NCBI GenBank assembly: GCA_035640355.1
Contig: DASQWI010000008.1
Location: 1-64,000 of the forward strand
Reading direction: 5' to 3'
Length of the DNA stretch: 64,000 bases
Source of the DNA: Actinomycetota bacterium
Lineage (GTDB): Bacteria; Actinomycetota; UBA4738; HRBIN12
Under the pieces are notes generated by a model. It did no database searches. It was given only the letters and a program-made list of their open reading frames with translations, and was not told the origin of the DNA. Positions within the stretch are counted from its first letter, which is position 1, and every line of letters starts with the position of its first letter. A program made the position numbers and the translations under genes. Of the stretch, positions 1-64,000 are shown piece by piece.

Positions 1-661
1 CGAGCTGAACGAATTCAGCGTGGCGCTTGCCCGCAGCGAGGAACAGCGAACCGAACCCCGCGACCATCAGGAACCACATCGAGAGCGGCACATCGGTCGC
101 GACGCCGCCGGCCACCGCGCGCAACAGGAACCCTCCCGCGACTCCGGCCAAATCGAGCAACGCGATGTTCCGCAGGACGAACGTGTACGCGAAGAAGAGG
201 CCCACGTATCCGGCGAGGACGCCGACGAGTGCGGCGCCTGCCCCGATGGCGCCGACGGCCATCCCCGCGACAACGAGGAGGGCGCCGACGGCGATGGCGA
301 GCCCACGGGAGATCGCGCCCGCGGCGATCGGCCGAAGTCGTTTCGTCGGATGCTGGAGATCCGACGCGACGTCGACCACGTCGTTCAGGAAGTACACGCC
401 GCTCGCGACGAGACAGAACGCAACGAATGCGGCGACGGCCGCCCGGAGCGGTTCAGGCTCGAGGAGTACGCCACCCGTGGCCGGCGCACCGAACACCAGC
501 ACGTTCTTCGCCCACTGGCGCGGACGTGCCGTCGTGACGACGGCTCTGGCGAGACCGATCTTCCGGGGTACGCCGAGGGGTCGGACCGTCGGCGCCCCGA
601 CGGCGTTCGAATGTTCCTCCATCGGGATGTTCAGGTCGGCTCGCGTGTCCGGCGTATCCAT
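1..661 (-). CDS. ubiA: UbiA-family decaprenyl-phosphate phosphoribosyltransferase (C-terminus outside window)
   Basis: The frame runs off the left edge, leaving about 220 N-terminal residues. Family knowledge: this membrane enzyme transfers 5-phosphoribose from PRPP to polyprenyl phosphate, the first committed step to decaprenyl-phospho-arabinose. Seen: RPRQWAKNVLVF near residue 46, typical of this UbiA subfamily; the first Asp-rich motif NDVVDVASDLQHP from residue 93, followed by KRLRPIA; hydrophobic helices; and AGKRHAE near the truncated end. The ATG at 661 was chosen; a second in-frame ATG lies 13 codons later. It starts 43 bp after the preceding same-strand membrane glycosyltransferase, so co-transcription is likely. 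Whether the product feeds an arabinan or another polyprenyl sugar donor cannot be told here. Confidence 0.88.
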   Translation of the reverse strand, partial: MDTPDTRADLNIPMEEHSNAVGAPTVRPLGVPRKIGLARAVVTTARPRQWAKNVLVFGAPATGGVLLEPEPLRAAVAAFVAFCLVASGVYFLNDVVDVASDLQHPTKRLRPIAAGAISRGLAIAVGALLVVAGMAVGAIGAGAALVGVLAGYVGLFFAYTFVLRNIALLDLAGVAGGFLLRAVAGGVATDVPLSMWFLMVAGFGSLFLAAGKRHAEFVQL

Positions 662-704
662 CGGTGCCGCGAGGATACGGAGCGCCTCGCCCTGCGTACA
701 ACGG

Positions 705-2003
705 TCATATGGCTGTGGTCGCCCGCGAGCGGACGAGGTTCCACACCGCCCGGAGCCGGGGGACCGAGGCGCCGAGCAGGGCGATCATCAGCCCGACGAA
801 GGCCCAGGTCACCACCTCGTCGCCCAGCCTGAGTGGCTCCGACAGGGCTCCAATCCACAGGAGCACCAGCAAGGCCACGATCGAAACGGCGGCCAACCGG
901 CCCCTGGGGGCGCCGCGTTCCTCTGTAGCCCACTCGAAGAGCTGCGGCAGCGTGAGCAGCGTGAAGACGAGTCGGTAGTCGAAGTTGTTTCCGACCGCGA
1001 ACGTTCCCAGGAAGATGAGGGCGCCGACGAAGAACGCCAGTCGGGTCGCGGTGTCCGCCGCCTCGTCCTCGAGCGGCAGCCGCCGACGACCGAGGAACCA
1101 GATCAGTGCTCCGATCGCGAGCGCGGGCCCGATGACCAGCACCTGCTTGGAAACGAGTCCTCCCTCCCATCGATCCGGAACGACGAGGTGGTAGATGGCG
1201 ACGGGGAGGATCCGCGCGCCGAACGCGTAGTGCTGTCCCTGCGGGGCGACCCGAGCGACGGCCTCGATATCGCTCAAGCTGATCAGCGCGTATGCGGCGA
1301 ACACCGCGACGCACACGCTCGCGACGATGGCAGGGACGCGTCGGCGGACGAACAGGTACGCGGGCAGCCCGAAGACCGGATAGATCTTGGCGGTCGCCCC
1401 GATCAGCACGACGATCGGACTAACCGCCTGCGCCCACGGGCGGGCGGTTCGCCAGAGCAGCACTGCCGCGACCATGAGCGTAAACACGACGATGTCGAGG
1501 TTCGCGCGCTCGATCGCGAACATGACGGCCGGCGAGCACACTGCTACGGCCAGCAGCGCGCCGCGCCCCAACGTGATCCTGCCCATCAGCAAGAACACCG
1601 CGACGAAGAACAGCGCGATGAACACGAGGGCCAGGGCGACGGTGTGCGACTGGTTCAGCCCCAAGAACCGCAGGACGAGCCAGACGCGTGGGTAGTTGAG
1701 CGGCCTGCCCCAGGGGTCGCACGGGCTCTCGACGAGGGGGTCGTAGCCGAGGCGGCGGCATTCGAGCGCAGCGGTGAGGTTGCGAGTGTCGAAGAAGAGT
1801 GAGGGACCCGACGGGACTCCGAGCGCCGGCCAGACGTCGACGCCGAACAGCCGCGGGATCGTGACAACGAGGAAGTAGAGCGCCAAGACGCCGGCGACGA
1901 GGATCCGGCCGTCCAGGTCGGGCCTGAACGTGAGGATGCGGTATACCGATCGCTCGATCGCCCCGAGCCACCCGCCCGCGCGCACCTCCTCCCGAACGGT
2001 CAC
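705..2003 (-). CDS. DUF2029/GT87-type polytopic glycosyltransferase
   Basis: A protein of 432 residues with about ten hydrophobic helices. It resembles DUF2029 (GT87) GT-C enzymes, which use polyprenyl-phosphate sugars outside the membrane. Seen: a short cytoplasmic N-terminus, a first helix near residue 30, a loop containing YDPLVESPCDPWGRPLNYP, ERANLDIVVF, and GATAKIYPVFGLP, the KxYP signature usual in this family. The GTG at 2003 was chosen because it makes a 4-bp GTGA overlap with the stop of the gene before it, giving translational coupling. A frame open far upstream is only the shadow of the neighbouring gene. Neighbours (polyprenyl-phosphoribose synthase, a second GT-C protein, a GT4) suggest cell-envelope glycan extension. 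Donor and acceptor are unknown. Confidence 0.8.
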   Translation of the reverse strand: MTVREEVRAGGWLGAIERSVYRILTFRPDLDGRILVAGVLALYFLVVTIPRLFGVDVWPALGVPSGPSLFFDTRNLTAALECRRLGYDPLVESPCDPWGRPLNYPRVWLVLRFLGLNQSHTVALALVFIALFFVAVFLLMGRITLGRGALLAVAVCSPAVMFAIERANLDIVVFTLMVAAVLLWRTARPWAQAVSPIVVLIGATAKIYPVFGLPAYLFVRRRVPAIVASVCVAVFAAYALISLSDIEAVARVAPQGQHYAFGARILPVAIYHLVVPDRWEGGLVSKQVLVIGPALAIGALIWFLGRRRLPLEDEAADTATRLAFFVGALIFLGTFAVGNNFDYRLVFTLLTLPQLFEWATEERGAPRGRLAAVSIVALLVLLWIGALSEPLRLGDEVVTWAFVGLMIALLGASVPRLRAVWNLVRSRATTAI

Positions 2004-3565
2004 GTCGCGGTGTCCGCGTTCGGCTCGTACAGGTGATACCCCTGCATCCTCCCGACGTACGTGTAGGCGCGCGACATCGCGCGTGCGACGTCGATACCGA
2101 AATGCTGCTCCGTCCACCACGATCTCTCGACCGGCTCGAGCGGCTCGACGAGGACGATGAGGTCGAACTCGCGGGCATCGATGCGCTCGACAAGATCTGG
2201 GATCGCATCGGGGTGCTCGTCCGCGAGCCGCGGAAGCATGAACGCGTCGAGCACGACCGGCACCTGTCCCAGTGAGACGGGGACGTATGGGTCGTCGGAG
2301 AGCACGGAGCGGGGAGGTGGCTCGAGGCCCGCGAGCGGCTCGGGGTCGAACGACACCTGCCCTTGGAGCGTCGTTTCGACGTCCGGGCCGAACGTCACGG
2401 CGAGGCCGCTCAGCGTGACCCAGAGCAGAACGAGGACGATGACGGTCTGGAGGATGCGCGCGGTCCCTGCCTCGATCGCGGCGTGCTCGTCCCACAGGCG
2501 TCCGACGAACTCACCGATCACGATGGCGATCAACACGACGATGTCGATCAGCTGGTTGAAGCCCGTCCCCACGTCGGTGAGCACGACCAGGACAACGCCC
2601 AGGGCACAGAGCAGGCTGACCAGCCAGATCGAGGCGGCTCGGAATCTCATGGACGTCCACGCTGCGAGGCCGACGAGTGGGATCACCGCCCACGCCGTCG
2701 TCATCTGGTCGACCATGAGATGGACGAACCGGTAGGGGGTCAACAGGATCGAGCGAAGTCCGGTGACGCCGGAGGTCGAAAGACCGAAGACGTTCTCCAG
2801 GATGCGTCCGTCGGTGATCACGGTGAACAGCGCGAGGAGCGCTCCGGCCGTGGCGACGAATGCCACGGCGAACATAGGGGTCCGCTTGCGGTCGCGGGCG
2901 AAGAGCCAGATGACGATCGCGACCGGCGCCCACACGGCGCTGAGCTTCGACATGAACGCGACACCGGCGAGAGCGCCCGCGGCGATCGTCGGACCTCGTC
3001 GAGCGGTGTCTGCGACGATCCCCACGGCGATCACCTGAAGCAGGAGCGGAAGCACGTCGGCGCGAGCGTTCATCGAGCCGGACAATCCGGTAGCAGTGGT
3101 CAGCACCAGCGCCGGCAGGGCGACGGCGAGCGCGAACGGGCACCGCAGACGCCGCAGCAGAACGAACATCGTCGCGACGAGCGCCGCCGTGAACGCGTAG
3201 CTGACGAGCTTGCCCGAGACGACATAGTCATCGGTGAGCCGAGCGACCAGACCGTGCACGACGATGGGGATGGGCATGAACCTCGTTCCGCCGTACAGGC
3301 GGCCGTCGTACAGCTCTGGATAGAGCGTCCCGTCGTTGAAGCGCTGAGCGAGCGCGATGCGGGCGCCCGACACGTGGTCGAGCTGATATCGGTCGTCGAC
3401 GTGCATCACCGACAGGAAGAGCCAGGCGAGGAAGACGAGGCCCGCACTGGCGATCAGCGACCACGAGAGCCACCGTGGCGTCCATCGATCGCTCGACGCC
3501 GTCTCGCTTTGAGGCTCTCGGAGGCGCTCCGCACCGGTGGGCTCGTCCAGCGCCGGCCGACTCAC
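2000..3565 (-). CDS. GT39/ArnT-like polytopic glycosyltransferase
   Basis: A protein of 521 residues with about ten to twelve membrane segments and a soluble C-terminal part of roughly 110 residues. The first large loop after helix 1 holds an acidic motif (HVDDRYQLDH, near residue 55), the position of the catalytic Asp in GT-C protein mannosyltransferase/ArnT-like enzymes. Such enzymes transfer a sugar from a polyprenyl-phosphate donor on the outer face of the membrane. Start GTG overlaps the previous stop by 4 bp, and its own stop overlaps the next start by 4 bp. It is the middle gene of the leftward operon. I do not recognise a named orthologue; function beyond GT-C is inference. Confidence 0.72.
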   Translation of the reverse strand: MSRPALDEPTGAERLREPQSETASSDRWTPRWLSWSLIASAGLVFLAWLFLSVMHVDDRYQLDHVSGARIALAQRFNDGTLYPELYDGRLYGGTRFMPIPIVVHGLVARLTDDYVVSGKLVSYAFTAALVATMFVLLRRLRCPFALAVALPALVLTTATGLSGSMNARADVLPLLLQVIAVGIVADTARRGPTIAAGALAGVAFMSKLSAVWAPVAIVIWLFARDRKRTPMFAVAFVATAGALLALFTVITDGRILENVFGLSTSGVTGLRSILLTPYRFVHLMVDQMTTAWAVIPLVGLAAWTSMRFRAASIWLVSLLCALGVVLVVLTDVGTGFNQLIDIVVLIAIVIGEFVGRLWDEHAAIEAGTARILQTVIVLVLLWVTLSGLAVTFGPDVETTLQGQVSFDPEPLAGLEPPPRSVLSDDPYVPVSLGQVPVVLDAFMLPRLADEHPDAIPDLVERIDAREFDLIVLVEPLEPVERSWWTEQHFGIDVARAMSRAYTYVGRMQGYHLYEPNADTAT

Positions 3566-4683
3566 GGACTCACTCGCTCACGCGATCCACGAGCTCGCTC
3601 GTAGGCGGCCTCGTATCGCTCGGCCACCGGATCCCAGTCGTATCGCTTCGATAGCTGAAGCGCCGCTCGGCCACGCTCCGAGAGCTCTTCCCTGTGGATG
3701 CCGCGAAGAACGCGTCCGACATCGCCCTCGTTCACGACCCAGCCGGCGCCGGCGTCGGCGACGCCGACCGTTCGCTCGACGGCCGAGCTGACCACGGCGG
3801 GGCGCGCGAGCGCGAGCGCCTCGAGGAGGACCATCGGCATGCCCTCCCATCGGGACGTCAAAGCAAACACATCAGCTCCGTAGACGGTCTGCTGAAGGTG
3901 GCGGCCATGGCGTTCCCCGACGAAGTGCACGCGGTCGCCGAGGTTCAGCTCGGCAACGATCCGCTCCAGGAGTTCGACGTCGCGAAACGGCGGACCGACC
4001 AGTGCAAGGTGCCAATCCGGGGCATCGGCGATCCCTCGGACGAGCACGTCGAGTCCCTTTCGATGGACGTCGAGGCGACCGACGAACACGGCGAGAGGCG
4101 CATCGCCCGGCAGGGCGAGCTCTCGGCGGAACGCATCGGCGTCGAGGTCGTCCGGAGACGGCTCGACCCCGTTCGGGATCACTTCCGCCGGCGCGGTCGC
4201 GCCGAATCGGCGGAGGTCGTAGAGCTCCGCATCGGTGAGTGCGACGAGCAGTGCGGCCCGCTCGAGCATCCGCCGTTCAAATACCGTGCGGTAGGCAAGC
4301 TTGGCCCAACGGCTCCGCCGGAGGGAAACCGGGTCGTAACCACTGTGCGGAGTGAACGCGTACGGGCGCCGGAGAGAGCGCGCGATTGCCGTGTTCGACG
4401 GATTGAACGCACCGTGGAGGTGTATGACGTCGACCGCTCGTATCTCGGCGAGCGCTCCCGCTGCTCGACCCGGGATCCACGATCCCGGTAGAGGTACCTC
4501 GACCACGCCGCCCGTCTCCAACACACGACGCTGCACCGCGTAGCGGTCTGAGGGCCAATCGGACCACCGCCAGACCTCGACCTCGTGGCCCCGTCGCGCC
4601 AATGCGGCGGACAGGTGAACGATGACCGTCAGGACGCCGGACCAGGGCTGCTCGCCCCGCGGCGCAACCTGGGCGATGCGCAC
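3562..4683 (-). CDS. GT4-family (GT-B fold) glycosyltransferase
   Basis: A cytoplasmic enzyme of 373 residues. The N-terminal half has IAQVAPRGEQPWSGV and LAALARRGHEVEV, the usual acceptor-domain start. The C-terminal half has EVIPNGVE, VFVGRLDVHRKGLDVLV and LTSRWEGMPMVLLEALALARPAVVSS, the nucleotide-sugar-binding EGxxxxxxE region of GT4. The GTG at 4683 (VRIAQVAP) was chosen because it begins exactly at the first beta strand; the frame stays open upstream only as Arg/Pro-rich non-coding sequence across the divergent neighbour. First gene of the leftward operon, followed by two GT-C proteins and ubiA through 4-bp overlaps. Sugar specificity cannot be read from the sequence. Confidence 0.88.
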   Translation of the reverse strand: MRIAQVAPRGEQPWSGVLTVIVHLSAALARRGHEVEVWRWSDWPSDRYAVQRRVLETGGVVEVPLPGSWIPGRAAGALAEIRAVDVIHLHGAFNPSNTAIARSLRRPYAFTPHSGYDPVSLRRSRWAKLAYRTVFERRMLERAALLVALTDAELYDLRRFGATAPAEVIPNGVEPSPDDLDADAFRRELALPGDAPLAVFVGRLDVHRKGLDVLVRGIADAPDWHLALVGPPFRDVELLERIVAELNLGDRVHFVGERHGRHLQQTVYGADVFALTSRWEGMPMVLLEALALARPAVVSSAVERTVGVADAGAGWVVNEGDVGRVLRGIHREELSERGRAALQLSKRYDWDPVAERYEAAYERARGSRERVSP

Positions 4684-4739
4684 GCCGATACGGTAACCGC
4701 TGTCGAGGTGCGCTATCGGCGCGTGGAGGGCCGCGAGGC
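4684..4739. promoter_or_regulatory. Divergent intergenic region
   Basis: Only 56 bp separate the start of the leftward GT4 operon from the start of the rightward GT2-methyltransferase operon. At least one promoter must lie here or in the adjoining coding ends. I see no convincing -35/-10 pair. The purine-rich stretch GGAGGG at about 4725 can serve as ribosome binding site for the rightward gene. Confidence 0.4.
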
Positions 4740-6227
4740 ATGAAGCGTCTACAGGTGGCAACCGTCGTGTTGCCGGCATACGGCGTTCACGAGGCGATCG
4801 GGGCTGTCGTCCGCGATCTCGCCGTAGCGGCGTATGCCCTGCGCACGCGAGAGATCGACCTCGAGGTTCTGCTCGTCGACGGGGGCTGGCATGGCGAGGC
4901 CGCCAAGCAGGTGGCGAGCGAGCTCGGCTTGCCGTTGACGGTCGTCGACGGGCCGGCATCCGGATCCGGCGAGGCGTATCTCGAGGGCTTCCGGCGCGTC
5001 GTCGAAGCGGGAACGGCCGATCTCGTCGTGACGCTCGATGCGAACGGACGCCACGATCCGACCGAGATCCCCAATCTCATCGATCACCTGATCGACCGTG
5101 ACTGCCACGTCGTCATCGGCTCGCGGTGGACGCACGGGAGCGGCACGCCCGGCCTCAGCCCATCACGGTGGCTCCTGGGGAGGCTGGCGAACCTCGCGTT
5201 CCGGTGGGTGACGGCGAGCCCCCGGATCGGTGATGCGACGACGAGCTTCCGCGTCGCGCGGGTCGAGCTCCTTCGCGAATTCGACCTCGCGACGACGCCG
5301 GTCGACCCGTACAGCGTGCACACTGCCTTCGTCGCGAAGGCGATCGCTCGCGGCTACCGTGTCGAAGAGGCTCCGATCATCTACCGCTCCCCGGTGGCCG
5401 GCGGCGGTGGGCTGTCGGTCGGTGACATCGGCGAGTTCGGCGCACACCTCGTCGCGCTGCGCCGAGAGATGCAAGGCATCCGGGAGCGGCGTCTGTCGCC
5501 CGCCGGACGAGCGTTCGCCGTCGACCACTTCGGAGCCGACGACGACATCGAGTGCCTCGCGGCAAGCAGGTATTTCTTCGACTGGGTCCTCGAATCATTC
5601 GAGCGGTACCTGCACGGGCGCGTTCTCGAGGTGGGGGCGGGAACCGGGACGATCACCCGCAAGCTGGTCGAGCGCTTCCCGGACGTGTCGGTCGTCGCGC
5701 TGGAACCGGCGCGCAACATGTTCGCCGGCCTCGAGGCGTACGCCGCGCACACCGACCGCGTGGTCGCGAGGCGGGAGACCCTCGCCGACTACCCTCGTTC
5801 CGACGACGCGTTCGACGCCGTGCTCTACGTGAACGTCCTGGAGCACATCGCCGATGACGAGCGCGAGATTCGGTTGGCGGCCGAGGCGTTGCGTCCCGGC
5901 GGCGCGCTTCTCGTTTTCGGGCCTGCCCTCGAGGCCCTCTACGGCGACCTCGACCACAAGGCCGGTCACTATCGTCGGTACACTCGGCGTCGCCTTCGGC
6001 AGATCGTCGAAGCGGCGGGTCTGCGCGTCACACTCCTGCGGTACTTCGACGTGCTCGGCGTGATGCCGTATCTGATCGTTTACCGGTGGCTCCACCATTC
6101 GACGATCTCGAGCTCGACGATCTGGGGGTACGACCGGGTGATCGTGCCTCTCAGCCGAGTACTCCAGCGTATCTTGGGTGATCCACCGGTCGGGAAGAAC
6201 GTCATCCTCGTCGCGCACAAGCCATGA
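4740..6227 (+). CDS. Fusion of GT2 glycosyltransferase (DPM1-like) and class I SAM methyltransferase
   Basis: A two-domain protein of 495 residues. Residues 5-245 look like a dolichol-phosphate-mannose-synthase-type GT2 domain, with IGSRWTHGSG, DATTSFRVAR and VDPYSVHTAFVAKAIARGYRVEEAPIIYR in the expected order. Residues 255-495 are a SAM methyltransferase with glycine loop EVGAGTG at 297-303, a DAVLYVNVLEHI post-motif and GHYRRYTRRRLRQ. The metal-binding DxD is altered to Asp-Ala-Asn (100-102), and the usual VDDGSxDGT motif reads VDGGWHGEA (46-54). The GT2 half may therefore bind nucleotide sugar differently or be inactive. ATG at 4740 is preceded by a purine-rich site. It heads a chain of coupled genes, overlapping the next by 4 bp. 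Substrates unknown. Confidence 0.85.
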   Translation: MKRLQVATVVLPAYGVHEAIGAVVRDLAVAAYALRTREIDLEVLLVDGGWHGEAAKQVASELGLPLTVVDGPASGSGEAYLEGFRRVVEAGTADLVVTLDANGRHDPTEIPNLIDHLIDRDCHVVIGSRWTHGSGTPGLSPSRWLLGRLANLAFRWVTASPRIGDATTSFRVARVELLREFDLATTPVDPYSVHTAFVAKAIARGYRVEEAPIIYRSPVAGGGGLSVGDIGEFGAHLVALRREMQGIRERRLSPAGRAFAVDHFGADDDIECLAASRYFFDWVLESFERYLHGRVLEVGAGTGTITRKLVERFPDVSVVALEPARNMFAGLEAYAAHTDRVVARRETLADYPRSDDAFDAVLYVNVLEHIADDEREIRLAAEALRPGGALLVFGPALEALYGDLDHKAGHYRRYTRRRLRQIVEAAGLRVTLLRYFDVLGVMPYLIVYRWLHHSTISSSTIWGYDRVIVPLSRVLQRILGDPPVGKNVILVAHKP

Positions 6228-7183
6228 CCGACGTCTCGGTGGTCATCCCGACTCGCGACCGCCGCGATCTCTTGCGTCTCGCGGTTGTCAGCGTGCTCAG
6301 CCAGCAAGACGTCGATATCGAGATCATCGTGGTGGACGACGCATCCACGGACGATGTCGCGGGCATGGTGTCTTCGCTCGCCGACCGCCGCGTGAGGGTC
6401 GTTCGGCAAACGCCATCTGGTGGCGTGAGCGCGGCACGGAATCGTGGGATCGCAGAGGCGAGAGGCGAGTGGGTTGCGTTCCTCGATGATGACGACCTGT
6501 GGGCGCCGCAGAAGCTTGCGTTCCAGCTCGAGGCTGCGACGAGATCGAGCCGAACGTGGGTGTACACGGGAGACGTGAACGTCGATGGCGACTTGCGCGT
6601 TCTCACCGCCTCCGCCCCTCCTACGCCGGAGCAGGTCATGGAGCGACTGCCCCGATACAACCCTGTGCCCAGCGGGGCCTCGAATGTTCTCGTTCGCGCC
6701 GATGCATTGGCCGAGGCGGGCCAGTTCGACCCCGGACTCCACCGGACCGAGGACTGGGACATGTGGATCAGGGTGGCGCGAACGGGGCCACCGGCGTTCG
6801 TCCCTCGGCCATTGGTCGCCTACCGGTTCCATACCGCTAACGTCGCGGCGGAGACGACGGCGATCATCGAGGAGGCCGACCGCCTCGCCGCGCGGCACGG
6901 CATCCCCGTCGATCGCGCCGCGATGCGGCGCCGAGCGGCCTGGATCTCCCTCCGCGCCAACGACCGCCACAGGGCGATCCGTCACTACGCACGGGCGGTT
7001 GCGATGGGAGATGTCCGGTCGGCGGCAAGAGCCGCGGTGGCGCTGGTGCATCCGGCAGTCGGCTCGAATCGCCTGTTCGCACTGTTACCGCAGTCGCCGG
7101 CGGATGACGAGCGGCGTCGCGAGGCGCAGGAATGGCTCGACGATCTGTCGCGCCTCGAGGCCGCAACGCCGTCGTCTCCGTGA
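6224..7183 (+). CDS. GT2 glycosyltransferase (paralogue family A)
   Basis: A protein of 319 residues with a GT-A fold. Seen: VSVVIPTRDR (4-13), VVDDASTDD near 37, GVSAARNRGIAEARGEWVAFLDDDDLW with the metal-binding acidic run at 88-91, and a later TEDWDMWIR acidic motif typical of the catalytic base region. The last 100 residues are an alpha-helical tail ending in AQEWLDDL. This tail recurs in three other GT2 proteins of the window (starts 8109, 12390 minus, 13413). ATGA overlap with the preceding fusion gene and GTGA overlap with the deacetylase downstream. Cytoplasmic; likely adds one sugar of the repeat unit, donor unknown. Confidence 0.9.
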   Translation: MTDVSVVIPTRDRRDLLRLAVVSVLSQQDVDIEIIVVDDASTDDVAGMVSSLADRRVRVVRQTPSGGVSAARNRGIAEARGEWVAFLDDDDLWAPQKLAFQLEAATRSSRTWVYTGDVNVDGDLRVLTASAPPTPEQVMERLPRYNPVPSGASNVLVRADALAEAGQFDPGLHRTEDWDMWIRVARTGPPAFVPRPLVAYRFHTANVAAETTAIIEEADRLAARHGIPVDRAAMRRRAAWISLRANDRHRAIRHYARAVAMGDVRSAARAAVALVHPAVGSNRLFALLPQSPADDERRREAQEWLDDLSRLEAATPSSP

Positions 7184-8112
7184 TCGGCACGCGTGGAGGC
7201 GCCGCCGTCAAGCGCCTGGTTCGAACGTTCCTTCGCGCCAGACCGATCGGCGACGCAGTTCGCGCCATTGCTGCGCTCGAAGGCCGGAGCCTGGTACTCG
7301 TGTACCACCGGGTGACGGCGGCGGAGCCGCCTGAGCACGAGGTCGTGCCCAGCGTTCCCCCAATGCTGTTCCGACGCCAGCTGGAAGCACTTGCCGACGT
7401 CGGCAACATCGTTCCCCTCGATGAGATCGTCCGTGATCTGGATCGCCACTCGAAACCGAGGTTCGCGATCACGCTCGACGACGACTTTGCGACGCACTTC
7501 GAGGACGCTTTGCCCGCGCTCATCGAACTTGGGGCGCCCGCGACGTTCTTCCTGTCGGGTCGTTCGCTCCATGGACTCGGCCCGTACTGGTTCGAACAAC
7601 TGGAGCGGCTGGTGGCCAAACGAGGCATCGGAACGGTCGCTCGTCTCGTCGGCGTGGCGACAGATCGCATCGACGACGTGATCCGCGCGTGTGAGATCGA
7701 CCCTGCGTTGCAGGAGCGCCTCGAGGCGGAGGCGCCGAACGCGCCACGGCATCTCGGCAGCCAGGAGATCCTGCGGCTGTCACGCGCCGGTATGGCGATC
7801 GGTTTCCATACGCTCAGCCACAAGGTGCTCGTAGGGCTCGATGACGAAGAGGTCGCGGCGGCGCTGAGGGCGGGACGGAAGGAGATCGAGGGCGTGATCG
7901 GCCGCCCGCTTGTGCACTTCGCCTATCCGCACGGCAAGGCCGACCGTAGGACCGCGAACAGTGCGAGGGAAGCCGGATACGAGGCGGCCTGGACAGGGCG
8001 CCCGCACGCGATACGTCGTGGCGACGATCGGTACCTGCTCGGTCGATGGGAACCCGGCGAGCTCGACGTCGACGATTTCCTCGTCGGCACGGCGATCAGG
8101 TTGAGCCGGTGA
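7180..8112 (+). CDS. Polysaccharide deacetylase (NodB/CE4-like)
   Basis: A protein of 310 residues in the NodB-homology superfamily. It would remove N- or O-acetyl groups from a sugar, using a divalent metal. Seen in order: VLVYHRV near 40, TLDDDF (99-103) as the aspartate motif (usually TFDDG), TFFLSG near 122, the metal-binding pair His210/His214 in HTLSH, and FAYPHG (247-252). No signal peptide or membrane segment is evident. It may therefore act on a lipid-linked precursor or nucleotide sugar in the cytoplasm, which is inference. The GTG at 7180 was chosen for its 4-bp overlap with the preceding GT2 gene; the 16 codons before it belong to that gene's shadow. Confidence 0.87.
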   Translation: MIGTRGGAAVKRLVRTFLRARPIGDAVRAIAALEGRSLVLVYHRVTAAEPPEHEVVPSVPPMLFRRQLEALADVGNIVPLDEIVRDLDRHSKPRFAITLDDDFATHFEDALPALIELGAPATFFLSGRSLHGLGPYWFEQLERLVAKRGIGTVARLVGVATDRIDDVIRACEIDPALQERLEAEAPNAPRHLGSQEILRLSRAGMAIGFHTLSHKVLVGLDDEEVAAALRAGRKEIEGVIGRPLVHFAYPHGKADRRTANSAREAGYEAAWTGRPHAIRRGDDRYLLGRWEPGELDVDDFLVGTAIRLSR

Positions 8113-9053
8113 GCGATCCGGACGTGAGCGTGGTACTGCCGACTCGTGACCGGTATCGCTTCCTGAACCGCGCGGTCACCAGCGCTCTCGCGCAGACGGG
8201 CGTCCAACTCGAAGTGCTCGTCGTCGACGACGCGTCAACGGACGCGACGAACGAGATGATGTCGCAGCTCGCCGACCCGCGAGTGCGTTACGTGAGGAAG
8301 ACCGTATCGGAGGGCGTCAGCGCGGCTCGCAACACCGGGATCTCCGAAGCGAAGGGCCGATGGATCGCGTTCCTCGACGATGACGACGTCTGGTCGCCTG
8401 ACAAGTTGGCTCGACAGGTCAGCGTGATGGACGCCAACGGCACGGCGTGGTCGTTTGGGGGTGACGTGGCGGTCGATAGCGAGCTGAACATCCTCGGGGG
8501 TGGGCCGCCCCCGTCGTCCGATGAGGTGGTTCGCCTCGTGGAGCGACACAACTCGGTGCCGGCCGGGGCGTCGAACGTCGTCGTCTCCGCCGAGGCCCTG
8601 GCCGCTGCGGGTCCGTTCGATATCGGGCTGACCAACAGCGAGGACTGGGACATGTGGATCCGGCTGGCCCGCGCCGGACCTCCCGACTCGGTGAGTCGTC
8701 CGCTCGTGGCGATCACGTATCACGACGGCAACGCCTCTCGAAACATGGATTCGATGCTGCGGCAGCTCGACCTTGTGGCCAAGCGCTACGGGATCCGGAT
8801 CGATCGAGCGCGACACCTCCGATGGGCCGCTTGGCACGCGCTCCTGGAAGGGCGCCGAGCCGACGCCGCGCGGTACTACGCTCGCGCCGCTGCCGCCGGC
8901 GACATCGCTTCGCTGGGACGGATCGCCGTTGCAATCGTCGACCCCGGTTTCGCGACCCGGCGAAAGCAGCGAGGGAGCGCCGGCCACGACAGCTGGATCG
9001 CGCAGGCGCGAGAGTGGCTGGAGCCGCTCAAGGACGCCGTGAGGACATCGTGA
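8109..9053 (+). CDS. GT2 glycosyltransferase (paralogue family A)
   Basis: A protein of 314 residues, closely similar in layout to the GT2 gene at 6224: VSVVLPTRDR, VVDDASTDA, GVSAARNTGISEAKGRWIAFLDDDDVW, NSVPAGASNVVV, NSEDWDMWIRL, and the same helical tail ending in AREWLEPL. The GTG at 8109 overlaps the deacetylase stop by 4 bp. The position beside its paralogue, with the deacetylase between them, points to duplication within the operon followed by divergence, probably giving a different linkage or sugar in the same repeat unit. Specificity is not deducible. Confidence 0.9.
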   Translation: MSDPDVSVVLPTRDRYRFLNRAVTSALAQTGVQLEVLVVDDASTDATNEMMSQLADPRVRYVRKTVSEGVSAARNTGISEAKGRWIAFLDDDDVWSPDKLARQVSVMDANGTAWSFGGDVAVDSELNILGGGPPPSSDEVVRLVERHNSVPAGASNVVVSAEALAAAGPFDIGLTNSEDWDMWIRLARAGPPDSVSRPLVAITYHDGNASRNMDSMLRQLDLVAKRYGIRIDRARHLRWAAWHALLEGRRADAARYYARAAAAGDIASLGRIAVAIVDPGFATRRKQRGSAGHDSWIAQAREWLEPLKDAVRTS

Positions 9054-10507
9054 GCGCCGAGGTGACGACGATCGAGCGCTCTGAACGCATTCGTTCGTCG
9101 CGCGTCGGGCTGGTCGTCCTCCTCGTCATCGCCACCCTGTTCGTTGCCGTCTCGCTCCCGGTCGTCGTGCGTGGCGCGCCGCTCGCCGACGACTTCGTGA
9201 ACTGCCTGGAGCCGCAGCGCATCGGTCTTTCGTCGGCACTCGGTGATTCGCTCGACCGCCTCGGAGTCTTACGGAAGGCGCACCTGATCGAGATCGCGGT
9301 CACTACTGGCGTTTGCCAGAACCTTCCGTTCGGATTCGCGATCGCAGTACCCCTCGTGCTCACGCTCGCGGTCGCCGTACTCCTCAGGGGACTTCTTCGC
9401 GACATCGGCGTACCAGGACCGTGGCCGGAGCTCGCCGGCGCGCTCTGGTTGCTGCAGCCGGTCGGGATGGAGGCCGCGCTGTGGCCGGCGGCCATGCATG
9501 TCCCACTGGGGCTCGCTCTTGCGCTCGCCGCGCTCCGATTGCACCGCAACGGCAGCCACGTCTGGGGTTCGCTCGCCGTCGTCGGTGCCTGCCTTTCGGT
9601 CGAGCAGGTGATCCTGGCGCTCCCGGTGGCGGTGTGGCTGACGGTACGGCCGGAACGGCGGCGTACCGCGCTCGTGTCGACGTTGGCCGTTATCGTCGTG
9701 CTGATCGTCCTGGTCGTCGCCTGGCCGGGCGATGACCCGCGGTTGCAGGCCTCGCTCGCGGAGCGCGTGTCCAGCGCCGTTGGCGATCCCGCGTTCTTCC
9801 CGCGATTCGTTGCTGTCGGCCTCGGCGCGCAGTCCATCCCGCTCGCCATCCTGTGGTCGTTTCCCGTGGGTATAGGCGTTCTGGTAGCCGGAGCGCTCCT
9901 TGGATGGCGCTTTGCGCCTGACGGCGTCACGCCCGGGCCCGCTCCGGCCGACCGGCGCGGCGTCGCGCGGACCTTTCTCGCAGGGTTCGTCCTCGTGGTC
10001 GCGATCAATGCACCGATCGTCTTCAACGTGCCGCAGCAAGGCTCTCCGCGGTTGTTCGCGCCGACGTGGCTCGTGATGTGCGGCGTCGTGGGGATGATCG
10101 CTCCGCTCGTCCACTTCCGAAGACCACGAGCGTGGGGAGCTCTGGCCGGGGTGTTTGCAACCGCCGCCATCTTGTCGTTGGGGTTGAGCGCATGGGTTCG
10201 CGTTCAAAGCGCGGGATTCACGGAATCGGCGTCGCGTCAGATCGCGGCAGAGATTTCCGACGACGCCGACATCGCCGTTTGCGGCGTTACGAGGACTGTG
10301 GTCGACCCCGCCCCGAGGGGCGCGTTCTTCGTCCACGAGTTCGTCTATGACTGGGCAGCTCGCGAGGCGCTGGAGTACTACACGGGCGAGCTCGCCGACT
10401 TCTCTCTCGCGGGGGAATTGTGGGCGATCCCTTGCCCCAGCATGGCCGACGTTGATCGCGTCTTCGCGTTCGACGATCTCGTGGCGACGTGGCGAGCCGG
10501 TGACTGA
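9050..10507 (+). CDS. Polytopic membrane protein, possible GT-C glycosyltransferase
   Basis: A protein of 485 residues with about ten to eleven hydrophobic helices and a C-terminal soluble domain of roughly 80 residues (YYTGELADFSLAGELW). After helix 1 the first outer loop contains RGAPLADDFVNCLEP. A paired acidic motif in this place is characteristic of GT-C enzymes. No closer family is recognised. GTG at 9050 overlaps the previous stop by 4 bp; the 3' end overlaps the next gene by 8 bp. It sits between two GT2 genes, so it may finish or modify the glycan on the outer face. It could equally be a polymer-handling membrane protein. Confidence 0.7.
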   Translation: MSAEVTTIERSERIRSSRVGLVVLLVIATLFVAVSLPVVVRGAPLADDFVNCLEPQRIGLSSALGDSLDRLGVLRKAHLIEIAVTTGVCQNLPFGFAIAVPLVLTLAVAVLLRGLLRDIGVPGPWPELAGALWLLQPVGMEAALWPAAMHVPLGLALALAALRLHRNGSHVWGSLAVVGACLSVEQVILALPVAVWLTVRPERRRTALVSTLAVIVVLIVLVVAWPGDDPRLQASLAERVSSAVGDPAFFPRFVAVGLGAQSIPLAILWSFPVGIGVLVAGALLGWRFAPDGVTPGPAPADRRGVARTFLAGFVLVVAINAPIVFNVPQQGSPRLFAPTWLVMCGVVGMIAPLVHFRRPRAWGALAGVFATAAILSLGLSAWVRVQSAGFTESASRQIAAEISDDADIAVCGVTRTVVDPAPRGAFFVHEFVYDWAAREALEYYTGELADFSLAGELWAIPCPSMADVDRVFAFDDLVATWRAGD

Positions 10508-11408
10508 GCATTCGGTCGCAGCAGACGTCACCGTCGTCATCCCAACTGTGGGGAGGGAGCTGCTCGAGGGGTGCCTGGACTCGATCGCGGCGGGCACGGT
10601 GTGGCCGGGCGGGATCGTCGTCGTCGATCAGAGCCGAACCAACCTGATCGATCCATGGGTCGCACGCCTTCGTACGGCGGGTCTGTCCATCACGCACGTC
10701 CGCTCGGACGAGTCCGGCATCGCCGCGGCGACCAACCGCGGCTTCGAGTGCGTGCAGACACCTTTCGTCGCGACCACGCACGACGATTGCCGCGTTCGCG
10801 CCGACTGGCTGGAGACCATCTCCGCTCGCGTGCGCGGTGTCGGTGATGCGATCGTCACCGGCCGCGTCGAACCCGACGGCGACGGCGTGGTCCTGACGAT
10901 CGTGACGTCGGCAGAGCCGACGACGTATTCGAGGCCGATGATCGACCGGGACGTCCTGTACCCGCCGAACATGGCGCTCCCCATCCGGCTGCTTGAACGG
11001 ATCGGGTACATGGACGAACATCCGTCGCTCCGCTTGGCGGGCGAGGATAACGAGTGGGCATACCGGGCGCTCCGGTCCAGGATCCCGATCGTCTACGACC
11101 CAGACGCAGTGGTCTCGCACGTCGCGTGGCAGGGTCGCGATGAGTTGAAGGAGGTGTACCAACGGTACGCCAGGGGACAGGGCGCCTTCTACGGGAAGTA
11201 CGTTCGCCGCGGTGATCCGTTCATCGTTACGCGGGCGATCCGTGACTTCGTTCGGGCGCCGTGGCTTGTGATGCGGGCGGCGTTGACGAGGAACCCGGAG
11301 CTGATGGCGATGGGCCTGGGCGAGCTGACCGGTCTTCCGGCTGGTCTCTTGGCTGGCCTGCGGAACCCGGGCCAGGGGACCGTCCGCTCATCCCAGCGCG
11401 CCGTGTGA
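10500..11408 (+). CDS. GT2 glycosyltransferase (rhamnosyltransferase-like)
   Basis: A protein of 302 residues starting VTEHSVAADVTVVIPTVGR. The donor site reads VVVDQSRTN and SGIAAATNRGFECVQTPFVATTHDDCRVRADWL, with the acidic HDDC as the metal motif. A later GEDNEWAYRALR matches the ED base motif. It lacks the helical tail of the other GT2 paralogues and ends in a hydrophobic stretch (MAMGLGELTGLPAGLLAGLRNPG), which may attach it to the membrane. GTG at 10500 overlaps the preceding membrane-protein gene by 8 bp. It is the last gene of the coupled rightward operon. Sugar unknown. Confidence 0.87.
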   Translation: MTEHSVAADVTVVIPTVGRELLEGCLDSIAAGTVWPGGIVVVDQSRTNLIDPWVARLRTAGLSITHVRSDESGIAAATNRGFECVQTPFVATTHDDCRVRADWLETISARVRGVGDAIVTGRVEPDGDGVVLTIVTSAEPTTYSRPMIDRDVLYPPNMALPIRLLERIGYMDEHPSLRLAGEDNEWAYRALRSRIPIVYDPDAVVSHVAWQGRDELKEVYQRYARGQGAFYGKYVRRGDPFIVTRAIRDFVRAPWLVMRAALTRNPELMAMGLGELTGLPAGLLAGLRNPGQGTVRSSQRAV

Positions 11409-11430
11409 GCAAAGCAAGCCCGGCGCGGTC

Positions 11431-12390
11431 TCACCTCGGACCGCCACCGTCCGCTCCAGTCGCGCTCGTCCGCAGAAGCTCGTCGACCCAGGCGCGCGCC
11501 TCCTCGGCCCACTCGGCGTGCGCCGCCGGCGTTGCTGTGGGCGGTCGGTCGAGATGCAGACGCCTTCTTATGATCGTCGCCGCGTCGCGCGAAACGCCCG
11601 GCGCCTGTCCGCGAACCGCCGCGATCGCCATGTGCTTGATCGCCTCGAGCCGCTGTCCATTACGGAGGGACACCTCCGCGATCCACCGGTGGAGGACGCC
11701 TCGGTCGACGTTCGTTTCGTGTCGCCGCTCGATCAGCGAGACGCCTTCGAAGATCGCCGTCACGTCGAGCGAGGCCATCCGTGCGTGCTCCCGCTTCCCG
11801 ACGAGCGGTCGGGGGACCCACGCCGGCGGCCCTTGCTCGTTGAGCCGGATCCACATCTCCCAGTCCTCCGTGTTCTTCAACCGCACGTCGAATGGCCCGG
11901 CGCGCTGAAACGCGTCTCGCTGAACGATCACGTTCGAGCCTCCTCCGGGCACGACGTTGTAGTGACGGACCAGGCGAGCTACGGCGTCGGGCGGCAGTGG
12001 CGGCCTGCCGCCAATGAGGCGGGTGTGGTCGTCCACATGGACGACTCCGGCGTAGACCCATGTCCGGCCGGCCGCGTCGGCCGCGTCGAGCTGGCTGGCG
12101 AGCTTGTCCGGTGCCCACACGTCGTCGTCGTCGACGAAGCCGATCCATTCGCCCCGTGCCTCGGCTGCTCCGTGATTTCGACTGGCTGCCACGCCCTGTG
12201 AAGAGTCGTGACGGATGACCCGAACCCGCGGATCGGCCATCCGTGACAGCAGCTCCGGCGTGTCGTCCGTCGATCCGTCGTCGACGACGATTGTCTCCAG
12301 GTCCGAATGGTGCTGCCGGAGGACGCTTCGAATCGTCAGCTCGAGCCATGCGGTTCGGTTGTGGGTGGGGATCACGACCGAGACCTTCAC
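11431..12390 (-). CDS. GT2 glycosyltransferase (paralogue family A, inverted)
   Basis: A protein of 319 residues. Seen: VSVVIPTHNR, VVDDGSTDD, GVAASRNHGAAEARGEWIGFVDDDDVW, NVVPGGGSNVIV, NTEDWEMWIRL and a helical tail ending in ARAWVDELL. It is clearly paralogous to the GT2 genes at 6224, 8109 and 13413 but transcribed the other way. Start is GTG at 12390, only 18 bp from the divergent sulfotransferase start. Its 3' end converges on the upstream operon with 22 bp between stops and no evident terminator. Cytoplasmic; donor unknown. Confidence 0.9.
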   Translation of the reverse strand: MKVSVVIPTHNRTAWLELTIRSVLRQHHSDLETIVVDDGSTDDTPELLSRMADPRVRVIRHDSSQGVAASRNHGAAEARGEWIGFVDDDDVWAPDKLASQLDAADAAGRTWVYAGVVHVDDHTRLIGGRPPLPPDAVARLVRHYNVVPGGGSNVIVQRDAFQRAGPFDVRLKNTEDWEMWIRLNEQGPPAWVPRPLVGKREHARMASLDVTAIFEGVSLIERRHETNVDRGVLHRWIAEVSLRNGQRLEAIKHMAIAAVRGQAPGVSRDAATIIRRRLHLDRPPTATPAAHAEWAEEARAWVDELLRTSATGADGGGPR

Positions 12391-12408
12391 GGCGCGATAC
12401 CTTCTTGG

Positions 12409-13416
12409 ATGACCGACCTTGACGGACTGGACGCCTCGTTGACCCTCGACATCGCGAACGCCGATCCGATCTTCATCCTTGGCATCATGCCAAGGAGCGG
12501 GACGAACTTCTTGCTGGATCTGCTGCGTCTACATCCGCGTTGTGCTCCCGCGCGTGAGCCGGTGAAGGAGGACTTCTTCGTCGAGCAGTCGGATCACCTG
12601 CTGGCGTACGCCCAAGATGTTCGGCAACGATGGGATCCGATGTGGGGATCGTTCGACGACGAGCTGATGCGACGGCTGTACGCGAGCCTCGGAGACGGCT
12701 TGCTCTCGTTTTTGTGGGTCGACCGCGATCGGCGGCTCGTTGCCAAGACGCCGAGCGTTCGGAACATCGATCGTTTCTTCACTTTCTTCCCCCGCGCGCG
12801 CTTGCTGGTTCTCGTGCGCGATGGACGCTCGGTCGTTCAGTCGTGCATGTCCACGTTGGGTTGGGACTTCGACCGTGCCGCGAAGGGTTGGGCCGCAGCG
12901 GCCGACGAGATCCGCCGGTTCCAACTGATCCGGCCATCCAGCCGCGAGCGCTTTCTCGTCGTCCGGTACGAGGACCTGCTCGACGACCTCAAAGGATCGC
13001 TTTCGGACATCCTTCGCTTCGTGGAGTTGGATGTAGAGGAGTTCGATTTCGACGCCGCCGCGAGCGTGCCCGTTCGTGGCTCCTCGGAGTACTTCGGTTC
13101 CGGACGCACCTCCGTGCATTGGGAGCCCGTCCCGAAGGGGCCGGAGTTCGATCCGAAGGAACGGTGGCGATCCTGGAGCCCTGACCAGCACGAGCGGTTC
13201 GAGTGGATCGCCGGCCGACAGTCGCGCTACCTCGGCTATCCGCCTTCATTCGACCCTGTCCGGGCGCCCAGTAGCGTTCTGCGGCAGCGTCTTCTCGACG
13301 CACGTTCGCGTTGCAAGACGACCGCTCGATCGGCGGCATATCACGCGAGGGTGAAGCTAGGTACGGCGACGCGGCCGCTGCGCGAACGCCTGGGTCTCGT
13401 CCGCACCGATCGATGA
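12409..13416 (+). CDS. PAPS-dependent sulfotransferase
   Basis: A protein of 335 residues. Family knowledge: sulfotransferases move sulfate from PAPS to a hydroxyl or amino group. Seen: a 5'-phosphosulfate-binding loop at 28-35 (PRSGTNFL), the 3'-phosphate motif LVRDGRSVVQS at 135-145, and FLVVRYEDLLDD further on. This order and the length match carbohydrate/tyrosylprotein-type sulfotransferases. There is no clear membrane anchor, so it probably acts on an intracellular glycan precursor. ATG at 12409 was chosen; upstream codons overlap the divergent GT2 gene. Its stop overlaps the next GT2 start by 4 bp. One of three sulfotransferase genes in the window. Confidence 0.88.
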   Translation: MTDLDGLDASLTLDIANADPIFILGIMPRSGTNFLLDLLRLHPRCAPAREPVKEDFFVEQSDHLLAYAQDVRQRWDPMWGSFDDELMRRLYASLGDGLLSFLWVDRDRRLVAKTPSVRNIDRFFTFFPRARLLVLVRDGRSVVQSCMSTLGWDFDRAAKGWAAAADEIRRFQLIRPSSRERFLVVRYEDLLDDLKGSLSDILRFVELDVEEFDFDAAASVPVRGSSEYFGSGRTSVHWEPVPKGPEFDPKERWRSWSPDQHERFEWIAGRQSRYLGYPPSFDPVRAPSSVLRQRLLDARSRCKTTARSAAYHARVKLGTATRPLRERLGLVRTDR

Positions 13417-14375
13417 GTACACCGCAGGTGTCCGTGGTGATCCCCACGCATGATCGGCGCGATCTGCTCATGCTCACGCTTCGGACCGTCTTGTGGCAGG
13501 AAGACGTCGAGCTGGAGGTCATCGTCGTGGACGACGGCTCCACCGATGGAACGGACGAAGCGGTGGCCGCGATCGATGACCCTCGTGTCCGATCGCTTCG
13601 GCATGACACCCCGCTTGGTGTGAGCACCACGCGGAACCACGGGATCGACAACGCGCGTGGAACGTGGATCGCGTTCCTCGACGACGATGATTTGTGGGCT
13701 CCAACGAAGCTTCGGGCACAGCTCTCGAACGCCGCCGCGGCCCACGCGACGTGGTGCTACACGGGCGCGGTCAAGATCGATCGGCAGCAGCGGATGATGG
13801 GTGGGACGCCCCCGGAACCGCCCGCCGTTGTGTTGACGCGGCTACCCAGCGTGAACCTCGTACCCGGAGGGTGCTCGGGTGTCATCGCGACCCGCGCGTC
13901 GGTCCAGACGGCCGGCGGGTTCGACGCGCGCCTCGTCAATCTCGCGGATTGGGACCTGTGGGTCCGACTCGGCCAAACCAGCCAGCCTGCCTGCGTCGCC
14001 GATCCCCTCGTCGGGTACCGGATCCATCCGGCGCAGGCGTCGCTCGACATCGACCTGATCCTGAATGAGGCGGCATTGATGGACGGCCGGAAGGGCATCT
14101 CGATCGACCGGGGTCCGCTCCATCACTACCTTGCCCATCGTGCCCTCAACGCCGGCTGGCGCCGGAAAGCCCTGGCGCACTTCGCGCGAGCGGCGTTCCT
14201 GGGTGAGCTCGTACCCGTCAGCACGCACCTGTGGGCGATGGCGCGATACCGTCTCGCCGAGCGGCTGTCGCTCCCTCGTCGCCAGGATCGCCACGCGGCG
14301 TGGAGGGCCCAGGCGCACACGTGGTTACGGGCGCTCGAGGTGCCGGTCGACCGTCCGATGCCGACCGATCGCTAG
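13413..14375 (+). CDS. GT2 glycosyltransferase (paralogue family A)
   Basis: A protein of 320 residues beginning MSTPQVSVVIPTHDRR. Seen: VVDDGSTDGTDE, GVSTTRNHGIDNARGTWIAFLDDDDLW, YTGAVKIDRQQR, and NLADWDLWVRL, where the usual ED pair reads AD, a possible change in the base region. The helical tail ends in AHTWLRAL, as in its paralogues. ATGA overlap with the sulfotransferase makes the two a coupled pair, suggesting that the sugar it adds is near the sulfated position (inference). Confidence 0.89.
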   Translation: MSTPQVSVVIPTHDRRDLLMLTLRTVLWQEDVELEVIVVDDGSTDGTDEAVAAIDDPRVRSLRHDTPLGVSTTRNHGIDNARGTWIAFLDDDDLWAPTKLRAQLSNAAAAHATWCYTGAVKIDRQQRMMGGTPPEPPAVVLTRLPSVNLVPGGCSGVIATRASVQTAGGFDARLVNLADWDLWVRLGQTSQPACVADPLVGYRIHPAQASLDIDLILNEAALMDGRKGISIDRGPLHHYLAHRALNAGWRRKALAHFARAAFLGELVPVSTHLWAMARYRLAERLSLPRRQDRHAAWRAQAHTWLRALEVPVDRPMPTDR

Positions 14376-14382
14376 CCAGTCG

Positions 14383-15690
14383 ATGCAACGGCCTCGGCGG
14401 GGACCAATTGCGGACGCGACACGAGCCGAGAGATCGGGCGATAGGCGTCCCACCGTGGCGCTGGTCGCCGGCCCGGACCGCTTCGAGGACTTCTACGACA
14501 AGATCGGCGTCTCGATCGAGGACTTCCGGACGCGGCTGAAGAGCGGGTGGATCTGCAACTACGTCGACGCCTTGATGTCGGTCGGCGTTCGGATGGTTCT
14601 CGTTTTCCTGTCGTCCCGTGTGGCCGAACCGCGGCGATTCATCCACCGGGGGACCGGTGCGCCGGTGTGGGTCCTCAGGGATCCATATCGCCATCGATTG
14701 TTGTTGAAGGTGCGCGGGCGCTGGCCGAAATCACCCGTACCGCCCTCCGTAGTCTCTTACGCATCCACACCTGTCCGGGCCCTCATGCAGACGCTCGATC
14801 GCGAGCGGTGCGACGCGATCCTGTGCCAGGAATATGAGTCGAGCAGGTTTGACATCAGCGTTCTGACTCGACCCCTGCACGGCCGTCCGGTGTATGCGAC
14901 GTATCAGGGGACGAACGCAACTGCCAGCCACATCGAGCAACCGATCCGTCGATACACCGTTCGACGCGCCGACGGCCTGATCGTCGCGGCTCGTTCCGAG
15001 CGCGAACGGGTCAAGGCGACATACGACGTTCCTGACGAGCAGATCGCCGCCATCCCCAATCCAATAGACGTTGCGGCTTGGAAACCGATCGAACGGAGTA
15101 CCGCACGCGAGCGCCTGGGGATCGCCGAGAACGCCGCGGTCGTCGAGTGGCACGGACACGCGCAGGTGTGGAGGAAGGGTCTCGACGTGCTCCTGGATGC
15201 GTGGCAGATCGTCTGCGCCGAACGTCCGCATCGCGAACTCCTCTTGCTCCTGGTGGGACGGGGACGGAACACCGCTGAACTCAGGCGGCGCGTGGAGGGC
15301 AACTTACGCGTCCGGTGGATCGACCGGTTCGTCCACGATCGCGAGGAGCTCAAGACGTACTTATGCGCCGCGGATGTCTACACGCTCCCGTCGCGGCACG
15401 AGGGCTTTGCGATTGCTCCACTCGAGGCCATGGCGTGTGGGTTGCCGGTCGTCGCCGCGGACACGTCAGGGGTAGCAGACCTGTTACCCGATGGCGACGC
15501 GTCCGGAGGTGTCGTCGTCCCGCGCGAGGATGCGACCGCTCTGGCGTCGGCGCTCGGACGCCTCCTCGACGATCCAGCACGCGCGCGCAAGCTCGGGACG
15601 CGAGCAAGACGGCGGGTCAGGGAGGAGTTCTCGCTCGAAGTCGTCGGGCGACGGCTCAGCGACTTCGTGGTCGCCGGCGGCCGCACGTGA
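14383..15690 (+). CDS. GT4-family glycosyltransferase
   Basis: A GT-B protein of 435 residues (411 if the GTG at 14455 is used, which begins VALVAGPDRFEDFYDKIG and may be the real start). Seen: AIPNPIDVAAWKP, a linker leading to RLGI, VEWHGHAQVWRKGLDVLLDAW, LLVGRGRN, and the C-terminal LPSRHEGFAIAPLEAMACGLPVVAADTSG, where EGxxxxxxE is the donor-phosphate-binding region. The acceptor-side domain has a long unusual start with DFYDKIGVSIEDF. It begins 7 bp after the preceding GT2 stop, so it belongs to the same transcript as the sulfotransferase. Sugar unknown. Confidence 0.88.
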   Translation: MQRPRRGPIADATRAERSGDRRPTVALVAGPDRFEDFYDKIGVSIEDFRTRLKSGWICNYVDALMSVGVRMVLVFLSSRVAEPRRFIHRGTGAPVWVLRDPYRHRLLLKVRGRWPKSPVPPSVVSYASTPVRALMQTLDRERCDAILCQEYESSRFDISVLTRPLHGRPVYATYQGTNATASHIEQPIRRYTVRRADGLIVAARSERERVKATYDVPDEQIAAIPNPIDVAAWKPIERSTARERLGIAENAAVVEWHGHAQVWRKGLDVLLDAWQIVCAERPHRELLLLLVGRGRNTAELRRRVEGNLRVRWIDRFVHDREELKTYLCAADVYTLPSRHEGFAIAPLEAMACGLPVVAADTSGVADLLPDGDASGGVVVPREDATALASALGRLLDDPARARKLGTRARRRVREEFSLEVVGRRLSDFVVAGGRT

Positions 15691-15793
15691 TCCTGAGGAC
15701 ATTGAATACGTACACACAGGCACTGTTGGTCGGAATCGGTACCTCTGCAATGCCTTACGCTACAAACGTGCGGCACATCCGGTCAGGACGCTC

Positions 15794-17434
15794 ATGATCG
15801 TCGACGGACGCACCGTGACGCAGGACGACGTGCTGCGGTTCGATGTCTGCGTCATTGGGGCAGGCCCCGCCGGCATGCTGGTCGCCAGCCAGCTGGCCGG
15901 TAAGGGGATGCGCGTGTCTCTCCTCGAACGCGGCGACGACGACAGCGGTCGTGGCCGGACGCACACTGCGCGTAATGCCGGAATCGAATATGACGTCGGG
16001 CAATCACGCGGATTCGGGCTGGGAGGAACGGCGAACAAGTGGGATCTCCACACCCCTTGGGGTGATCGATTGGCCCGATTCCGTGAGCTCGACGAGGCCG
16101 ACTTCGCCCCGCGCGATTGGGTACCGCACAGCGGCTGGCCATTCCGCAAGTCCGAGCTGCGGCCGTTCTACGACCTCGCGTGGTCATTGTTGGGATGCCC
16201 GCCAGGATTCCTCGACGCTCTCTGCAGCCACGGAACGGGCCCGAACCCCTTCCAAGATCACGACGGGATCGTCCAGCAGTGTCTCTTTGTGCTCGCGTCG
16301 CCTCTTTTCGCCGAGCGGCTGAGAGCCGACCTCGCGGGGTCGGCAAGTGCGACGGTGCTCACGAACTCGACGGCGGTGGACATTCGTTGTGACGCGTCGG
16401 CGTCTCACGTTTCATCCGTGGGTGTGGCGACCCAGGGGTCCAAAGGGTTCTCCGTTGACGCCCGCGTCTTCATCCTCGCCGCTGGTGGCATCGAGAATGC
16501 GCGAATGCTCCTCGCGTCTCGGTCCCGACATAGTGAAGGTGTGGGCAACGGGCATGGTCTGGTGGGTCGATTCTTCATGGAGCATCCACTCTTCGTGTCT
16601 GGCGTACTGCATCCCAAGGATTTCAGCGCGTTCGACGATCCCACGAGCTTTGACTCGCACCTACACGACGACATTGTTGTACGCATGAGCTACGCCCTCC
16701 ATGAGGACGTGATCCGTCGGGAGCGACTGTTGCGATCGTACTTCGTCTTCGAGCGCTTCTTTCTCAACGCCCGCGTTCGCAGAATCTACGCGAGCGAATT
16801 TGCCGCGCGATCGCTTCGGGCGGCGGCGAACGTCCGTGCGACGTTGATGGGGCGAGCGAGAACGTCCAACTTCGCCGAAGAGATCCGACGCGCAACCTTG
16901 GGCTCCCACCATATCGCCAGATTCGGGCTCGACTTGACCCGCGAGAAGGTTCTCCGACGTCTGAACCCCCGCCATCGAGGTCCACAGGTCTTCCGCATCC
17001 TCGCGATGGCCGAGCAGGTGCCGAATCCCGACAGCCGAGTACGTCTGACATCCGCCAAAGACGAGTTTGGTGTGCCGATGGCTCGACTGGATTGGCGACT
17101 GACCGACCAGGACGTCGATAGCTATGAGCGGTCCCAGAACCAACTCGCGGAGCGGCTTGTCGCGGCCGGACACGAATCCATCGACTCAATCGTGAATCGG
17201 ACGTCTCTTCCGAACGTGCTGAGAGGTGCACATCACCACATGGGTACGACCCGGATGTCGGACGATCCTCGCCGCGGAGTGGTGGACCGCAACTCCCTCG
17301 TCCATGGGGTCGACAACCTGTACGTCACAGGGGCATCGGTCTTTCCGACCGGGGGCTACGCCAATCCGACCCTCACCGCGATGGCACTTGCTCTACGGGT
17401 GGCTCATCATTGCGAATCCTCCGCAGTGAGCTGA
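15794..17434 (+). CDS. GMC-family FAD-dependent oxidoreductase
   Basis: A protein of 546 residues with an N-terminal Rossmann FAD site, VCVIGAGPAGMLVASQL (GAGPAG at 22-27), ERGDDD at the end of strand 2, and FILAAGGIENARMLL in the middle. The C-terminal GMC signature includes HHHMGTTRMSDDP and NLYVTGASVFPTGGYANPTLTAMALALR. The histidines of that region are the likely catalytic base. Members oxidise alcohols or sugars. Context (aldo/keto reductase next, heptose operon opposite) suggests oxidation of a sugar or polyol. Start ATG at 15794; the 103 bp before it separate it from the GT4 gene and may hold a promoter, though none is convincing. Confidence 0.87.
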   Translation: MIVDGRTVTQDDVLRFDVCVIGAGPAGMLVASQLAGKGMRVSLLERGDDDSGRGRTHTARNAGIEYDVGQSRGFGLGGTANKWDLHTPWGDRLARFRELDEADFAPRDWVPHSGWPFRKSELRPFYDLAWSLLGCPPGFLDALCSHGTGPNPFQDHDGIVQQCLFVLASPLFAERLRADLAGSASATVLTNSTAVDIRCDASASHVSSVGVATQGSKGFSVDARVFILAAGGIENARMLLASRSRHSEGVGNGHGLVGRFFMEHPLFVSGVLHPKDFSAFDDPTSFDSHLHDDIVVRMSYALHEDVIRRERLLRSYFVFERFFLNARVRRIYASEFAARSLRAAANVRATLMGRARTSNFAEEIRRATLGSHHIARFGLDLTREKVLRRLNPRHRGPQVFRILAMAEQVPNPDSRVRLTSAKDEFGVPMARLDWRLTDQDVDSYERSQNQLAERLVAAGHESIDSIVNRTSLPNVLRGAHHHMGTTRMSDDPRRGVVDRNSLVHGVDNLYVTGASVFPTGGYANPTLTAMALALRVAHHCESSAVS

Positions 17435-17453
17435 AGCAGCCAGTGCCGCCCTG

Positions 17454-18440
17454 ATGGGACGAACGGACGGCGTTGTTGAGATTCCCCTGCGCCGCCTGGG
17501 GTCGCAGGCGCCGACGATCTCGGTCATTGGGTACGGGGCATGGGAGGCCGGGTCCACCGAATGGGGAGCGGCTCCTCCAGACGCCCAAGTCGTTCAAGCG
17601 ATGATCACCGCTTTCGAAACGGGCGTCACCTGGATCGACACGGCTGAGATCTATGGCTCCGGTCGCTCCGAGGAGTTGGTCGCGAAGGCAATAAAGACAT
17701 GGCCCGACATCAAGATCTTCACGAAGGTTGCATCCGCGCCTCGTGGCTCGGGCTACCGACCTGGCGACGTTCGTCGCGCTGCAGAAGCGAGCCTGCGGCG
17801 GCTGGGCCGCGATGTGATCGATCTCTACCAGCTCCATTGGTTGGACGAGACGGACACACGGCTCGAGGAGACCTGGTCCGCGATGGCCGCTCTCGTCGAT
17901 GCCGGACTCGTGCGGTGGATAGGGGTTTCAAATTTCACTCAGGCGGCCATGGAGCGCTGCGAGCGGATCCGCCACGTTGATTCGTTGCAACCTCATCTGT
18001 CGATGCTCTGGCAGGAACGTCTGCCGCTGCTGTCGTTCTCGAGTCGGAATGGGACTGGCGTGATCGCATATGGCCCACTCGCATTCGGCCTCCTGACGGG
18101 AACGATCACCCGCCGGACGCGCTTCCCTCAAGGCGATTGGCGATCGGGATCACGCGGCTTGCGCGCGTACGATCAACTCTTCGCGCCCCATAGGCTCGAC
18201 CGCAACCTCGAGGTCGTCGAGCGACTGAAGCCCATCGCCGATCGGCTTGGCACATCGCTCGCGAAGCTCGCGCTCGCCTGGGTCCTTCATCAGCCCGGCG
18301 TCACGGGTGTGATCGCCGGTTCGCGTGCGCCCGACCACGTGAGAGAGAACGCGTCGGTTGGGTCCGTCAGGCTCGACCCGTCCGTTCTCGCGGAGATCGG
18401 ATCTGTTCTGGAGCTGAGAGGCGAGCTGACTCACCAATGA
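17454..18440 (+). CDS. Aldo/keto reductase
   Basis: A protein of 328 residues with the TIM-barrel aldo/keto reductase pattern: WIDTAEIYGSGRSEELVAKAI (catalytic Asp and Tyr), KIFTKVAS (Lys), DLYQLHWLDE (His), RWIGVSNFT, and the C-terminal cofactor-binding GVIAGSRAPDHVREN. The tetrad is complete, so it should be an active NAD(P)H-dependent oxidoreductase. ATG at 17454 lies 19 bp after the GMC oxidoreductase stop; the two probably act in sequence on a sugar carbonyl/hydroxyl, which is inference. It converges on the heptose operon, with 29 bp between the stops. Confidence 0.88.
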   Translation: MGRTDGVVEIPLRRLGSQAPTISVIGYGAWEAGSTEWGAAPPDAQVVQAMITAFETGVTWIDTAEIYGSGRSEELVAKAIKTWPDIKIFTKVASAPRGSGYRPGDVRRAAEASLRRLGRDVIDLYQLHWLDETDTRLEETWSAMAALVDAGLVRWIGVSNFTQAAMERCERIRHVDSLQPHLSMLWQERLPLLSFSSRNGTGVIAYGPLAFGLLTGTITRRTRFPQGDWRSGSRGLRAYDQLFAPHRLDRNLEVVERLKPIADRLGTSLAKLALAWVLHQPGVTGVIAGSRAPDHVRENASVGSVRLDPSVLAEIGSVLELRGELTHQ

Positions 18441-18469
18441 ACGTGCGGCGTCGGCAGCAAGGTTCAGCG

Positions 18470-19774
18470 TCAGCGAACGGGTTTCAGTAGCCCTCCATCG
18501 AGGAGGGCTCCCGCAGCGTTCTTGACGAGCCCGAACGGCAGGTTGGCTCGTTCGGCCACGTTCAGCAGGGTATTGCGCCCGTCAGAGAGGTTGAGAACCC
18601 ACAGCCGCCCCATGAGTTCGGCTGAAACGCCTTGCGCCCCAACACTCGGGTACAATCCGCGCTTCCCGAGCTGGGGCTCGCCTTTCGGGCTCAGGTTGAC
18701 GCAGATCCCGTCGTTCTCGAGCACGTCGATGATTTCGAGGTAGATGCGGAGGGATTCCGCCAGAGCGGCAGGCCGGACGAAATCCAGGTCGTCGCTCGAC
18801 GTGTGGTACTCGGGATACTCGCCATGCAGCCCCCGAGTCAGCGATCCGACGGGAAGGTCGAAGCCCGGAGAGCAGTACTGCCTTTCGTCGTACCCGTATG
18901 GGGAGAAGTCGACGATCCGGTAGGCGTAACCCGAGTGCTGGAGGACGTGAGCGGCGGCCCGATCGATCGGCGCGTCGCCGCGACGGCTCCTCTTGTACGT
19001 GAATGCTCCGGGCGCGCCGACTCCCGTCACGACGAGGCCGTGTTTGATCCGGTGAACCCGATCTTCGTTGGACGCGAGCCAGGTGATCGGTCCAATCGTG
19101 CCCGGCACGAACAGGAACCGGTACGAGTACCGAAGTGACATGTCTTGGAGGTGCTCGATCAACTGCGTCGCGAGGGCGATGCCGGACAAGTTGTCGTTGG
19201 CCAACGACGGGTGGCAGCAGTGGGACGAGATCAGGACCTCCTCCTCCGTGCCACCCGGCAACACCACCTCGCCGTACGTCAAGCTCCCAGGCTCGAGCGA
19301 CGAGTCGATCCGGACGTCGTAATCGCCGTCGGCAAGCTGCTGCAGTCGCTCATCCTGCATGCAAAACCCCCATGCCTCCGAGTAGTAGGAGGTCCGGTAG
19401 GGGATCACATCGGGCTGATCGGGAAGCGTGTGCACGTGCTCCTTGAGCTCCGACAGCGACATGCGTGCATCGACGGGAACGCTGTAGCCAACGACATGAA
19501 GGTTGTGCTGGCGGAAGTCGACCACACGACGTCCATCCTGATCGGCGATGTACGCATCGCGGATGTTCCACTCGTTCGGCACCGTCCAATCGAATACGTG
19601 CGTGCCCGTCTGGACCTCGTGAACGTCCATCGGGACTCGCTTCGCGATGCGGCGCAACGTTTCGCGGAGACCGTCGCCGGTGATGCTTCGACAGATCGGG
19701 AACAGCTCCTCGACGAACCCGAACATGCGCGAGCCGCTCGTGCCCGGGTCGAAGCCGTGAAGGAAGTCGCGCAT
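18470..19774 (-). CDS. DUF4910 aminopeptidase-like protein
   Basis: A protein of 434 residues. It matches the DUF4910 layout: an N-terminal helical part (MFGFVEELFPICRSITGDGLRETL), a zinc-peptidase-like core with HCCHPSLANDNLSG (metal-ligand region), YRFLFVPGTIGPI, FDLPVGSLTRG and YPEYHTSSDD, then a C-terminal winged-helix segment (SDGRNTLLNVAERANLPFG). Such proteins recur in polysaccharide and modified-sugar loci, but their substrate is not established. Last gene of the leftward heptose operon, starting 4 bp after the C-methyltransferase stop. No signal peptide. A hydrolytic or transferase role on an amide-linked sugar substituent is possible (inference). Confidence 0.82.
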   Translation of the reverse strand: MRDFLHGFDPGTSGSRMFGFVEELFPICRSITGDGLRETLRRIAKRVPMDVHEVQTGTHVFDWTVPNEWNIRDAYIADQDGRRVVDFRQHNLHVVGYSVPVDARMSLSELKEHVHTLPDQPDVIPYRTSYYSEAWGFCMQDERLQQLADGDYDVRIDSSLEPGSLTYGEVVLPGGTEEEVLISSHCCHPSLANDNLSGIALATQLIEHLQDMSLRYSYRFLFVPGTIGPITWLASNEDRVHRIKHGLVVTGVGAPGAFTYKRSRRGDAPIDRAAAHVLQHSGYAYRIVDFSPYGYDERQYCSPGFDLPVGSLTRGLHGEYPEYHTSSDDLDFVRPAALAESLRIYLEIIDVLENDGICVNLSPKGEPQLGKRGLYPSVGAQGVSAELMGRLWVLNLSDGRNTLLNVAERANLPFGLVKNAAGALLDGGLLKPVR

Positions 19775-19778
19775 CGAC

Positions 19779-21059
19779 TCAGCGCGCCGAGACTGCCTCG
19801 ATGTCCTCGTGCGTCAGTTCGAACGGCGTGGGGATCGGCACGATGAAGCGCCCCCCACGCCTACGGTACTCGACCTGCTGCTGCACGATCTCGTCGACGA
19901 AGTTCCACGCGAAGAGCACGACCGCATCGGGTTGATCCTTAAGGAGTCGCTCCACGGGCACGATCGGTATGTGCGATCCCGGAGTGAATCGTCCCTGTTT
20001 GAGCGGGCTGCGGTCGACGATGTATCCGATCTTGTCAGGGCCGATCTCGAGGTAGCTCAGAAGGGTATTGCCCTTGGCCGGGGCGCCATACCCGACCACG
20101 CGAACCCCCGCGCTTCGTCGATCCTCCAGCATCCGAGACAGGACTCGCTTCACGTTCGCCGTTCGTTCCGCGAACGCCTCGAACGTTTGTTTGCGCCCGA
20201 GGCCGCGCTCTCGTTCGACGGCCAGGATCTGTTCAACTCGAGCGTCGGGGTCTCGCTCGCCGTTCCGCTGCATCGTGACCCGAAGCTGCCCGTGATGAAG
20301 GGGAACCCGTTCCGCGTCGACGACCTGGAACCCATGCTGCTCGAGCAGGCGCATCAATGGACCCAGGGACCAGTACGACACATGCTCGTGGTAGATGGTG
20401 TCGAAAGCTCCCTGTTCGATCATGTCGAGCAGGTAGTGGGCTTCGATGACGAAGGCACCACCGGGCTGGAGCGCCTTCTCGATCCCCTCCATGAAGTCGT
20501 GGAGATCGGGGATGTGCGGGAACGTGTTCGTCGCCATGATGAGCGCAGCCCGCCCCCACCGGTCGACGATCTCGTCGGCCGAGCGCGAGTCGAACAGATC
20601 GACGTATCGCTCGATGCCGGTATCTCGTGCCAGATCGGCGAGGTTCTTGGCCGGATCGACGCCGAGCGTCCGGACGCCGAAGCGTTGAAACCCCTCCAGT
20701 AAAGCACCGTCGTTGCAACCGATGTCGACGACTAGATCGTCTGTGGTCAGCCCGCGGCGGTCGCTCATGATCGCGCTGAGATCGAACAGGTGTCCTCGGA
20801 GCGTGTCCGACGCCGAAGAGACGTACAGGTAGTCCTCGAACATGTCCCTGGGCGGCACGACCTCGGACAGCTGGACGTGAGAGCAATCGGTGCAGTACGC
20901 AACGCGGAGCGGGTATGCGGGCTCCGGCATCTCGAGTTCCTCGCGCGTGAGGAACCGGTTCGCTAGTGGGGTCGAGCCGAGATCCAGGAACGGCTTCAGG
21001 TCGTTCGACCCGCAGACGATGCACGCCTCGATGGTGCGAGTCGAGCCGAGCGTGAGCAT
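19779..21059 (-). CDS. NovU/TylCIII-type nucleotide-sugar C-methyltransferase
   Basis: A protein of 426 residues with the three-part layout of sugar C-methyltransferases. An N-terminal zinc-binding domain has Cys13, Cys16, Cys56 and Cys59 (CIVC, CTDC). A central SAM domain has VVDIGCNDGALLEGF and MATNTFPHIPDL. The C-terminal domain has VVGYGAPAKGNTLLSYL, IGYIVDRSPLKQGRFTPG and FAWNFVDEI. Relatives methylate C-3 of dTDP-4-keto-6-deoxy sugars. Here the neighbours make GDP-heptose, so a GDP-keto-heptose is a plausible substrate (inference). ATG at 21059 follows the kinase stop by 1 bp. No 4,6-dehydratase of the classical type is in the operon except possibly the SDR protein. Confidence 0.86.
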   Translation of the reverse strand: MLTLGSTRTIEACIVCGSNDLKPFLDLGSTPLANRFLTREELEMPEPAYPLRVAYCTDCSHVQLSEVVPPRDMFEDYLYVSSASDTLRGHLFDLSAIMSDRRGLTTDDLVVDIGCNDGALLEGFQRFGVRTLGVDPAKNLADLARDTGIERYVDLFDSRSADEIVDRWGRAALIMATNTFPHIPDLHDFMEGIEKALQPGGAFVIEAHYLLDMIEQGAFDTIYHEHVSYWSLGPLMRLLEQHGFQVVDAERVPLHHGQLRVTMQRNGERDPDARVEQILAVERERGLGRKQTFEAFAERTANVKRVLSRMLEDRRSAGVRVVGYGAPAKGNTLLSYLEIGPDKIGYIVDRSPLKQGRFTPGSHIPIVPVERLLKDQPDAVVLFAWNFVDEIVQQQVEYRRRGGRFIVPIPTPFELTHEDIEAVSAR

Positions 21060-21060
21060 C

Positions 21061-22071
21061 TCAGCCCGCCGCCGGGACGATGATCTGCGAGCCGTGGACC
21101 TCGTGTTCGATCGGCACCTCCATCAACTCCGACAATGCCTCGCGCACCCGCGCCTTCTTCTCGGGCTCGACGACGAATAGAAGGAACCCACCGCCGCCTG
21201 CGCCGCAAAGCTTTCCGCCGATCGCCCCAGCATCGGTCGCGCGCTCGTACCACCCGTCGATCTGGGAAGTGGTGATCGTGCTCGCGAGCTCGCGTTTCAG
21301 GTGCCACCCCTCATCGAGCACCCGGCCGAAGTCGAGGACATCCAGACGCCCGTTAGAGGCGATCGTCTGGAGCTCCTGGGCGTGGTCACGCATCTTCCGC
21401 AGCAGCTCCATCTTGTGCTCGGTGTTGCGCTGCTGTTCGGCGAGTACGGACTCCGCCGAACGCTGGTGGCCGGTCCAGAACATCACGAGACTCCCGAACA
21501 GCCCCTGAATGGTGTCGTCGCTGACATGCTTCTGTTCCACCATGACCGAGCCGTCGGACTTGAACGCGAAGTAGTTGAGGCCTCCGAACGCCGAGGCGTA
21601 TTGGTCCTGCTTGCCGATCGGCTGCTTCAAGACGTCGATCTCGATATGTGAGGCCTCCTCCGCGAGGCGGCCGGGACCCACTCGTTCCCCTCGATATGCG
21701 TGCAACGCGTTGAGCAGACCTACGGCGAAGGAGCTCGAGCCGCCCAGCCCTGAAGACGCCGGGAGATCGCCGACGGTGCTGATGTAGATGGGCGGATCGA
21801 TATCCAGGAACTTCAGGCACTCTCTCGCGATGTCGTTCTCGATCTCCTCGATCGACTGGACCTCTTCGCTCTTGGAGTAGTTCAGTCGTATGGGCTCGAA
21901 GAAGAGCTCGCTGTGAGGTTTGATCGTGACCCAGACGTAGCTGGAGATCGCCGTGCTGAAGACGGCGCCGAACTCGCGTTCATAGAACGCCGGCAGGTCA
22001 CTCCCGCCGCCCGCGAAGCTCACACGGAGGGGGGTCCGGGTCACGATGATCCTCGGGGCGAAGCTAGCCAT
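21061..22071 (-). CDS. hddA: D-glycero-alpha-D-manno-heptose-7-phosphate kinase (GHMP family)
   Basis: A protein of 336 residues. HddA phosphorylates C-1 of heptose-7-phosphate to the 1,7-bisphosphate. Seen: RTPLRVSFAGGGSDLPAFY (12-30), the GHMP ATP-binding loop PASSGLGGSSSF at 104-115, KQPIGKQDQYASAFGG and the C-terminal KLCGAGGGGFLLF. This matches HddA and fucokinase-like GHMP kinases; the operon, with GmhA and GmhB/HddC activities, decides for HddA. The ATG at 22071 (MASFAPR) was chosen, overlapping the previous gene by 8 bp; another ATG six codons upstream is possible. Confidence 0.88.
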   Translation of the reverse strand: MASFAPRIIVTRTPLRVSFAGGGSDLPAFYEREFGAVFSTAISSYVWVTIKPHSELFFEPIRLNYSKSEEVQSIEEIENDIARECLKFLDIDPPIYISTVGDLPASSGLGGSSSFAVGLLNALHAYRGERVGPGRLAEEASHIEIDVLKQPIGKQDQYASAFGGLNYFAFKSDGSVMVEQKHVSDDTIQGLFGSLVMFWTGHQRSAESVLAEQQRNTEHKMELLRKMRDHAQELQTIASNGRLDVLDFGRVLDEGWHLKRELASTITTSQIDGWYERATDAGAIGGKLCGAGGGGFLLFVVEPEKKARVREALSELMEVPIEHEVHGSQIIVPAAG

Positions 22072-22513
22072 GGCGCAACGACCAGTCATAGGGGATGTCG
22101 GAAGTGAACGGGTCGATCCGCTCGATCTCCTCGGGGTCGTGAGGCTCGGTGGCGCAGTTGGCGAGGATCACGGGCTTGTCGCCGTAGGCCTTGTATCCAT
22201 TGGCAATACCCGGGGGGATCTGGACGAGAGAGTAGTTGTCCTCGCCGATGAACACCTCCTGGAGCTCCCCTCTCGTCGGCGAGCTCTCACGCAGGTCGTA
22301 CATCACGAGCTTCGCCCGGCCGGAGACGACGGCGTTGTTAACCGTCATCGAGCGATGCACGTGCCAGCCCTTGATCGCGCCGGGCCACGCGGTTGAGAAG
22401 TAGATCTCCCCGAACGCGATGAAGTGCTCGTCCGTCGCCTTCAGCATGTGCATGATCTTCCCGCGCTCGTCGACGATCTGCCGGAGCGGGATGATCCTCA
22501 CGCCATCGATCAC
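22064..22513 (-). CDS. RmlC-like cupin, sugar-nucleotide 3,5-epimerase family
   Basis: A small cupin of about 149 residues resembling dTDP-4-keto-rhamnose 3,5-epimerase relatives. Seen: RGKIMHML, FGEIYFSTAWPGAIKGWHVHRS (the His of the RGLH-type motif reads KGWHVH), LVQIPPGIANGYKA and a C-terminal YDW. Such proteins epimerise or isomerise keto sugars. The GTG at 22513 was chosen because it has a GAGG-type site upstream and a 4-bp GTGA overlap with the SDR gene, the pattern of this operon. An ATG 24 bp upstream (MGARRGD) is the alternative. Role in converting a GDP-keto-heptose is inference. Confidence 0.78.
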   Translation of the reverse strand: MIDGVRIIPLRQIVDERGKIMHMLKATDEHFIAFGEIYFSTAWPGAIKGWHVHRSMTVNNAVVSGRAKLVMYDLRESSPTRGELQEVFIGEDNYSLVQIPPGIANGYKAYGDKPVILANCATEPHDPEEIERIDPFTSDIPYDWSLRHG

Positions 22514-23568
22514 GATGTCGCCTCTGCGCGCGCCCATCTGAGGTGCCCGTCGAGCCGCCCGTCGGAGAGAAGGCTCCGCAACCACGAAAGGCGCGTAAAC
22601 CGGGGATCCCGGTACATCGCTTCCGTAAGCCCCACTCGGCGAAACGATTCGTACAGATCGTGCGCTCCGGACTTCGCGTCCCACCGGAACTCGAAGTCCG
22701 GGAACGTCCTCGCGAACTTATCGAAGTTCGCTCGGTACGTTCGCTGATCGGCGTCGCCGCGTGCTTGGACGGCGAGCTCGGAGCCAGGAACCGTCGCGGT
22801 CGCGATCTCTGCCAGCTCGATCACCTGGTGGTTGAGGTGGTTCGCTCCCGTGTTGAACGCCTGCCCGTGGATCACTTCCGTCGGAGCCTCGAGAACCGCT
22901 ACGAAGGCGCGAGCGACGTCCTCCACGTGGACGACGGGCCGCCACGGCTTCCCGTCGCTGAACACCGTCACTTTGCCCGTCGCGGACGCCGAGCCCAAGA
23001 GGTCGTTGAAGACAGTGTCGAACCGCATCCGCGGCGAGACGCCGTACACGGTGCCGTTTCGAAGGAAAACCGGTGAGAACCGATCGCCCGCAAGCTCGGC
23101 GATGGCCTGCTCCGCGTCGACCTTCGACCTCGCGTACTCGGTCTGGGGCGCGAGCGGGGACATCTCGTCGACCTCGTCGGCCGAAGACATCCCGTACATG
23201 ATGCAGGACGAGGAGAACAGGAAGCGGCGGACGTCTGCCTCTCGCGCCAGCTCGGCGAGCCGCACAGACGCGCTGAGGTTGATCTGCTCCGTCCAACGCT
23301 GGTCCAGGTTGCCGATCGGGTCGTTGCTCAGCGCGGCGAGGTGGATGACGGCGTAGAGCGACCTCAGATCTTCCGGCACGACATCCCGGATGTCCTTCTC
23401 GATGGTTGGGACATCGACGGGGTCCGGGACGAACGTGCAGTCGTCGAAGTACCCGATGTCCATGCCAACTACGTCGTAGCCGGCCTCGAGCAGGTGGCGG
23501 ACCATCACGGACCCGATGTAACCGCGGTGCCCGGTCACGAGCACGGGTAGGCGGGTCGATTTCGTCAC
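22510..23568 (-). CDS. Extended-SDR nucleotide-sugar epimerase/dehydratase
   Basis: A protein of 352 residues. Seen: an N-terminal Rossmann motif VTGHRGYIGS, FSSSCIMYG (catalytic Ser region), the YxxxK pair in YARSKVDAE, FLRNGTVYGVSPRMRFD and PWRPVVHVEDVARAF. This is the extended short-chain dehydrogenase family that epimerises, dehydrates or reduces nucleotide sugars. The GTG at 23568 (VTKSTRLPVLVTG) overlaps the preceding fusion gene by 4 bp. In this operon it is the best candidate for the first modification of GDP-heptose, for example 4,6-dehydration or 4-keto formation; the sequence alone does not distinguish these. Confidence 0.85.
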   Translation of the reverse strand: MTKSTRLPVLVTGHRGYIGSVMVRHLLEAGYDVVGMDIGYFDDCTFVPDPVDVPTIEKDIRDVVPEDLRSLYAVIHLAALSNDPIGNLDQRWTEQINLSASVRLAELAREADVRRFLFSSSCIMYGMSSADEVDEMSPLAPQTEYARSKVDAEQAIAELAGDRFSPVFLRNGTVYGVSPRMRFDTVFNDLLGSASATGKVTVFSDGKPWRPVVHVEDVARAFVAVLEAPTEVIHGQAFNTGANHLNHQVIELAEIATATVPGSELAVQARGDADQRTYRANFDKFARTFPDFEFRWDAKSGAHDLYESFRRVGLTEAMYRDPRFTRLSWLRSLLSDGRLDGHLRWARAEATS

Positions 23569-24794
23569 GATGGCTCCAGGGTTCCGTCGATCAACGCGCG
23601 GGTCAGGTGGAGTAGCGACGACCGTTCCGTGACCATAGCGAAACGACAGCCCGCCGCTCGGGCGGCTTCTGCGTCGCGGTCGTCGTCCCCGAGGAACCAC
23701 GTCCTCGTCAGATCGAGGTGGTGGTCACGTTGCGCCTGGAACAGCATTCCCGGCCGCGGCTTGCGACACTCGCAGCCCGCGTTCCAGTCGTGTGGGCAGT
23801 GATATGTCCCGTCGATCCTCCCGCCGGCGGCCTCGGCGTCGGCGCGCATCTTCGCGTGGATCGCTTCGAGATCGACCTCCGACATGAGGCCGCGTCCGAT
23901 CCCCGCCTGGTTCGAGACGACGATGACGCGGTAGCGGGCCGAGCGCAGTGATCGGAGCGCTTCCAGAGCGCCGGGAAGCCACCTGAACTCGTCCGTGCTC
24001 GTGACGTACCGTGCGCGTGCAGGCTTGTCGTTCAGGACTCCGTCGCGGTCCACGATCACCGTCGGCGTCATAGCAAGGAACGCATCGGTCAGCGGGAGGC
24101 GCTCGTGCGAGCCCACGCTGTAATACCGGTGATCCGACACGAACGCCGAGAGCTGCCGCTGCGCGACGAGCGACGGATAGACGGCCTCCTCGAACAGCAT
24201 GTCTCCTTCCGGGAACAGTTCGAGTACGGACTTCGGCACGATCGCATAACTGATCTCGACGCCTTTGAGGCCTGGTGTCGTTCGGGATCTGTCGAAGGTC
24301 GTCACCGTGCCGTTGTCATCGACGATGACGCTGTCTCTCGAGTAGCCGTCCTTGTTGCTGTAGACGGTGATCTGAGCTGCTGCCCCCGATTTCACAAACG
24401 ACGTCCAGACGCGATCCATCTGGAGCGGCCAGTAGTTGTCGCAGTAAAGGAGCAGGAACAGATCGTCGAGAAGCGATTCCGCTACGCGCACACGATGGAC
24501 CGTGAGCGCCTCTGGGTCCGTGGTGGAGTACGAGATCGAGACGCCCCATCTGTGACCGTCTCCGAAGTGACCTTCGATCACGTGCGGCAGGTACCCGAGG
24601 AGCATCAGGATGCGCTCGAACCCCTGATCACGCAGGAGCTCGACGACGTATTCCAGGAATGGTTTGCCGTGGAATTCGATCATCGGTTTCGGGCGCGTCT
24701 GCGTGAAGGGGAGCATGCGCGTCCCACGCCCCCCCGCGAGAACGACGGCCTGCGTCGGCCGATCCGTGTAGCTCGGTGGTGCCTCCACCGTCAC
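23565..24794 (-). CDS. HddC-GmhB fusion: heptose-1-phosphate guanylyltransferase plus heptose-1,7-bisphosphate 7-phosphatase
   Basis: A bifunctional protein of 409 residues. Residues 13-240 form a nucleotidyltransferase (LAGGRGTRM at 19-27, RPKPM at 34-38, CDNYW as the metal site), expected to join GMP to heptose-1-phosphate. Residues 245-405 form a HAD phosphatase of the GmhB type: VDRDGVLND with nucleophile Asp249 and Asp251, VVSNQAGIGRG, zinc ligands Cys333, His335, Cys341, Cys343, then RKPRPGM and FLGDDDRD. The transferase step thus follows the phosphatase step in one chain. The GTG at 24794 overlaps the gmhA stop by 4 bp. The specific sugar is assigned from the operon (GmhA and GHMP kinase present). 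Confidence 0.9.
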   Translation of the reverse strand: MTVEAPPSYTDRPTQAVVLAGGRGTRMLPFTQTRPKPMIEFHGKPFLEYVVELLRDQGFERILMLLGYLPHVIEGHFGDGHRWGVSISYSTTDPEALTVHRVRVAESLLDDLFLLLYCDNYWPLQMDRVWTSFVKSGAAAQITVYSNKDGYSRDSVIVDDNGTVTTFDRSRTTPGLKGVEISYAIVPKSVLELFPEGDMLFEEAVYPSLVAQRQLSAFVSDHRYYSVGSHERLPLTDAFLAMTPTVIVDRDGVLNDKPARARYVTSTDEFRWLPGALEALRSLRSARYRVIVVSNQAGIGRGLMSEVDLEAIHAKMRADAEAAGGRIDGTYHCPHDWNAGCECRKPRPGMLFQAQRDHHLDLTRTWFLGDDDRDAEAARAAGCRFAMVTERSSLLHLTRALIDGTLEPS

Positions 24795-25396
24795 CGCCGC
24801 AGCGCGTTTCGCCCGCTCGTGTTGTCCGCGATGAGATAGGAGGTGACGATATCCGTCACGGCGGAGTGGCCAGTCTCGGCGAGGCCGTACGCACCGACGT
24901 CCGTTGGCAGCCAAACGAAGTCGTCGACAGCCTCCTTGAGGATCCCTCCGTCGAACCCGAGCAGCGCGATCGTCGTGACGCCGTGCTCCCTGGCAGTATC
25001 GACGGCGCGGACGAGATTCGGAGAGTTTCCGCTTGCAGAGATCACGACGAGCACGTCGCCCGCCTGCGCGAAGTTCTCCAGCTGGCCGGCGAAGACACGG
25101 TCGTAGCCCTCGTCGTTGGCGAGCGCTGTGACGAACGAGGCGTTGTCGGTGAGGCTGACGGCACGGATCGAGGGGCGCCCAGCGGCTCTCGTCGCCTTGC
25201 AAAGGTCGTTCACCCAGTGTGCTGCCGTCGCTGCGCTGCCTCCGTTCCCCGCGACGAACACGGTCGCGCCCTCTTCCCGCGCCAGGCGCAGCCGCGCAAC
25301 GAGGCGTTCCACGGCATCGACGTCGATCGCGTCGAGGACCTTGTGTAGCGCGTCCAGGTAGGTGATCAGCAGCGGGGTCGATGGGGTTTCGGGCAT
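24791..25396 (-). CDS. gmhA: Sedoheptulose-7-phosphate isomerase
   Basis: A SIS-domain protein of 201 residues. GmhA converts sedoheptulose-7-phosphate into D-glycero-D-manno-heptose-7-phosphate. Seen: FVAGNGGSAATAAHWVNDL, the phosphosugar-binding loop with GNGGSA; VVISASGNSPNLVRAV; ALLGFDGG; and the C-terminal ETGHSAVTDIV. Length and motifs fit GmhA/DiaA; the heptose kinase and phosphatase next door support GmhA. ATG at 25396 has GGAG a few bases upstream. It is the first of the heptose genes, 12 bp after the TagA-like gene. Confidence 0.92.
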   Translation of the reverse strand: MPETPSTPLLITYLDALHKVLDAIDVDAVERLVARLRLAREEGATVFVAGNGGSAATAAHWVNDLCKATRAAGRPSIRAVSLTDNASFVTALANDEGYDRVFAGQLENFAQAGDVLVVISASGNSPNLVRAVDTAREHGVTTIALLGFDGGILKEAVDDFVWLPTDVGAYGLAETGHSAVTDIVTSYLIADNTSGRNALRR

Positions 25397-25408
25397 GTCG
25401 CTCCTCGG

Positions 25409-26254
25409 TTAGGTCGAACTGCGGTCGTGGGCTCCAACACGTTCGGTGCCTTCGTGTCGGCCGCGGCTTCGAAGCCGCCGCCTGAGCGCGTCACGGGCCA
25501 AGAGCCATAGGAAAATGGCGTTGCCGACGATGTACCTGCGTGCGAGGCGACGCGGCTCGACTGCCAAGCGGAACAGCCATTCCAGCCCGATGTGACGCAG
25601 GGCGGTCGGGGCAGCGGCCTTCGTGCCCGCGAGGTAGTCGAACGCCGCGCCCACTCCCACCATGACAGGGACGTCGACGCGTTCGGCCAACTCGGCCATC
25701 AGCAGCTCCTGCTTGGGGGCGCCCAGGCCGATCCACAGCACGTGGGGCCGCGTCCGCCGGAGCTCGTGCTCCAATTCATCGACGGGCCAACCGCCGTGTG
25801 CCTCGGCGAACGGTGGAGACGCGGCACCGACGATGGTGACGCCGGGCACGAGGTTCTCGAGGCGGAGTCCGGCACTAACTGCAACGCCGGGCGCGCCGCC
25901 GTAGAAGAAATGCCGCAGCCCTCGGTCGACACCGATCGAGGCGACCGCGGGGATGAACTCGATCCCCGTCACCTTCTCCGTCTGGATGTGGCCGCGGCGG
26001 CGGAGGATCCAGGCGAGCGGCATCCCGTCGGGAACCGACAGATACGCCCCGTCGACCGCGGCCCTCAACGCCGCCGAACGCTGGGACTCCACAGTCGTGT
26101 GCACGTTCGTTAGGCACACGTATGCGCCGGGCTCGCCGTCGAGCGCTCGCTCTACGACGGCCTCGGCTGCTCGCGCCTTGCTAACGGGATCGACGCGCTG
26201 TCCGAGGACGCGTTCGACCCAAGGCAAACCCACGGCAGTCGTTGTGGCAGACAT
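25409..26254 (-). CDS. WecG/TagA/CpsF (GT26) glycosyltransferase
   Basis: A protein of 281 residues. Family members add the second sugar, often an N-acetylmannosamine-type residue, to an undecaprenyl-diphosphate-linked sugar. Seen: LTNVHTTVESQ, YLSVPDGMPLAW with the conserved Asp at 76, LGAPKQELLM, GVGAAFDYLAGTKAAAP and GLEWLFRLAVEPRRLARRY. The basic C-terminus is the part that binds the membrane in TagA. ATG at 26254 lies 3 bp after the priming-transferase stop, so priming and second-sugar addition are encoded side by side. Confidence 0.92.
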   Translation of the reverse strand: MSATTTAVGLPWVERVLGQRVDPVSKARAAEAVVERALDGEPGAYVCLTNVHTTVESQRSAALRAAVDGAYLSVPDGMPLAWILRRRGHIQTEKVTGIEFIPAVASIGVDRGLRHFFYGGAPGVAVSAGLRLENLVPGVTIVGAASPPFAEAHGGWPVDELEHELRRTRPHVLWIGLGAPKQELLMAELAERVDVPVMVGVGAAFDYLAGTKAAAPTALRHIGLEWLFRLAVEPRRLARRYIVGNAIFLWLLARDALRRRLRSRGRHEGTERVGAHDRSST

Positions 26255-26257
26255 CCG

Positions 26258-27790
26258 TCAGTAGGCCCCTTTGCGCATGAGGAGCGCGCCGATCGTCCGC
26301 AGCAGGATGTAGGCGTCGAGGACGGGCGACCAGTTTTCGATGTAGAAGTGGTCCATCCGGATCGCGTCCTCGTGATCCTCGACGTCCGATCGCCCCTGGA
26401 TCTGCCACCATCCCGTGATCCCCGACCGAACCTCGTGTCGAGGACCGAGCAACTCGATGTTCGCGGAGACCTGCTGGGCCGGGAGTGGCCGCGGACCGAC
26501 GAGGCTCATGTCGCCAATCAGCACGTTGAACAGCTGAGGGAACTCGTCGATGCTCCACCGACGCAGGATCTTGCCAACCTTGGTTAGTCTCGGGTCGTCG
26601 CCTCCGAGCTTGAAAAACGGCGCTGACGTGTTGAACCCGTTCACTTCGGCGAGCTGTTCGGCGCCGTTCGCCATCGTCCGGAACTTGTACATCACGAACG
26701 TGCGCGCTCCCTCTGTCACACGCTTCTGCTTGAACAGCACCGGCGAGCCAGAAGTGACTCGGATCGCGATCGCCGCAACGAGAACGACGGGCGAAGTCAC
26801 GATGAGGCCGATGGCAGCGAGTCCGATGTCGATGCCGCGCTTTATGAACCGCTGGGAAGCCGAAAGGCCTGCCGGCTTCATGCTCAACACGACGCCTTCG
26901 TTACCGAGCGGCTGCGCGGTCAGCCGCGAGGCGAGGACACCCGACAGGTGCGTGTAGATCCGCACGATGATCCCCTCTTGCCGCGCGGCTTGCATCAGAG
27001 CGAGCATCTGACGCCGGCCAATCGTCGTCGACGCCATGAAGACGCAGTCGGGTTGGTACTCCCGGAACACGGATCGAAAACGCCTAACGCGTTCGTTCGT
27101 CGAGACGGACGCGGACGCGATGATCGGGCTGTTCGCGTCGATCCATCCAAGCGGCAGAAAGCCCGATCCCGGCGTCCCGAGGGCTTCGAGCGGTTCCTGC
27201 ACCTGATCGCCGCTTCCGATGATGAGCGTGCGCATCGTGAGCAAGTCTGTCGCGCGTAGGCGCGCCACGTATCGGCGCACGACCATTCTCGTCGTGAGCT
27301 CGAGCACCAGAGCGATGCCAAACGTGATCGCCATCCACGACCGCGATAGGTACACCTCGGTCCAGAACGTCAGCAGGATCAGAAGCACGATGCCGATCCC
27401 GACGGCGATCGCCGTGCGTCGGAATTCCTCCAATGCGGACAAAAGGTGCGGCGCATAGAGGCCGAGGGCGTGGAACACGGCCGGCCACAACATCCCACCG
27501 AGGGCGATCTGTACGAGGTACTCCCATTCAGGGACGACCCCGAAGCGCAGGGCGTGTGCGACCAACAGGGCCACCGTTAGGCACAACACGTCGAGGGGCA
27601 GCAGGAGGAATCCGAGGGACCGGTACCGGGCAAGCGTGTTGGTGCCCACGGTGTGCTCGACGGACCCATCGACCGGCATGCCGTCGGGAGGAAGGACTAC
27701 GCCAGTTAGGTCGACGGTGGAGTCGACGTCCGGCTGGGGGAGGACGATGACCTCGTCCGTGATCCGAGGCACGGTCTGGCGGGCTGTCAT
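26258..27790 (-). CDS. Polyprenyl glycosylphosphotransferase (WbaP/CpsE type), priming enzyme
   Basis: A membrane enzyme of 510 residues. It starts a glycan by moving sugar-1-phosphate from a UDP-sugar to undecaprenyl phosphate. Seen: four N-terminal membrane helices (residues 60-170), a CoA-binding-like Rossmann domain (TLIIGSGDQ), a fifth hydrophobic helix (IKRGIDIGLAAIGLIVTSP), then the catalytic bacterial sugar transferase domain with KQKRVTEGARTFVMYKFRTM, RRWSIDEFPQLFNVLIGDMSLVGPRP and GITGWWQIQGRSD. Start choice is not simple: the ATG at 27790 has no well-placed Shine-Dalgarno sequence, while GGAGG upstream is set for an out-of-frame ATG at 27804; a TTG at 27829 is a further option. First gene of the heptose operon. 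Confidence 0.92.
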   Translation of the reverse strand: MTARQTVPRITDEVIVLPQPDVDSTVDLTGVVLPPDGMPVDGSVEHTVGTNTLARYRSLGFLLLPLDVLCLTVALLVAHALRFGVVPEWEYLVQIALGGMLWPAVFHALGLYAPHLLSALEEFRRTAIAVGIGIVLLILLTFWTEVYLSRSWMAITFGIALVLELTTRMVVRRYVARLRATDLLTMRTLIIGSGDQVQEPLEALGTPGSGFLPLGWIDANSPIIASASVSTNERVRRFRSVFREYQPDCVFMASTTIGRRQMLALMQAARQEGIIVRIYTHLSGVLASRLTAQPLGNEGVVLSMKPAGLSASQRFIKRGIDIGLAAIGLIVTSPVVLVAAIAIRVTSGSPVLFKQKRVTEGARTFVMYKFRTMANGAEQLAEVNGFNTSAPFFKLGGDDPRLTKVGKILRRWSIDEFPQLFNVLIGDMSLVGPRPLPAQQVSANIELLGPRHEVRSGITGWWQIQGRSDVEDHEDAIRMDHFYIENWSPVLDAYILLRTIGALLMRKGAY

Positions 27791-27804
27791 CGGCGGGCCG
27801 TCAT
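27777..27804 (-). repeat. 14-bp tandem duplication of the start region
   Basis: On the minus strand ATGACGGCCCGCCG is followed directly by ATGACAGCCCGCCA; 12 of 14 bases agree. The first ATG has GGAGG eight bases upstream but opens a five-codon frame (M-T-A-R-R) whose TGA overlaps the second ATG as ATGA. The second ATG starts the priming transferase with M-T-A-R-Q. Confidence 0.75.
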
Positions 27805-27830
27805 CGGGTGAACCTCCGGATCTCGTCAAT

Positions 27831-27838
27831 ACGGGTAT
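27831..27838 (-). promoter_or_regulatory. ATACCCGT motif, copy 1
   Basis: The minus strand reads AATACCCGTATT, about 41 bp upstream of the priming-transferase ATG; flanking AATAC/GTATT makes a short inverted repeat. The same core occurs at 27887, 36770 and, weaker, 36780 and 33097. Possible operator; the 7-base core alone is not rare by chance. Confidence 0.35.
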
Positions 27839-27886
27839 TACGTCGTGCGCGTGGAGCCGGCTGCCACGGCGGTCATCCGACGTCGT

Positions 27887-27894
27887 ATACCCGT
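27887..27894 (+). promoter_or_regulatory. ATACCCGT motif, copy 2
   Basis: TATACCCGTCTGA on the plus strand, opposite in orientation to copy 1 and about 50 bp from it, within the divergent region. Possible second half of an operator for a regulator acting on both operons (inference). Confidence 0.35.
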
Positions 27895-28217
27895 CTGATG
27901 CTGCGTTCGACCGTCACCCTCGGTAAAGAGGGAACGGCCCGACCGGGGGGAAGGTTGCGAAATTCCGCTTCCTCCGTCGAACGACCTCGGCCGGTCCTCC
28001 GAACGTTTTCCGCCGTTGTCCCTACGTAAAACCGAGGCTGAGGGTAGGACGCGCACAGCGTTCTCGCAACCCTAACCTTTGGACGATGGACGAATACGAA
28101 TGTAGGCGGGAGGATGTACGACGAATGGGGGACAAGCTCGGACTAACGGCCTACAGCCAGGGCGCATCTCCCTCGGTACGATGCCTGGCTCCGTCCTGGG
28201 CCGGGTAAGGGGTCGCA

Positions 28218-29540
28218 ATGCGAGTCGTCGTCGTCGGTACCGGTCATGTTGGATTGCCCACTGCGGCAACCCTGGCGTCGTTCGAGCACGACGTCGTCGG
28301 TGTCGACGAGGACGAGGAGAAGATTCGCGGGCTCCAACGAGGCACCACGCCATTCTTCGAGCCTGGGCTCGCCGAACTTATCGAACGCGGAGCGCGTACT
28401 GGCCGCCTTCGGTTCTCCGTCGACGCCGCCGAGGCGATCCCGTCGGCAGAGGTCGTCTTCCTCTGCGTCGGCACCCCCGCCCGAGCGTCCGGAGACGCGA
28501 ACCTCGTCGCCGTGGAGCGATCGGCCCGTGGGATCGCGCCGCATCTCTCGCCGGGGGTCGTCGTCGTCAAGAAGTCGACCGTGCCGGCGGGGACGGCGCA
28601 GCGGCTGCGTCAGGTGCTGAGGATGACGCGGTCCGACCTGGCCGAGGACATCGAGGTCGTGTCGAATCCCGAGTTCCTCCGCGAGGGTCAAGCCGTGGAG
28701 GACTCGTTCCATCCTGACCGGATCCTCGTCGGTGCGCGATCCGCGCGCGGCTTCGAGACGATGCGCCGGCTCTACGAGCCGTTGATCCGTGACGGGGCGA
28801 AGCTGATCGAGACGGACATCGAGACCGCCGAGCTCGCGAAGCACGCGAGTAACGCGTTCTTGGCGCTGAAGGTCTCGTACGCCAACGCGCTTGCGCGCGT
28901 CTGCGAGCTCGCGGGGGCCGACGTGACCGCGGTCGCCGACGTGATGGGATCTGACCCCCGCATCGGACGAGCGTTCCTGGACGCGGGACTCGGTTGGGGC
29001 GGGTACTGCTTCCCGAAGGACCTCCAGGCGTTCGACCGGCTGTCGTCTCGCCTCGGCTATGACTTCGGCCTGCTTCGTGAGGTGGAGCGGATCAATAACG
29101 AGGCGATCGACGTGGCCGTCGAGAAGGTTCGGGACGCCTTGTGGAACCTCGAGGACAAGCGCGTCGCGCTGCTCGGCCTCTCGTTCAAGCCTCGAACGGA
29201 CGATGTCCGCCTGTCGCCAGCGCTGTCGCTGGCGCGCCGTCTGATTGCCGAAGGCGCGGCGACGGTCGGATACGACCCCGAAGCCGGGGCGAACGCGAAA
29301 TCGGAGGTGCCCGATCTCGAGGTGGCGCCGAGCGTCTACGACGCCCTCGACGGCGCTCACTGCATGGTCGTGTGCACGGACTGGGACGAGTTCCGCTCGA
29401 TCGACCTGCCACGGGCGAAGGAGCTGATGGTGCACCCCATCGTCGTCGACGGCCGGAACATGTTCGACCCTCAGATCATGCGGGCATATGGCTTCGTGTA
29501 CCACGGGACCGGTCGGGCGTCCCTTTCCGAGGGCGGCTGA
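28218..29540 (+). CDS. ugd: UDP-glucose 6-dehydrogenase
   Basis: A protein of 440 residues. It oxidises UDP-glucose to UDP-glucuronate with two NAD+. Seen: [13 protein letters not shown] (GTGHVG 7-12), [30 protein letters not shown], the catalytic loop GGYCFPKD with Cys264, and the C-terminal [17 protein letters not shown] and DGRNMFDP. All key residues are present. ATG at 28218 has AAGGGG nearby. Stop and next start overlap by 1 bp (TGATG), so it is coupled to the decarboxylase that uses its product. Confidence 0.95.
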
Positions 29541-30481
29541 TGCCTCGAGCGCTTGTGACGGGGGCGGCGGGATTTCTCGGATCGCACCTATCCGATCGAC
29601 TGCTTGGCGAAGGCTGGGATGTGATCGGCTTCGACTCGCTCCTCACCGGCCGGGCGGAGAACCTCGGCGATGCGCTATCGAACGGGCGGTTCCGATTCGA
29701 GCAATACGACGTGACGAACTACCTCCACGTCGACGGCGATCTCGATTGGGTCCTCCACTTGGCGTCGCCGGCGTCTCCGACGGACTATCTGGCGTATCCG
29801 ATCCAGACGCTGAAGGTCGGGGCGTTGGGGACGCTCCGCGCGCTGGGGCTGGCGAAGGCGAAGCATGCGGGTCTGCTCCTGGCGTCGACGTCGGAGGTCT
29901 ACGGGAACCCACAGGTTCACCCGCAGCCCGAGACGTACTGGGGGCACGTGAACCCCATCGGGCCGCGCGGCGTCTACGACGAGGCCAAGCGGTACGCGGA
30001 GGCGATGGTGATGGCCTACCACCGGTCGCACCGTGTGCCCGTCAAGATCGTCCGCATCTTCAACACGTACGGCCCCCGCATGCGCCGCCGCGACGGCCGT
30101 GCCGTGCCGACGTTCATCGATCAGGCCCTCCAAGGATCGCCGTTGACGGTGCACGGCGACGGCTCGCAGACGCGATCGCTCTGCTATGTCGAGGACCTGG
30201 TGGAGGGCATCTGGCGGCTCCTGACGTCGGACGTCGTCGCCGAACCGGTGAACCTGGGAAATCCCGAGGAGGTGAAGGTCCTCGACCTGGCACGGACGAT
30301 CACCTCGCTCGCCGGCAGTCGTTCCGACGTCGTCTTCGTCGACCGGCCCGTCGACGATCCGGACGTTCGATGCCCGGATATCCGCAAGGCCACGACGGCG
30401 CTCGGGTGGATGCCTCGCGTCCGGCTCGCCGACGGTCTCGAGCGCACGATCGAGTGGGTCCGCGCCTTGACGACTGCTTGA
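29540..30481 (+). CDS. UDP-glucuronate decarboxylase (UDP-xylose synthase)
   Basis: An extended SDR of 313 residues. UXS turns UDP-glucuronate into UDP-xylose. Seen: [11 protein letters not shown] (8-14 nucleotide loop), [12 protein letters not shown], the catalytic [13 protein letters not shown] (Tyr146, Lys150), and [26 protein letters not shown], which is the UXS-type stretch. The ATG at 29540 shares one base with the ugd stop. The pair Ugd-UXS supplies UDP-glucuronate and UDP-xylose for the glycosyltransferases around it, possibly including the GT14 enzyme at 46732. Confidence 0.92.
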
Positions 30482-30486
30482 CGTCG

Positions 30487-30516
30487 TTGCAAGCGTGAGT
30501 ATGAACGGCGTAGGGT
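30487..30516 (+). promoter_or_regulatory. Putative sigma-70 promoter for small sorting-signal protein
   Basis: TTGCAA at 30487-30492, an 18-bp spacer, and TAGGGT at 30511-30516; the -10 has the TAnnnT form common in high-GC actinobacteria. It lies 6 bp after the UXS stop and about 48 bp before the next start. Confidence 0.5.
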
Positions 30517-30563
30517 GTGGGTAACGTTCCCACGCCGAAGTCGCGAAGGAGAGGGTGGTAGGT

Positions 30564-30836
30564 GTGAAGAGGTTCGGGTACGCGCTCATCGGTGCTTTGT
30601 CCGTGACGCTGCTCACGGCGATGCCTGCGCTGGCCCAGTCGGTCGTTCCGCCTGGCACGGACGTGGGTCCGCAAGTCATCGCTCGCGCCCCCGAGAACGT
30701 GGTTCAGGCCCCCGGCGGCGTGGCGTTCACCGGTTCTGAGGTCACGCTGTGGATGGTGCTCGCGGCCGCGCTCCTCGCGGTCGGCCTGACGGTGTACGTG
30801 CTGGGCCGGCGCCGCGCACGCGCAGGCGCGAAGTAG
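30564..30836 (+). CDS. Small secreted protein with LAxTG-like sorting signal
   Basis: A protein of 90 residues. Seen: a signal peptide (MKRFGYALIGALSVTLLTAMPALAQS), a mature part of about 30 residues rich in Pro and Val, then VAFTGSE followed by one hydrophobic helix and the basic tail GRRRARAGAK. This is the tripartite layout of a sortase substrate, with an (L/V)AxTG-type motif of the class E kind found in actinobacteria. No sortase gene is in the window, so it may simply be a one-pass membrane protein. The GTG at 30564 was chosen with GGAGAGG upstream; a GTG three codons earlier is possible. Function unknown. Confidence 0.75.
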   Translation: MKRFGYALIGALSVTLLTAMPALAQSVVPPGTDVGPQVIARAPENVVQAPGGVAFTGSEVTLWMVLAAALLAVGLTVYVLGRRRARAGAK

Positions 30837-30854
30837 CTCGCACCGCTATGACGC

Positions 30855-30868
30855 GCAGCGACCGCTGC
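30855..30868. other. Small hairpin between convergent genes
   Basis: GCAGC-GACC-GCTGC, a perfect 5-bp stem with a 4-base loop, between the stop of the small secreted protein and the stop of the DUF4012 gene. No T-run follows in either direction, so terminator function is doubtful. Confidence 0.3.
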
Positions 30869-30904
30869 TCGATTCAGGGCGTCTTCGCGTAGGTCGTCTT
30901 CCGA

Positions 30905-32944
30905 TCAGAGGTCGAAGACTCGGGCGTTGAGGAACCGCAGCGTGTTGCGCCACAGCCTGACCGGAAGTGACGGTCCGAACTCGACCTCGACGTCCAGGCG
31001 TGGCGCGGCTCCCCCTCTGTAGACGGCTGCACCGCCGCGGACCGTAAGCGGAGCCGTCACTGACGTGATCTGCATCCCTTCGGGCGGCTCGACGCGGATC
31101 TCGAGCGTGGACGGGCGAACGGTTACCTGACTGGCGAAGGTCATCCGGAAAACGCCGCCGGAGCTGTTCCCCTCCCACGCAGCCGGGTCGTCCCAGGTCA
31201 GGTGGAGTGCTTGTGCGTCGCCGCTCGGGACCGCGTAGTAGTGGCGAATGTAGCGTTGACCGAAATCCACCCCAAACTGCACGTCTATCGGCGATCCATC
31301 GAGCTCGGCTCCGTTCTCCACCGGCACGCAGTCCGTTCCGCAATAGACGGTTGACAGCGCCACGCTCTCACCGGCCTCGATGGTGCGGAGGATCGGCCCG
31401 AAGTACGCGCCGCTCTGCGGGAACGGTCCGATCACGTATGACGGCTCTCCTGACGTGGGCGCGTGGTTGCGGAGCGTGAGGTCGAGCACGGCGTTGGCGC
31501 TCCCGTCGTCATCGAGCGCGACTGCGTACGACACGTCGCGCTCTTGGAAGTAGTCGACCTTGGAGCCCGCGGCGCTCGTTACCACGACGGACACGAGATC
31601 GTCGTCGGCCCTCGGTGGCCGGAGCGTGCCACCGACGGGCGTGTCCGCGAGGCCCTCCTGCATGTCGCGGTCGACCGAGTAGACGAGGAGATGCCGACCA
31701 GATGCGGCGTCGACGAGCTTTCGAAGGTCGTCGACGTCCGTGGACGGCTGCTCGACGAATCGCTTGAACGCCGCCCTGGCGACGTCGCCCAGGATGCGCT
31801 TTCGTTGCGTGGGGTCGCCGAACAGCGAGTAGGCCTCGTTCGTCGTGAACGGCACGACGTTCTCCGCATCGACGGACACGCCGTACCCGGGGACCTTCAC
31901 GGGTCCGGTGGCCTCGAGCAGTGCGGCGAGCGCGAACGGATCCGCCACGATGACGCCGTCGAGCCGCGTCCCCGTGGCCGCCTCGTACGAGGCGATGATC
32001 GCCTGCGAAACGGACGGGAAGTCCGGCATCACGTTGATAGCCGTCCAGAACAGCCCGTGCTTTCTGAACTGCTCGTATGCCGCGAAGCCCTCGTTCGGTG
32101 ACGGCAGGCCCGGGGACTGCGCCAGACGGTGTATCTGCTTGAACGGTGAGAAGTGGAACTTCCCGTCTTCGATCCGGAGGAGCGAATACGCGCCGATAAG
32201 GCCGCCCGTCCCGCGAAGCTCCGCCGGGTTCTGCGCTCCGAAGAAGTACGTGCGCGCGTGATCCGCTCCGAGGAACCGGGGGAGCCCGTGTAGGAGAAGG
32301 GCGAGGGCATGGATCTCGCCTCGGATCTCGGCGGCCTCTTCGTCCGCGTCGCGCAGGGCGCCGGCAACGGGCTCCAAGACGAGCGAGTCGGTCGTGTGCG
32401 CCAGCCGAGCGGCAGCCTCGCCCATGAGAGCGTCCGCGCGTCGAGCCGCCTCGGCGAGCGGGACGAGCGTGTCGAGCGGGAGCGCTCCGGCCCTGGGCGT
32501 GAGTCCGGCCAGACCTTCAGGGACGGACGCGATCGCGTCGGTAAGGACGATAGCGGCGTCGGCCGCCGTCCCCGCCGACGCTGCCATCGTCCTAACCGCG
32601 TCACTCGTGCGGCCGATGCCCGGTATCCATCCGGCGGCGTTAACAATGGGACCGTTCGCCGCATCCTCCGCGTTCGCGAACGAGGCGCGTCCTTCGCGGA
32701 ACGACGTTGCCGCAGCCTGCACATCTCCGGCGAGCAGATGGCTCCGGCCCTGCTCCATCGCGGCTCGCCCCTGCTCGAGGTCTTGGCGGACGGAGAGCAT
32801 CGTGAAGGCGAGCGAAACGCCGAGCGTGGCGAGGACGGCCACTGCCACCAGGAGTGCGATCTTGGCCCGGCGGCGTCGCTGCGGGCGCGGCCGGTCTCTT
32901 GCCTCGGCGACTTGCCCTCTTGGCGGCGTTCGTGGCTCCGACAC
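30905..32944 (-). CDS. DUF4012 membrane-anchored protein
   Basis: A protein of 679 residues. Basic N-terminus, one membrane helix (residues 28-50, IALLVAVAVLATLGVSLAFTML), a helical region of about 170 residues, then the conserved DUF4012 core with GADHARTYFFGAQNPAELRGTGGLIGAYSLL, SYEAATGTRLDGVIVADPFALAALLEATGPV and VPFTTNEAYSLFGDPTQRKRIL. The last 200 residues look like beta-rich outer domains. DUF4012 proteins often sit beside bacterial sugar transferases in exopolysaccharide loci, as here; their role is not known. Start GTG at 32944. The main part should lie outside the membrane. Confidence 0.85.
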   Translation of the reverse strand: MSEPRTPPRGQVAEARDRPRPQRRRRAKIALLVAVAVLATLGVSLAFTMLSVRQDLEQGRAAMEQGRSHLLAGDVQAAATSFREGRASFANAEDAANGPIVNAAGWIPGIGRTSDAVRTMAASAGTAADAAIVLTDAIASVPEGLAGLTPRAGALPLDTLVPLAEAARRADALMGEAAARLAHTTDSLVLEPVAGALRDADEEAAEIRGEIHALALLLHGLPRFLGADHARTYFFGAQNPAELRGTGGLIGAYSLLRIEDGKFHFSPFKQIHRLAQSPGLPSPNEGFAAYEQFRKHGLFWTAINVMPDFPSVSQAIIASYEAATGTRLDGVIVADPFALAALLEATGPVKVPGYGVSVDAENVVPFTTNEAYSLFGDPTQRKRILGDVARAAFKRFVEQPSTDVDDLRKLVDAASGRHLLVYSVDRDMQEGLADTPVGGTLRPPRADDDLVSVVVTSAAGSKVDYFQERDVSYAVALDDDGSANAVLDLTLRNHAPTSGEPSYVIGPFPQSGAYFGPILRTIEAGESVALSTVYCGTDCVPVENGAELDGSPIDVQFGVDFGQRYIRHYYAVPSGDAQALHLTWDDPAAWEGNSSGGVFRMTFASQVTVRPSTLEIRVEPPEGMQITSVTAPLTVRGGAAVYRGGAAPRLDVEVEFGPSLPVRLWRNTLRFLNARVFDL

Positions 32945-33181
32945 AGGTCTCCGGTTGTACAGGGGTGGGGACGGCCAATGCTACTTAGGCGTCCCGAGCA
33001 ACTCGCGGCATGCCCTTCTCGGCGCTTGCGTGTTTGAACGTTGAGCAACCGGGAAATGTGTCCCCCGAAACACGTACAGTGCACTACGTCGGCCGAACGG
33101 GTTAACGTCAGGGGCGCCGTAGGCCGAACGGCCGGGTCGGTGACGCTTGGGGTTGCGTCGGTTGCGGCGCGAGGGGGATGC
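32945..33181. promoter_or_regulatory. Divergent intergenic region (DUF4012 / second priming transferase)
   Basis: About 240 bp without a credible gene. It must hold both promoters. Seen: an imperfect relative of the ATACCCGT motif (minus strand TTAACCCGTT at 33096-33105) and GAGGGGGA just before the rightward start. No clear -35/-10 pair. Confidence 0.4.
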
Positions 33182-33925
33182 ATGCAGGAGGAACTGCCGG
33201 ACATCCAGGCCGCCGAAGCGATCGCGGTAGCCCGGCCGGCAGCTCCACCCCTTACAAGGCCCTCACTCGAGCTCGTCGCGGGAGAACGCGACGCCGGCCG
33301 TATCGGACTCCTCGTTGCAGCACCCTGGCAACTTGTCGTGAAGCGGACGATCGACGTGGCGATCAGCCTCGCGTTTCTGCTCCTGCTGTTGCCGGTCTTA
33401 ATGCTGATCGCAGGTGCGGTCAGGCTCACGTCCGCGGGACCCGCCCTGTACGTGCAGGAGCGGATGGGGCGCGATGGCCGTCCGTTCCGAATGTACAAGT
33501 TTCGCTCGATGCGGGTCCGGCACGGCTTGACACGCGATCAGTTGCTGGAGATGAACGAGGTCCGCGGCCCGGTGTTCAAGATCCGCCAGGACCCGAGGCT
33601 CACGCGCGTTGGACGGTGGCTTCGAGCCTCGTCGCTCGACGAGCTTCCCCAGTTGTTCAACGTATTGCTCGGCGACATGAGCCTGGTCGGACCGCGGCCG
33701 CCGCTCCCCGAGGAGTACGCGGTGTTCGGGCCGCGTGAGCGGGGCCGGCTCTCGGTGAAGCCCGGACTGACGTGCATCTGGCAAGTGAGCGGGCGTTCGA
33801 ACCTCGACTACGACACGTGGGTGGAGATGGATCTGGAATACATCTCCACGTGGACGCTGCGACGTGACCTTGAGTTGATCGTCCGAACGATCCCCGCTGT
33901 GATCACCGCCCGCGGCGCCTACTAG
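33182..33925 (+). CDS. Bacterial sugar transferase (short polyprenyl phosphosugar transferase)
   Basis: A protein of 247 residues: a short N-terminus, one hydrophobic helix (KRTIDVAISLAFLLLLLPVLMLIAGAV), and a catalytic core with RMGRDGRPFRMYKFRSM, LRASSLDELPQLFNVLLGDMSLVGPRP, LSVKPGLTCIWQVSGRSN and the C-terminal TIPAVITARGAY. This is the monotopic phosphoglycosyl transferase type that begins glycan assembly on undecaprenyl phosphate. It lacks the four N-terminal helices of the 26258-27790 enzyme, so the window has two distinct priming enzymes. The ATG at 33182 was chosen with GAGGGGG upstream. Its 3' end overlaps the convergent gene by 23 bp. Confidence 0.92.
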   Translation: MQEELPDIQAAEAIAVARPAAPPLTRPSLELVAGERDAGRIGLLVAAPWQLVVKRTIDVAISLAFLLLLLPVLMLIAGAVRLTSAGPALYVQERMGRDGRPFRMYKFRSMRVRHGLTRDQLLEMNEVRGPVFKIRQDPRLTRVGRWLRASSLDELPQLFNVLLGDMSLVGPRPPLPEEYAVFGPRERGRLSVKPGLTCIWQVSGRSNLDYDTWVEMDLEYISTWTLRRDLELIVRTIPAVITARGAY

Positions 33926-34511
33926 CGACAGACTCCACACGTTTGTCCGATTTGGATTGGGGTGTGACCTCCAGACCGAGGAGCGGATCCGCGAGCGCTT
34001 GGAAGCGACGGATGGATGCGGCGAGATCGCCATGGTCGGATCTCTCGATCCGACGAGCGCCCGGCTCGGAGAGCGCGATATCCAGGATCGCTCTCAACTG
34101 CTCTTCCGATTCGACGAGGTCGACATCACCCGCCCGCGCGGCGCGACGCGCGAACAGCAGCTGATGGTCGTCGACATGCTCACCGAGTGCCCGGCGCCTG
34201 GGCACCACGACGGGCTTTACTCCCGCCCGCCGGCAATCCATGATCGTGGCCGGCCCACCGTGGCACACGACGGCGGCTGCGTTCGACATCAGGGAACGAA
34301 GCTCGTCACGTGATACGTACGATGCCCATGCCGCCACGCGAGGTGTAACCGTCGACGTCCCGACCTGAATGAAGCACTCGATTGACCACCTCGCCGAACC
34401 GGCCCACGCATCCACCCACCGAACAAGCCGATCGAACGGGTGGTGGTCCGTTCCGACCGTCACGACGACCAGCGGCCGCTCGGCGTCAGCCGCATCACTA
34501 GACGAGCGCAC
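33903..34511 (-). CDS. Alg13/PssE-like glycosyltransferase catalytic subunit (GT28 C-terminal domain)
   Basis: A protein of about 202 residues equal to the C-terminal half of a GT28 enzyme. Seen: VVVTVGTDHHPFDRLVRWVD at the start, CFIQVGTS, and the donor-binding CHGGPATIMDCRRAGVKPVVVPRRRALGEHVDDHQ. Such proteins act only with an Alg14/PssD-type membrane partner, here the gene upstream with which it overlaps by 14 bp. GTG at 34511 or TTG at 34514 may be the start. The last 23 bp are shared with the end of the convergent priming-transferase gene. Likely adds an early sugar to a lipid-linked primer. Confidence 0.86.
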   Translation of the reverse strand: MRSSSDAADAERPLVVVTVGTDHHPFDRLVRWVDAWAGSARWSIECFIQVGTSTVTPRVAAWASYVSRDELRSLMSNAAAVVCHGGPATIMDCRRAGVKPVVVPRRRALGEHVDDHQLLFARRAARAGDVDLVESEEQLRAILDIALSEPGARRIERSDHGDLAASIRRFQALADPLLGLEVTPQSKSDKRVESVASRRRGR

Positions 34512-34971
34512 CAACCACCTGGCCCCGAGGGAAGAATCGCGCCTGCTCCTCCGACTGCAGGGCGAACAGGTCGCTGAGCGGATAGCAGAGCCTCGCAGTG
34601 AGCGACGGGGCGTCGATGCGATCGAATACCTCGATGTAGATCGTCCTCGCCCCGAAGAGTCGAGCGAGCACGAAGAACGGCACCGCGACGCCTGCGCCCG
34701 TGGACACGATCGCTCGCGGGCGGTACCGGCGGAACACCCGCAAGGCGAGGACCGCGTTCCGAATCAGGTTGTGAACGTTCCGCGTAGTGGGGTGGTGCGC
34801 GGGCACGACAGCTTCGCGCTCGAGCAGCGAACGGGCGTCATCCGTGTCGAACGTGACCCACACGCGGCGGAAGCGTTCCCACCAAGGCTGCAAGTTGTAG
34901 AGCTGCGCGAGGTGGCCGCCCGACGAGCACACGAGGACGACGGTGGGAGGGCCACCGTCCGGGTGATTCAC
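34498..34971 (-). CDS. Alg14/PssD-like membrane subunit of a split glycosyltransferase
   Basis: A protein of 157 residues. Seen: VVLVCSSGGHLAQLYNL (the Alg14 SSGGH motif), WVTFDTDDARSLL, PTTRNVHNLIRNAVLALRVFRRYRPRAIVSTGAGVAVPFF and IEVFDRIDAPSLTARLCYPLSDLFALQ. Family knowledge: this half anchors the complex and binds the lipid acceptor while the Alg13-like half binds the nucleotide sugar. The GTG at 34971 was chosen because it makes a GTGA overlap with the kinase gene upstream. The two halves are adjacent and overlapping, supporting complex formation. Confidence 0.87.
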   Translation of the reverse strand: MNHPDGGPPTVVLVCSSGGHLAQLYNLQPWWERFRRVWVTFDTDDARSLLEREAVVPAHHPTTRNVHNLIRNAVLALRVFRRYRPRAIVSTGAGVAVPFFVLARLFGARTIYIEVFDRIDAPSLTARLCYPLSDLFALQSEEQARFFPRGQVVGALV

Positions 34972-36719
34972 CACTTTCCGCGTCGGGATCTCGCCGGCTT
35001 GGCGGTCCAACGCTTGCTCTGACTGGTCGAAGACTTCGTGGCTGTCGACGACTTCGTGGCTCTCGACGATTTCGTGGCTGTCGACGACGCACCCACCGTC
35101 GTCGCCTTCGCGCCGGGCTCGTCAGTGTTGGTTGCGCTCGAGACCGCTTCTCGTCTACGTCGGGACGAACCGTTCTCCTCGGTGTATTCGTAACCGTAGC
35201 GGTACTCAGCAAGCCGCGATGGCGAGACGTTGTTTAGGACGCCCCCCTCGATGACGGCGCCGACCTGGACGAGGTGGTCGACGCTGTGTCGGATCGCGGT
35301 TTGGGTCGTCCGCTCGGCCTCCGCGACGACGAGGAGGCCGTCCACCAGAGGCGCGACCACGAGCGTGTCGGCGAGCCCGAGGATTGGCGGAAGATCGACG
35401 ATGACGAAGTCGAACGCTTCGCGTGCGCGTTTCAGGAGCTCCGCTAACCTTGGCGATTCCAGCAACTCAGCCGGCTGCGAGGTCGGCGATCCGCTCGGCA
35501 CGACGCGAAGGTTGTCGCCCGCCTTCCTCGCGGCGCTCTCGAACGACGCGTTGCCGGCAAGGAGATCGCTCAGTCCCGGCTCGTCGTCGAGCGCGAAATA
35601 CCGATGCAGCTTGGGCCTGCGCAGGTCGGCCGAGAGCGCCAGGACATTCTGGCCGGTCTGCGCCAGCGCCGCCGCGAGGTTCGACGCCGTCGTCGTCTTG
35701 CCCTCGCCCATCGCGGCGCCCGTGACGCCGATCACTCGGATGCCTTGCTGTCGTCCTCTCGCCATGATGCTCGTGCGGAGCGTTCGGTAGGCCTCGGCCG
35801 CGGGGCTTCGGGGCTGCTTTTCGAGGACGACGTAGGGTGCACGACGCAGGTTGCGCCCCGCCATGCGCGGAATGATGGCGGCCGTCGGCGCTCCGAGCGC
35901 AGCCTCGAGATCCGTTCGGCCCCGGATCCGATCATCCGTTCGCTCGCGTACGAAGGCGGCGCCGACGCCGACGAAGCCGCCAAGGAAGAATCCGATGGCG
36001 AGGTTGATCACGTGGTTGGGGCTCGGCTCCGCGGCGTCCGACGTGGCGGGGAGGATCACCTCGCCGGGATCGACCGTCAACGGGATCTCCGTCAGCTGTA
36101 TGGACAGGCTGGCGATCCGCTGGTTGAGGAGGTCCCGGCGCTGGCGAGCGTTGCGGTACTCGATCGTTCCTGGGTCTGTGGCGTTGATGTCCTCGTTGTA
36201 CTGGTCCCGCTCTATCTGGAGCTCCTCCATCAAATCGGTCAATTCCGCTCGCTCGTCGTCCAACTTGTCTTCTGCCCGCTCACGCCGGTAGGAGAGGTAC
36301 GCACGGGCGAACGCATTCGCCGTCCTCGCGGCGTCCCGCCTCGTGGGCGCCGTGTAGGAGACATCGAGAACGAGCGAGTCGGGAGTGGCTTCGACGGACA
36401 CGTTCTCCATCAGCTCGGGAGAGGTCAGCGTGGTGCCGAGATCGTCGCGAACGCGCGCGGCGATGATTGCCGACTCGACGAGCGTGGCCTCGGTTTCCAT
36501 GCTGACCAGCTGGTCAGGGCGAAGACCCGACGAACTCGAACCCGGGTCGACGAGGATCTGCCCCTCGGCCGTGTACGCGACCGGAAGAGAGAACGTGTAC
36601 ACGCCCGCCAGGACAACCACGAGGAGGGCGATCGTGGTGATCAGCCGCCAGCGATGCCGAAGGACCTCCCCGTAGATCCGAAGGTCAACGGCATCGTCGG
36701 ACGAGGATCTGTCGGTCAC
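34968..36719 (-). CDS. Wzz/CapA-type chain-length regulator fused to BY-kinase
   Basis: A fusion protein of 583 residues. Residues 12-258 are a Wzz domain with two membrane helices (about 28-48 and 237-257) around an outer helical region. Residues 300-500 are a tyrosine kinase of the bacterial BY type: Walker A GEGKTT (338-343), Walker A' SADLRRP (363-369), and FVIVDLPP near 438. A tyrosine cluster YRYGYEY (506-512) fits the autophosphorylated tail. After it comes a Ser/Thr/Lys/Arg-rich tail with repeats of about six residues (ATKSS). It would control polymer length and export by cycles of phosphorylation. The GTG at 36719 has GGGAGGCAGG upstream; the stop overlaps the next gene by 4 bp. Confidence 0.92.
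   Translation of the reverse strand: MTDRSSSDDAVDLRIYGEVLRHRWRLITTIALLVVVLAGVYTFSLPVAYTAEGQILVDPGSSSSGLRPDQLVSMETEATLVESAIIAARVRDDLGTTLTSPELMENVSVEATPDSLVLDVSYTAPTRRDAARTANAFARAYLSYRRERAEDKLDDERAELTDLMEELQIERDQYNEDINATDPGTIEYRNARQRRDLLNQRIASLSIQLTEIPLTVDPGEVILPATSDAAEPSPNHVINLAIGFFLGGFVGVGAAFVRERTDDRIRGRTDLEAALGAPTAAIIPRMAGRNLRRAPYVVLEKQPRSPAAEAYRTLRTSIMARGRQQGIRVIGVTGAAMGEGKTTTASNLAAALAQTGQNVLALSADLRRPKLHRYFALDDEPGLSDLLAGNASFESAARKAGDNLRVVPSGSPTSQPAELLESPRLAELLKRAREAFDFVIVDLPPILGLADTLVVAPLVDGLLVVAEAERTTQTAIRHSVDHLVQVGAVIEGGVLNNVSPSRLAEYRYGYEYTEENGSSRRRREAVSSATNTDEPGAKATTVGASSTATKSSRATKSSTATKSSTSQSKRWTAKPARSRRGKW
35034..35087. repeat. 18-bp tandem repeat, three copies, in the BY-kinase tail
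   Basis: Three copies of an 18-bp unit of the form CTTCGTGGCTGTCGACGA differ at one or two bases. In frame on the minus strand the units encode SS-(T/R)-ATK, giving the basic, serine-rich tail of the kinase. Copy number variation here would change tail length without a frameshift. Confidence 0.85.
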
Positions 36720-36769
36720 CCTGCCTCCCAACGGATGCCCGCTTGATTGCGGACTGCCCGCTGATCGCG

Positions 36770-36787
36770 AATACCCGTCATTACCCG
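36770..36787 (+). promoter_or_regulatory. ATACCCGT motif pair
   Basis: Two head-to-tail copies, ATACCCGT and TTACCCGT, begin at 36770 and 36780, exactly one helical turn apart (10 bp). They lie 50-70 bp before the Wzz-kinase start. The same core lies at a similar distance from the other large leftward operon (27831). Candidate operator. Confidence 0.42.
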
Positions 36788-36898
36788 TGAATTGCTGCGC
36801 ACATAACCTAGAGCACGCCTCGCCCGAGCGCGACGGAGCGGCCGCGGCCACCCAGGCGCGGGCGACGCACGCCCCGCGTCTGATGAACCCTCTCCGTG

Positions 36899-36926
36899 TT
36901 CACAGCTTCGTCGGGAAGGGTAGGGT
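36899..36926 (+). promoter_or_regulatory. Putative sigma-70 promoter of the sulfotransferase-flippase operon
   Basis: TTCACA at 36899-36904, a 16-bp spacer, and TAGGGT at 36921-36926. A start point near 36933 would leave a leader of about 24 bases before the GTG at 36957. Confidence 0.5.
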
Positions 36927-36956
36927 GCCGTTGCCGGGGGAAACAAGCGTCGAAAG

Positions 36957-37919
36957 GTGGGATCCTCGTCGGATACGGCTGTTGACGTCGCATATATAGG
37001 CGGGACGATGCGGAGCGGCAGCACGCTCCTCCATCGGATGCTGAGCCGCGTTCCGGGGTTCGTCTCGGTTGGCGAGGTCGTTCACCTCTGGGAACGCGGT
37101 GTTGCGGGCAATGAGCTCTGCGGTTGCGGGGCACCATTCCACGACTGTCCGTTCTGGACCGAGGTCGGGACGCGCGCGTTCGGCGGCTGGGATCGGCTCG
37201 ACCCGTTGGAGGTCCGGGGACTCCAACGGACGGTCGACCGGACGAGATACATCCCATTGCTGCTCGCCGGTCGTAGCCGGGCACGCGGCTATGGACGCAC
37301 GCTGGACCGCTACGCCGATGTGCTTTCTCTGCTCTTTTCGGCGATCCGCGCTGTCTCGGGGGCCGACGTCATCGTCGACTCGTCGAAGCACGCCTCGACA
37401 GCGTTCGTCCTGCGACGAGTGCCCGCCGTCCGTCTGCACGTCGTCCATCTCGTCCGTGACAGCCACGGCGTCGCGTTCTCGCTGACGAGGCAGGTAGCCA
37501 GGCCGGAGGTCACGACCGCCCCGACGTACATGCCGACCACAACACCCTTTCGTTCCGGTCTCGAGTGGCTCATCGTGAACGGACTTTTCCATGCGCTCCG
37601 TGCCACCGGCGTTTCCACGACGTTCCTCAAATATGAGTCCCTCGTGCGCAATCCGGAGGCAGAGATCGAGCGGATCGTTGGCGCGCTCGGGAAGCGGGCG
37701 AACGTCCCAACCGACACGGTCGTTCGTAACGGGGTCGTGGAGTTCGCCCCGGATCACACAGTGTCGGGCAATCCCATGCGCTTCGCCGTCGGAGAGGTCG
37801 CCCTTCACCCGGACGACACGTGGCAGCGGAGCATGCCTCGCGGTGATCGGATCGTGACGACGGCCGTCACGTGGCCGTTGCTCGCCAGGTACGGATACCC
37901 ACTGGTGAGCCGACGATGA
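36957..37919 (+). CDS. PAPS-dependent sulfotransferase
   Basis: A protein of 320 residues with VAYIGGTMRSGSTLLHRML (PAPS 5' loop RSGST near residue 19), VDSSKHASTAFVLRRV and HVVHLVRDSHGVAFSL (3'-phosphate motif), and TFLKYESLVRNPEAEIERI. A CGCGAPFHDCPFW segment near residue 55 carries three cysteines and is typical of one subgroup of bacterial sulfotransferases. Start GTG at 36957; stop overlaps the next GT2 start by 4 bp. It opens the rightward operon with the ligase, second sulfotransferase and flippase, so its target is probably the polymer made there. Confidence 0.87.
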   Translation: MGSSSDTAVDVAYIGGTMRSGSTLLHRMLSRVPGFVSVGEVVHLWERGVAGNELCGCGAPFHDCPFWTEVGTRAFGGWDRLDPLEVRGLQRTVDRTRYIPLLLAGRSRARGYGRTLDRYADVLSLLFSAIRAVSGADVIVDSSKHASTAFVLRRVPAVRLHVVHLVRDSHGVAFSLTRQVARPEVTTAPTYMPTTTPFRSGLEWLIVNGLFHALRATGVSTTFLKYESLVRNPEAEIERIVGALGKRANVPTDTVVRNGVVEFAPDHTVSGNPMRFAVGEVALHPDDTWQRSMPRGDRIVTTAVTWPLLARYGYPLVSRR

Positions 37920-38863
37920 ATACGCCGTCGCGTGCGGCTCCGACACGGGCCCACTGGCCTGGCGTCTCCGTCGTCGTGCCGACGCGCGATCGACCGAATC
38001 TTGTCGTTCGCGCGGTCCAGGCGATCTTCGCGCAGCGGTACGAAGGGCCGATCGAGGTTCTCGTCGTGTTCGACCAATCCGAACCACGACCGCTCGAGGT
38101 GGCCTCGCAAGCGGATCGGACTATCCGGGTCATCGAGAACGGACGAAGCTCCGGTCTTGCCGGTGCTCGGAACACCGGCATCCTCGCCGCCCACAACGAG
38201 CTCGTGGCGTTCTGCGACGACGACGACGAGTGGTTCCCCGACAAGCTGCATACGCAGGTGGAGCGCTTCGTCGGCCGCCCCACCGCGACCGCCATAACGA
38301 CCGGCGTCATCGTCGAGTTCCATGGCCACATGACGAAACGGACGGCGCCCGCGGAACTGGTGACGTTCGACATGCTGCTCGGGTCCAGGATCATGGAGCT
38401 CCACCCGTCGACGTTCCTGGCGCGGCGTCGCGATCTCGTCGAGAACGATGGGCTCGTGGACGAGCACATCCCTGGTGGATACGGAGAGGACTACGAATGG
38501 CTCCTGAGGCGAGCACGTCGCGGTCCGGTCGTCGCGGTCCGCCGTCCGCTCGCGCGCATCCACTGGGATGGATCGTCGTGGTTCGGCGGCCGCTGGGACA
38601 CGATCGTCGACGCGTTGTTGTACCTCCTGGAGCGGTATCCGGAGTTCTCGCGGTCACGACGAGGCCTCGCGCGGCTTCGCGGCCAGATCGCGTTCGCGCA
38701 CGCGGCCGCCCAACGACCGACCGAGGCGAGACGCTGGGCCTGGCAAGCGCTCCGCGCGAACCCGTTCGACCGTCGAGCGTTCGCCGCAGTCGCCGTCTCG
38801 ACGGGCGTGGTCTCGGCTCGAACGATCCTCGACGCTGCCCACCGATACGGTCGGGGTGTCTGA
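37916..38863 (+). CDS. GT2 glycosyltransferase
   Basis: A protein of 315 residues. Seen: VSVVVPTRDRPNLVVRAV, EVLVVFDQSEPRP (the usual second-strand VDD is replaced by VFDQ), SGLAGARNTGILAAHNELVAFCDDDDEW (metal motif), HPSTFLARRRDL and GYGEDYEWLLR (base motif). The tail is helical and TPR-like (ARRWAWQALRANPFDRRAFAAV). It differs enough from the paralogous set in the left part to be a separate family member. ATG at 37916 overlaps the sulfotransferase stop by 4 bp. Confidence 0.88.
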   Translation: MNTPSRAAPTRAHWPGVSVVVPTRDRPNLVVRAVQAIFAQRYEGPIEVLVVFDQSEPRPLEVASQADRTIRVIENGRSSGLAGARNTGILAAHNELVAFCDDDDEWFPDKLHTQVERFVGRPTATAITTGVIVEFHGHMTKRTAPAELVTFDMLLGSRIMELHPSTFLARRRDLVENDGLVDEHIPGGYGEDYEWLLRRARRGPVVAVRRPLARIHWDGSSWFGGRWDTIVDALLYLLERYPEFSRSRRGLARLRGQIAFAHAAAQRPTEARRWAWQALRANPFDRRAFAAVAVSTGVVSARTILDAAHRYGRGV

Positions 38864-40158
38864 TGGAAACGGCGATCCAGGCCCCAACCGTTCGCCGGCC
38901 TGCCCTGCCTGCGGGGTGGCCGATCTACGCAGTTATCCTCGGCCTGCCGCTCTGGTGGATCTTGGGGATCGCCGCGTTCGTCTGGCCGGTCTTCGCCGTC
39001 CCCATGCTGTTCTGGCTGCTTCGTCGTGGGGCCGTCGTCGTCCCTCGCGGCTTCCTCGTCTGGGTTGCATTCCTCGGCTGGGCCCTCGCATCCTCGACGC
39101 AGCTGGTCGGGACCGGTAGGACGATCGGCTACGTTTGGCGCACGAGCCTGTACCTGTCGGCGACGATCTTCCTCCTGTACGTGTTCAACCTTTCGAGGGA
39201 ACGGCTCCCCGCTCGCCGCCTAGCGATGCTCCTCGCTGCGTTCTGGGGAATCGTCGTCGCAGGTGGTTATCTCGCCGTCCTCGCGCCGACGTTCTCCGTC
39301 ACCAGCCTCGCGGAGCGGATGTTGCCGGAGTCCCTTCGAAGCGACGCCTTCTTGCAGACCATCATTCATCCCGCCGCTGCCCAGATCCATGACTTCCTCG
39401 GCTATGCCGTAGCGCGACCTGCAGCCCCGTTCACCTACACGAACGATTGGGGATCGACGTTCGGTCTGTTGATCCCGTTCGTGATTCTTGCCTGGAACAG
39501 GCGCCCATCACCGGGCGCTCGCAGCCTGCTCGCGGTGTTGGCGGTGGCGTCGGTGGTTCCCGTGGTCTTCTCGCTCAACCGCGGTCTATGGATAAGCCTC
39601 GGTATCGGTCTGTTGTACGCGGCGGTGCGACTGGCCTTCGCGGGTCGCGAACGAGCCGTCGTCGCGCTCATCGGTGTAATTCTTGTGGTGGGGAGCCTGT
39701 TGATCCTCACGCCCCTAAAGGACCTCATCGACGCCCGTCTCCAGATCGGACACAGCAACGAGCGCCGCGCGATGCTCTATGAGGAAGCCGGCCGCTCCGC
39801 GCTCGAGTCTCCACTGCTGGGGTACGCGGCACCGCTGCCGTCGAAATGGAATCCCAATGCACCGCCTGTCGGAACGCAGGGATTGCTCTGGACGGTGCTG
39901 GTCTCGCACGGGTTCGTGGGTGCGGTTCTGTTCGTCGCGTGGTTCCTGTATGCGCTGTGGCGAACGCGATCGGTTCGGAACGACGTGCGGTTCTGGTGCC
40001 ACGTCATGTTGTTGATCGCCATCATCCAGCTCGTGGTCTACGACATGCTCCCGACCCAGCTGCACATCATGATGATCGGGATCGCCATGGCGATGCGCGA
40101 GACGTCGTCTGCGGAGGAAACGCCGGCTCCCGAGCTCGTGAACGCCGACTACCAGTGA
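38863..40158 (+). CDS. O-antigen ligase/polymerase (Wzy/WaaL-like)
   Basis: A protein of 431 residues with about ten to eleven membrane helices and one large outer loop (residues 145-195, containing LRSDAFLQTIIHPAAAQIHDFLGY), followed by RPAAPFTYTNDWGSTFGLLIP, NRGLWISLGIG and GHSNERRAMLYEEAGRSALESPLLGYAAP. The NRG...W and the late loop are typical of the Wzy_C superfamily. These enzymes polymerise lipid-linked repeat units or pass the finished glycan to its acceptor. ATG at 38863 shares one base with the preceding stop. Confidence 0.86.
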   Translation: METAIQAPTVRRPALPAGWPIYAVILGLPLWWILGIAAFVWPVFAVPMLFWLLRRGAVVVPRGFLVWVAFLGWALASSTQLVGTGRTIGYVWRTSLYLSATIFLLYVFNLSRERLPARRLAMLLAAFWGIVVAGGYLAVLAPTFSVTSLAERMLPESLRSDAFLQTIIHPAAAQIHDFLGYAVARPAAPFTYTNDWGSTFGLLIPFVILAWNRRPSPGARSLLAVLAVASVVPVVFSLNRGLWISLGIGLLYAAVRLAFAGRERAVVALIGVILVVGSLLILTPLKDLIDARLQIGHSNERRAMLYEEAGRSALESPLLGYAAPLPSKWNPNAPPVGTQGLLWTVLVSHGFVGAVLFVAWFLYALWRTRSVRNDVRFWCHVMLLIAIIQLVVYDMLPTQLHIMMIGIAMAMRETSSAEETPAPELVNADYQ

Positions 40159-41381
40159 ACGGGTCCGCCCCGCTCGCGAGGCGCCGCCCGCCGACCGACG
40201 TAGCTCGGTTGCTCGACGCGGTCTGGCCCGGGTGCACCATCATCCCGGGCAACGCGGAGAGCGACCGTCCGCGTGTGGCCGCGCTGAAGGCGCTGCCGAG
40301 CGCGAGGAACGTTCGACTGCTGGTTCCGGCACACTCGCGTCGCGCCGCATCCACGGCGCTTCGTCAATTCAACGACGGCATGACGCAGCCGGCTCGCGTG
40401 CGAAAGGCGTTGGTCGGGGCGGCGCTCGCCACTCCGTTGGCGACGCTGATCGGGACACGACTCGACGTGCTCGTGGGCGACGCGGCGACTTCGTCGCCGG
40501 TTGTCGACGAGATCCGTAGGGTCTTCGACGGGAACCACGTTGAGATCGCGGTGTTCGTCGGCGAGCGGCTCCGTCCGAACCGCAAGCCCGTCCTCCAGAT
40601 CCTCTCGGAGCGAGGCGACGTGCTCGGTTACGCGAAGGTTGGATGGGATGCGCTTACCAAACGGCTCGTGTCGAACGAGGCCGACACCTTGCGCTCGTTC
40701 CTGTCGTCCCCGCCGGCGACCTTCCGCGTTCCCCGCATCCTCCACCAGGCCGATGTGGGCGGCGCGCATCTCACCGTTCTTTCGCCGCTCCGGCATGCGT
40801 TGCTCCGACGGGAGAGCCTCGGCGCCACTCCGCCGATCGGCGCGGTGCGAGAGATCGCGTTCCGGACTGGGCGTGTCGTGGAGCCGCTGTCGCGCAGTAC
40901 GTACGAACGGGCGGTCCGTGATCGCATCGAGGCGCTCGACGACGAGGAACGGCGCTCGATCCTGGTTCGACGGTTCGACACCCTCATCGACGCCTCCACC
41001 GACGGCGACGTGGCGTTCGGGTCGTGGCACGGCGACTGGACGCCGTGGAACATGGCGCGAACTCGGACGGGTCTAGACGTCTGGGACTGGGAGCGGAGCG
41101 GGGGGAGCGTCCCGGTCGGGCTCGACGTGCTTCACCACCGCTTCCTTTTCCGGTGGCGAGACGGCGTGGACGCGAACTCGCTGGCGTCCGACACGCTGGA
41201 TGCATCGCGCACGACGCTCGGCCGCCTCGGCCTCGATCACGCCGACCAACGCCGACTCCTATCCCTCTATCTCTTCGAACTGTTGCTGCGGTTGGAGGAA
41301 GGGCGTGACGCCGGCCGTGCCGTTCCGCGAGCGTTCGCCTCGCTCGAGCATGCGCTTGACTCGCATACGGTTCGGCCATGA
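40155..41381 (+). CDS. APH-fold kinase-like protein in a polysaccharide operon
   Basis: A protein of 408 residues. The N-terminal 150 residues show no known family. The rest has the aminoglycoside-phosphotransferase/choline-kinase fold: VLGYAKVGWDALTKRLVSNEADTL (nucleotide-binding Lys region), a catalytic loop FGSWHGDWTPWNMA with Asp and Asn in place, and DVWDWERSGG as the metal-binding Asp. It could phosphorylate a sugar or an envelope precursor. An antibiotic-resistance role is unlikely given its place between the ligase and a sulfotransferase and the long extra N-terminus. GTGA and ATGA overlaps on both sides. Confidence 0.75.
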   Translation: MNGSAPLARRRPPTDVARLLDAVWPGCTIIPGNAESDRPRVAALKALPSARNVRLLVPAHSRRAASTALRQFNDGMTQPARVRKALVGAALATPLATLIGTRLDVLVGDAATSSPVVDEIRRVFDGNHVEIAVFVGERLRPNRKPVLQILSERGDVLGYAKVGWDALTKRLVSNEADTLRSFLSSPPATFRVPRILHQADVGGAHLTVLSPLRHALLRRESLGATPPIGAVREIAFRTGRVVEPLSRSTYERAVRDRIEALDDEERRSILVRRFDTLIDASTDGDVAFGSWHGDWTPWNMARTRTGLDVWDWERSGGSVPVGLDVLHHRFLFRWRDGVDANSLASDTLDASRTTLGRLGLDHADQRRLLSLYLFELLLRLEEGRDAGRAVPRAFASLEHALDSHTVRP

Positions 41382-42238
41382 CCGACGTGAAACGGCGCGC
41401 TCTGTCCGCGGTTCGACGCGCCGCCCACGTCTACGAGATTTCGACGGCGACGGCGAGGCTGCTGCCTTCATTTCTGATCATCGGCGCCGAACGAGCCGGG
41501 ACCACGTCGCTGTATCGGTACCTGGGGCGTCATCCACAGGTCATGACTGTGACGCTCCGTCGCAAGGGAGCTCACTACTTCGACACCAACTTCGGGAACA
41601 GTGTGCGTTGGTACCGATCGCACTTCCCGACGGAGTGGGCCGTCCGTCGGCGCGCCCGGCGTGTCGGCCACGTCGTGACCGGTGAGGCGTGTCCGTACTA
41701 CGTGTTCCACCCGCTCGTGCCGGAGCGGGTTCGGTCGCTGCTTCCCGACGCCCGGCTGATCCTCATGCTGCGGGACCCGGTCTCACGCGCGTACTCGCAC
41801 TTCCGCCACGAGGTGGCACGCGGTTTCGAGCATCTCGCGTTCGAGGACGCGCTTCAGGTGGAGCCGACGCGGCTCGAAGGTGAAGACGAGCGGATGCGGA
41901 GCGATCCGCAGTACGTGAGCTTCCCCCATCAGCACTTCTCCTATTTGGCGCGCGGCCGCTATCTGGAGCAGGTGAAGCGATGGCACGCGCTCTTCCCCAC
42001 GGAGCAGCTCCTGGTCGTCGACTCCGGCACGTTCTTCGCGGATCCCGACAAGGGCTTCCGGGAGGTCGAGCGCTTCCTCGGCATCGCCGAGCTCTCGTAC
42101 CGCGAGTACCCCCGGCTCAACGCACGATCTGGCGCGGAGATGGCCCCGGCGACGCTCGAGCGCCTACGCGAACATTTTGCCGAGCCGAACCGGCGTCTCG
42201 AGGAATATCTCGGGCGCGCGTTCTCGTGGGGCACGTGA
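41378..42238 (+). CDS. Sulfotransferase of the heparan N-sulfotransferase-like type
   Basis: A protein of 286 residues. Seen: FLIIGAERAGTTSLYRYLGRHPQV (PAPS 5' loop), GEACPYYVFHPLVPERVRSLLPDARLILMLRDPVSRAYSHFRHEV (3'-phosphate motif) and a C-terminal LNARSGAEMAPATLERLREHF. This arrangement is that of the Sulfotransfer_1 domain in glycan sulfotransferases such as NDST relatives. A slightly hydrophobic stretch near residue 28 is too short for a firm anchor. Translationally coupled to the kinase-like gene before and the flippase after it by 4-bp overlaps. Confidence 0.88.
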   Translation: MTDVKRRALSAVRRAAHVYEISTATARLLPSFLIIGAERAGTTSLYRYLGRHPQVMTVTLRRKGAHYFDTNFGNSVRWYRSHFPTEWAVRRRARRVGHVVTGEACPYYVFHPLVPERVRSLLPDARLILMLRDPVSRAYSHFRHEVARGFEHLAFEDALQVEPTRLEGEDERMRSDPQYVSFPHQHFSYLARGRYLEQVKRWHALFPTEQLLVVDSGTFFADPDKGFREVERFLGIAELSYREYPRLNARSGAEMAPATLERLREHFAEPNRRLEEYLGRAFSWGT

Positions 42239-43815
42239 CGTCTTCGGGAGGCACGTCCGAACGTGTTCAGCCAACCGCCGATCCGTACCTGACGACGTTC
42301 GCTCGGGGTGGTGCCGGAAGTCTCGTCGGCGTTGTCGCGTCGGCGCTGTTCGGTCTGGCGCTCGTGTTCGTCGTGACACGCTCGTTCACTCGCGCGGAGG
42401 TAGGTGCATTCTTCGAGACCGTGGCTCTCTTCTCACTCGCCACGACCTTCTCCGTGTGGGGCGCCGACATCGGCCTCGTTCGAACGATCCCGCGGTTCGT
42501 CGTTCTCGACCGAAGCGAACACGTCAGCCCGATCGTCCAGATCGCTGTGGGGAGTGTCTTGGCGATCGCGGCGGTCCTCGCGGCCGCGATGGCCGCGCTC
42601 GCGGGGCCGCTGTCCGAACTCATCACGAGCGGCGTGGCGCAGACGGCCGTCGAGCCCCTCATCCGGGCGGTGTCGCCGTTCGTGCCCGTGGCGGCGGTTT
42701 TCGCCGTCGTCCTCGCAGCGACGCGTGGGCTGGGGCGTATGGGTCCCACCAACGTGATCGACCGGTCAGGGCGCGCCGCGGCTCAGCCGATCTTGGCGCT
42801 CGGGGTCGCGGCCCTAGGCCTAGGAACGGTCGCGCTCGTCGTCGCGTGGGCCCTGCCGTACGCGATCGGTTGTCTCGTCGCCGGCCTTTGGCTGACCCGA
42901 GTGCCGAAGGGAACACCGGCCCAGGTGCCGACAGCCACCCCGCGCGCCGGCCGTGCTCTCTTCGCCGAATTCTGGCGGTTCGCGGCGCCGCGAGGCCTCG
43001 CGGGCCTCTTCGCCGTCGCCGTGCTGTGGCTGGACACGCTGCTCATCGGCGCGCTGCGGTCAACGCAGGAGGCCGGCGTGTACGCAGCGGCCACGAGGTT
43101 CCTCGTTTTCGGAGGATTCGCGGCTCAAGCCGTCATCCAGGCGATGGGGCCGATGCTGAGCGAGCTGCTCGCGCGGCGCGAACATCACGCTGCCGCCGCT
43201 GTGTACCGCATCGGAACGGCGTGGTCGATAGCGCTCGGATGGCCCGTCTACCTCATGCTGGCGATCTTCGCCCCCACGCTGGTCTCGGTGCTCGGTCCGG
43301 GTTACGTGGGGGCCGGGGACGCCCTGATGATCCTCGCGGTCGCCATGCTCTTCGGCTCGGGCGTGGGACCGGTCGACATCGCGCTCCTGATGGCGGGGAA
43401 GAGCAGCTGGAATTTGCTGAACACCGCCGTCGCGGTCGGCGTCAACGTGGTTTTGAACCTTCTCCTCATCCCGCGCTTCGGCATCACGGGCGCGGCGATC
43501 GCCTGGGCCGCCAGCATCGTGGTCAACAATCTCGTCCCCCTGATCCAGGTCCACGGTCTCGTCGGCCTCCACCCCGTCGGCGTGGCGACAGTCTCGGTGG
43601 GCCTGACCGCGATCGTGGTGTTCGGCGTGATACCGGTCGCACTGCGGCTTGTCCTAGCCTCTGACGGGTTCGCCCTCGCTGTGGCCGCTGTGGTCGGGGT
43701 ACTCCTGTACCTCCCGGCGCTGTGGAGGCTCCGGCGCACGCTTGCGCTCGATCGGCTCGCCGGCTCCGTGAACGTGGGGTGGTTGCGGCGCCTCGGGGGC
43801 GTGCACTCACCGTGA
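42235..43815 (+). CDS. Polysaccharide flippase (Wzx/MurJ-like MOP transporter)
   Basis: A membrane protein of 526 residues with about fourteen hydrophobic helices. Seen: TTFARGGAGSLVGVVASALFGLALVFVVTRSFTRAEVGAFFE at the N-terminus, the classic Wzx start, and GVNVVLNLLLIPRFGITGAAIAWAAS late in the protein, the conserved MOP-family signature. It moves lipid-linked repeat units across the membrane. GTG at 42235 overlaps the sulfotransferase stop by 4 bp. With the ligase and Wzz-kinase it completes a Wzx/Wzy-type pathway. Confidence 0.92.
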   Translation: MTSSGGTSERVQPTADPYLTTFARGGAGSLVGVVASALFGLALVFVVTRSFTRAEVGAFFETVALFSLATTFSVWGADIGLVRTIPRFVVLDRSEHVSPIVQIAVGSVLAIAAVLAAAMAALAGPLSELITSGVAQTAVEPLIRAVSPFVPVAAVFAVVLAATRGLGRMGPTNVIDRSGRAAAQPILALGVAALGLGTVALVVAWALPYAIGCLVAGLWLTRVPKGTPAQVPTATPRAGRALFAEFWRFAAPRGLAGLFAVAVLWLDTLLIGALRSTQEAGVYAAATRFLVFGGFAAQAVIQAMGPMLSELLARREHHAAAAVYRIGTAWSIALGWPVYLMLAIFAPTLVSVLGPGYVGAGDALMILAVAMLFGSGVGPVDIALLMAGKSSWNLLNTAVAVGVNVVLNLLLIPRFGITGAAIAWAASIVVNNLVPLIQVHGLVGLHPVGVATVSVGLTAIVVFGVIPVALRLVLASDGFALAVAAVVGVLLYLPALWRLRRTLALDRLAGSVNVGWLRRLGGVHSP

Positions 43816-43827
43816 ACATAAGTGCTC

Positions 43828-43916
43828 GGGAGGGGGTAACCTTGCATAAGGTAGGGCGTTTAGGGGAGGGCGTGTGTGGTAGGGCTATTCCAATGGTAGG
43901 GAGGGTTGGGCGCCGG
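43828..43916 (+). other. G-tract-rich leader before the secreted propeller protein
   Basis: About ten runs of three or more G lie on the plus strand here, including three copies of GGTAGGG (43850, 43878, 43895). The ATG of the next gene is inside the stretch. One copy may act as ribosome binding site. The rest could form a G-quadruplex in DNA or mRNA. Confidence 0.45.
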
Positions 43917-46667
43917 GCGGTAGCGATCATCGCCGTCATTGCCCCTGTTGTCACGCTCGCTCTGCCGGCGACTGCCGTCAACGTCGCGCACTCGGTCGTC
44001 GTGAGTGCGGACCCGGTCAACTTCACGCCTCATATCGTCTCTGGTCAGGTCAACGCGATCGTCCAGATCGGCAGTCGCGTGATCGTCGGTGGCGATTTCA
44101 CTGCCGTTCGTCAAACCGCGAACGGCGCCGACATCGCCCGCAGTCACATCTTCGCTTTCAACGCTTCTACGGGCGCGATCGACACTGGCTTCGCACCGAA
44201 CCTCGACGGATCGGTGCTCGCGCTCGCGGCAGCGCCCGACGGCAACGTCTTCGCCGGGGGGAACTTCAACAACGTCAACGGTGCGCCCTCTCGCAAGCTC
44301 GTCAAGCTGAACGTCACCAACGGCCAGCGGGTGTCGTCGTTCTCCGCGACGGCCGACGGCCGTGTGCGCGAGCTCATCGTTCGAGGAAGTCTCCTTTACG
44401 TCGGAGGTGCGTTCACGCGGCTCGCCGGAGCGCCGAGGGGGAACCTGGGTGCGGTCAACGTTTCGAGCGGTGCGATCGACGGCAACCTGAACCTGCCGAT
44501 CACCGTCGCGCGCAAGGCGGGGACGACCGCGTCTCTGTATTCGATGGACATCTCGCCGGACGGCAGGAAGCTCGTTGCCATCGGCAACTTCACCAGGATC
44601 GGCGGAGTCGAGCGGTGGCAGGCCGGCATGATCGACCTGGGCACGTCTCCGGCGACGGTCGCGAACTGGGAGACCGACGGGTTCCGGCCCGACTGCCTGA
44701 TCAGCGCGTTCGACACGTACATGCGCGACGTCGATTTCTCGCCGAACGGCTCGTACTTCGTGATCGTCACGACCGGCGCGTTCTTCGGGGGAGCGAACAG
44801 CGGGACGCTGTGCGACACGGCGACGCGCTGGGAGACCTCGGCGACGGGCCTCAACCTCACTCCGACGTGGCGGGATTACACGGGTGGCGACACGCTGTCG
44901 GCGGTCGCCGTCACCGGGACGGCGGTTTACGTCGGTGGCCACCAGCGTTGGATGAACAACCCGTTCGCGGGTGATACGGCAGGCCCGGGGGCGGTGTCGC
45001 GGCCCGGCATCGCGGCACTCGATCCGGTGAACGGCGTGCCGTTCTCGTGGAACCCCGGCCGCGCGCGCGGCGTCGGCGTTTTCGCCTTGTACTCCACACC
45101 GGCAGGGCTGTGGATGGGGAGCGATACGGACTTGGTAGCCGGCGAAGTCCATCGCAAGCTCGCGATGTTCCCGACCGCAGGCGGCAAGAACATCCCGGCG
45201 AACGCCGTCTACAACCTCCCATCAACGTTGTACAACGCCCCGCAGAGGACGGGCGCCGTGAACTTCCTCGACCGTCGGTCGTTCGACGGAACGACCGCCG
45301 GTTCGCGCGGGCAGCTGCAGACGCCCGGGATCGATTGGAGCGCGACACGCGGCGCCGTCATCATCAACGGCGTCCTGTATCACGGAACGAGCGGCGGTCA
45401 GCTCATCGCACGGTCCTTCGATGGCACCACCGTGGGCCCGGCACAGGCGGTCAACCTGAACGGCGTGAACAACTTCCCGCTGGCGAACGTGACGGGAATG
45501 TTCTTCGACGCCGGTCGGGGACGCCTGTACTTCACAGTCGCTGGTGACGCCAACCTGTACTGGCGATGGTTCACCCCCGAGAGTCGCATCGTCGGCGCCG
45601 AGCGGTTCGCCGCCGGGGGAGGCGTGAACTGGGCGACCGCGAGCGGCGTCACCATGGCGAGCGGCAAGATCTTCTTCGCCAGGACCGACGGCAACCTGTA
45701 CGCAGTGAACTTCGTGAACGGCGTCCCCAGCGGCGCGCCCACGGTCGTCTCGCCGGCGAGCGCCGGATACAACTGGTCGTCTCGAGGCATGTTCCTGTTC
45801 GGGCCCGCGACCGGCGGCGGTGACACGACGCCTCCAACCCCGCCAGGAAAGCCGAGCGGAGTGAGCAATTCGCCCGGGACGATCGACCTGACCTGGGCAG
45901 GCTCGACCGACGCCGTCAGCACGACGCTTGCGTACCACGTGGTCCGTGACGGCACGCAGGTCGGAACCGTCAACAGCGGTCAAAGCCCCGTTACGTTCCG
46001 GGACACCGGCCTGGCCGGTGGCAGCACACACACCTACCGCGTCGTCGCCGAGGATGCGGCAGGCAACGACAGTTCACCCAGCCCGACGTCGGACCCGATC
46101 GTGGTTCAGAGCGGCGCGGGACCGATCTTCGCGGACGACTTCTCCACGGGGAACTTCTCGAAATGGACCTCCGTCACGAGGCTCACGATCGACGCTTCAC
46201 GGGGTGATCCGTCGCCGCCGAGCGCTCGGGGCGAGGTGAGCGCGATCAGCGGGTTCGCTACGAAGTCTCTCGGTTCGACGTTTGGCGACGCCTGCATGAG
46301 CGTTCGAGTCAACCCGTCGAGCCTCGGAAGCACGGCCTCCCTTCTTCGGTTGAGGACCGCGGCCAACGGCCCGATCGCCCGGGTCTACACGGCGACGACC
46401 GGTGTCCTGTGGATACGCTCGGACGTTTCCGCTGAACAGCGATCCTCCGGTGTGGCGATGACGATGAACGCGTGGAACCGCGTGGAGCTGTGCGGAACCG
46501 TATCGCCCGGGTCGTGGTCCCTCTACCTGAACGGAAACCGGATCGTCACCGGATGGGCGGCCAATACCGGAACGACGCCGATCGGGATGGTTCACATCGG
46601 CGACGCCGGAGCTTCCACATGGACGATGAACTTCGACGACGTCGTCGTGGACAGGTCACCCGGATAG
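43893..46667 (+). CDS. Large secreted propeller-FN3-lectin-like protein
   Basis: A protein of 924 residues. Signal peptide (RRAVAIIAVIAPVVTLALPATA, residues 8-29); residues 30-640 with repeats resembling a propeller (HIVSGQVNAIVQIGSRVIVGGDF, VLALAAAPDGNVFAGGNF, LLYVGGAFTRL, VYVGGHQRW). Then FN3 (about 650-740, DTTPPTPPGKPSGVSN) and a C-terminal jelly-roll-like module (about 745-924, FADDFSTGNFSKWTS). The module recurs in the protein at 47746. No enzyme motif seen. ATG at 43893 was chosen with GGTAGGG eight bases upstream. Probably an extracellular glycan-binding or surface protein (inference). Confidence 0.82.
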   Translation: MVGRVGRRAVAIIAVIAPVVTLALPATAVNVAHSVVVSADPVNFTPHIVSGQVNAIVQIGSRVIVGGDFTAVRQTANGADIARSHIFAFNASTGAIDTGFAPNLDGSVLALAAAPDGNVFAGGNFNNVNGAPSRKLVKLNVTNGQRVSSFSATADGRVRELIVRGSLLYVGGAFTRLAGAPRGNLGAVNVSSGAIDGNLNLPITVARKAGTTASLYSMDISPDGRKLVAIGNFTRIGGVERWQAGMIDLGTSPATVANWETDGFRPDCLISAFDTYMRDVDFSPNGSYFVIVTTGAFFGGANSGTLCDTATRWETSATGLNLTPTWRDYTGGDTLSAVAVTGTAVYVGGHQRWMNNPFAGDTAGPGAVSRPGIAALDPVNGVPFSWNPGRARGVGVFALYSTPAGLWMGSDTDLVAGEVHRKLAMFPTAGGKNIPANAVYNLPSTLYNAPQRTGAVNFLDRRSFDGTTAGSRGQLQTPGIDWSATRGAVIINGVLYHGTSGGQLIARSFDGTTVGPAQAVNLNGVNNFPLANVTGMFFDAGRGRLYFTVAGDANLYWRWFTPESRIVGAERFAAGGGVNWATASGVTMASGKIFFARTDGNLYAVNFVNGVPSGAPTVVSPASAGYNWSSRGMFLFGPATGGGDTTPPTPPGKPSGVSNSPGTIDLTWAGSTDAVSTTLAYHVVRDGTQVGTVNSGQSPVTFRDTGLAGGSTHTYRVVAEDAAGNDSSPSPTSDPIVVQSGAGPIFADDFSTGNFSKWTSVTRLTIDASRGDPSPPSARGEVSAISGFATKSLGSTFGDACMSVRVNPSSLGSTASLLRLRTAANGPIARVYTATTGVLWIRSDVSAEQRSSGVAMTMNAWNRVELCGTVSPGSWSLYLNGNRIVTGWAANTGTTPIGMVHIGDAGASTWTMNFDDVVVDRSPG

Positions 46668-46731
46668 GCGCCTCGCCGAGGGGGGCGCCCCCTCCGGCAA
46701 CTCGCGCGGACGCCGCTCGCGCATTCGTGCG

Positions 46732-47715
46732 ATGACCAAGATCGCCTTCCTCGTCTGCTCCCATACCAATCCCGACCAGGTGGCGAGGCTCGTCCGGCTC
46801 CTGAGCGCGCATGATGGAGCGTCATCTGTCGTCGTTGACCACAGTGAGTACGACAGCCACCTGGATCGAGGACGGCTCGCACGACTACCGGGTGTCCGCA
46901 TTCTCGACCGCCGCCATCCCGTCGAGTGGGGGGACTTTTCGTTCATCGACATCATCCTGGGGGACGTCCGATGGGTCATGGACAACGTTGACTTCGATTG
47001 GCTCATCGTCCTTTCCGGCCAGGACTACGCGATCCGACCATTGCCGGATATCGAGGCGTTCCTCGCCTCGACCCCGTACGACGGCTTCGTCTCCGGATCG
47101 CCGGTCGAGAGTTTGAAGCCGCGAAGCGCTCGGGAGGCGCGACGTCGCTACTACTATCGCTACTTTCGCGTTCCGGGGCTGCCGTCTGTGATTGCTCGTC
47201 GCCTACACGCGTGGGCCTCCGCAAGCGGTCGCACCGATGCCCTCTCGAAGCGACTGACTCCCGTGACGGTGAAGGCTCTCCCTGACGGAAGCGTCGTTTA
47301 CGTGGGGTTCCGGCGGATCCGGACGCCGTTCACGCCGGCGTTCCCTTGCTACCGCGGTGGATTCTGGATCACGTTGTCGGCCAAAGCCGTCGCGGCCGTC
47401 GATCGCTTCGTCCAGGAGAATCCGAAGTACGTCCGATACTACCGGCGGACTCGGGTTCCGGATGAGTCGTTCTTCAACACGATCTTGTTGAACGACCCGA
47501 CCCTCAATATCTGTCGAGACGATCGGCGGTACGTCCGATTTCCTCCACATCGCTCCCCGCGTCCAGACGTCCTCTCCATCGAAGACCTGGAGCCGATGCT
47601 CGCGTCAGGCAAGGACTTCGCCCGGAAGTTCGACACGCGCATCGACGGCGCGATCCTGGACGCGCTCGACGAACGGGTCCATCGCATCGGCGTGTCCGTA
47701 CCGGAGATCACGTAG
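46732..47715 (+). CDS. GT14 glycosyltransferase (core-2/I-branching, xylosyltransferase family)
   Basis: A protein of 327 residues matching GT14: MTKIAFLVCSHTNPDQVARLVRLL, VEWGDFSFIDIILGDVRWVM, DWLIVLSGQDYAIRPLPDIEAFL (the SGQDYP-like motif), PAFPCYRGGFWITLSAKAVAAVDRFV and RVPDESFFNTILLN. Eukaryotic members are beta-1,6-GlcNAc transferases and peptide O-xylosyltransferases; bacterial ones vary. Lying between two genes for secreted proteins with a shared module, and in a cluster that makes UDP-xylose, it could glycosylate a protein or branch the polymer; both are inference. No membrane anchor. No strong Shine-Dalgarno is visible before the ATG. Confidence 0.87.
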   Translation: MTKIAFLVCSHTNPDQVARLVRLLSAHDGASSVVVDHSEYDSHLDRGRLARLPGVRILDRRHPVEWGDFSFIDIILGDVRWVMDNVDFDWLIVLSGQDYAIRPLPDIEAFLASTPYDGFVSGSPVESLKPRSAREARRRYYYRYFRVPGLPSVIARRLHAWASASGRTDALSKRLTPVTVKALPDGSVVYVGFRRIRTPFTPAFPCYRGGFWITLSAKAVAAVDRFVQENPKYVRYYRRTRVPDESFFNTILLNDPTLNICRDDRRYVRFPPHRSPRPDVLSIEDLEPMLASGKDFARKFDTRIDGAILDALDERVHRIGVSVPEIT

Positions 47716-47745
47716 CGTGCACCCGTCGCGGCTCCAGCTGTTCGG

Positions 47746-49932
47746 ATGTATCGGATCGGACGCGTGAGCGTGGGAGGGCGATCCGGCCGACGCCGCCGGG
47801 CGGCCGCGTTCCGGATCGGCGTCGCCACAGTGCTGTGCGCGGTCGTTCTCACCGTTCCCGCAGTTCCCTCGACCGCGGTTGGGGCATGTGGTCGTTCGAA
47901 CCGCCTTACCGTCTGCGTCTCGGCGCCTTCGGGCGAGCTAACCGGCGACGTGCCGATCGCGGTGTCGGTGAGTTCGGTCGGCGACGTCAAGGAGATGATC
48001 TTCCAGTGGGGTCCGGCGACGACTTCGACGACCCAGCTGCTTACCGACTACGCGTCGCCGTTCGAGTTTACGTGGCGCACCGACCAATACTTGGACGCGA
48101 CGGCGTTCCTGAACGTGCGCGTCAAGCGGTTCAACGACTCGGTGGGCGCTCCGGTGTCGCTGCGACTCACGCTCGAGAACGGGAACGACACGATCGTCCC
48201 GCAGAACCCGCGCGATTGGCAGGACGTCTTCGAGCCGCGTTCGTTCACTGGCGATCCCGTGATTGCGGCCGTCGGAGACGGCGGTGACGGCACCGCACGC
48301 GCCGACGACGTCGCTGCGTCGATCCTCGCGTCCGATGCCGCCACGCTGCTTTACCTCGGAGACCTCTATGAACGCGGCACGCCGGCAGAGCTCGATGAGA
48401 ACTACGGTCGGGCGGCGTTCGAGCCTGGTGGTGGAACGGCGTGGGGGGCGCTCGCGTGGTTCACTCGGCCGACGCTCGGGAATCATGAGGCCGCCAACGT
48501 CGGTGCCTGGCGCAACTACTGGCGCGGACGGCCCAACTGGGAGACGTTCGTCTTCGGGGGCGTTCGGTTCCTAAACCTGAACAGCGAGTGCTACCTCATC
48601 GGGGGATGCGGTCCCGGGAGCGCGCAATACGCGTTCGTGCAAAGCGTCCTGGCGTCAAACGAGCTCGACTGCGTGATTGCGTACTGGCATCGACCAGTAC
48701 TGAGCTCGGTCGAGGACAACACGACGATGCGGCCGATCTGGGCGTTGCTCGCCGACAACGGCGGCGACCTCGTGCTGAACGGACACACGCACGAGATGGA
48801 GGCCTACGCACCGCTGAACGCGTCGCTCGAGGCGGGGAAGCCCGGATCCCACATGGTCGAGCTCGTAGCCGGTTCGGGTGGCCACTATCTCACCGGCGGT
48901 TCGAACGCCGACGCCCGGGCCGTCTGGCGGGCTACGAAGGTCCCCGGCGCGCTGTACATCACGGCTCACGATGGCGCGAGTGGCTCGGCCACAGGGCTCG
49001 CGTGGCAGTTCCGTGATGGAAACGGCCAGATCGTCGTCGGAACGGATGGGCAGGGCGTGGGATCGGTCGATTGTGCCGCCGAGCCGGACACGACGGCGCC
49101 CACGGTTCCTGGCAGGCCCTCCGGCGTCAGCAACGCCGCGGGCACGATCGATCTAAGCTGGGCGGCGTCGACGGACGACCGGGCCGGCGTGCTGACGTAC
49201 TCCGTCTACCGCGACGGCGCCGCCGATGCCGTCGCCACGGTAACGAGCTCCTCGGCAACGACCGTCTCGTTCCGTGACGCGGGCCTGGCACCGGGAAGCA
49301 TCCACACGTACGAGGTGAGCGCGAGCGACGGTCTCAAATCGAGCGAGCGAAGTATGCCGTCGGACCCCATCACCGTATCGTCGTCACCGATCGTGTTCTC
49401 CGACGACTTCTCATCCGGGACGTTCTCGCGATGGAGCGACACCAGCGGCCTGGCGATCGATCACACGAGCGGTGGGACGGCGCCGCCGAGCGCTCGAGCG
49501 CAGGCCGCCGGCACGAGAGCGTGGGCCGCCAAGAACCTCGGCTCGACGCACTCGAGCCTGTGCCATTCGATGCGCGTGAATCTGTCGTCGATCGGCGCGA
49601 ACAGCGTGGCGCTCGCGCGGTTGCGGACCGCCGCTGATGGCCCGGTGGCTCGCGTGTACGTCAGCGCCAGCCGCGTCCTGTGGATCCGGTCCGACGTCTC
49701 CGGAGCCCAGCTCTCGTCAGGACGTTCGTTACCGGCGGGGTGGAACACGCTCGAGCTCTGCGCGGGCGTTGGGTCGTCGGGGAGCGTGCGCCTGTCACTC
49801 AACGGCTCGACGATCGCCGGCCCGTGGACCGCGAACCTCGGTACCACACCGATAGGCCGGGTGCAGATCGGCGACACCGCCCTGTTCACCTGGACGGCGA
49901 ACTTCGACGACATCGTCGTGACCTCGTCATAG
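47746..49932 (+). CDS. Secreted metallophosphoesterase with FN3 and C-terminal jelly-roll-like module
   Basis: A protein of 728 residues. Signal peptide about residues 20-46. A beta domain (50-145) precedes a calcineurin-like phosphoesterase (170-440) with VGDGGDG (Asp178), YLGDLYERG (Asp206), GNHE (Asn246, His247), WHRP (His315) and NGHTH (His347, His349), so all metal ligands are present except that the first GDxH reads GDGG. FN3 follows (about 452-545), then a C-terminal module (about 550-728, FSDDFSSGTFSRWSDT) matching the end of the 43893 protein. Exported; may hydrolyse phosphoester groups on an extracellular substrate. Alternative start: GTG seven codons on. Confidence 0.85.
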   Translation: MYRIGRVSVGGRSGRRRRAAAFRIGVATVLCAVVLTVPAVPSTAVGACGRSNRLTVCVSAPSGELTGDVPIAVSVSSVGDVKEMIFQWGPATTSTTQLLTDYASPFEFTWRTDQYLDATAFLNVRVKRFNDSVGAPVSLRLTLENGNDTIVPQNPRDWQDVFEPRSFTGDPVIAAVGDGGDGTARADDVAASILASDAATLLYLGDLYERGTPAELDENYGRAAFEPGGGTAWGALAWFTRPTLGNHEAANVGAWRNYWRGRPNWETFVFGGVRFLNLNSECYLIGGCGPGSAQYAFVQSVLASNELDCVIAYWHRPVLSSVEDNTTMRPIWALLADNGGDLVLNGHTHEMEAYAPLNASLEAGKPGSHMVELVAGSGGHYLTGGSNADARAVWRATKVPGALYITAHDGASGSATGLAWQFRDGNGQIVVGTDGQGVGSVDCAAEPDTTAPTVPGRPSGVSNAAGTIDLSWAASTDDRAGVLTYSVYRDGAADAVATVTSSSATTVSFRDAGLAPGSIHTYEVSASDGLKSSERSMPSDPITVSSSPIVFSDDFSSGTFSRWSDTSGLAIDHTSGGTAPPSARAQAAGTRAWAAKNLGSTHSSLCHSMRVNLSSIGANSVALARLRTAADGPVARVYVSASRVLWIRSDVSGAQLSSGRSLPAGWNTLELCAGVGSSGSVRLSLNGSTIAGPWTANLGTTPIGRVQIGDTALFTWTANFDDIVVTSS

Positions 49933-49937
49933 CCGCG

Positions 49938-49966
49938 TTGACCCCTGGCAGTCGCGTGGCTATCCT
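49938..49966 (+). promoter_or_regulatory. groES-groEL promoter
   Basis: TTGACC at 49938-49943, a 17-bp spacer and TATCCT at 49961-49966: a near-consensus sigma-70-type promoter. The CIRCE operator begins 2 bp after the -10, covering the expected start point. Confidence 0.82.
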
Positions 49967-49967
49967 G

Positions 49968-49994
49968 TTAGCACTCATAGCGGGGGAGTGCTAA
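49968..49994 (+). promoter_or_regulatory. CIRCE operator (HrcA binding site)
   Basis: TTAGCACTC, nine bases, GAGTGCTAA: a perfect match to the CIRCE inverted repeat. It predicts HrcA repression of groES-groEL, released on heat or protein-folding stress. No hrcA gene lies in the window. Confidence 0.97.
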
Positions 49995-50042
49995 CCGGCG
50001 GCGGCCGGCCGGCACGAGAGACACGCAAGGAGGAGGACGGGT

Positions 50043-50342
50043 ATGGCCAAGCAGTTCAACCTGAAGCCGCTGGAGGACCGCATCGTGGTCCAGCCGAGCG
50101 AGGAGGAGGAGACCACGACCTCGGGCATCGTGATCCCGGACACCGCGAAGGAGAAGCCCCAGGAGGGCAGCGTCGTGGCCGTCGGACCGGGTCGTTTCGA
50201 GGACGGGAACCGGGTTCCGCTCGACGTCTCTGTCGGCGACAAGGTGATCTACAGCAAGTACGGCGGCACAGAGGTCAAGGTCGAGGGCGAGGAGTACCTG
50301 ATCCTGTCGGCCCGCGACGTTCTCGCCGTCCTCAGCAAGTAA
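50043..50342 (+). CDS. groES: Co-chaperonin GroES
   Basis: A protein of 99 residues, the normal length. Seen: [44 protein letters not shown], with the mobile loop (TTTSGIVIP) that docks on GroEL, and the C-terminal [13 protein letters not shown]. It caps the GroEL ring during ATP-driven folding in the cytoplasm. A strong AGGAGG lies a few bases before the ATG. Expressed from the CIRCE-controlled promoter together with groEL. Confidence 0.98.
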
Positions 50343-50364
50343 CGAACACGGCGATCGTTCCGGC

Positions 50365-50397
50365 GGGGGCTCGGGCGCGAGGATGCGCCGGGCCCCC
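50365..50397 (+). other. mRNA stem-loop between groES and groEL
   Basis: GGGGGC (50365-50370) pairs with GCCCCC (50392-50397), and GCGC (50375-50378) with GCGC (50385-50388), leaving a six-base loop. There is no T-run, so it is more likely a processing or stability element than a terminator. Confidence 0.6.
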
Positions 50398-50419
50398 GAC
50401 GTACGTAACGACCTTTTGA

Positions 50420-52048
<1,629 letters not shown>

Positions 52049-52066
52049 GGAAGAGCCGTTCGAGCA

Positions 52067-52094
52067 GGGGCGCCGGCATGCCGGCGCCCCTTTT
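52067..52094 (+). terminator. Rho-independent terminator of groES-groEL
   Basis: Perfect 11-bp arms GGGGCGCCGGC and GCCGGCGCCCC around an AT centre, followed by TTTT. One of only two clear intrinsic terminators in the window. Confidence 0.93.
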
Positions 52095-52149
52095 GCGTTC
52101 CGAATCGGCGTGGGTAGCCACAGCCCCCATTCGAACTAGCCCGTTAGAC

Positions 52150-52182
52150 GTACAGAAAAATCCTACGGACGTAGGTATGTAC
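52150..52182. promoter_or_regulatory. Nested inverted repeat upstream of the LuxR-type regulator
   Basis: Inner arms CCTACG/CGTAGG (52162-52167, 52170-52175) with a GA centre, outer arms GTACA/TGTAC (52150-52154, 52178-52182). It lies about 110 bp before the regulator ATG. A candidate operator, perhaps autoregulatory; the GTAC half-site recurs in the repeat at 53105. Confidence 0.5.
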
Positions 52183-52293
52183 ACGGAGAGCGTCCCCCAC
52201 TACGGTTACGGCGCCGCGACATCCAGACCGATCTGCCGCTTACGAGAACGCCAAAAAGGGCCAATAAAGAGGACTGAGGGAGCCGAGCCGCAG

Positions 52294-53025
52294 ATGTCTC
52301 TGACCAGTCGTCCACCCCACTCCGCAGGTGTCCTCATCGTCGAGGCGATCGGCGTGGTCCGCATGAGCCTGCGGATGCTGTTCGAGTCCGTTCCGGACAT
52401 CGAGGTCGTCGGCGAGGCCGGCGACGCCGAAACGGCGCTCGACCTGGTGCCCTCGGTGCGAAATCCTTCGACCGTCGTCGCGCTCGTCGGCGTCGAGCTG
52501 GGTGGATCGCACGACTCGTTCTGGCTGATCCGCTCGATCCGTGAGCGATCACCGCAGATCACCATCTTGGCCACGGGGACCGACATGAGCCCCACGGCCA
52601 TCTCGCAGGCGCTGTTCGTCGGCGCCCACGGGTTCGTACACAAGAACTCGTCGCCCGAGCGGTACATCGAGGCGACGCGTCGGGCCGCGAACGGCGAGCT
52701 CGTGCTCGAGGGGCTGCCTCGCGGCGCGCTCGGGGAGCTCGTCCAGGCGATCGATCATCAGCAGGTGACGACGAGCGTGCTGACGCCACGTGAACACTCC
52801 GTCCTGGTCGCGGCGGCGGACGGCCTCACGGCGCGCGAGATCGCGCGCCGGCTCGGCGTTCGCGAGCGAACCGTGTCGACGCACCTCAACCACATCTACC
52901 GCAAGCTCGGCGCAAGCGGACGGGTCGCGGCCGTGACGGCGGCTGCCCGGATGGGAGTGCTCACGCTTCCGGCGTCGGAGGTCATGGCGCCTGTCGCGGG
53001 CGCCGATCGTCTCGTCGCCAGCTAG
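52294..53025 (+). CDS. LuxR/NarL-type regulator with degenerate receiver domain
   Basis: A protein of 243 residues. Residues 12-130 have a response-regulator receiver fold (VLIVEAIGVVRMSLRMLFESVPDIEVVGEAGDAETAL, ILATGTD, GAHGFVHKN). However, the acidic pair reads Glu-Ala and the phospho-acceptor Asp position reads Gly (VALVGVELGG), so it should not be phosphorylated normally. Residues about 165-225 form a LuxR helix-turn-helix: LTPREHSVLVAAADGLTAREIARRLGVRERTVSTHLNHIYRKLG. ATG at 52294 was chosen, GGGAG upstream; an in-frame ATG at 52176 lies inside the inverted repeat and is less likely. Sitting just before the Tad pilus operon, it may control it (inference). Confidence 0.85.
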   Translation: MSLTSRPPHSAGVLIVEAIGVVRMSLRMLFESVPDIEVVGEAGDAETALDLVPSVRNPSTVVALVGVELGGSHDSFWLIRSIRERSPQITILATGTDMSPTAISQALFVGAHGFVHKNSSPERYIEATRRAANGELVLEGLPRGALGELVQAIDHQQVTTSVLTPREHSVLVAAADGLTAREIARRLGVRERTVSTHLNHIYRKLGASGRVAAVTAAARMGVLTLPASEVMAPVAGADRLVAS

Positions 53026-53265
53026 TCCGCACCAACGCCGCGTTCGTTTCCTTCGACGTAATGGACGCGCGCGTGCTCTCGCGTCGACATCCACGTACGT
53101 ATGCGTGCGTACTCAATCGTTACCGATGTACGCACAGCGCAAGTGCGGATGGCAACGCCGTAACGGCGATCACTAGCTTCCCGCAGCAGATAGCACAGGT
53201 TGCCGGGTGTCTTTTTTCCTTGGGTGCGCCGCCCGGCCTGTACGCGTGAAGGAGGTGACATCCAG
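53026..53265 (+). promoter_or_regulatory. Upstream region of the Tad pilus operon
   Basis: About 240 bp without a gene. It holds the inverted repeat at 53105-53135, a T6 run at about 53213, and an excellent Shine-Dalgarno AAGGAGGTGA before the pilin start. The pilin promoter should be here, but I cannot point to a clear -10/-35 pair. Confidence 0.5.
53105..53135. promoter_or_regulatory. 8-bp inverted repeat upstream of the pilin gene
   Basis: GTGCGTAC (53105-53112) and GTACGCAC (53128-53135) are perfect inverted copies with a 15-bp spacer, the spacing of a dimeric helix-turn-helix protein. It is about 130 bp before the pilin ATG and 80 bp after the regulator stop. Confidence 0.5.
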
Positions 53266-53532
53266 ATGCTGCTTCGGGCTCACACGTACGTGCGGGTGGC
53301 GATCGGGGACCTCCGTTCGCGCATGCACGACCGGCTTGTCGATCTGACGCGTAGCGAGGTCGGTGCCACCGCAGCCGAGTACGCGCTCCTGGTTTCGCTG
53401 ATCGCCGTCGTGCTCGTGGCCGGTGCGTTCCTCCTCGGCAACGCCATCAACGATCGCCTCGACGCCACGGCCGACTGTATCGACGCCGCTCCGGCGGCGA
53501 CGTGCCCCGGTGGGGCTGTCGTCGTGCCGTAG
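53266..53532 (+). CDS. Flp-type (type IVb) pilin
   Basis: A protein of 88 residues, the major pilus subunit candidate. Leader of 33 residues ending in Gly33, then ATAAEYALLVSLIAVVLVAGAFLLGNAINDRL, with the class III cleavage site G/A and Glu at +5 followed by Tyr, as in Flp pilins. The mature chain is about 55 residues with a C-terminal pair of cysteines. A prepilin peptidase must act on it, but none is in the window. AAGGAGGTGA lies eight bases before the ATG, consistent with high expression. Confidence 0.9.
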   Translation: MLLRAHTYVRVAIGDLRSRMHDRLVDLTRSEVGATAAEYALLVSLIAVVLVAGAFLLGNAINDRLDATADCIDAAPAATCPGGAVVVP

Positions 53533-53548
53533 TTGCTCGTACCGAACG

Positions 53549-53594
53549 GAGAGCGGCTCCGGCCGCTCTCTCTTCCTCGGGCGACCCCGAGGAA
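53549..53594 (+). other. Two tandem hairpins after the pilin gene
   Basis: First: GAGAGCGGC, loop TCCG, GCCGCTCTC (53549-53570). Second: TTCCTCGGG, loop CGAC, CCCGAGGAA (53573-53594). Both have perfect 9-bp stems, two bases apart, with no T-run. They probably protect the pilin mRNA 3' end or reduce read-through into the assembly genes, giving more pilin than machinery. Confidence 0.75.
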
Positions 53595-53635
53595 GGGACG
53601 GTGGCCGGAACGATCGAGAGTAGGAGGACGGCCTG

Positions 53636-54034
53636 GTGAGGAGACGGAACGAGCGAGGTGCGGCGGCGGTGGAATTCGCGCTGCTCTTGCCGCTGCTCGT
53701 CGTGATCTTGTTCGGGATCATCGCGCTCGGGATCGCGCTCATGCGGACGGTCAACTACATCAGCGCGGCGCGAGAGGGTGCTCGCTATGCCGCCGTCCAC
53801 TGCCGCCCGGAGGCGACGACGTGCGCCGGTACGACGCTCATCGCCGACCGAGTGACCCAATCCGCCAACGGGAACCCGATCGGGCCGGGCACCCCGGCGG
53901 CAGATCTGGACTGCTCCATCTCACCCGGGCAGCCCGTCACCGTCTTCTGGGAACAACAGATCCCGGTCGAGATTCCGCTCCTGCCGGACATGTCGTTCAC
54001 GATGAACGTGGCGGGGACCTTCCGATGCGAATGA
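53636..54034 (+). CDS. TadE-like pseudopilin
   Basis: A protein of 132 residues. Seen: MRRRNERGAAAVEFALLLPLLVVILFGIIALGIALMRTVNYISAAREGARYAA, the TadE pattern with a prepilin-type site after Gly8 and Glu at +5 of the mature form. The outer part has two or three cysteines likely to form disulfides. It is a minor pilus component embedded in the membrane. GTG start with TAGGAGG upstream; the 3' end overlaps the next gene by up to 10 bp. Confidence 0.88.
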   Translation: MRRRNERGAAAVEFALLLPLLVVILFGIIALGIALMRTVNYISAAREGARYAAVHCRPEATTCAGTTLIADRVTQSANGNPIGPGTPAADLDCSISPGQPVTVFWEQQIPVEIPLLPDMSFTMNVAGTFRCE

Positions 54035-55125
54035 GGCCGCGGCTCGACGACGAATCGGGGGCAACGGCGGTCATCGTCGCGCTCTGTCTCTTCGTGATCG
54101 TCGGCATGCTCGCGCTGACGATCGACGGTGGTCTCCTGTGGACGAAGTATCGTCGGATCCGCACTGCCAACGACGCCGCTGCGCTCGCCGCGGCGTACTC
54201 ATGCGCCAAGGGCGAGGGGCTCGGCGGTGCCGACGCCCAGGCCGCGAGCATCGCACAGGCGAACGTCGGCGATGCTCTTCCGACACAGCCGAATGCGTAT
54301 TCCCCTGGATGCGTCGTCGAGGGCGGGGAGGTCACCGTTTACTTCGGTGGAGAACAGAGTCTGTTGTTCGGGCCGGCGATCGGGGTTTCCACCCCGAAGC
54401 CCGTCGCCGCCCACGCGACCGCCCTGTGGGGAGGGGCGGGCGGAGCCAGCAACGTCGCGCCGCTCATGCTGTCGCTTCAACGGCTGTCCGACTGCGACAT
54501 CCCGTTCGGTCCCGATCTCCAGGTCGGCATTTCTCGTTGCTTCTTCTGGTGGGACAACGGAACGCCCCACGACACCACCGCCCTGACGAACGCCGAGTGG
54601 GGTCTGGTCGACCTGACCACGTGGGGTGTGGACGCCTTGGGCGGGTGTGGGGGAAACGTTAGCCAGAGCGACGTCGGCACGTGGATCGACCAGGGCTATC
54701 CGGGCTCGCTGCTGATCGACTATCCACCGGGATACGAGTACGTCTGCCGTGGCAGCGGATTCCAGGGCAACGCGCTCAACAACGACATCAGCGCGCAAGC
54801 GGGAGAGATTCTGTACTTCCCGGTGAACGATCCGTCGCAGCAGCTCGGATCGGGCGGCAGTCTCTGCCGGCCGGACGCGCTCGACCCCGCCAACGTCGAT
54901 GGGGACTGCTCGGTCCAGAAGTACGCGATGATCGGGTTCGCGCGACTCCAGGTGGCGGCGGTCTGGACCGGGCAGGACGCGCAGACCATGTGCAACCACC
55001 CGGCCGACAACAACGGCAGTCTGCGGTGCTTCGAAGCGGTGTGGATGGGTTTCGAACCCGGCGGACTGAATCCAATTCCGAACGCCCCGAACCTCGGCCT
55101 GTTCGCCGTGGCGTTGACCGGATGA
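54025..55125 (+). CDS. TadG-like pilus protein
   Basis: A protein of 366 residues. N-terminus DDESGATAVIVALCLFVIVGMLALTIDGGLLWTKYRRIRTANDAAALAAAYSC is the TadG/pilus-assembly flp-like segment with one membrane helix. The exported remainder has about nine cysteines and acidic loops (FFWWDNGTPHDTT, CSVQKYAMIGFARLQ) and no von Willebrand domain, which many TadG proteins carry; that domain is instead on the TadB fusion of this operon. Start ATG at 54025 or 54031; the latter gives a 4-bp overlap. Confidence 0.8.
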   Translation: MRMRPRLDDESGATAVIVALCLFVIVGMLALTIDGGLLWTKYRRIRTANDAAALAAAYSCAKGEGLGGADAQAASIAQANVGDALPTQPNAYSPGCVVEGGEVTVYFGGEQSLLFGPAIGVSTPKPVAAHATALWGGAGGASNVAPLMLSLQRLSDCDIPFGPDLQVGISRCFFWWDNGTPHDTTALTNAEWGLVDLTTWGVDALGGCGGNVSQSDVGTWIDQGYPGSLLIDYPPGYEYVCRGSGFQGNALNNDISAQAGEILYFPVNDPSQQLGSGGSLCRPDALDPANVDGDCSVQKYAMIGFARLQVAAVWTGQDAQTMCNHPADNNGSLRCFEAVWMGFEPGGLNPIPNAPNLGLFAVALTG

Positions 55126-55144
55126 CCCTGAGGAGGAGATCGAC

Positions 55145-55843
55145 ATGAAGAAGCCTGTGGCAGCAGCGCTCATCTTCCTGGTCGCGGCCGCGGCGGCCGG
55201 TGGGGTGCTGTTGTTCATGAACGGAGTTCGTGAGCGGGCGGAGGCGGGCCGTATCACGGCCGACGTCATCGTCGCGACACGAGATATCCCAGCGGGACAG
55301 GAACTGAGCGCGCTGATCGACGAGGGAGTGTTCCGAACGGAGGCCGTCGACGTCGAGGACCTCGTCCCCGGCGCGATCACGGACGTGTACCAGCTCCAGG
55401 GTCAGCGCACCGGATATCCGATCCTTGCGGAGGAGCAGATCGTTGCCGCGCGGCTCGCCGGCCCGCTTCAAGCCGGGGGCGGCGTTCTGGGCATCCCGGA
55501 CGGTCTCCAGGCAGCGTCCATCACGCTCGAGCCGCAACGCGTTGTGGCGGGGGCGATCCAGCAGGGCGATCACGTCGAGGTCTTCGGGACGTTCACCGAA
55601 CGCGGCGCCGGCGAGTTGACGACCCGCGTCGTCATCGAAGACGCGCTTGTTCTGGCCGTCGCCACGCCGGCGTCGGACGACCTCAGCTCCGGCAGCACCG
55701 GCACGATCACGCTTGCCGTCACACCTGAGCAGGCGGCTCTCCTGATCTTCGCCCAGGAACAGGGCCACGTCTGGCTGACCCTCCTTCCGCCGAACCAGGC
55801 CGGCGTCCACGTTCCGCCCGTCGAACTGGGGGCGATGCGATGA
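55145..55843 (+). CDS. CpaB/RcpC-type pilus assembly protein (SAF domain)
   Basis: A protein of 232 residues. Signal anchor (residues 5-26, VAAALIFLVAAAAAGGVLLFM), then a SAF domain (VIVATRDIPAGQELSALIDEGVFRTEAV) and the RcpC-type domain (GALQAASITLEPQRVVAGAIQQGDHVEVFGTF-like region, with THxV-type strand TRVVIEDALVLAV and ITLAVTPEQAALLIFAQEQGHVWLTL). In Gram-negative Tad systems it works with a secretin; no secretin is present here, as expected for a monoderm. AGGAGG precedes the ATG. Confidence 0.88.
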   Translation: MKKPVAAALIFLVAAAAAGGVLLFMNGVRERAEAGRITADVIVATRDIPAGQELSALIDEGVFRTEAVDVEDLVPGAITDVYQLQGQRTGYPILAEEQIVAARLAGPLQAGGGVLGIPDGLQAASITLEPQRVVAGAIQQGDHVEVFGTFTERGAGELTTRVVIEDALVLAVATPASDDLSSGSTGTITLAVTPEQAALLIFAQEQGHVWLTLLPPNQAGVHVPPVELGAMR

Positions 55844-57033
55844 ACGGCCGCCGGGTCATCGCCGTCGGTGGCTCGATGACCTTCCCCCCCGAGGTGGCTC
55901 GCGCCCTGGGGGCGGCGCCCGACGCCGTGTCGTGGCTGCCGTCGATCGCGAGCGCCCAGCGGGCGATAGCGGACGGCCAGGAGCGCTTCGACGTCGTCGT
56001 CCTCGCGCCGTCCGTCACGGACGACGAGGCGATCGCGCTCGCCGATTTCGCCGCCCGCGAGTCGCCTGCCACGGCCGTGGTCCTGGTCCGCGACACTCCG
56101 GTCGACGGCGCGTTTCCGAGGCTCATCCGAGGCGGGGTCCGCGACGTCGTCGACCTCACGAAGGGAAGGAGCGAGTTTCCCGACGCCCTTCGCCGCGCGC
56201 TCGACTGGACATCCACAATGCGCGGGAGTGCCAACGGCAACGGGTCCCACGGGTCGACCGGAACGATCGTCTCGATCTTCTCCACGAAGGGCGGAACGGG
56301 AAAGACCTTCCTCGCGTGCAACCTCGCGGCAGCGCTCGCCGACCGTTCGGGCTCCCGGGTCGCGCTCGTCGATCTCGACCACGACCTCGGCGACGTCTTC
56401 GCGTACTTCCGTGCGGAACCGAGTCGCACTCTTGTGGAGGTGGCGACGCTCGAGGAAGGTGCGGACTCGGAAGCGATCGCGGGCCTCGGCACGCCGCTCG
56501 TCAGCGGTGTCGTCGGCTTCGGCTCACGCCCGGATCCGCGGGCCGAGCCGTTGGCCGGCGCTGCCGTCGCCCGAATCTTGAACGCCCTACGCGAAGCGTT
56601 TGCGTTCACGATCGTGGACGCGACGTCCGAATACTCGGATCATGTCCTCGCCGCGCTCGATCTCTCGGACGTGGTCTGTCTGGTGTCGGGCCTCGATGCG
56701 ATCGGGGTTCGGCACATGTCGATCGCCATGCACACGCTTGCGAACCTCGGCGTGCCGCGCGACCGGCTCCGGTTCGTCGTCAACAGGGCCGACAGCAAGG
56801 TCGATCTGACGGTCGAGGACATCGAACGGCTCGTCGGCATCCGCGTCGACGGCCGGATCCCGTCGAGTCCACTCGTCGCGCAGTCGATCAACCGCGGTCG
56901 GTTGTTGTGGCTCGACCAGCGACGATCCGACGTGGCCAAGGGCATCCAGGTGTTCGCCGACCGGCTCAGGTCGTCGGTGGCGCCTGACGAGGCGGTTTCC
57001 ACGAAACGTCGCCTGTTTGCAAGGGGGTCGTGA
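55840..57033 (+). CDS. CpaE/TadZ-like pilus localisation ATPase
   Basis: A protein of 397 residues. Residues 1-120 form a receiver-like domain without phospho-acceptor signature; residues 140-390 a MinD/ParA-type ATPase: [21 protein letters not shown] (deviant Walker A 150-156), [13 protein letters not shown] and [27 protein letters not shown]. CpaE/TadZ places the pilus machine in the cell. ATGA overlap of 4 bp with cpaB; 1 bp before the next start. Confidence 0.9.
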
Positions 57034-57034
57034 G

Positions 57035-58357
57035 GTGTCGCTTGCGGAACGTTTGTCTCGGCAGGAGCAGCCGGATCGAACTGCCGAGGTCAGGGATCAG
57101 ATACAGGAACGGCTGATCGAGGTCCTCGGGGCCCGCCTCTACGACGACGCGATGGAGGACGGCGAGCTTCGCCGGCTCGTGGATCGCCGGCTCCGTGAGC
57201 TCCTCGAAGACGTTGAGACACCGCTCTCGATCCAGGAGAAGGCGCAGATCATCCAGCAGATCGGGGACAACATCCTCGGCCTGGGGCCGATCGAGCCGTT
57301 CATCCGCGACCCGGAGATCACGGAGGTAATGGTGAACAGCCACCGCGTCGTGTACATCGAACGTGGAGGCAAAATCTATCGCACCGACGTCTCGTTCCGT
57401 AACGAGGAGGATCTTCGTCGGACGATCGACAAGATCGTCGGACGAGTGGGGCGCCGTATCGACGACTCCTCCCCGTACGTGGACGCTCGTCTGACCGACG
57501 GGTCGCGCGTGAACGCGATCATTCCGCCCCTCGCCATCCACGGCTCCGCTCTGACGATCCGGAAGTTCTCAGCGGACCCGTTCACGGCAAAGGACCTGAT
57601 CGACTTCGGAACGCTCACTCCAGAGCTCGTTCCGTTCCTCGACGCCTGCGTCCGGGGCCGACTGAACATCCTCGTGTCCGGAGGGACGGGCGCGGGGAAG
57701 ACCACGTTGCTCAACGTCCTGTCGGCGTTCCTGCCGGAAGACGAGCGCATCATCACGATCGAAGACTCCGCCGAGTTGCGCCTGCAGCAGCCGCATGTGG
57801 TGTCGCTGGAGTACCGCCCGCCGAACATCGAGGGTCAGGGCGAGGTGTCGATTCGCGATCTCGTCCGGAATGCCCTGCGCATGCGACCCGATCGCATCGT
57901 CGTCGGTGAGGTCCGCGGCGGCGAGACGCTCGACATGCTTCAGGCGATGAACACCGGACACGACGGCTCGATCAGCACCATTCACGCCAACTCGCCGCGG
58001 GACGTGCTCTCCCGCCTCGAGACCCTCGCGCTCATGGCTGGCATGGACCTCACGGTTCGAGCGCTTCGCGAGCAGGTGTCGGCGGCGATCGATCTGATCG
58101 TTCACGTGGCCCGATTCCAGGACGGAGTCCGTCGCGTGGCCAACGTCACCGAGGTTGTCGGTCTCGAAGGCGATACGGTCACGATGCAAGACCTCTTCAT
58201 CTTCCACGTCGACGCAGGGCTGGACGAACGGAACCGCGTGCGAGGACACCTGGCCCCGAGCGGGCTCCGGCCGCATTTCCTGGAGAAGCTGGCCGAACGC
58301 AACGTGTTCCTCGACACGTCGTGGTTCGCCCCGCCGCCGGGGTCGGAACCATGGTGA
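57035..58357 (+). CDS. CpaF/TadA-type secretion ATPase
   Basis: A protein of 440 residues. N-terminal domain with [34 protein letters not shown], then Walker [17 protein letters not shown] (216-224), [26 protein letters not shown] (Asp box), [38 protein letters not shown] (Walker B and His box). It powers pilus assembly as a cytoplasmic hexamer. The GTG at 57035 was chosen with AAGGGGG eight bases upstream. The 3' end overlaps the next start by 7 bp (4 bp if GTG 58354 is used). Confidence 0.95.
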
Positions 58358-60279
58358 GGGGTCGCGTCGGTCTGGTTCTGGCGCTCGCGTGCTGGACCGT
58401 TTTCGTCGTGCCGTGGTCCGCCGCGGCGTCGGGCGATGTCTCAGTTCGCGGGGCCGACGTCTCGGATTTCCCCACCGTACGGCTGACGGTGTCGACGGAG
58501 GAGCCGCTCTCCTCAGACGTTCGCGACGTTCAGATCATCGAGAACGATGTCCCCGTTCAGTCGACGTCTCTGGACACGTTCGGCGCCGAGGCAGGCCACA
58601 TCGACGCGATCCTTGCAATCGACGCTTCGAACAGCATGCGAGGCGAACCACTGAGCACTGCGCTCGCGGCGGCTCGAACGTTTCTCGCCGGAGTACCGGC
58701 CTCGATGCCGCTCGGTGTCGTGACGTTCTCGGACGACCCTGTCGTCCTCGCGTCGTTGACCGCCGATCGCGCGTCCGTCGAGCGCGCCGTCGGCTCGCTG
58801 ACCGCGACGACGAGTCAGGGCACCGCGCTGTTCAACACCGTGAGCGCAGCCTCCGACATGTTTGTCGGCACCGGTCAACACAATCTGGTGTTGCTCACCG
58901 ACGGTCGATGCAAGGCCGATCCGACCGACTCGGGTCCGTGCACGCTCGACGGCAGCCTCGAGGAGGCGGTAGCCGCGGCGAACGATGCCGGTGTGACCGT
59001 GTTCACGATCGGGTTGTCGCGAACCGGCGCGCCGGTGCCGACGCTCGAGCGGCTGGCACAACAGACGGGTGGAGAGCATTCGCTGATCACGATCGAGCAG
59101 CTCGAAACCGTTTATGCGGGGCTCGCCGAACAGCTCTCCGGCCAGTACGTTGTGGAATATCGGTCGAAGGCGCCACTTGGCGCGCAGGTCGTCGTCGTCG
59201 TTCATACCTCTGTCGGCCGCGACACGTTCGGGTTCGTAGCGCCCGGACAGGCCCTGATACCGAAGAACGCCGAGGCGGCGGCGACCAGCGCGGTCATGTT
59301 CTGGGCGACGCCGCTCGGGATGGGGATCGTCAGCGCCTTCACGTTCCTGGCCGTGCTACTTGCCGGTCTGACGACCGTGAGCGTGGCGGACAGGCGGCGT
59401 CGGCTTCGGGAACTGGGCAAGACCGTCGCATTGCCGCCTCCGCCACTCGGAGCCGACCCCTCGGCGAGCGATGTGAGCAAGACGTTCTTCCCCCAGCGAC
59501 TCGGAGACTCCGCGGAGAACCTGGCCAGCAAGACGTCGGCCGGCCAACGGCTCGCTCGGAGGCTGGAGCATGCCGGTTGGGGCATCCGGAGCGGAGAGTT
59601 CCTGCTCTTGGTCGCGCTCGGGGTCGTTGTTCTGGCGGTCGCGGGGTTCGTGGTCGCGACGGTGATCGGCGCGCTCGTGGGCGCAGTCATCGGCGCAATC
59701 GTGCCGTTCGCGGTGCTGTCCCATGCTGCTTCGAGCCGTCAGAACGCCATGCAGAAGCAGCTCGCCGACACGCTCATGGTCATCGCGAGCTCGATGCGGG
59801 CCGGTCATAGCTTCCTCCAATCGCTCGACTCGGCCGTGAAGGAGGCGGACGAGCCTACGGCAGGCGAGTTCGGTCGGGTTCTGAGGGAGATCCGCCTCGG
59901 TCGGGACACCGATCAAGCCCTGGAGGCGCTGGTCGAGCGAGTCGGCAGCCAGGACCTCGAGTGGGCCGTCACCGCGATCAAGATCCAGCGGAAGATCGGA
60001 GGCAACCTCGCCGAGGTTCTCGAAACGGTGGCGAAGACCGTTCGCGAGCGCGAGACGCTGCGGCGTCAGGTGAGGGTGCTGTCCGCTGAAGGACGTATCT
60101 CGATCGTCGTCCTCAGCGTGCTGCCGGTCCTGCTCGCCGGCTACATCATGGTGGTGAACCCCGAGTACCTCAGAACGCTCACGTCCACGCGGCCCGGCAT
60201 CTTCATCTCTGTCGCGGGCGCAGCACTGATGGGCGTCGGCTACATCTGGATGAGAAAGATCGTGAGGCTCAATGTCTGA
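58351..60279 (+). CDS. Von Willebrand A domain - TadB fusion
   Basis: A protein of 642 residues. Signal sequence (1-27), a short beta region, a VWA domain (about 82-270) with the MIDAS motif DASNS at 91-95, a Thr in TSQGTAL and [11 protein letters not shown]. Then a membrane helix (316-340), a cytoplasmic linker with PPPPLGAD, and a complete TadB/T2SSF part (about 400-640: [103 protein letters not shown]). So the inner platform of the pilus machine carries its own exported VWA domain, which normally would be on TadG. 8-bp overlap with tadC. Confidence 0.9.
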
Positions 60280-61195
60280 ACAGATGTATCTCCTCGTGGG
60301 TGTCTTCGGAACCTTCCTTGTCGTCCTGCTCGCGGGCGCCACGATGATCTCGGTCTCCCGAAATCGGCGATCGGCCCAGGTGCTGCAAGGGCAGCTGGAG
60401 AGCGCCGGGATCTCGGTGAGTCCCCATGGCGCAGTTGCGTCGTTCTCCGAGCGTGTCGTTGCGCCCGCCATCTCGCGGTTCTCGACTGCGGCCGCGCGCA
60501 TCACGCCCGCGGGATTGCGGAACGGCGTGGCGCGCCGGCTCGTGCTGGCGGGGGGCTCGGGCAAGTGGACGGCCGAGCTGTTCCTCGCGGCGCAGTTGGC
60601 GGCGACGATCGCGGCTGGTATCAGCGGCTACATCCTGGGGATGAGCGGTGAAAAGCGCATCCTCGGGCCGGGATGGATCGCGCTCCTCGCGTTCGTCGCG
60701 TACATCTTCCCAATCGCCGCTCTCGACCGAAAGGCCCAGAGCCGCCAAGAGAACATCCGGCGAACGCTCGCGGACACGATCGACCTGCTGACCATCAGCG
60801 TCGAGGCCGGCCTCGCGTTCGACGCCGCGCTCCTTCATGCCCGCCGTTCGATGAAGGGGCCGATGTCCGACGAGATCGGGCGGATGCTCCACGAGATGCA
60901 GCTCGGCGTAAAACGCACCGATGCGATGCGGAGCCTCTCCGAGCGGACGAACGTCGAGGAGCTCCGGAGCTTCGTTCTCGCGATGGTGCAAGCAGACGTC
61001 TTCGGCGTGAGCATCGCGAGCGTACTGCGGGCGCAATCGCAGGAGCTGCGGACGAAGCGCCGTCAGCGGGCTGAGGAGCGGGCCATGAAGATCCCGGTGA
61101 AGCTCCTGTTCCCCATGATTGTCTGCATCCTTCCCGCGCTCCTGATCCTCGTGGTTGGCCCGGGAGTGATCAGGCTCGCCAAGGTTCTGTTTTGA
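60272..61195 (+). CDS. TadC-type pilus platform protein
   Basis: A protein of 307 residues with three or four membrane helices and the T2SSF pattern: RRTLADTIDLLTISVEAGLAFDAALLHARRSMKGPMSDEIGRMLHEMQLGVKRTDAMRSLSERTNVEELRSFVLAMVQADVFGVSIASVLRAQSQELRTKRRQRAEERAMKIPVKLLFPMIVCILPALLIL. It pairs with TadB to form the inner-membrane platform on which CpaF acts. ATG at 60272 overlaps the fusion gene by 8 bp. Confidence 0.92.
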   Translation: MSEQMYLLVGVFGTFLVVLLAGATMISVSRNRRSAQVLQGQLESAGISVSPHGAVASFSERVVAPAISRFSTAAARITPAGLRNGVARRLVLAGGSGKWTAELFLAAQLAATIAAGISGYILGMSGEKRILGPGWIALLAFVAYIFPIAALDRKAQSRQENIRRTLADTIDLLTISVEAGLAFDAALLHARRSMKGPMSDEIGRMLHEMQLGVKRTDAMRSLSERTNVEELRSFVLAMVQADVFGVSIASVLRAQSQELRTKRRQRAEERAMKIPVKLLFPMIVCILPALLILVVGPGVIRLAKVLF

Positions 61196-61218
61196 TGACC
61201 GAGAAGGGCGGACACTAG

Positions 61219-63003
61219 ATGAATAGGAAGAAGTGGTCTTTGCCGGCCGTTGCGTTGATGACTGTGGTGTTCACGGTGGCGATGGTCAGCGTCGCCGTCG
61301 CCGATCCGGTAGTGAACAACTTGGACGCGACAGCCGATTCGGGGCTCGAGACGGCCACTACGACTGCGGGCGTGTCCGTGTCGGTTGGGTTCTTCATCAC
61401 GGCGAGCAACGTAGATCCCTCGAACTTGGATGCATCTGGCTGCAACGCCACTGGCGCCAATCCTGCGTTCATGACTATTTCTCCACCCTCGGGCGTGACC
61501 GTTTCTCCGGGAACGCTTCAATTCGTCGGCTGCGGTAACACCCTCACCGCCTCGTTCACGGCCGCCTCCGCCGGCACGTATACGTTCGCAAGCGGAGCCT
61601 TCTCCTTAACGGGTGGAAAGTCGGGCAGTCTCTGGAATACCAACCCCGCGGCATTCACACTGCAAGTGAATCCCGCCCCTCCGTCCGACGCGACGCCCCC
61701 GGTCATCACCCACACCATCACAGGGACGCTTGGAGACAACGGTTGGTATAGAAGCGACGTCACAGTGACGTTCAGCGTCAGTGATCCGGATTCAGCTATC
61801 ACGTCAAGATCCGTCGACTGTGACGCCACGAACTCAGTGACAAGCGACACGACGGGCGTGACGTTCACGTGTACTGCCACAAGCACAGGCGGAACCTCCA
61901 CCGACTCGGTCACGATCAAGCGCGACGCGACGGCGCCCACGATCTCCGGGAGTGCTTCCCCCGCAGCGAACGGGGACGGCTGGAACAATTCGGACGTAAC
62001 GGTCTCTTATACGTGCGACGACAACCTGTCAGGGGTCGCTTCCTGCGGCGCAGACGAGTCGCTTTCGAGTGAAGGGGCGGGTCAGTCCTCGACCGGAACG
62101 GCCGTCGACAAAGCAGGAAACTCGGCAACTGACACGGTGAGCGGGATCAACATCGACAAGACCGCCCCGACTGTCGCATACACCAGTGCGTCTCCGAGCC
62201 CCAATGTCAACGGGTGGTACAAGACCGATGTCGTCGCTACGTTCACAGCCACCGACACGCTGTCCGGGTTCGCAGGCCCGTCGTCGACGGCGACCGGTAC
62301 GTCCACCACGACTGGCGAGGGCGCCGCCGTGACAGTAGGTAGCCCGGTTTTCACCGACCTCGCGGACAACCCCGCGGTGGCGGGGGCCGCGACGAGCGAC
62401 GCCTTCATGATCGACAAGACGGCGCCATCCGTGTCGGTGACCGGTGTGACTGATGGTGCGGTCTACACGCTCGGCTCCGTTCCTGCTGCCGGATGCAGCA
62501 CGACCGATACCTTGTCGGGAGTGGCGATTGGGGCGACGCCGTCCACCAGCGGCGGACCCGTCGGCGCAGTCACTGCGACGTGCGCGGGTGCAACAGACAA
62601 CGCCGACAACGCCGCCTCCGCCGTCAGCGTGACGTACCAGATCCACTACAACTGGACGGGCTTCTTCCAGCCGGTCGACAACGTCGGCTGGAACTCGGCG
62701 AAGGCCGGTCAAGCGATCCCGGTGAAGTTCAATCTCGGCGGGAACCAAGGGCTCGACATCCTGAAGGCGAGCTTCCCCAAGATCACATCGATCGCATGTC
62801 CGGGTTCATCGATCGTCCCCGATCCGATCGAGGAGTACGTCACGACGACCGCTGGCGGAAGCGCGCTCACCTACGACTCGACCGCCAACCATTACGTTTA
62901 CGTGTGGAAGACGCAGAAGGGCTACGCGGGGAGCTGCTTCTCCTTCGAACTCGGATTGAAGGATGGATCGTCGCACACGTTCCGCGTCCAGTTCACCAAG
63001 TAG
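61219..63003 (+). CDS. Secreted repeat protein with C-terminal PxKF domain
   Basis: A protein of 594 residues. Signal peptide MNRKKWSLPAVALMTVVFTVAMVSVAVA. Residues 30-160 form a beta domain. Then come about four Ig-like repeats of 70-80 residues, each opening with a segment like TAPTISGSASPAANGDGWNNSDVTVSYTC (GWY/GWN..SDV, DxLSG and DKAGN motifs), and a C-terminal segment with AGQAIPVKFNLGGNQG (the PxKF signature) and PIEEYVTTTAGGSALTYD. No catalytic motif. Only 23 bp after tadC and before the operon terminator, so probably a pilus-associated or surface adhesive protein (inference). Confidence 0.85.
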   Translation: MNRKKWSLPAVALMTVVFTVAMVSVAVADPVVNNLDATADSGLETATTTAGVSVSVGFFITASNVDPSNLDASGCNATGANPAFMTISPPSGVTVSPGTLQFVGCGNTLTASFTAASAGTYTFASGAFSLTGGKSGSLWNTNPAAFTLQVNPAPPSDATPPVITHTITGTLGDNGWYRSDVTVTFSVSDPDSAITSRSVDCDATNSVTSDTTGVTFTCTATSTGGTSTDSVTIKRDATAPTISGSASPAANGDGWNNSDVTVSYTCDDNLSGVASCGADESLSSEGAGQSSTGTAVDKAGNSATDTVSGINIDKTAPTVAYTSASPSPNVNGWYKTDVVATFTATDTLSGFAGPSSTATGTSTTTGEGAAVTVGSPVFTDLADNPAVAGAATSDAFMIDKTAPSVSVTGVTDGAVYTLGSVPAAGCSTTDTLSGVAIGATPSTSGGPVGAVTATCAGATDNADNAASAVSVTYQIHYNWTGFFQPVDNVGWNSAKAGQAIPVKFNLGGNQGLDILKASFPKITSIACPGSSIVPDPIEEYVTTTAGGSALTYDSTANHYVYVWKTQKGYAGSCFSFELGLKDGSSHTFRVQFTK

Positions 63004-63036
63004 TGCCCGTCGGGACCAGAAGGACCTGCACGAGCC

Positions 63037-63069
63037 AGCGGGACCTCGAGAGAGGTCCCGCTCTTCTTT
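63037..63069 (+). terminator. Rho-independent terminator of the Tad operon
   Basis: AGCGGGACCTC, loop GAGA, GAGGTCCCGCT (perfect 11-bp stem, 63037-63062) followed by a T/C-rich run. It may also serve the converging membrane-protein gene, whose stop lies 15 bp further on. Confidence 0.88.
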
Positions 63070-63076
63070 CATCACG

Positions 63077-63472
63077 TCACGCCGCAGGCCGTTCTGTTCC
63101 CGACTTCGCCAGACCGATGACCTCGAGTGCACCTAACGCCGCATTCAGGAGGGCGAGGGACCGCCACGGCCACGTCGGGGCGCCCTCTGGCGCCCCGAGG
63201 AGTGCGGTCGCCGCGAACACCACCGCCGTTCCCAACTCAAGCAGTACGAACGTCCACGACCACCACCAGAGCTCCTCCAGCTTGCGCCGGACGAGGACCA
63301 TCTGGGCGGCGAGACAGACAGAGGCGACGCCGAATGCGCGAAGCCAGGCGTCCTCGACCGGCGGCTGGTCGAAGAGCACTTCGGTGACCCATCCCGGTGC
63401 GATCACCAGGGCCACGCCCGCGATTGCCCACAGCACGGCCTGCCATGAGAGCGTCGCGCCGAGGAGCTTCAC
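63077..63472 (-). CDS. Small four-helix membrane protein, function unknown
   Basis: A protein of 131 residues with four hydrophobic helices: VLWAIAGVALVIAPGWV, AFGVASVCLAAQMVLV, WSWTFVLLELGTAVVFAATALLG and SLALLNAALGALEVIGLA. No charged catalytic pattern and no family recognised. The GTG at 63472 was chosen because the hydrophobic sequence starts right after it; the frame is open further upstream only over the divergent gene. It diverges from the phosphohydrolase gene with about 97 bp between the starts. Confidence 0.65.
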   Translation of the reverse strand: MKLLGATLSWQAVLWAIAGVALVIAPGWVTEVLFDQPPVEDAWLRAFGVASVCLAAQMVLVRRKLEELWWWSWTFVLLELGTAVVFAATALLGAPEGAPTWPWRSLALLNAALGALEVIGLAKSGTERPAA

Positions 63473-63569
63473 GAGGGCGCATCTTCGCAGGTCGGACGAG
63501 CAGACCCATTGGTAGCATGCGCGCGCTGGAGCGACCGGCTCCGTTCCATGCAGACCACCGAGAGGGGAC
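63473..63569. promoter_or_regulatory. Divergent intergenic region at the right end
   Basis: About 97 bp between two divergent starts. It should contain promoters for both, and ends in GAGAGGGGAC, the ribosome binding site of the rightward gene. No clear -35/-10 pair seen. Confidence 0.4.
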
Positions 63570-64000
63570 ATGCCCGACACGCCACGCGTCGCCGTGATCG
63601 GCCTCGACTGCGCAACGCCGCAGCTGATGTTCGGAGACCTCGCCGCGGAGACACCCAACATCCAGGCGCTGATGAAACGAGGGATGTGGGGCGAGCTCAA
63701 GAGCATCACCCCGCCCATCACCGTCCCCGCTTGGGCGTGCGCAATGACCGGAAAGACGCCCGGGGAGCTCGGGATCTACGGCTTCCGGAATCGCAAGGAC
63801 ACGACGTACAGCGGTCTGTCGATCGCCACCTCCGGCGCCATCACCGCGCCGGCAGTCTGGGATGCGTTGGGCGCCAAGGGTCTCCGTTCGTTGCTCATCG
63901 GTGTGCCTCCCGGATATCCGCCGCCGAAGGAGTTCCCGGGTTGGCGAGTGGCGTGCTTCCTGACGCCGCCGTCGGCGAAGTCGTGGGCGTTCCCAGCCGA
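63570..64000 (+). CDS. Alkaline-phosphatase-superfamily phosphohydrolase/phosphomutase (partial)
   Basis: The first 143 residues are present; the rest lies beyond the window. Seen: VAVIGLDCATPQLMF (metal-binding Asp), TPNIQALMKRGMWGELKSITPPITVPAWACAMTGKTPGELGIYGFRNR, where the Thr in PPITVPAW is in the nucleophile place of type I phosphodiesterase/AlkP-superfamily enzymes, and later VWDALGAKGLRSLLIGVPPGYPPP. This is the pattern of the predicted AlkP phosphohydrolase/phosphomutase family often found near envelope glycan genes. Substrate unknown. ATG at 63570 with GAGAGGGG just upstream. Confidence 0.87.
   Translation, partial: MPDTPRVAVIGLDCATPQLMFGDLAAETPNIQALMKRGMWGELKSITPPITVPAWACAMTGKTPGELGIYGFRNRKDTTYSGLSIATSGAITAPAVWDALGAKGLRSLLIGVPPGYPPPKEFPGWRVACFLTPPSAKSWAFPA

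Follow-up and report, generated by a model that had tools for sequence, protein, structure and literature searches.

Cj1427-type C4-dehydrogenases oxidise GDP-heptose, and 2-oxoglutarate recycles their bound NADH. In C. jejuni, capsular heptose modification combines Cj1427 with a Cj1430-type epimerase and a Cj1428-type C4-reductase. Cj1427 of Campylobacter is a GDP-D-glycero-D-manno-heptose C4-dehydrogenase, and GDP-6-deoxy-heptoses also occur in Campylobacter (PMC10680097). As in the HS:2 pathway, the operon analysed here encodes a Cj1427-like SDR and then an RmlC-type cupin, but a C-methyltransferase has been added, a Cj1428-like reductase is absent from the operon and the cupin is of another RmlC subfamily, with 3ejk as its nearest match. 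The methyltransferase is the same three-domain enzyme, with the same catalytic residues, as TylC3 (mycarose) and TcaB9 (tetronitrose), at 310-320 bits; the substrates of those enzymes are, however, dTDP-4-keto-deoxyhexoses whereas the partner genes here are predicted to build a heptose. The four activities of the known GDP-D-glycero-D-manno-heptose pathway are likewise represented, with HddA and WcbL structures as the best matches of the kinase, but here HddC is fused to GmhB, the GmhA and HddC sequences have diverged and the use of GDP is a prediction. In the CA_C2195 modules, the three-domain protein that is also encoded by the last gene of this operon lies beside nucleotidyltransferase, epimerase and sugar methylase genes (PDB 3k9t; PMC4000134). 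The other DUF4910 modules in this analysis, apart from one Acidimicrobiales locus described below, mostly have a cytidylyltransferase-like enzyme, often with a PIG-L deacetylase and RmlC, and heptose genes are absent from them. We consider a branched NDP-heptose, destined for a lipid-linked surface glycan, to be the probable product of the operon, formed through heptose assembly, C4 oxidation and C-methylation. Gene content, linkage, homology, motifs and co-inheritance are directly observed; from these we infer each reaction, as well as the use of GDP, the methylation site, the reaction of the cupin, any C4 reduction and the role of DUF4910.

The operon has nine genes, all transcribed leftward, from 27790 to 18470 of the window, the 64,000-nucleotide stretch of actinomycetotal DNA that was analysed. 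In transcription order, these encode a priming transferase, a WecG/TagA protein, GmhA, an HddC-GmhB fusion, an SDR, an RmlC-like cupin, a GHMP kinase, a C-methyltransferase and a DUF4910 protein. Every gene named in an earlier note on this DNA is present at the place and on the strand reported there. That note had placed GmhA, a GHMP heptose kinase, the HddC-GmhB fusion, the priming transferase and a TagA-like enzyme in one overlapping leftward operon, with which both family matches and coordinates agree, and family matches also bear out its listing of an SDR, an RmlC-like cupin and a C-methyltransferase (Epimerase, 152 bits; dTDP_sugar_isom, PF00908, 53 bits; Methyltransf_14, 185 bits). The DUF4910 gene was absent from its list. 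At the junctions, given as stop/next start, the priming transferase and TagA meet at 26258/26254, TagA and GmhA at 25409/25396, GmhA and HddC at 24791/24794, GmhB and the SDR at 23565/23568, the SDR and the cupin at 22510/22537 or 22513, the cupin and the kinase at 22064/22089 or 22071, the kinase and the C-methyltransferase at 21061/21059, and the C-methyltransferase and DUF4910 at 19779/19774. With all junctions overlapping or no more than ~12 nt apart, a single transcript is likely. A promoter scan upstream of the operon found none, and repeat searches inside it returned only weak, chance-like matches. The first gene (26258-27790, reverse strand, as are all the operon genes below) encodes a polyprenyl-phosphate sugar-phosphate transferase (Bac_transf, PF02397, 206 bits; TIGR03025, 365 bits, above the cut-off) and the second (25409-26254) a WecG/TagA/CpsF glycosyltransferase (PF03808, 165 bits; TIGR00696, 119 bits, above the cut-off). 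Together, they suggest that the product is used in a polyprenyl-linked glycan.

An isomerase, a kinase, a phosphatase and a nucleotidyltransferase for the GDP-D-glycero-D-manno-heptose route are all encoded, as homologues, in the operon. The GmhA-like sedoheptulose-7-phosphate isomerase (24791-25396; SIS_2, 71 bits), the source genome's sole SIS_2 protein, carries Asn-Asp at the position of the Glu-Glu pair of E. coli GmhA. Its TIGR00441 score (103 bits) is below the cut-off of 209; HddC also scores below its curated equivalog cut-off, and both proteins are divergent. The GHMP kinase (21061-22089, or with a start at 22071), which has both the N- and C-terminal GHMP domains, would phosphorylate the heptose at C1. 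Against the PDB, it scores 160 bits with 3k85, 128 bits with 4n3o (HddA) and 119 bits with 4usk/4usm (WcbL, listed in the PDB simply as sugar kinases); its score with NF049969 is below the equivalog cut-off. A fucokinase was rejected on the same PDB scores, at 65 bits as compared with 160, 128 and 119 bits for the heptose kinases, and galactokinase scores 54 bits. The 7-phosphate would then be removed by the C-terminal half of the fusion, a GmhB-like heptose-1,7-bisphosphate 7-phosphatase HAD domain (23565-24089; PRK08942, 159 bits; 4pnh GmhB, 117 bits) that retains the DRDG and CPH...C.CRKP motifs. A nucleotide, probably GMP, would be added by the N-terminal half, an HddC-like sugar-1-phosphate nucleotidyltransferase domain (24084-24794; NTP_transferase, PF00483, 65 bits). 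A profile built from 15 members of this half matched the heptose guanylyltransferase WcbM (6jq8/5xhw) over its full length, with WcbM and mannose-1-phosphate guanylyltransferases at 77-91 bits and RmlA below 59 bits, but a chain named as a uridylyltransferase scored highest, at 102 bits. GDP is a plausible nucleotide of the heptose, and the earlier claim that the gene set is complete stands for an NDP-D-glycero-D-manno-heptose, with four homologous activities predicted from one operon.

The SDR (22510-23568; Epimerase, 152 bits), an extended SDR, has Cj1427 as its best match among solved structures, both by sequence (6vo6, 96 bits) and by fold, with 6vo8 and 6vo6 occupying ranks 1-5 in a search with an AlphaFold model (pLDDT 92), where they lead other SDRs only modestly. 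It is probably, on sequence and model, a Cj1427-like NDP-heptose C4-dehydrogenase that would oxidise C4 to give a 4-keto sugar. The SSSCIMYG motif and the YxxxK are invariant in 14 relatives, all of which lack the Glu at the dehydratase position, and there is no gene for a 4,6-dehydratase within the operon. The absence of this Glu argues against a 6-deoxy product. The suggestion in the earlier note that the heptose is possibly deoxy is thus not upheld, and a 4,6-dehydratase reading of the SDR was discarded on this motif and on the fold search, in which a dehydrogenase was best. A 6-deoxy or deoxy branched heptose, made with the SDR acting as a 4,6-dehydratase, would have precedent in the GDP-6-deoxy-heptoses of Campylobacter (PMC10680097), and a GMD is encoded elsewhere in the source genome, but given the motif, the fold match and the operon content we regard such a product as highly unlikely.

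The cupin (22064-22537, or with a start at 22513) has 3ejk as its nearest PDB entry, with weaker matches to the Campylobacter heptose 3-epimerases 8dcl and 8dak. A structure model of low confidence (pLDDT 55), which gives the fold class only, also falls on the RmlC fold. Relative to the catalytic His, Lys and Tyr of RmlC and DdahB, His59 is retained, the Lys is absent and an invariant His133 occupies the position of the Tyr. On these replacements it was rejected as a standard RmlC, and the reaction of this putative 4-keto-heptose epimerase is left doubtful; it would probably epimerise C3 and/or C5. A Priestia cupin, 36% identical, also lacks the Lys, with the Tyr retained, and as it is the sole RmlC candidate in an RmlA-RmlB-RmlD operon, the window cupin may have an RmlC-like activity. 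The cupin was also rejected as a marker unique to the cassette, as 96 of 397 genomes of the phylum have relatives, mostly at or below ~160 bits, and those inspected are all in clusters without heptose genes. One actinobacterial cluster (L194, 5518-9883) encodes a cytidylyltransferase-like enzyme alongside a close relative of the cupin (210 bits) and a C-methyltransferase (342 bits), documenting that the cupin and methyltransferase also pair outside heptose clusters.

The C-methyltransferase (19779-21059), labelled NovU-type in the earlier note and with Methyltransf_13, methyltransferase and Methyltransf_14 domains, has as its closest solved relatives TylC3 (4rv9, 320 bits) and TcaB9 (3ndi, 310 bits), both 3-C-methyltransferases. 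Its conserved Y77, H182, Y223, E225 and H226 correspond to Y76, H181, Y222, E224 and H225, the catalytic residues of TcaB9 (whose numbers are offset by two in the printed chain). The methyl group would be placed beside the ketone, with C3 the probable site from sequence. With these residues retained, a Cj1427-like C4-dehydrogenase and a conserved linkage, the proposal in the earlier note that enzymes for a branched, C-methyl heptose are encoded here is supported. No gene for a dedicated C4-reductase was found in the operon. C4 might then be reduced by NADH retained on the SDR, or by an enzyme encoded elsewhere; alternatively, the product would stay a keto sugar. An aldo-keto reductase gene (17454-18440), on the opposite strand, ends 30 nt from the end of the operon and a GMC oxidoreductase gene (15491-17434) is also on that strand. 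These are possible partners for C4 reduction or for a separate sugar oxidation.

To identify related loci, 84,980 named species genomes were scanned with the SDR alignment as query and the best 80 loci were retained. These fall into two sets, 14 with an SDR 59-71% identical to that of the window and 66 with an SDR 46-52% identical. In the close set, all 14 loci encode the kinase and an HddC-GmhB fusion that reads through in a single frame, 12 have the cupin and 10 the methyltransferase. The hosts are Acidobacteriota, Verrucomicrobia, Omnitrophota, Actinomycetota (Acidimicrobiales) and Alphaproteobacteria, and the recurrence in 14 named loci means that the gene set is not a chance assembly. A GmhA-family gene is present in each of the 14 genomes, although in Acidobacteriota it is located outside the cassette. 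An Acidimicrobiales contig (L098) has a gene order, from GmhA to DUF4910, identical to that in the window. In four Acidobacteriota loci (L088, L090, L092 and L095), an ATPase-like gene (VPTQLRQVLSELLAESL...) is located downstream of the methyltransferase. None of the 66 distant loci has the kinase or GmhB, but 58 have a cytidylyltransferase-like enzyme and 55 the methyltransferase. As this cytidylyltransferase-like enzyme is RfbF-like, the distant set is presumed to be hexose-type. If the operon itself were to make a C-branched hexose, with the kinase, GmhA-like and GmhB-like proteins using hexose phosphates, this would accord with such sister modules (SDR, methyltransferase and DUF4910) and with the GmhA and HddC scores below their equivalog cut-offs. 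We consider this improbable, as the kinase is far nearer to heptokinases than to fucokinase, the fusion of GmhB with a nucleotidyltransferase, in the window and all 14 relatives, fits a bisphosphate intermediate and the best match of the SDR is a heptose enzyme.

The methyltransferase is close to the heptose genes in its 10 loci, across three phyla, and is missing from the remaining four. Both it and the cupin are absent from the Mesorhizobium loci (L099 and L100), which have a standard RmlC instead, and an Omnitrophota cassette (L097) is also without the methyltransferase. Such cassettes are consistent with a Campylobacter-like route, in which the heptose undergoes C4 oxidation, epimerisation and reduction and the methyltransferase acts on some other NDP-sugar, and further NDP-sugar SDRs are indeed encoded in the source genome, among them a strong GMD on a separate contig. 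This division of labour seems rather unlikely to us, given how regularly the methyltransferase lies close by, that the source genome has only one full-length member of this C-methyltransferase family and that the heptose-adjacent methyltransferases form their own group in trees (support 100). The SDRs of the heptose set are likewise separated from the others by a single branch (support 99), both trees being from a quick search in which long branches were flagged. Distance matrices for the cassette proteins, from nine complete cassettes, correlate at 0.93-0.99, values inflated by closely related Acidobacteriota rows and host ancestry, and this correlation indicates that the proteins are inherited together.

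Other genomes of the phylum encode SDRs 92-94% identical to those of named Streptomyces, which places the window in Actinomycetota, within a small class. Within the family of the window's organism, the kinases of relatives are just 31-36% identical and are apart from a cassette within the short stretches read. Among the 27 genomes of the class, a full-length C-methyltransferase or DUF4910 is present in one other genome, where it is part of the second type of module. Together, these observations suggest that the operon was acquired. A relative from the window's own order (G001) has this second, no-heptose form (L059, 5454-11152), with genes for an SDR, a C-methyltransferase, a cytidylyltransferase-like enzyme, a PIG-L deacetylase, RmlC and DUF4910. 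Streptomyces and rhizobia also have gene sets of this kind, which resemble an uncharacterised branched-hexose pathway.

The DUF4910 gene (18470-19774; DUF4910, PF16254, 373 bits; PDB 3k9t, 490 bits) encodes a full three-domain (DUF4910/DUF2172/HTH_47) protein of the CA_C2195 type. The zinc ligands H188, D194 and H324 are retained and the peptidase Asp and Glu are replaced by S190 and P224, in conserved columns. A published analysis reported no peptidase active site in DUF4910 proteins and suggested that they contribute to modified carbohydrates of the cell surface (PMC4000134), and with the peptidase residues replaced, a peptidase function was rejected. DUF4910 is present in only 2 of 15 heptose cassettes, those of the window and L098, but as it is found in heptose and hexose-type modules alike, its target is probably something that the two share, for instance the portion of the ring that is C-methylated and oxidised at C4. 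It would make a further modification shared with the hexose versions of the module.

No published C-methyl heptose, or GDP-heptose with a C-methyltransferase, was found in the open-access literature, a body of work outside of which most carbohydrate journals lie, so that novelty is unproven. The arguments seem to us evenly balanced on a more specific proposal, that the product represents an undescribed class of monosaccharide, a GDP-activated C-methyl-D-glycero-heptose, probably 3-C-methyl, from a multi-phylum cassette, repeatedly present in Acidobacteriota, that represents the heptose branch of a larger module which oxidises C4 and then C-methylates. If the operon does make a C-methyl heptose, a new branched heptose is predicted in the surface glycans of several environmental bacterial groups and a set of enzymes would be at hand for making it. 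DUF4910, with a structure but no function, would gain a defined class of NDP-sugar substrate, and it would suggest that the SDR, cupin and methyltransferase are movable between hexose and heptose pathways.

Other glycan genes are present in the window. A sulfotransferase gene (12307-13416) is located among glycosyltransferase genes, and suggests a sulfated surface glycan. Another priming sugar transferase is encoded at 33041-33925 and a chain-length protein of the Wzz/AAA_31 type at 34968-36851, with a UDP-glucose dehydrogenase and an SDR nearby (28218-30481). The genes from 28218 to 36851 possibly constitute a second glycan locus.
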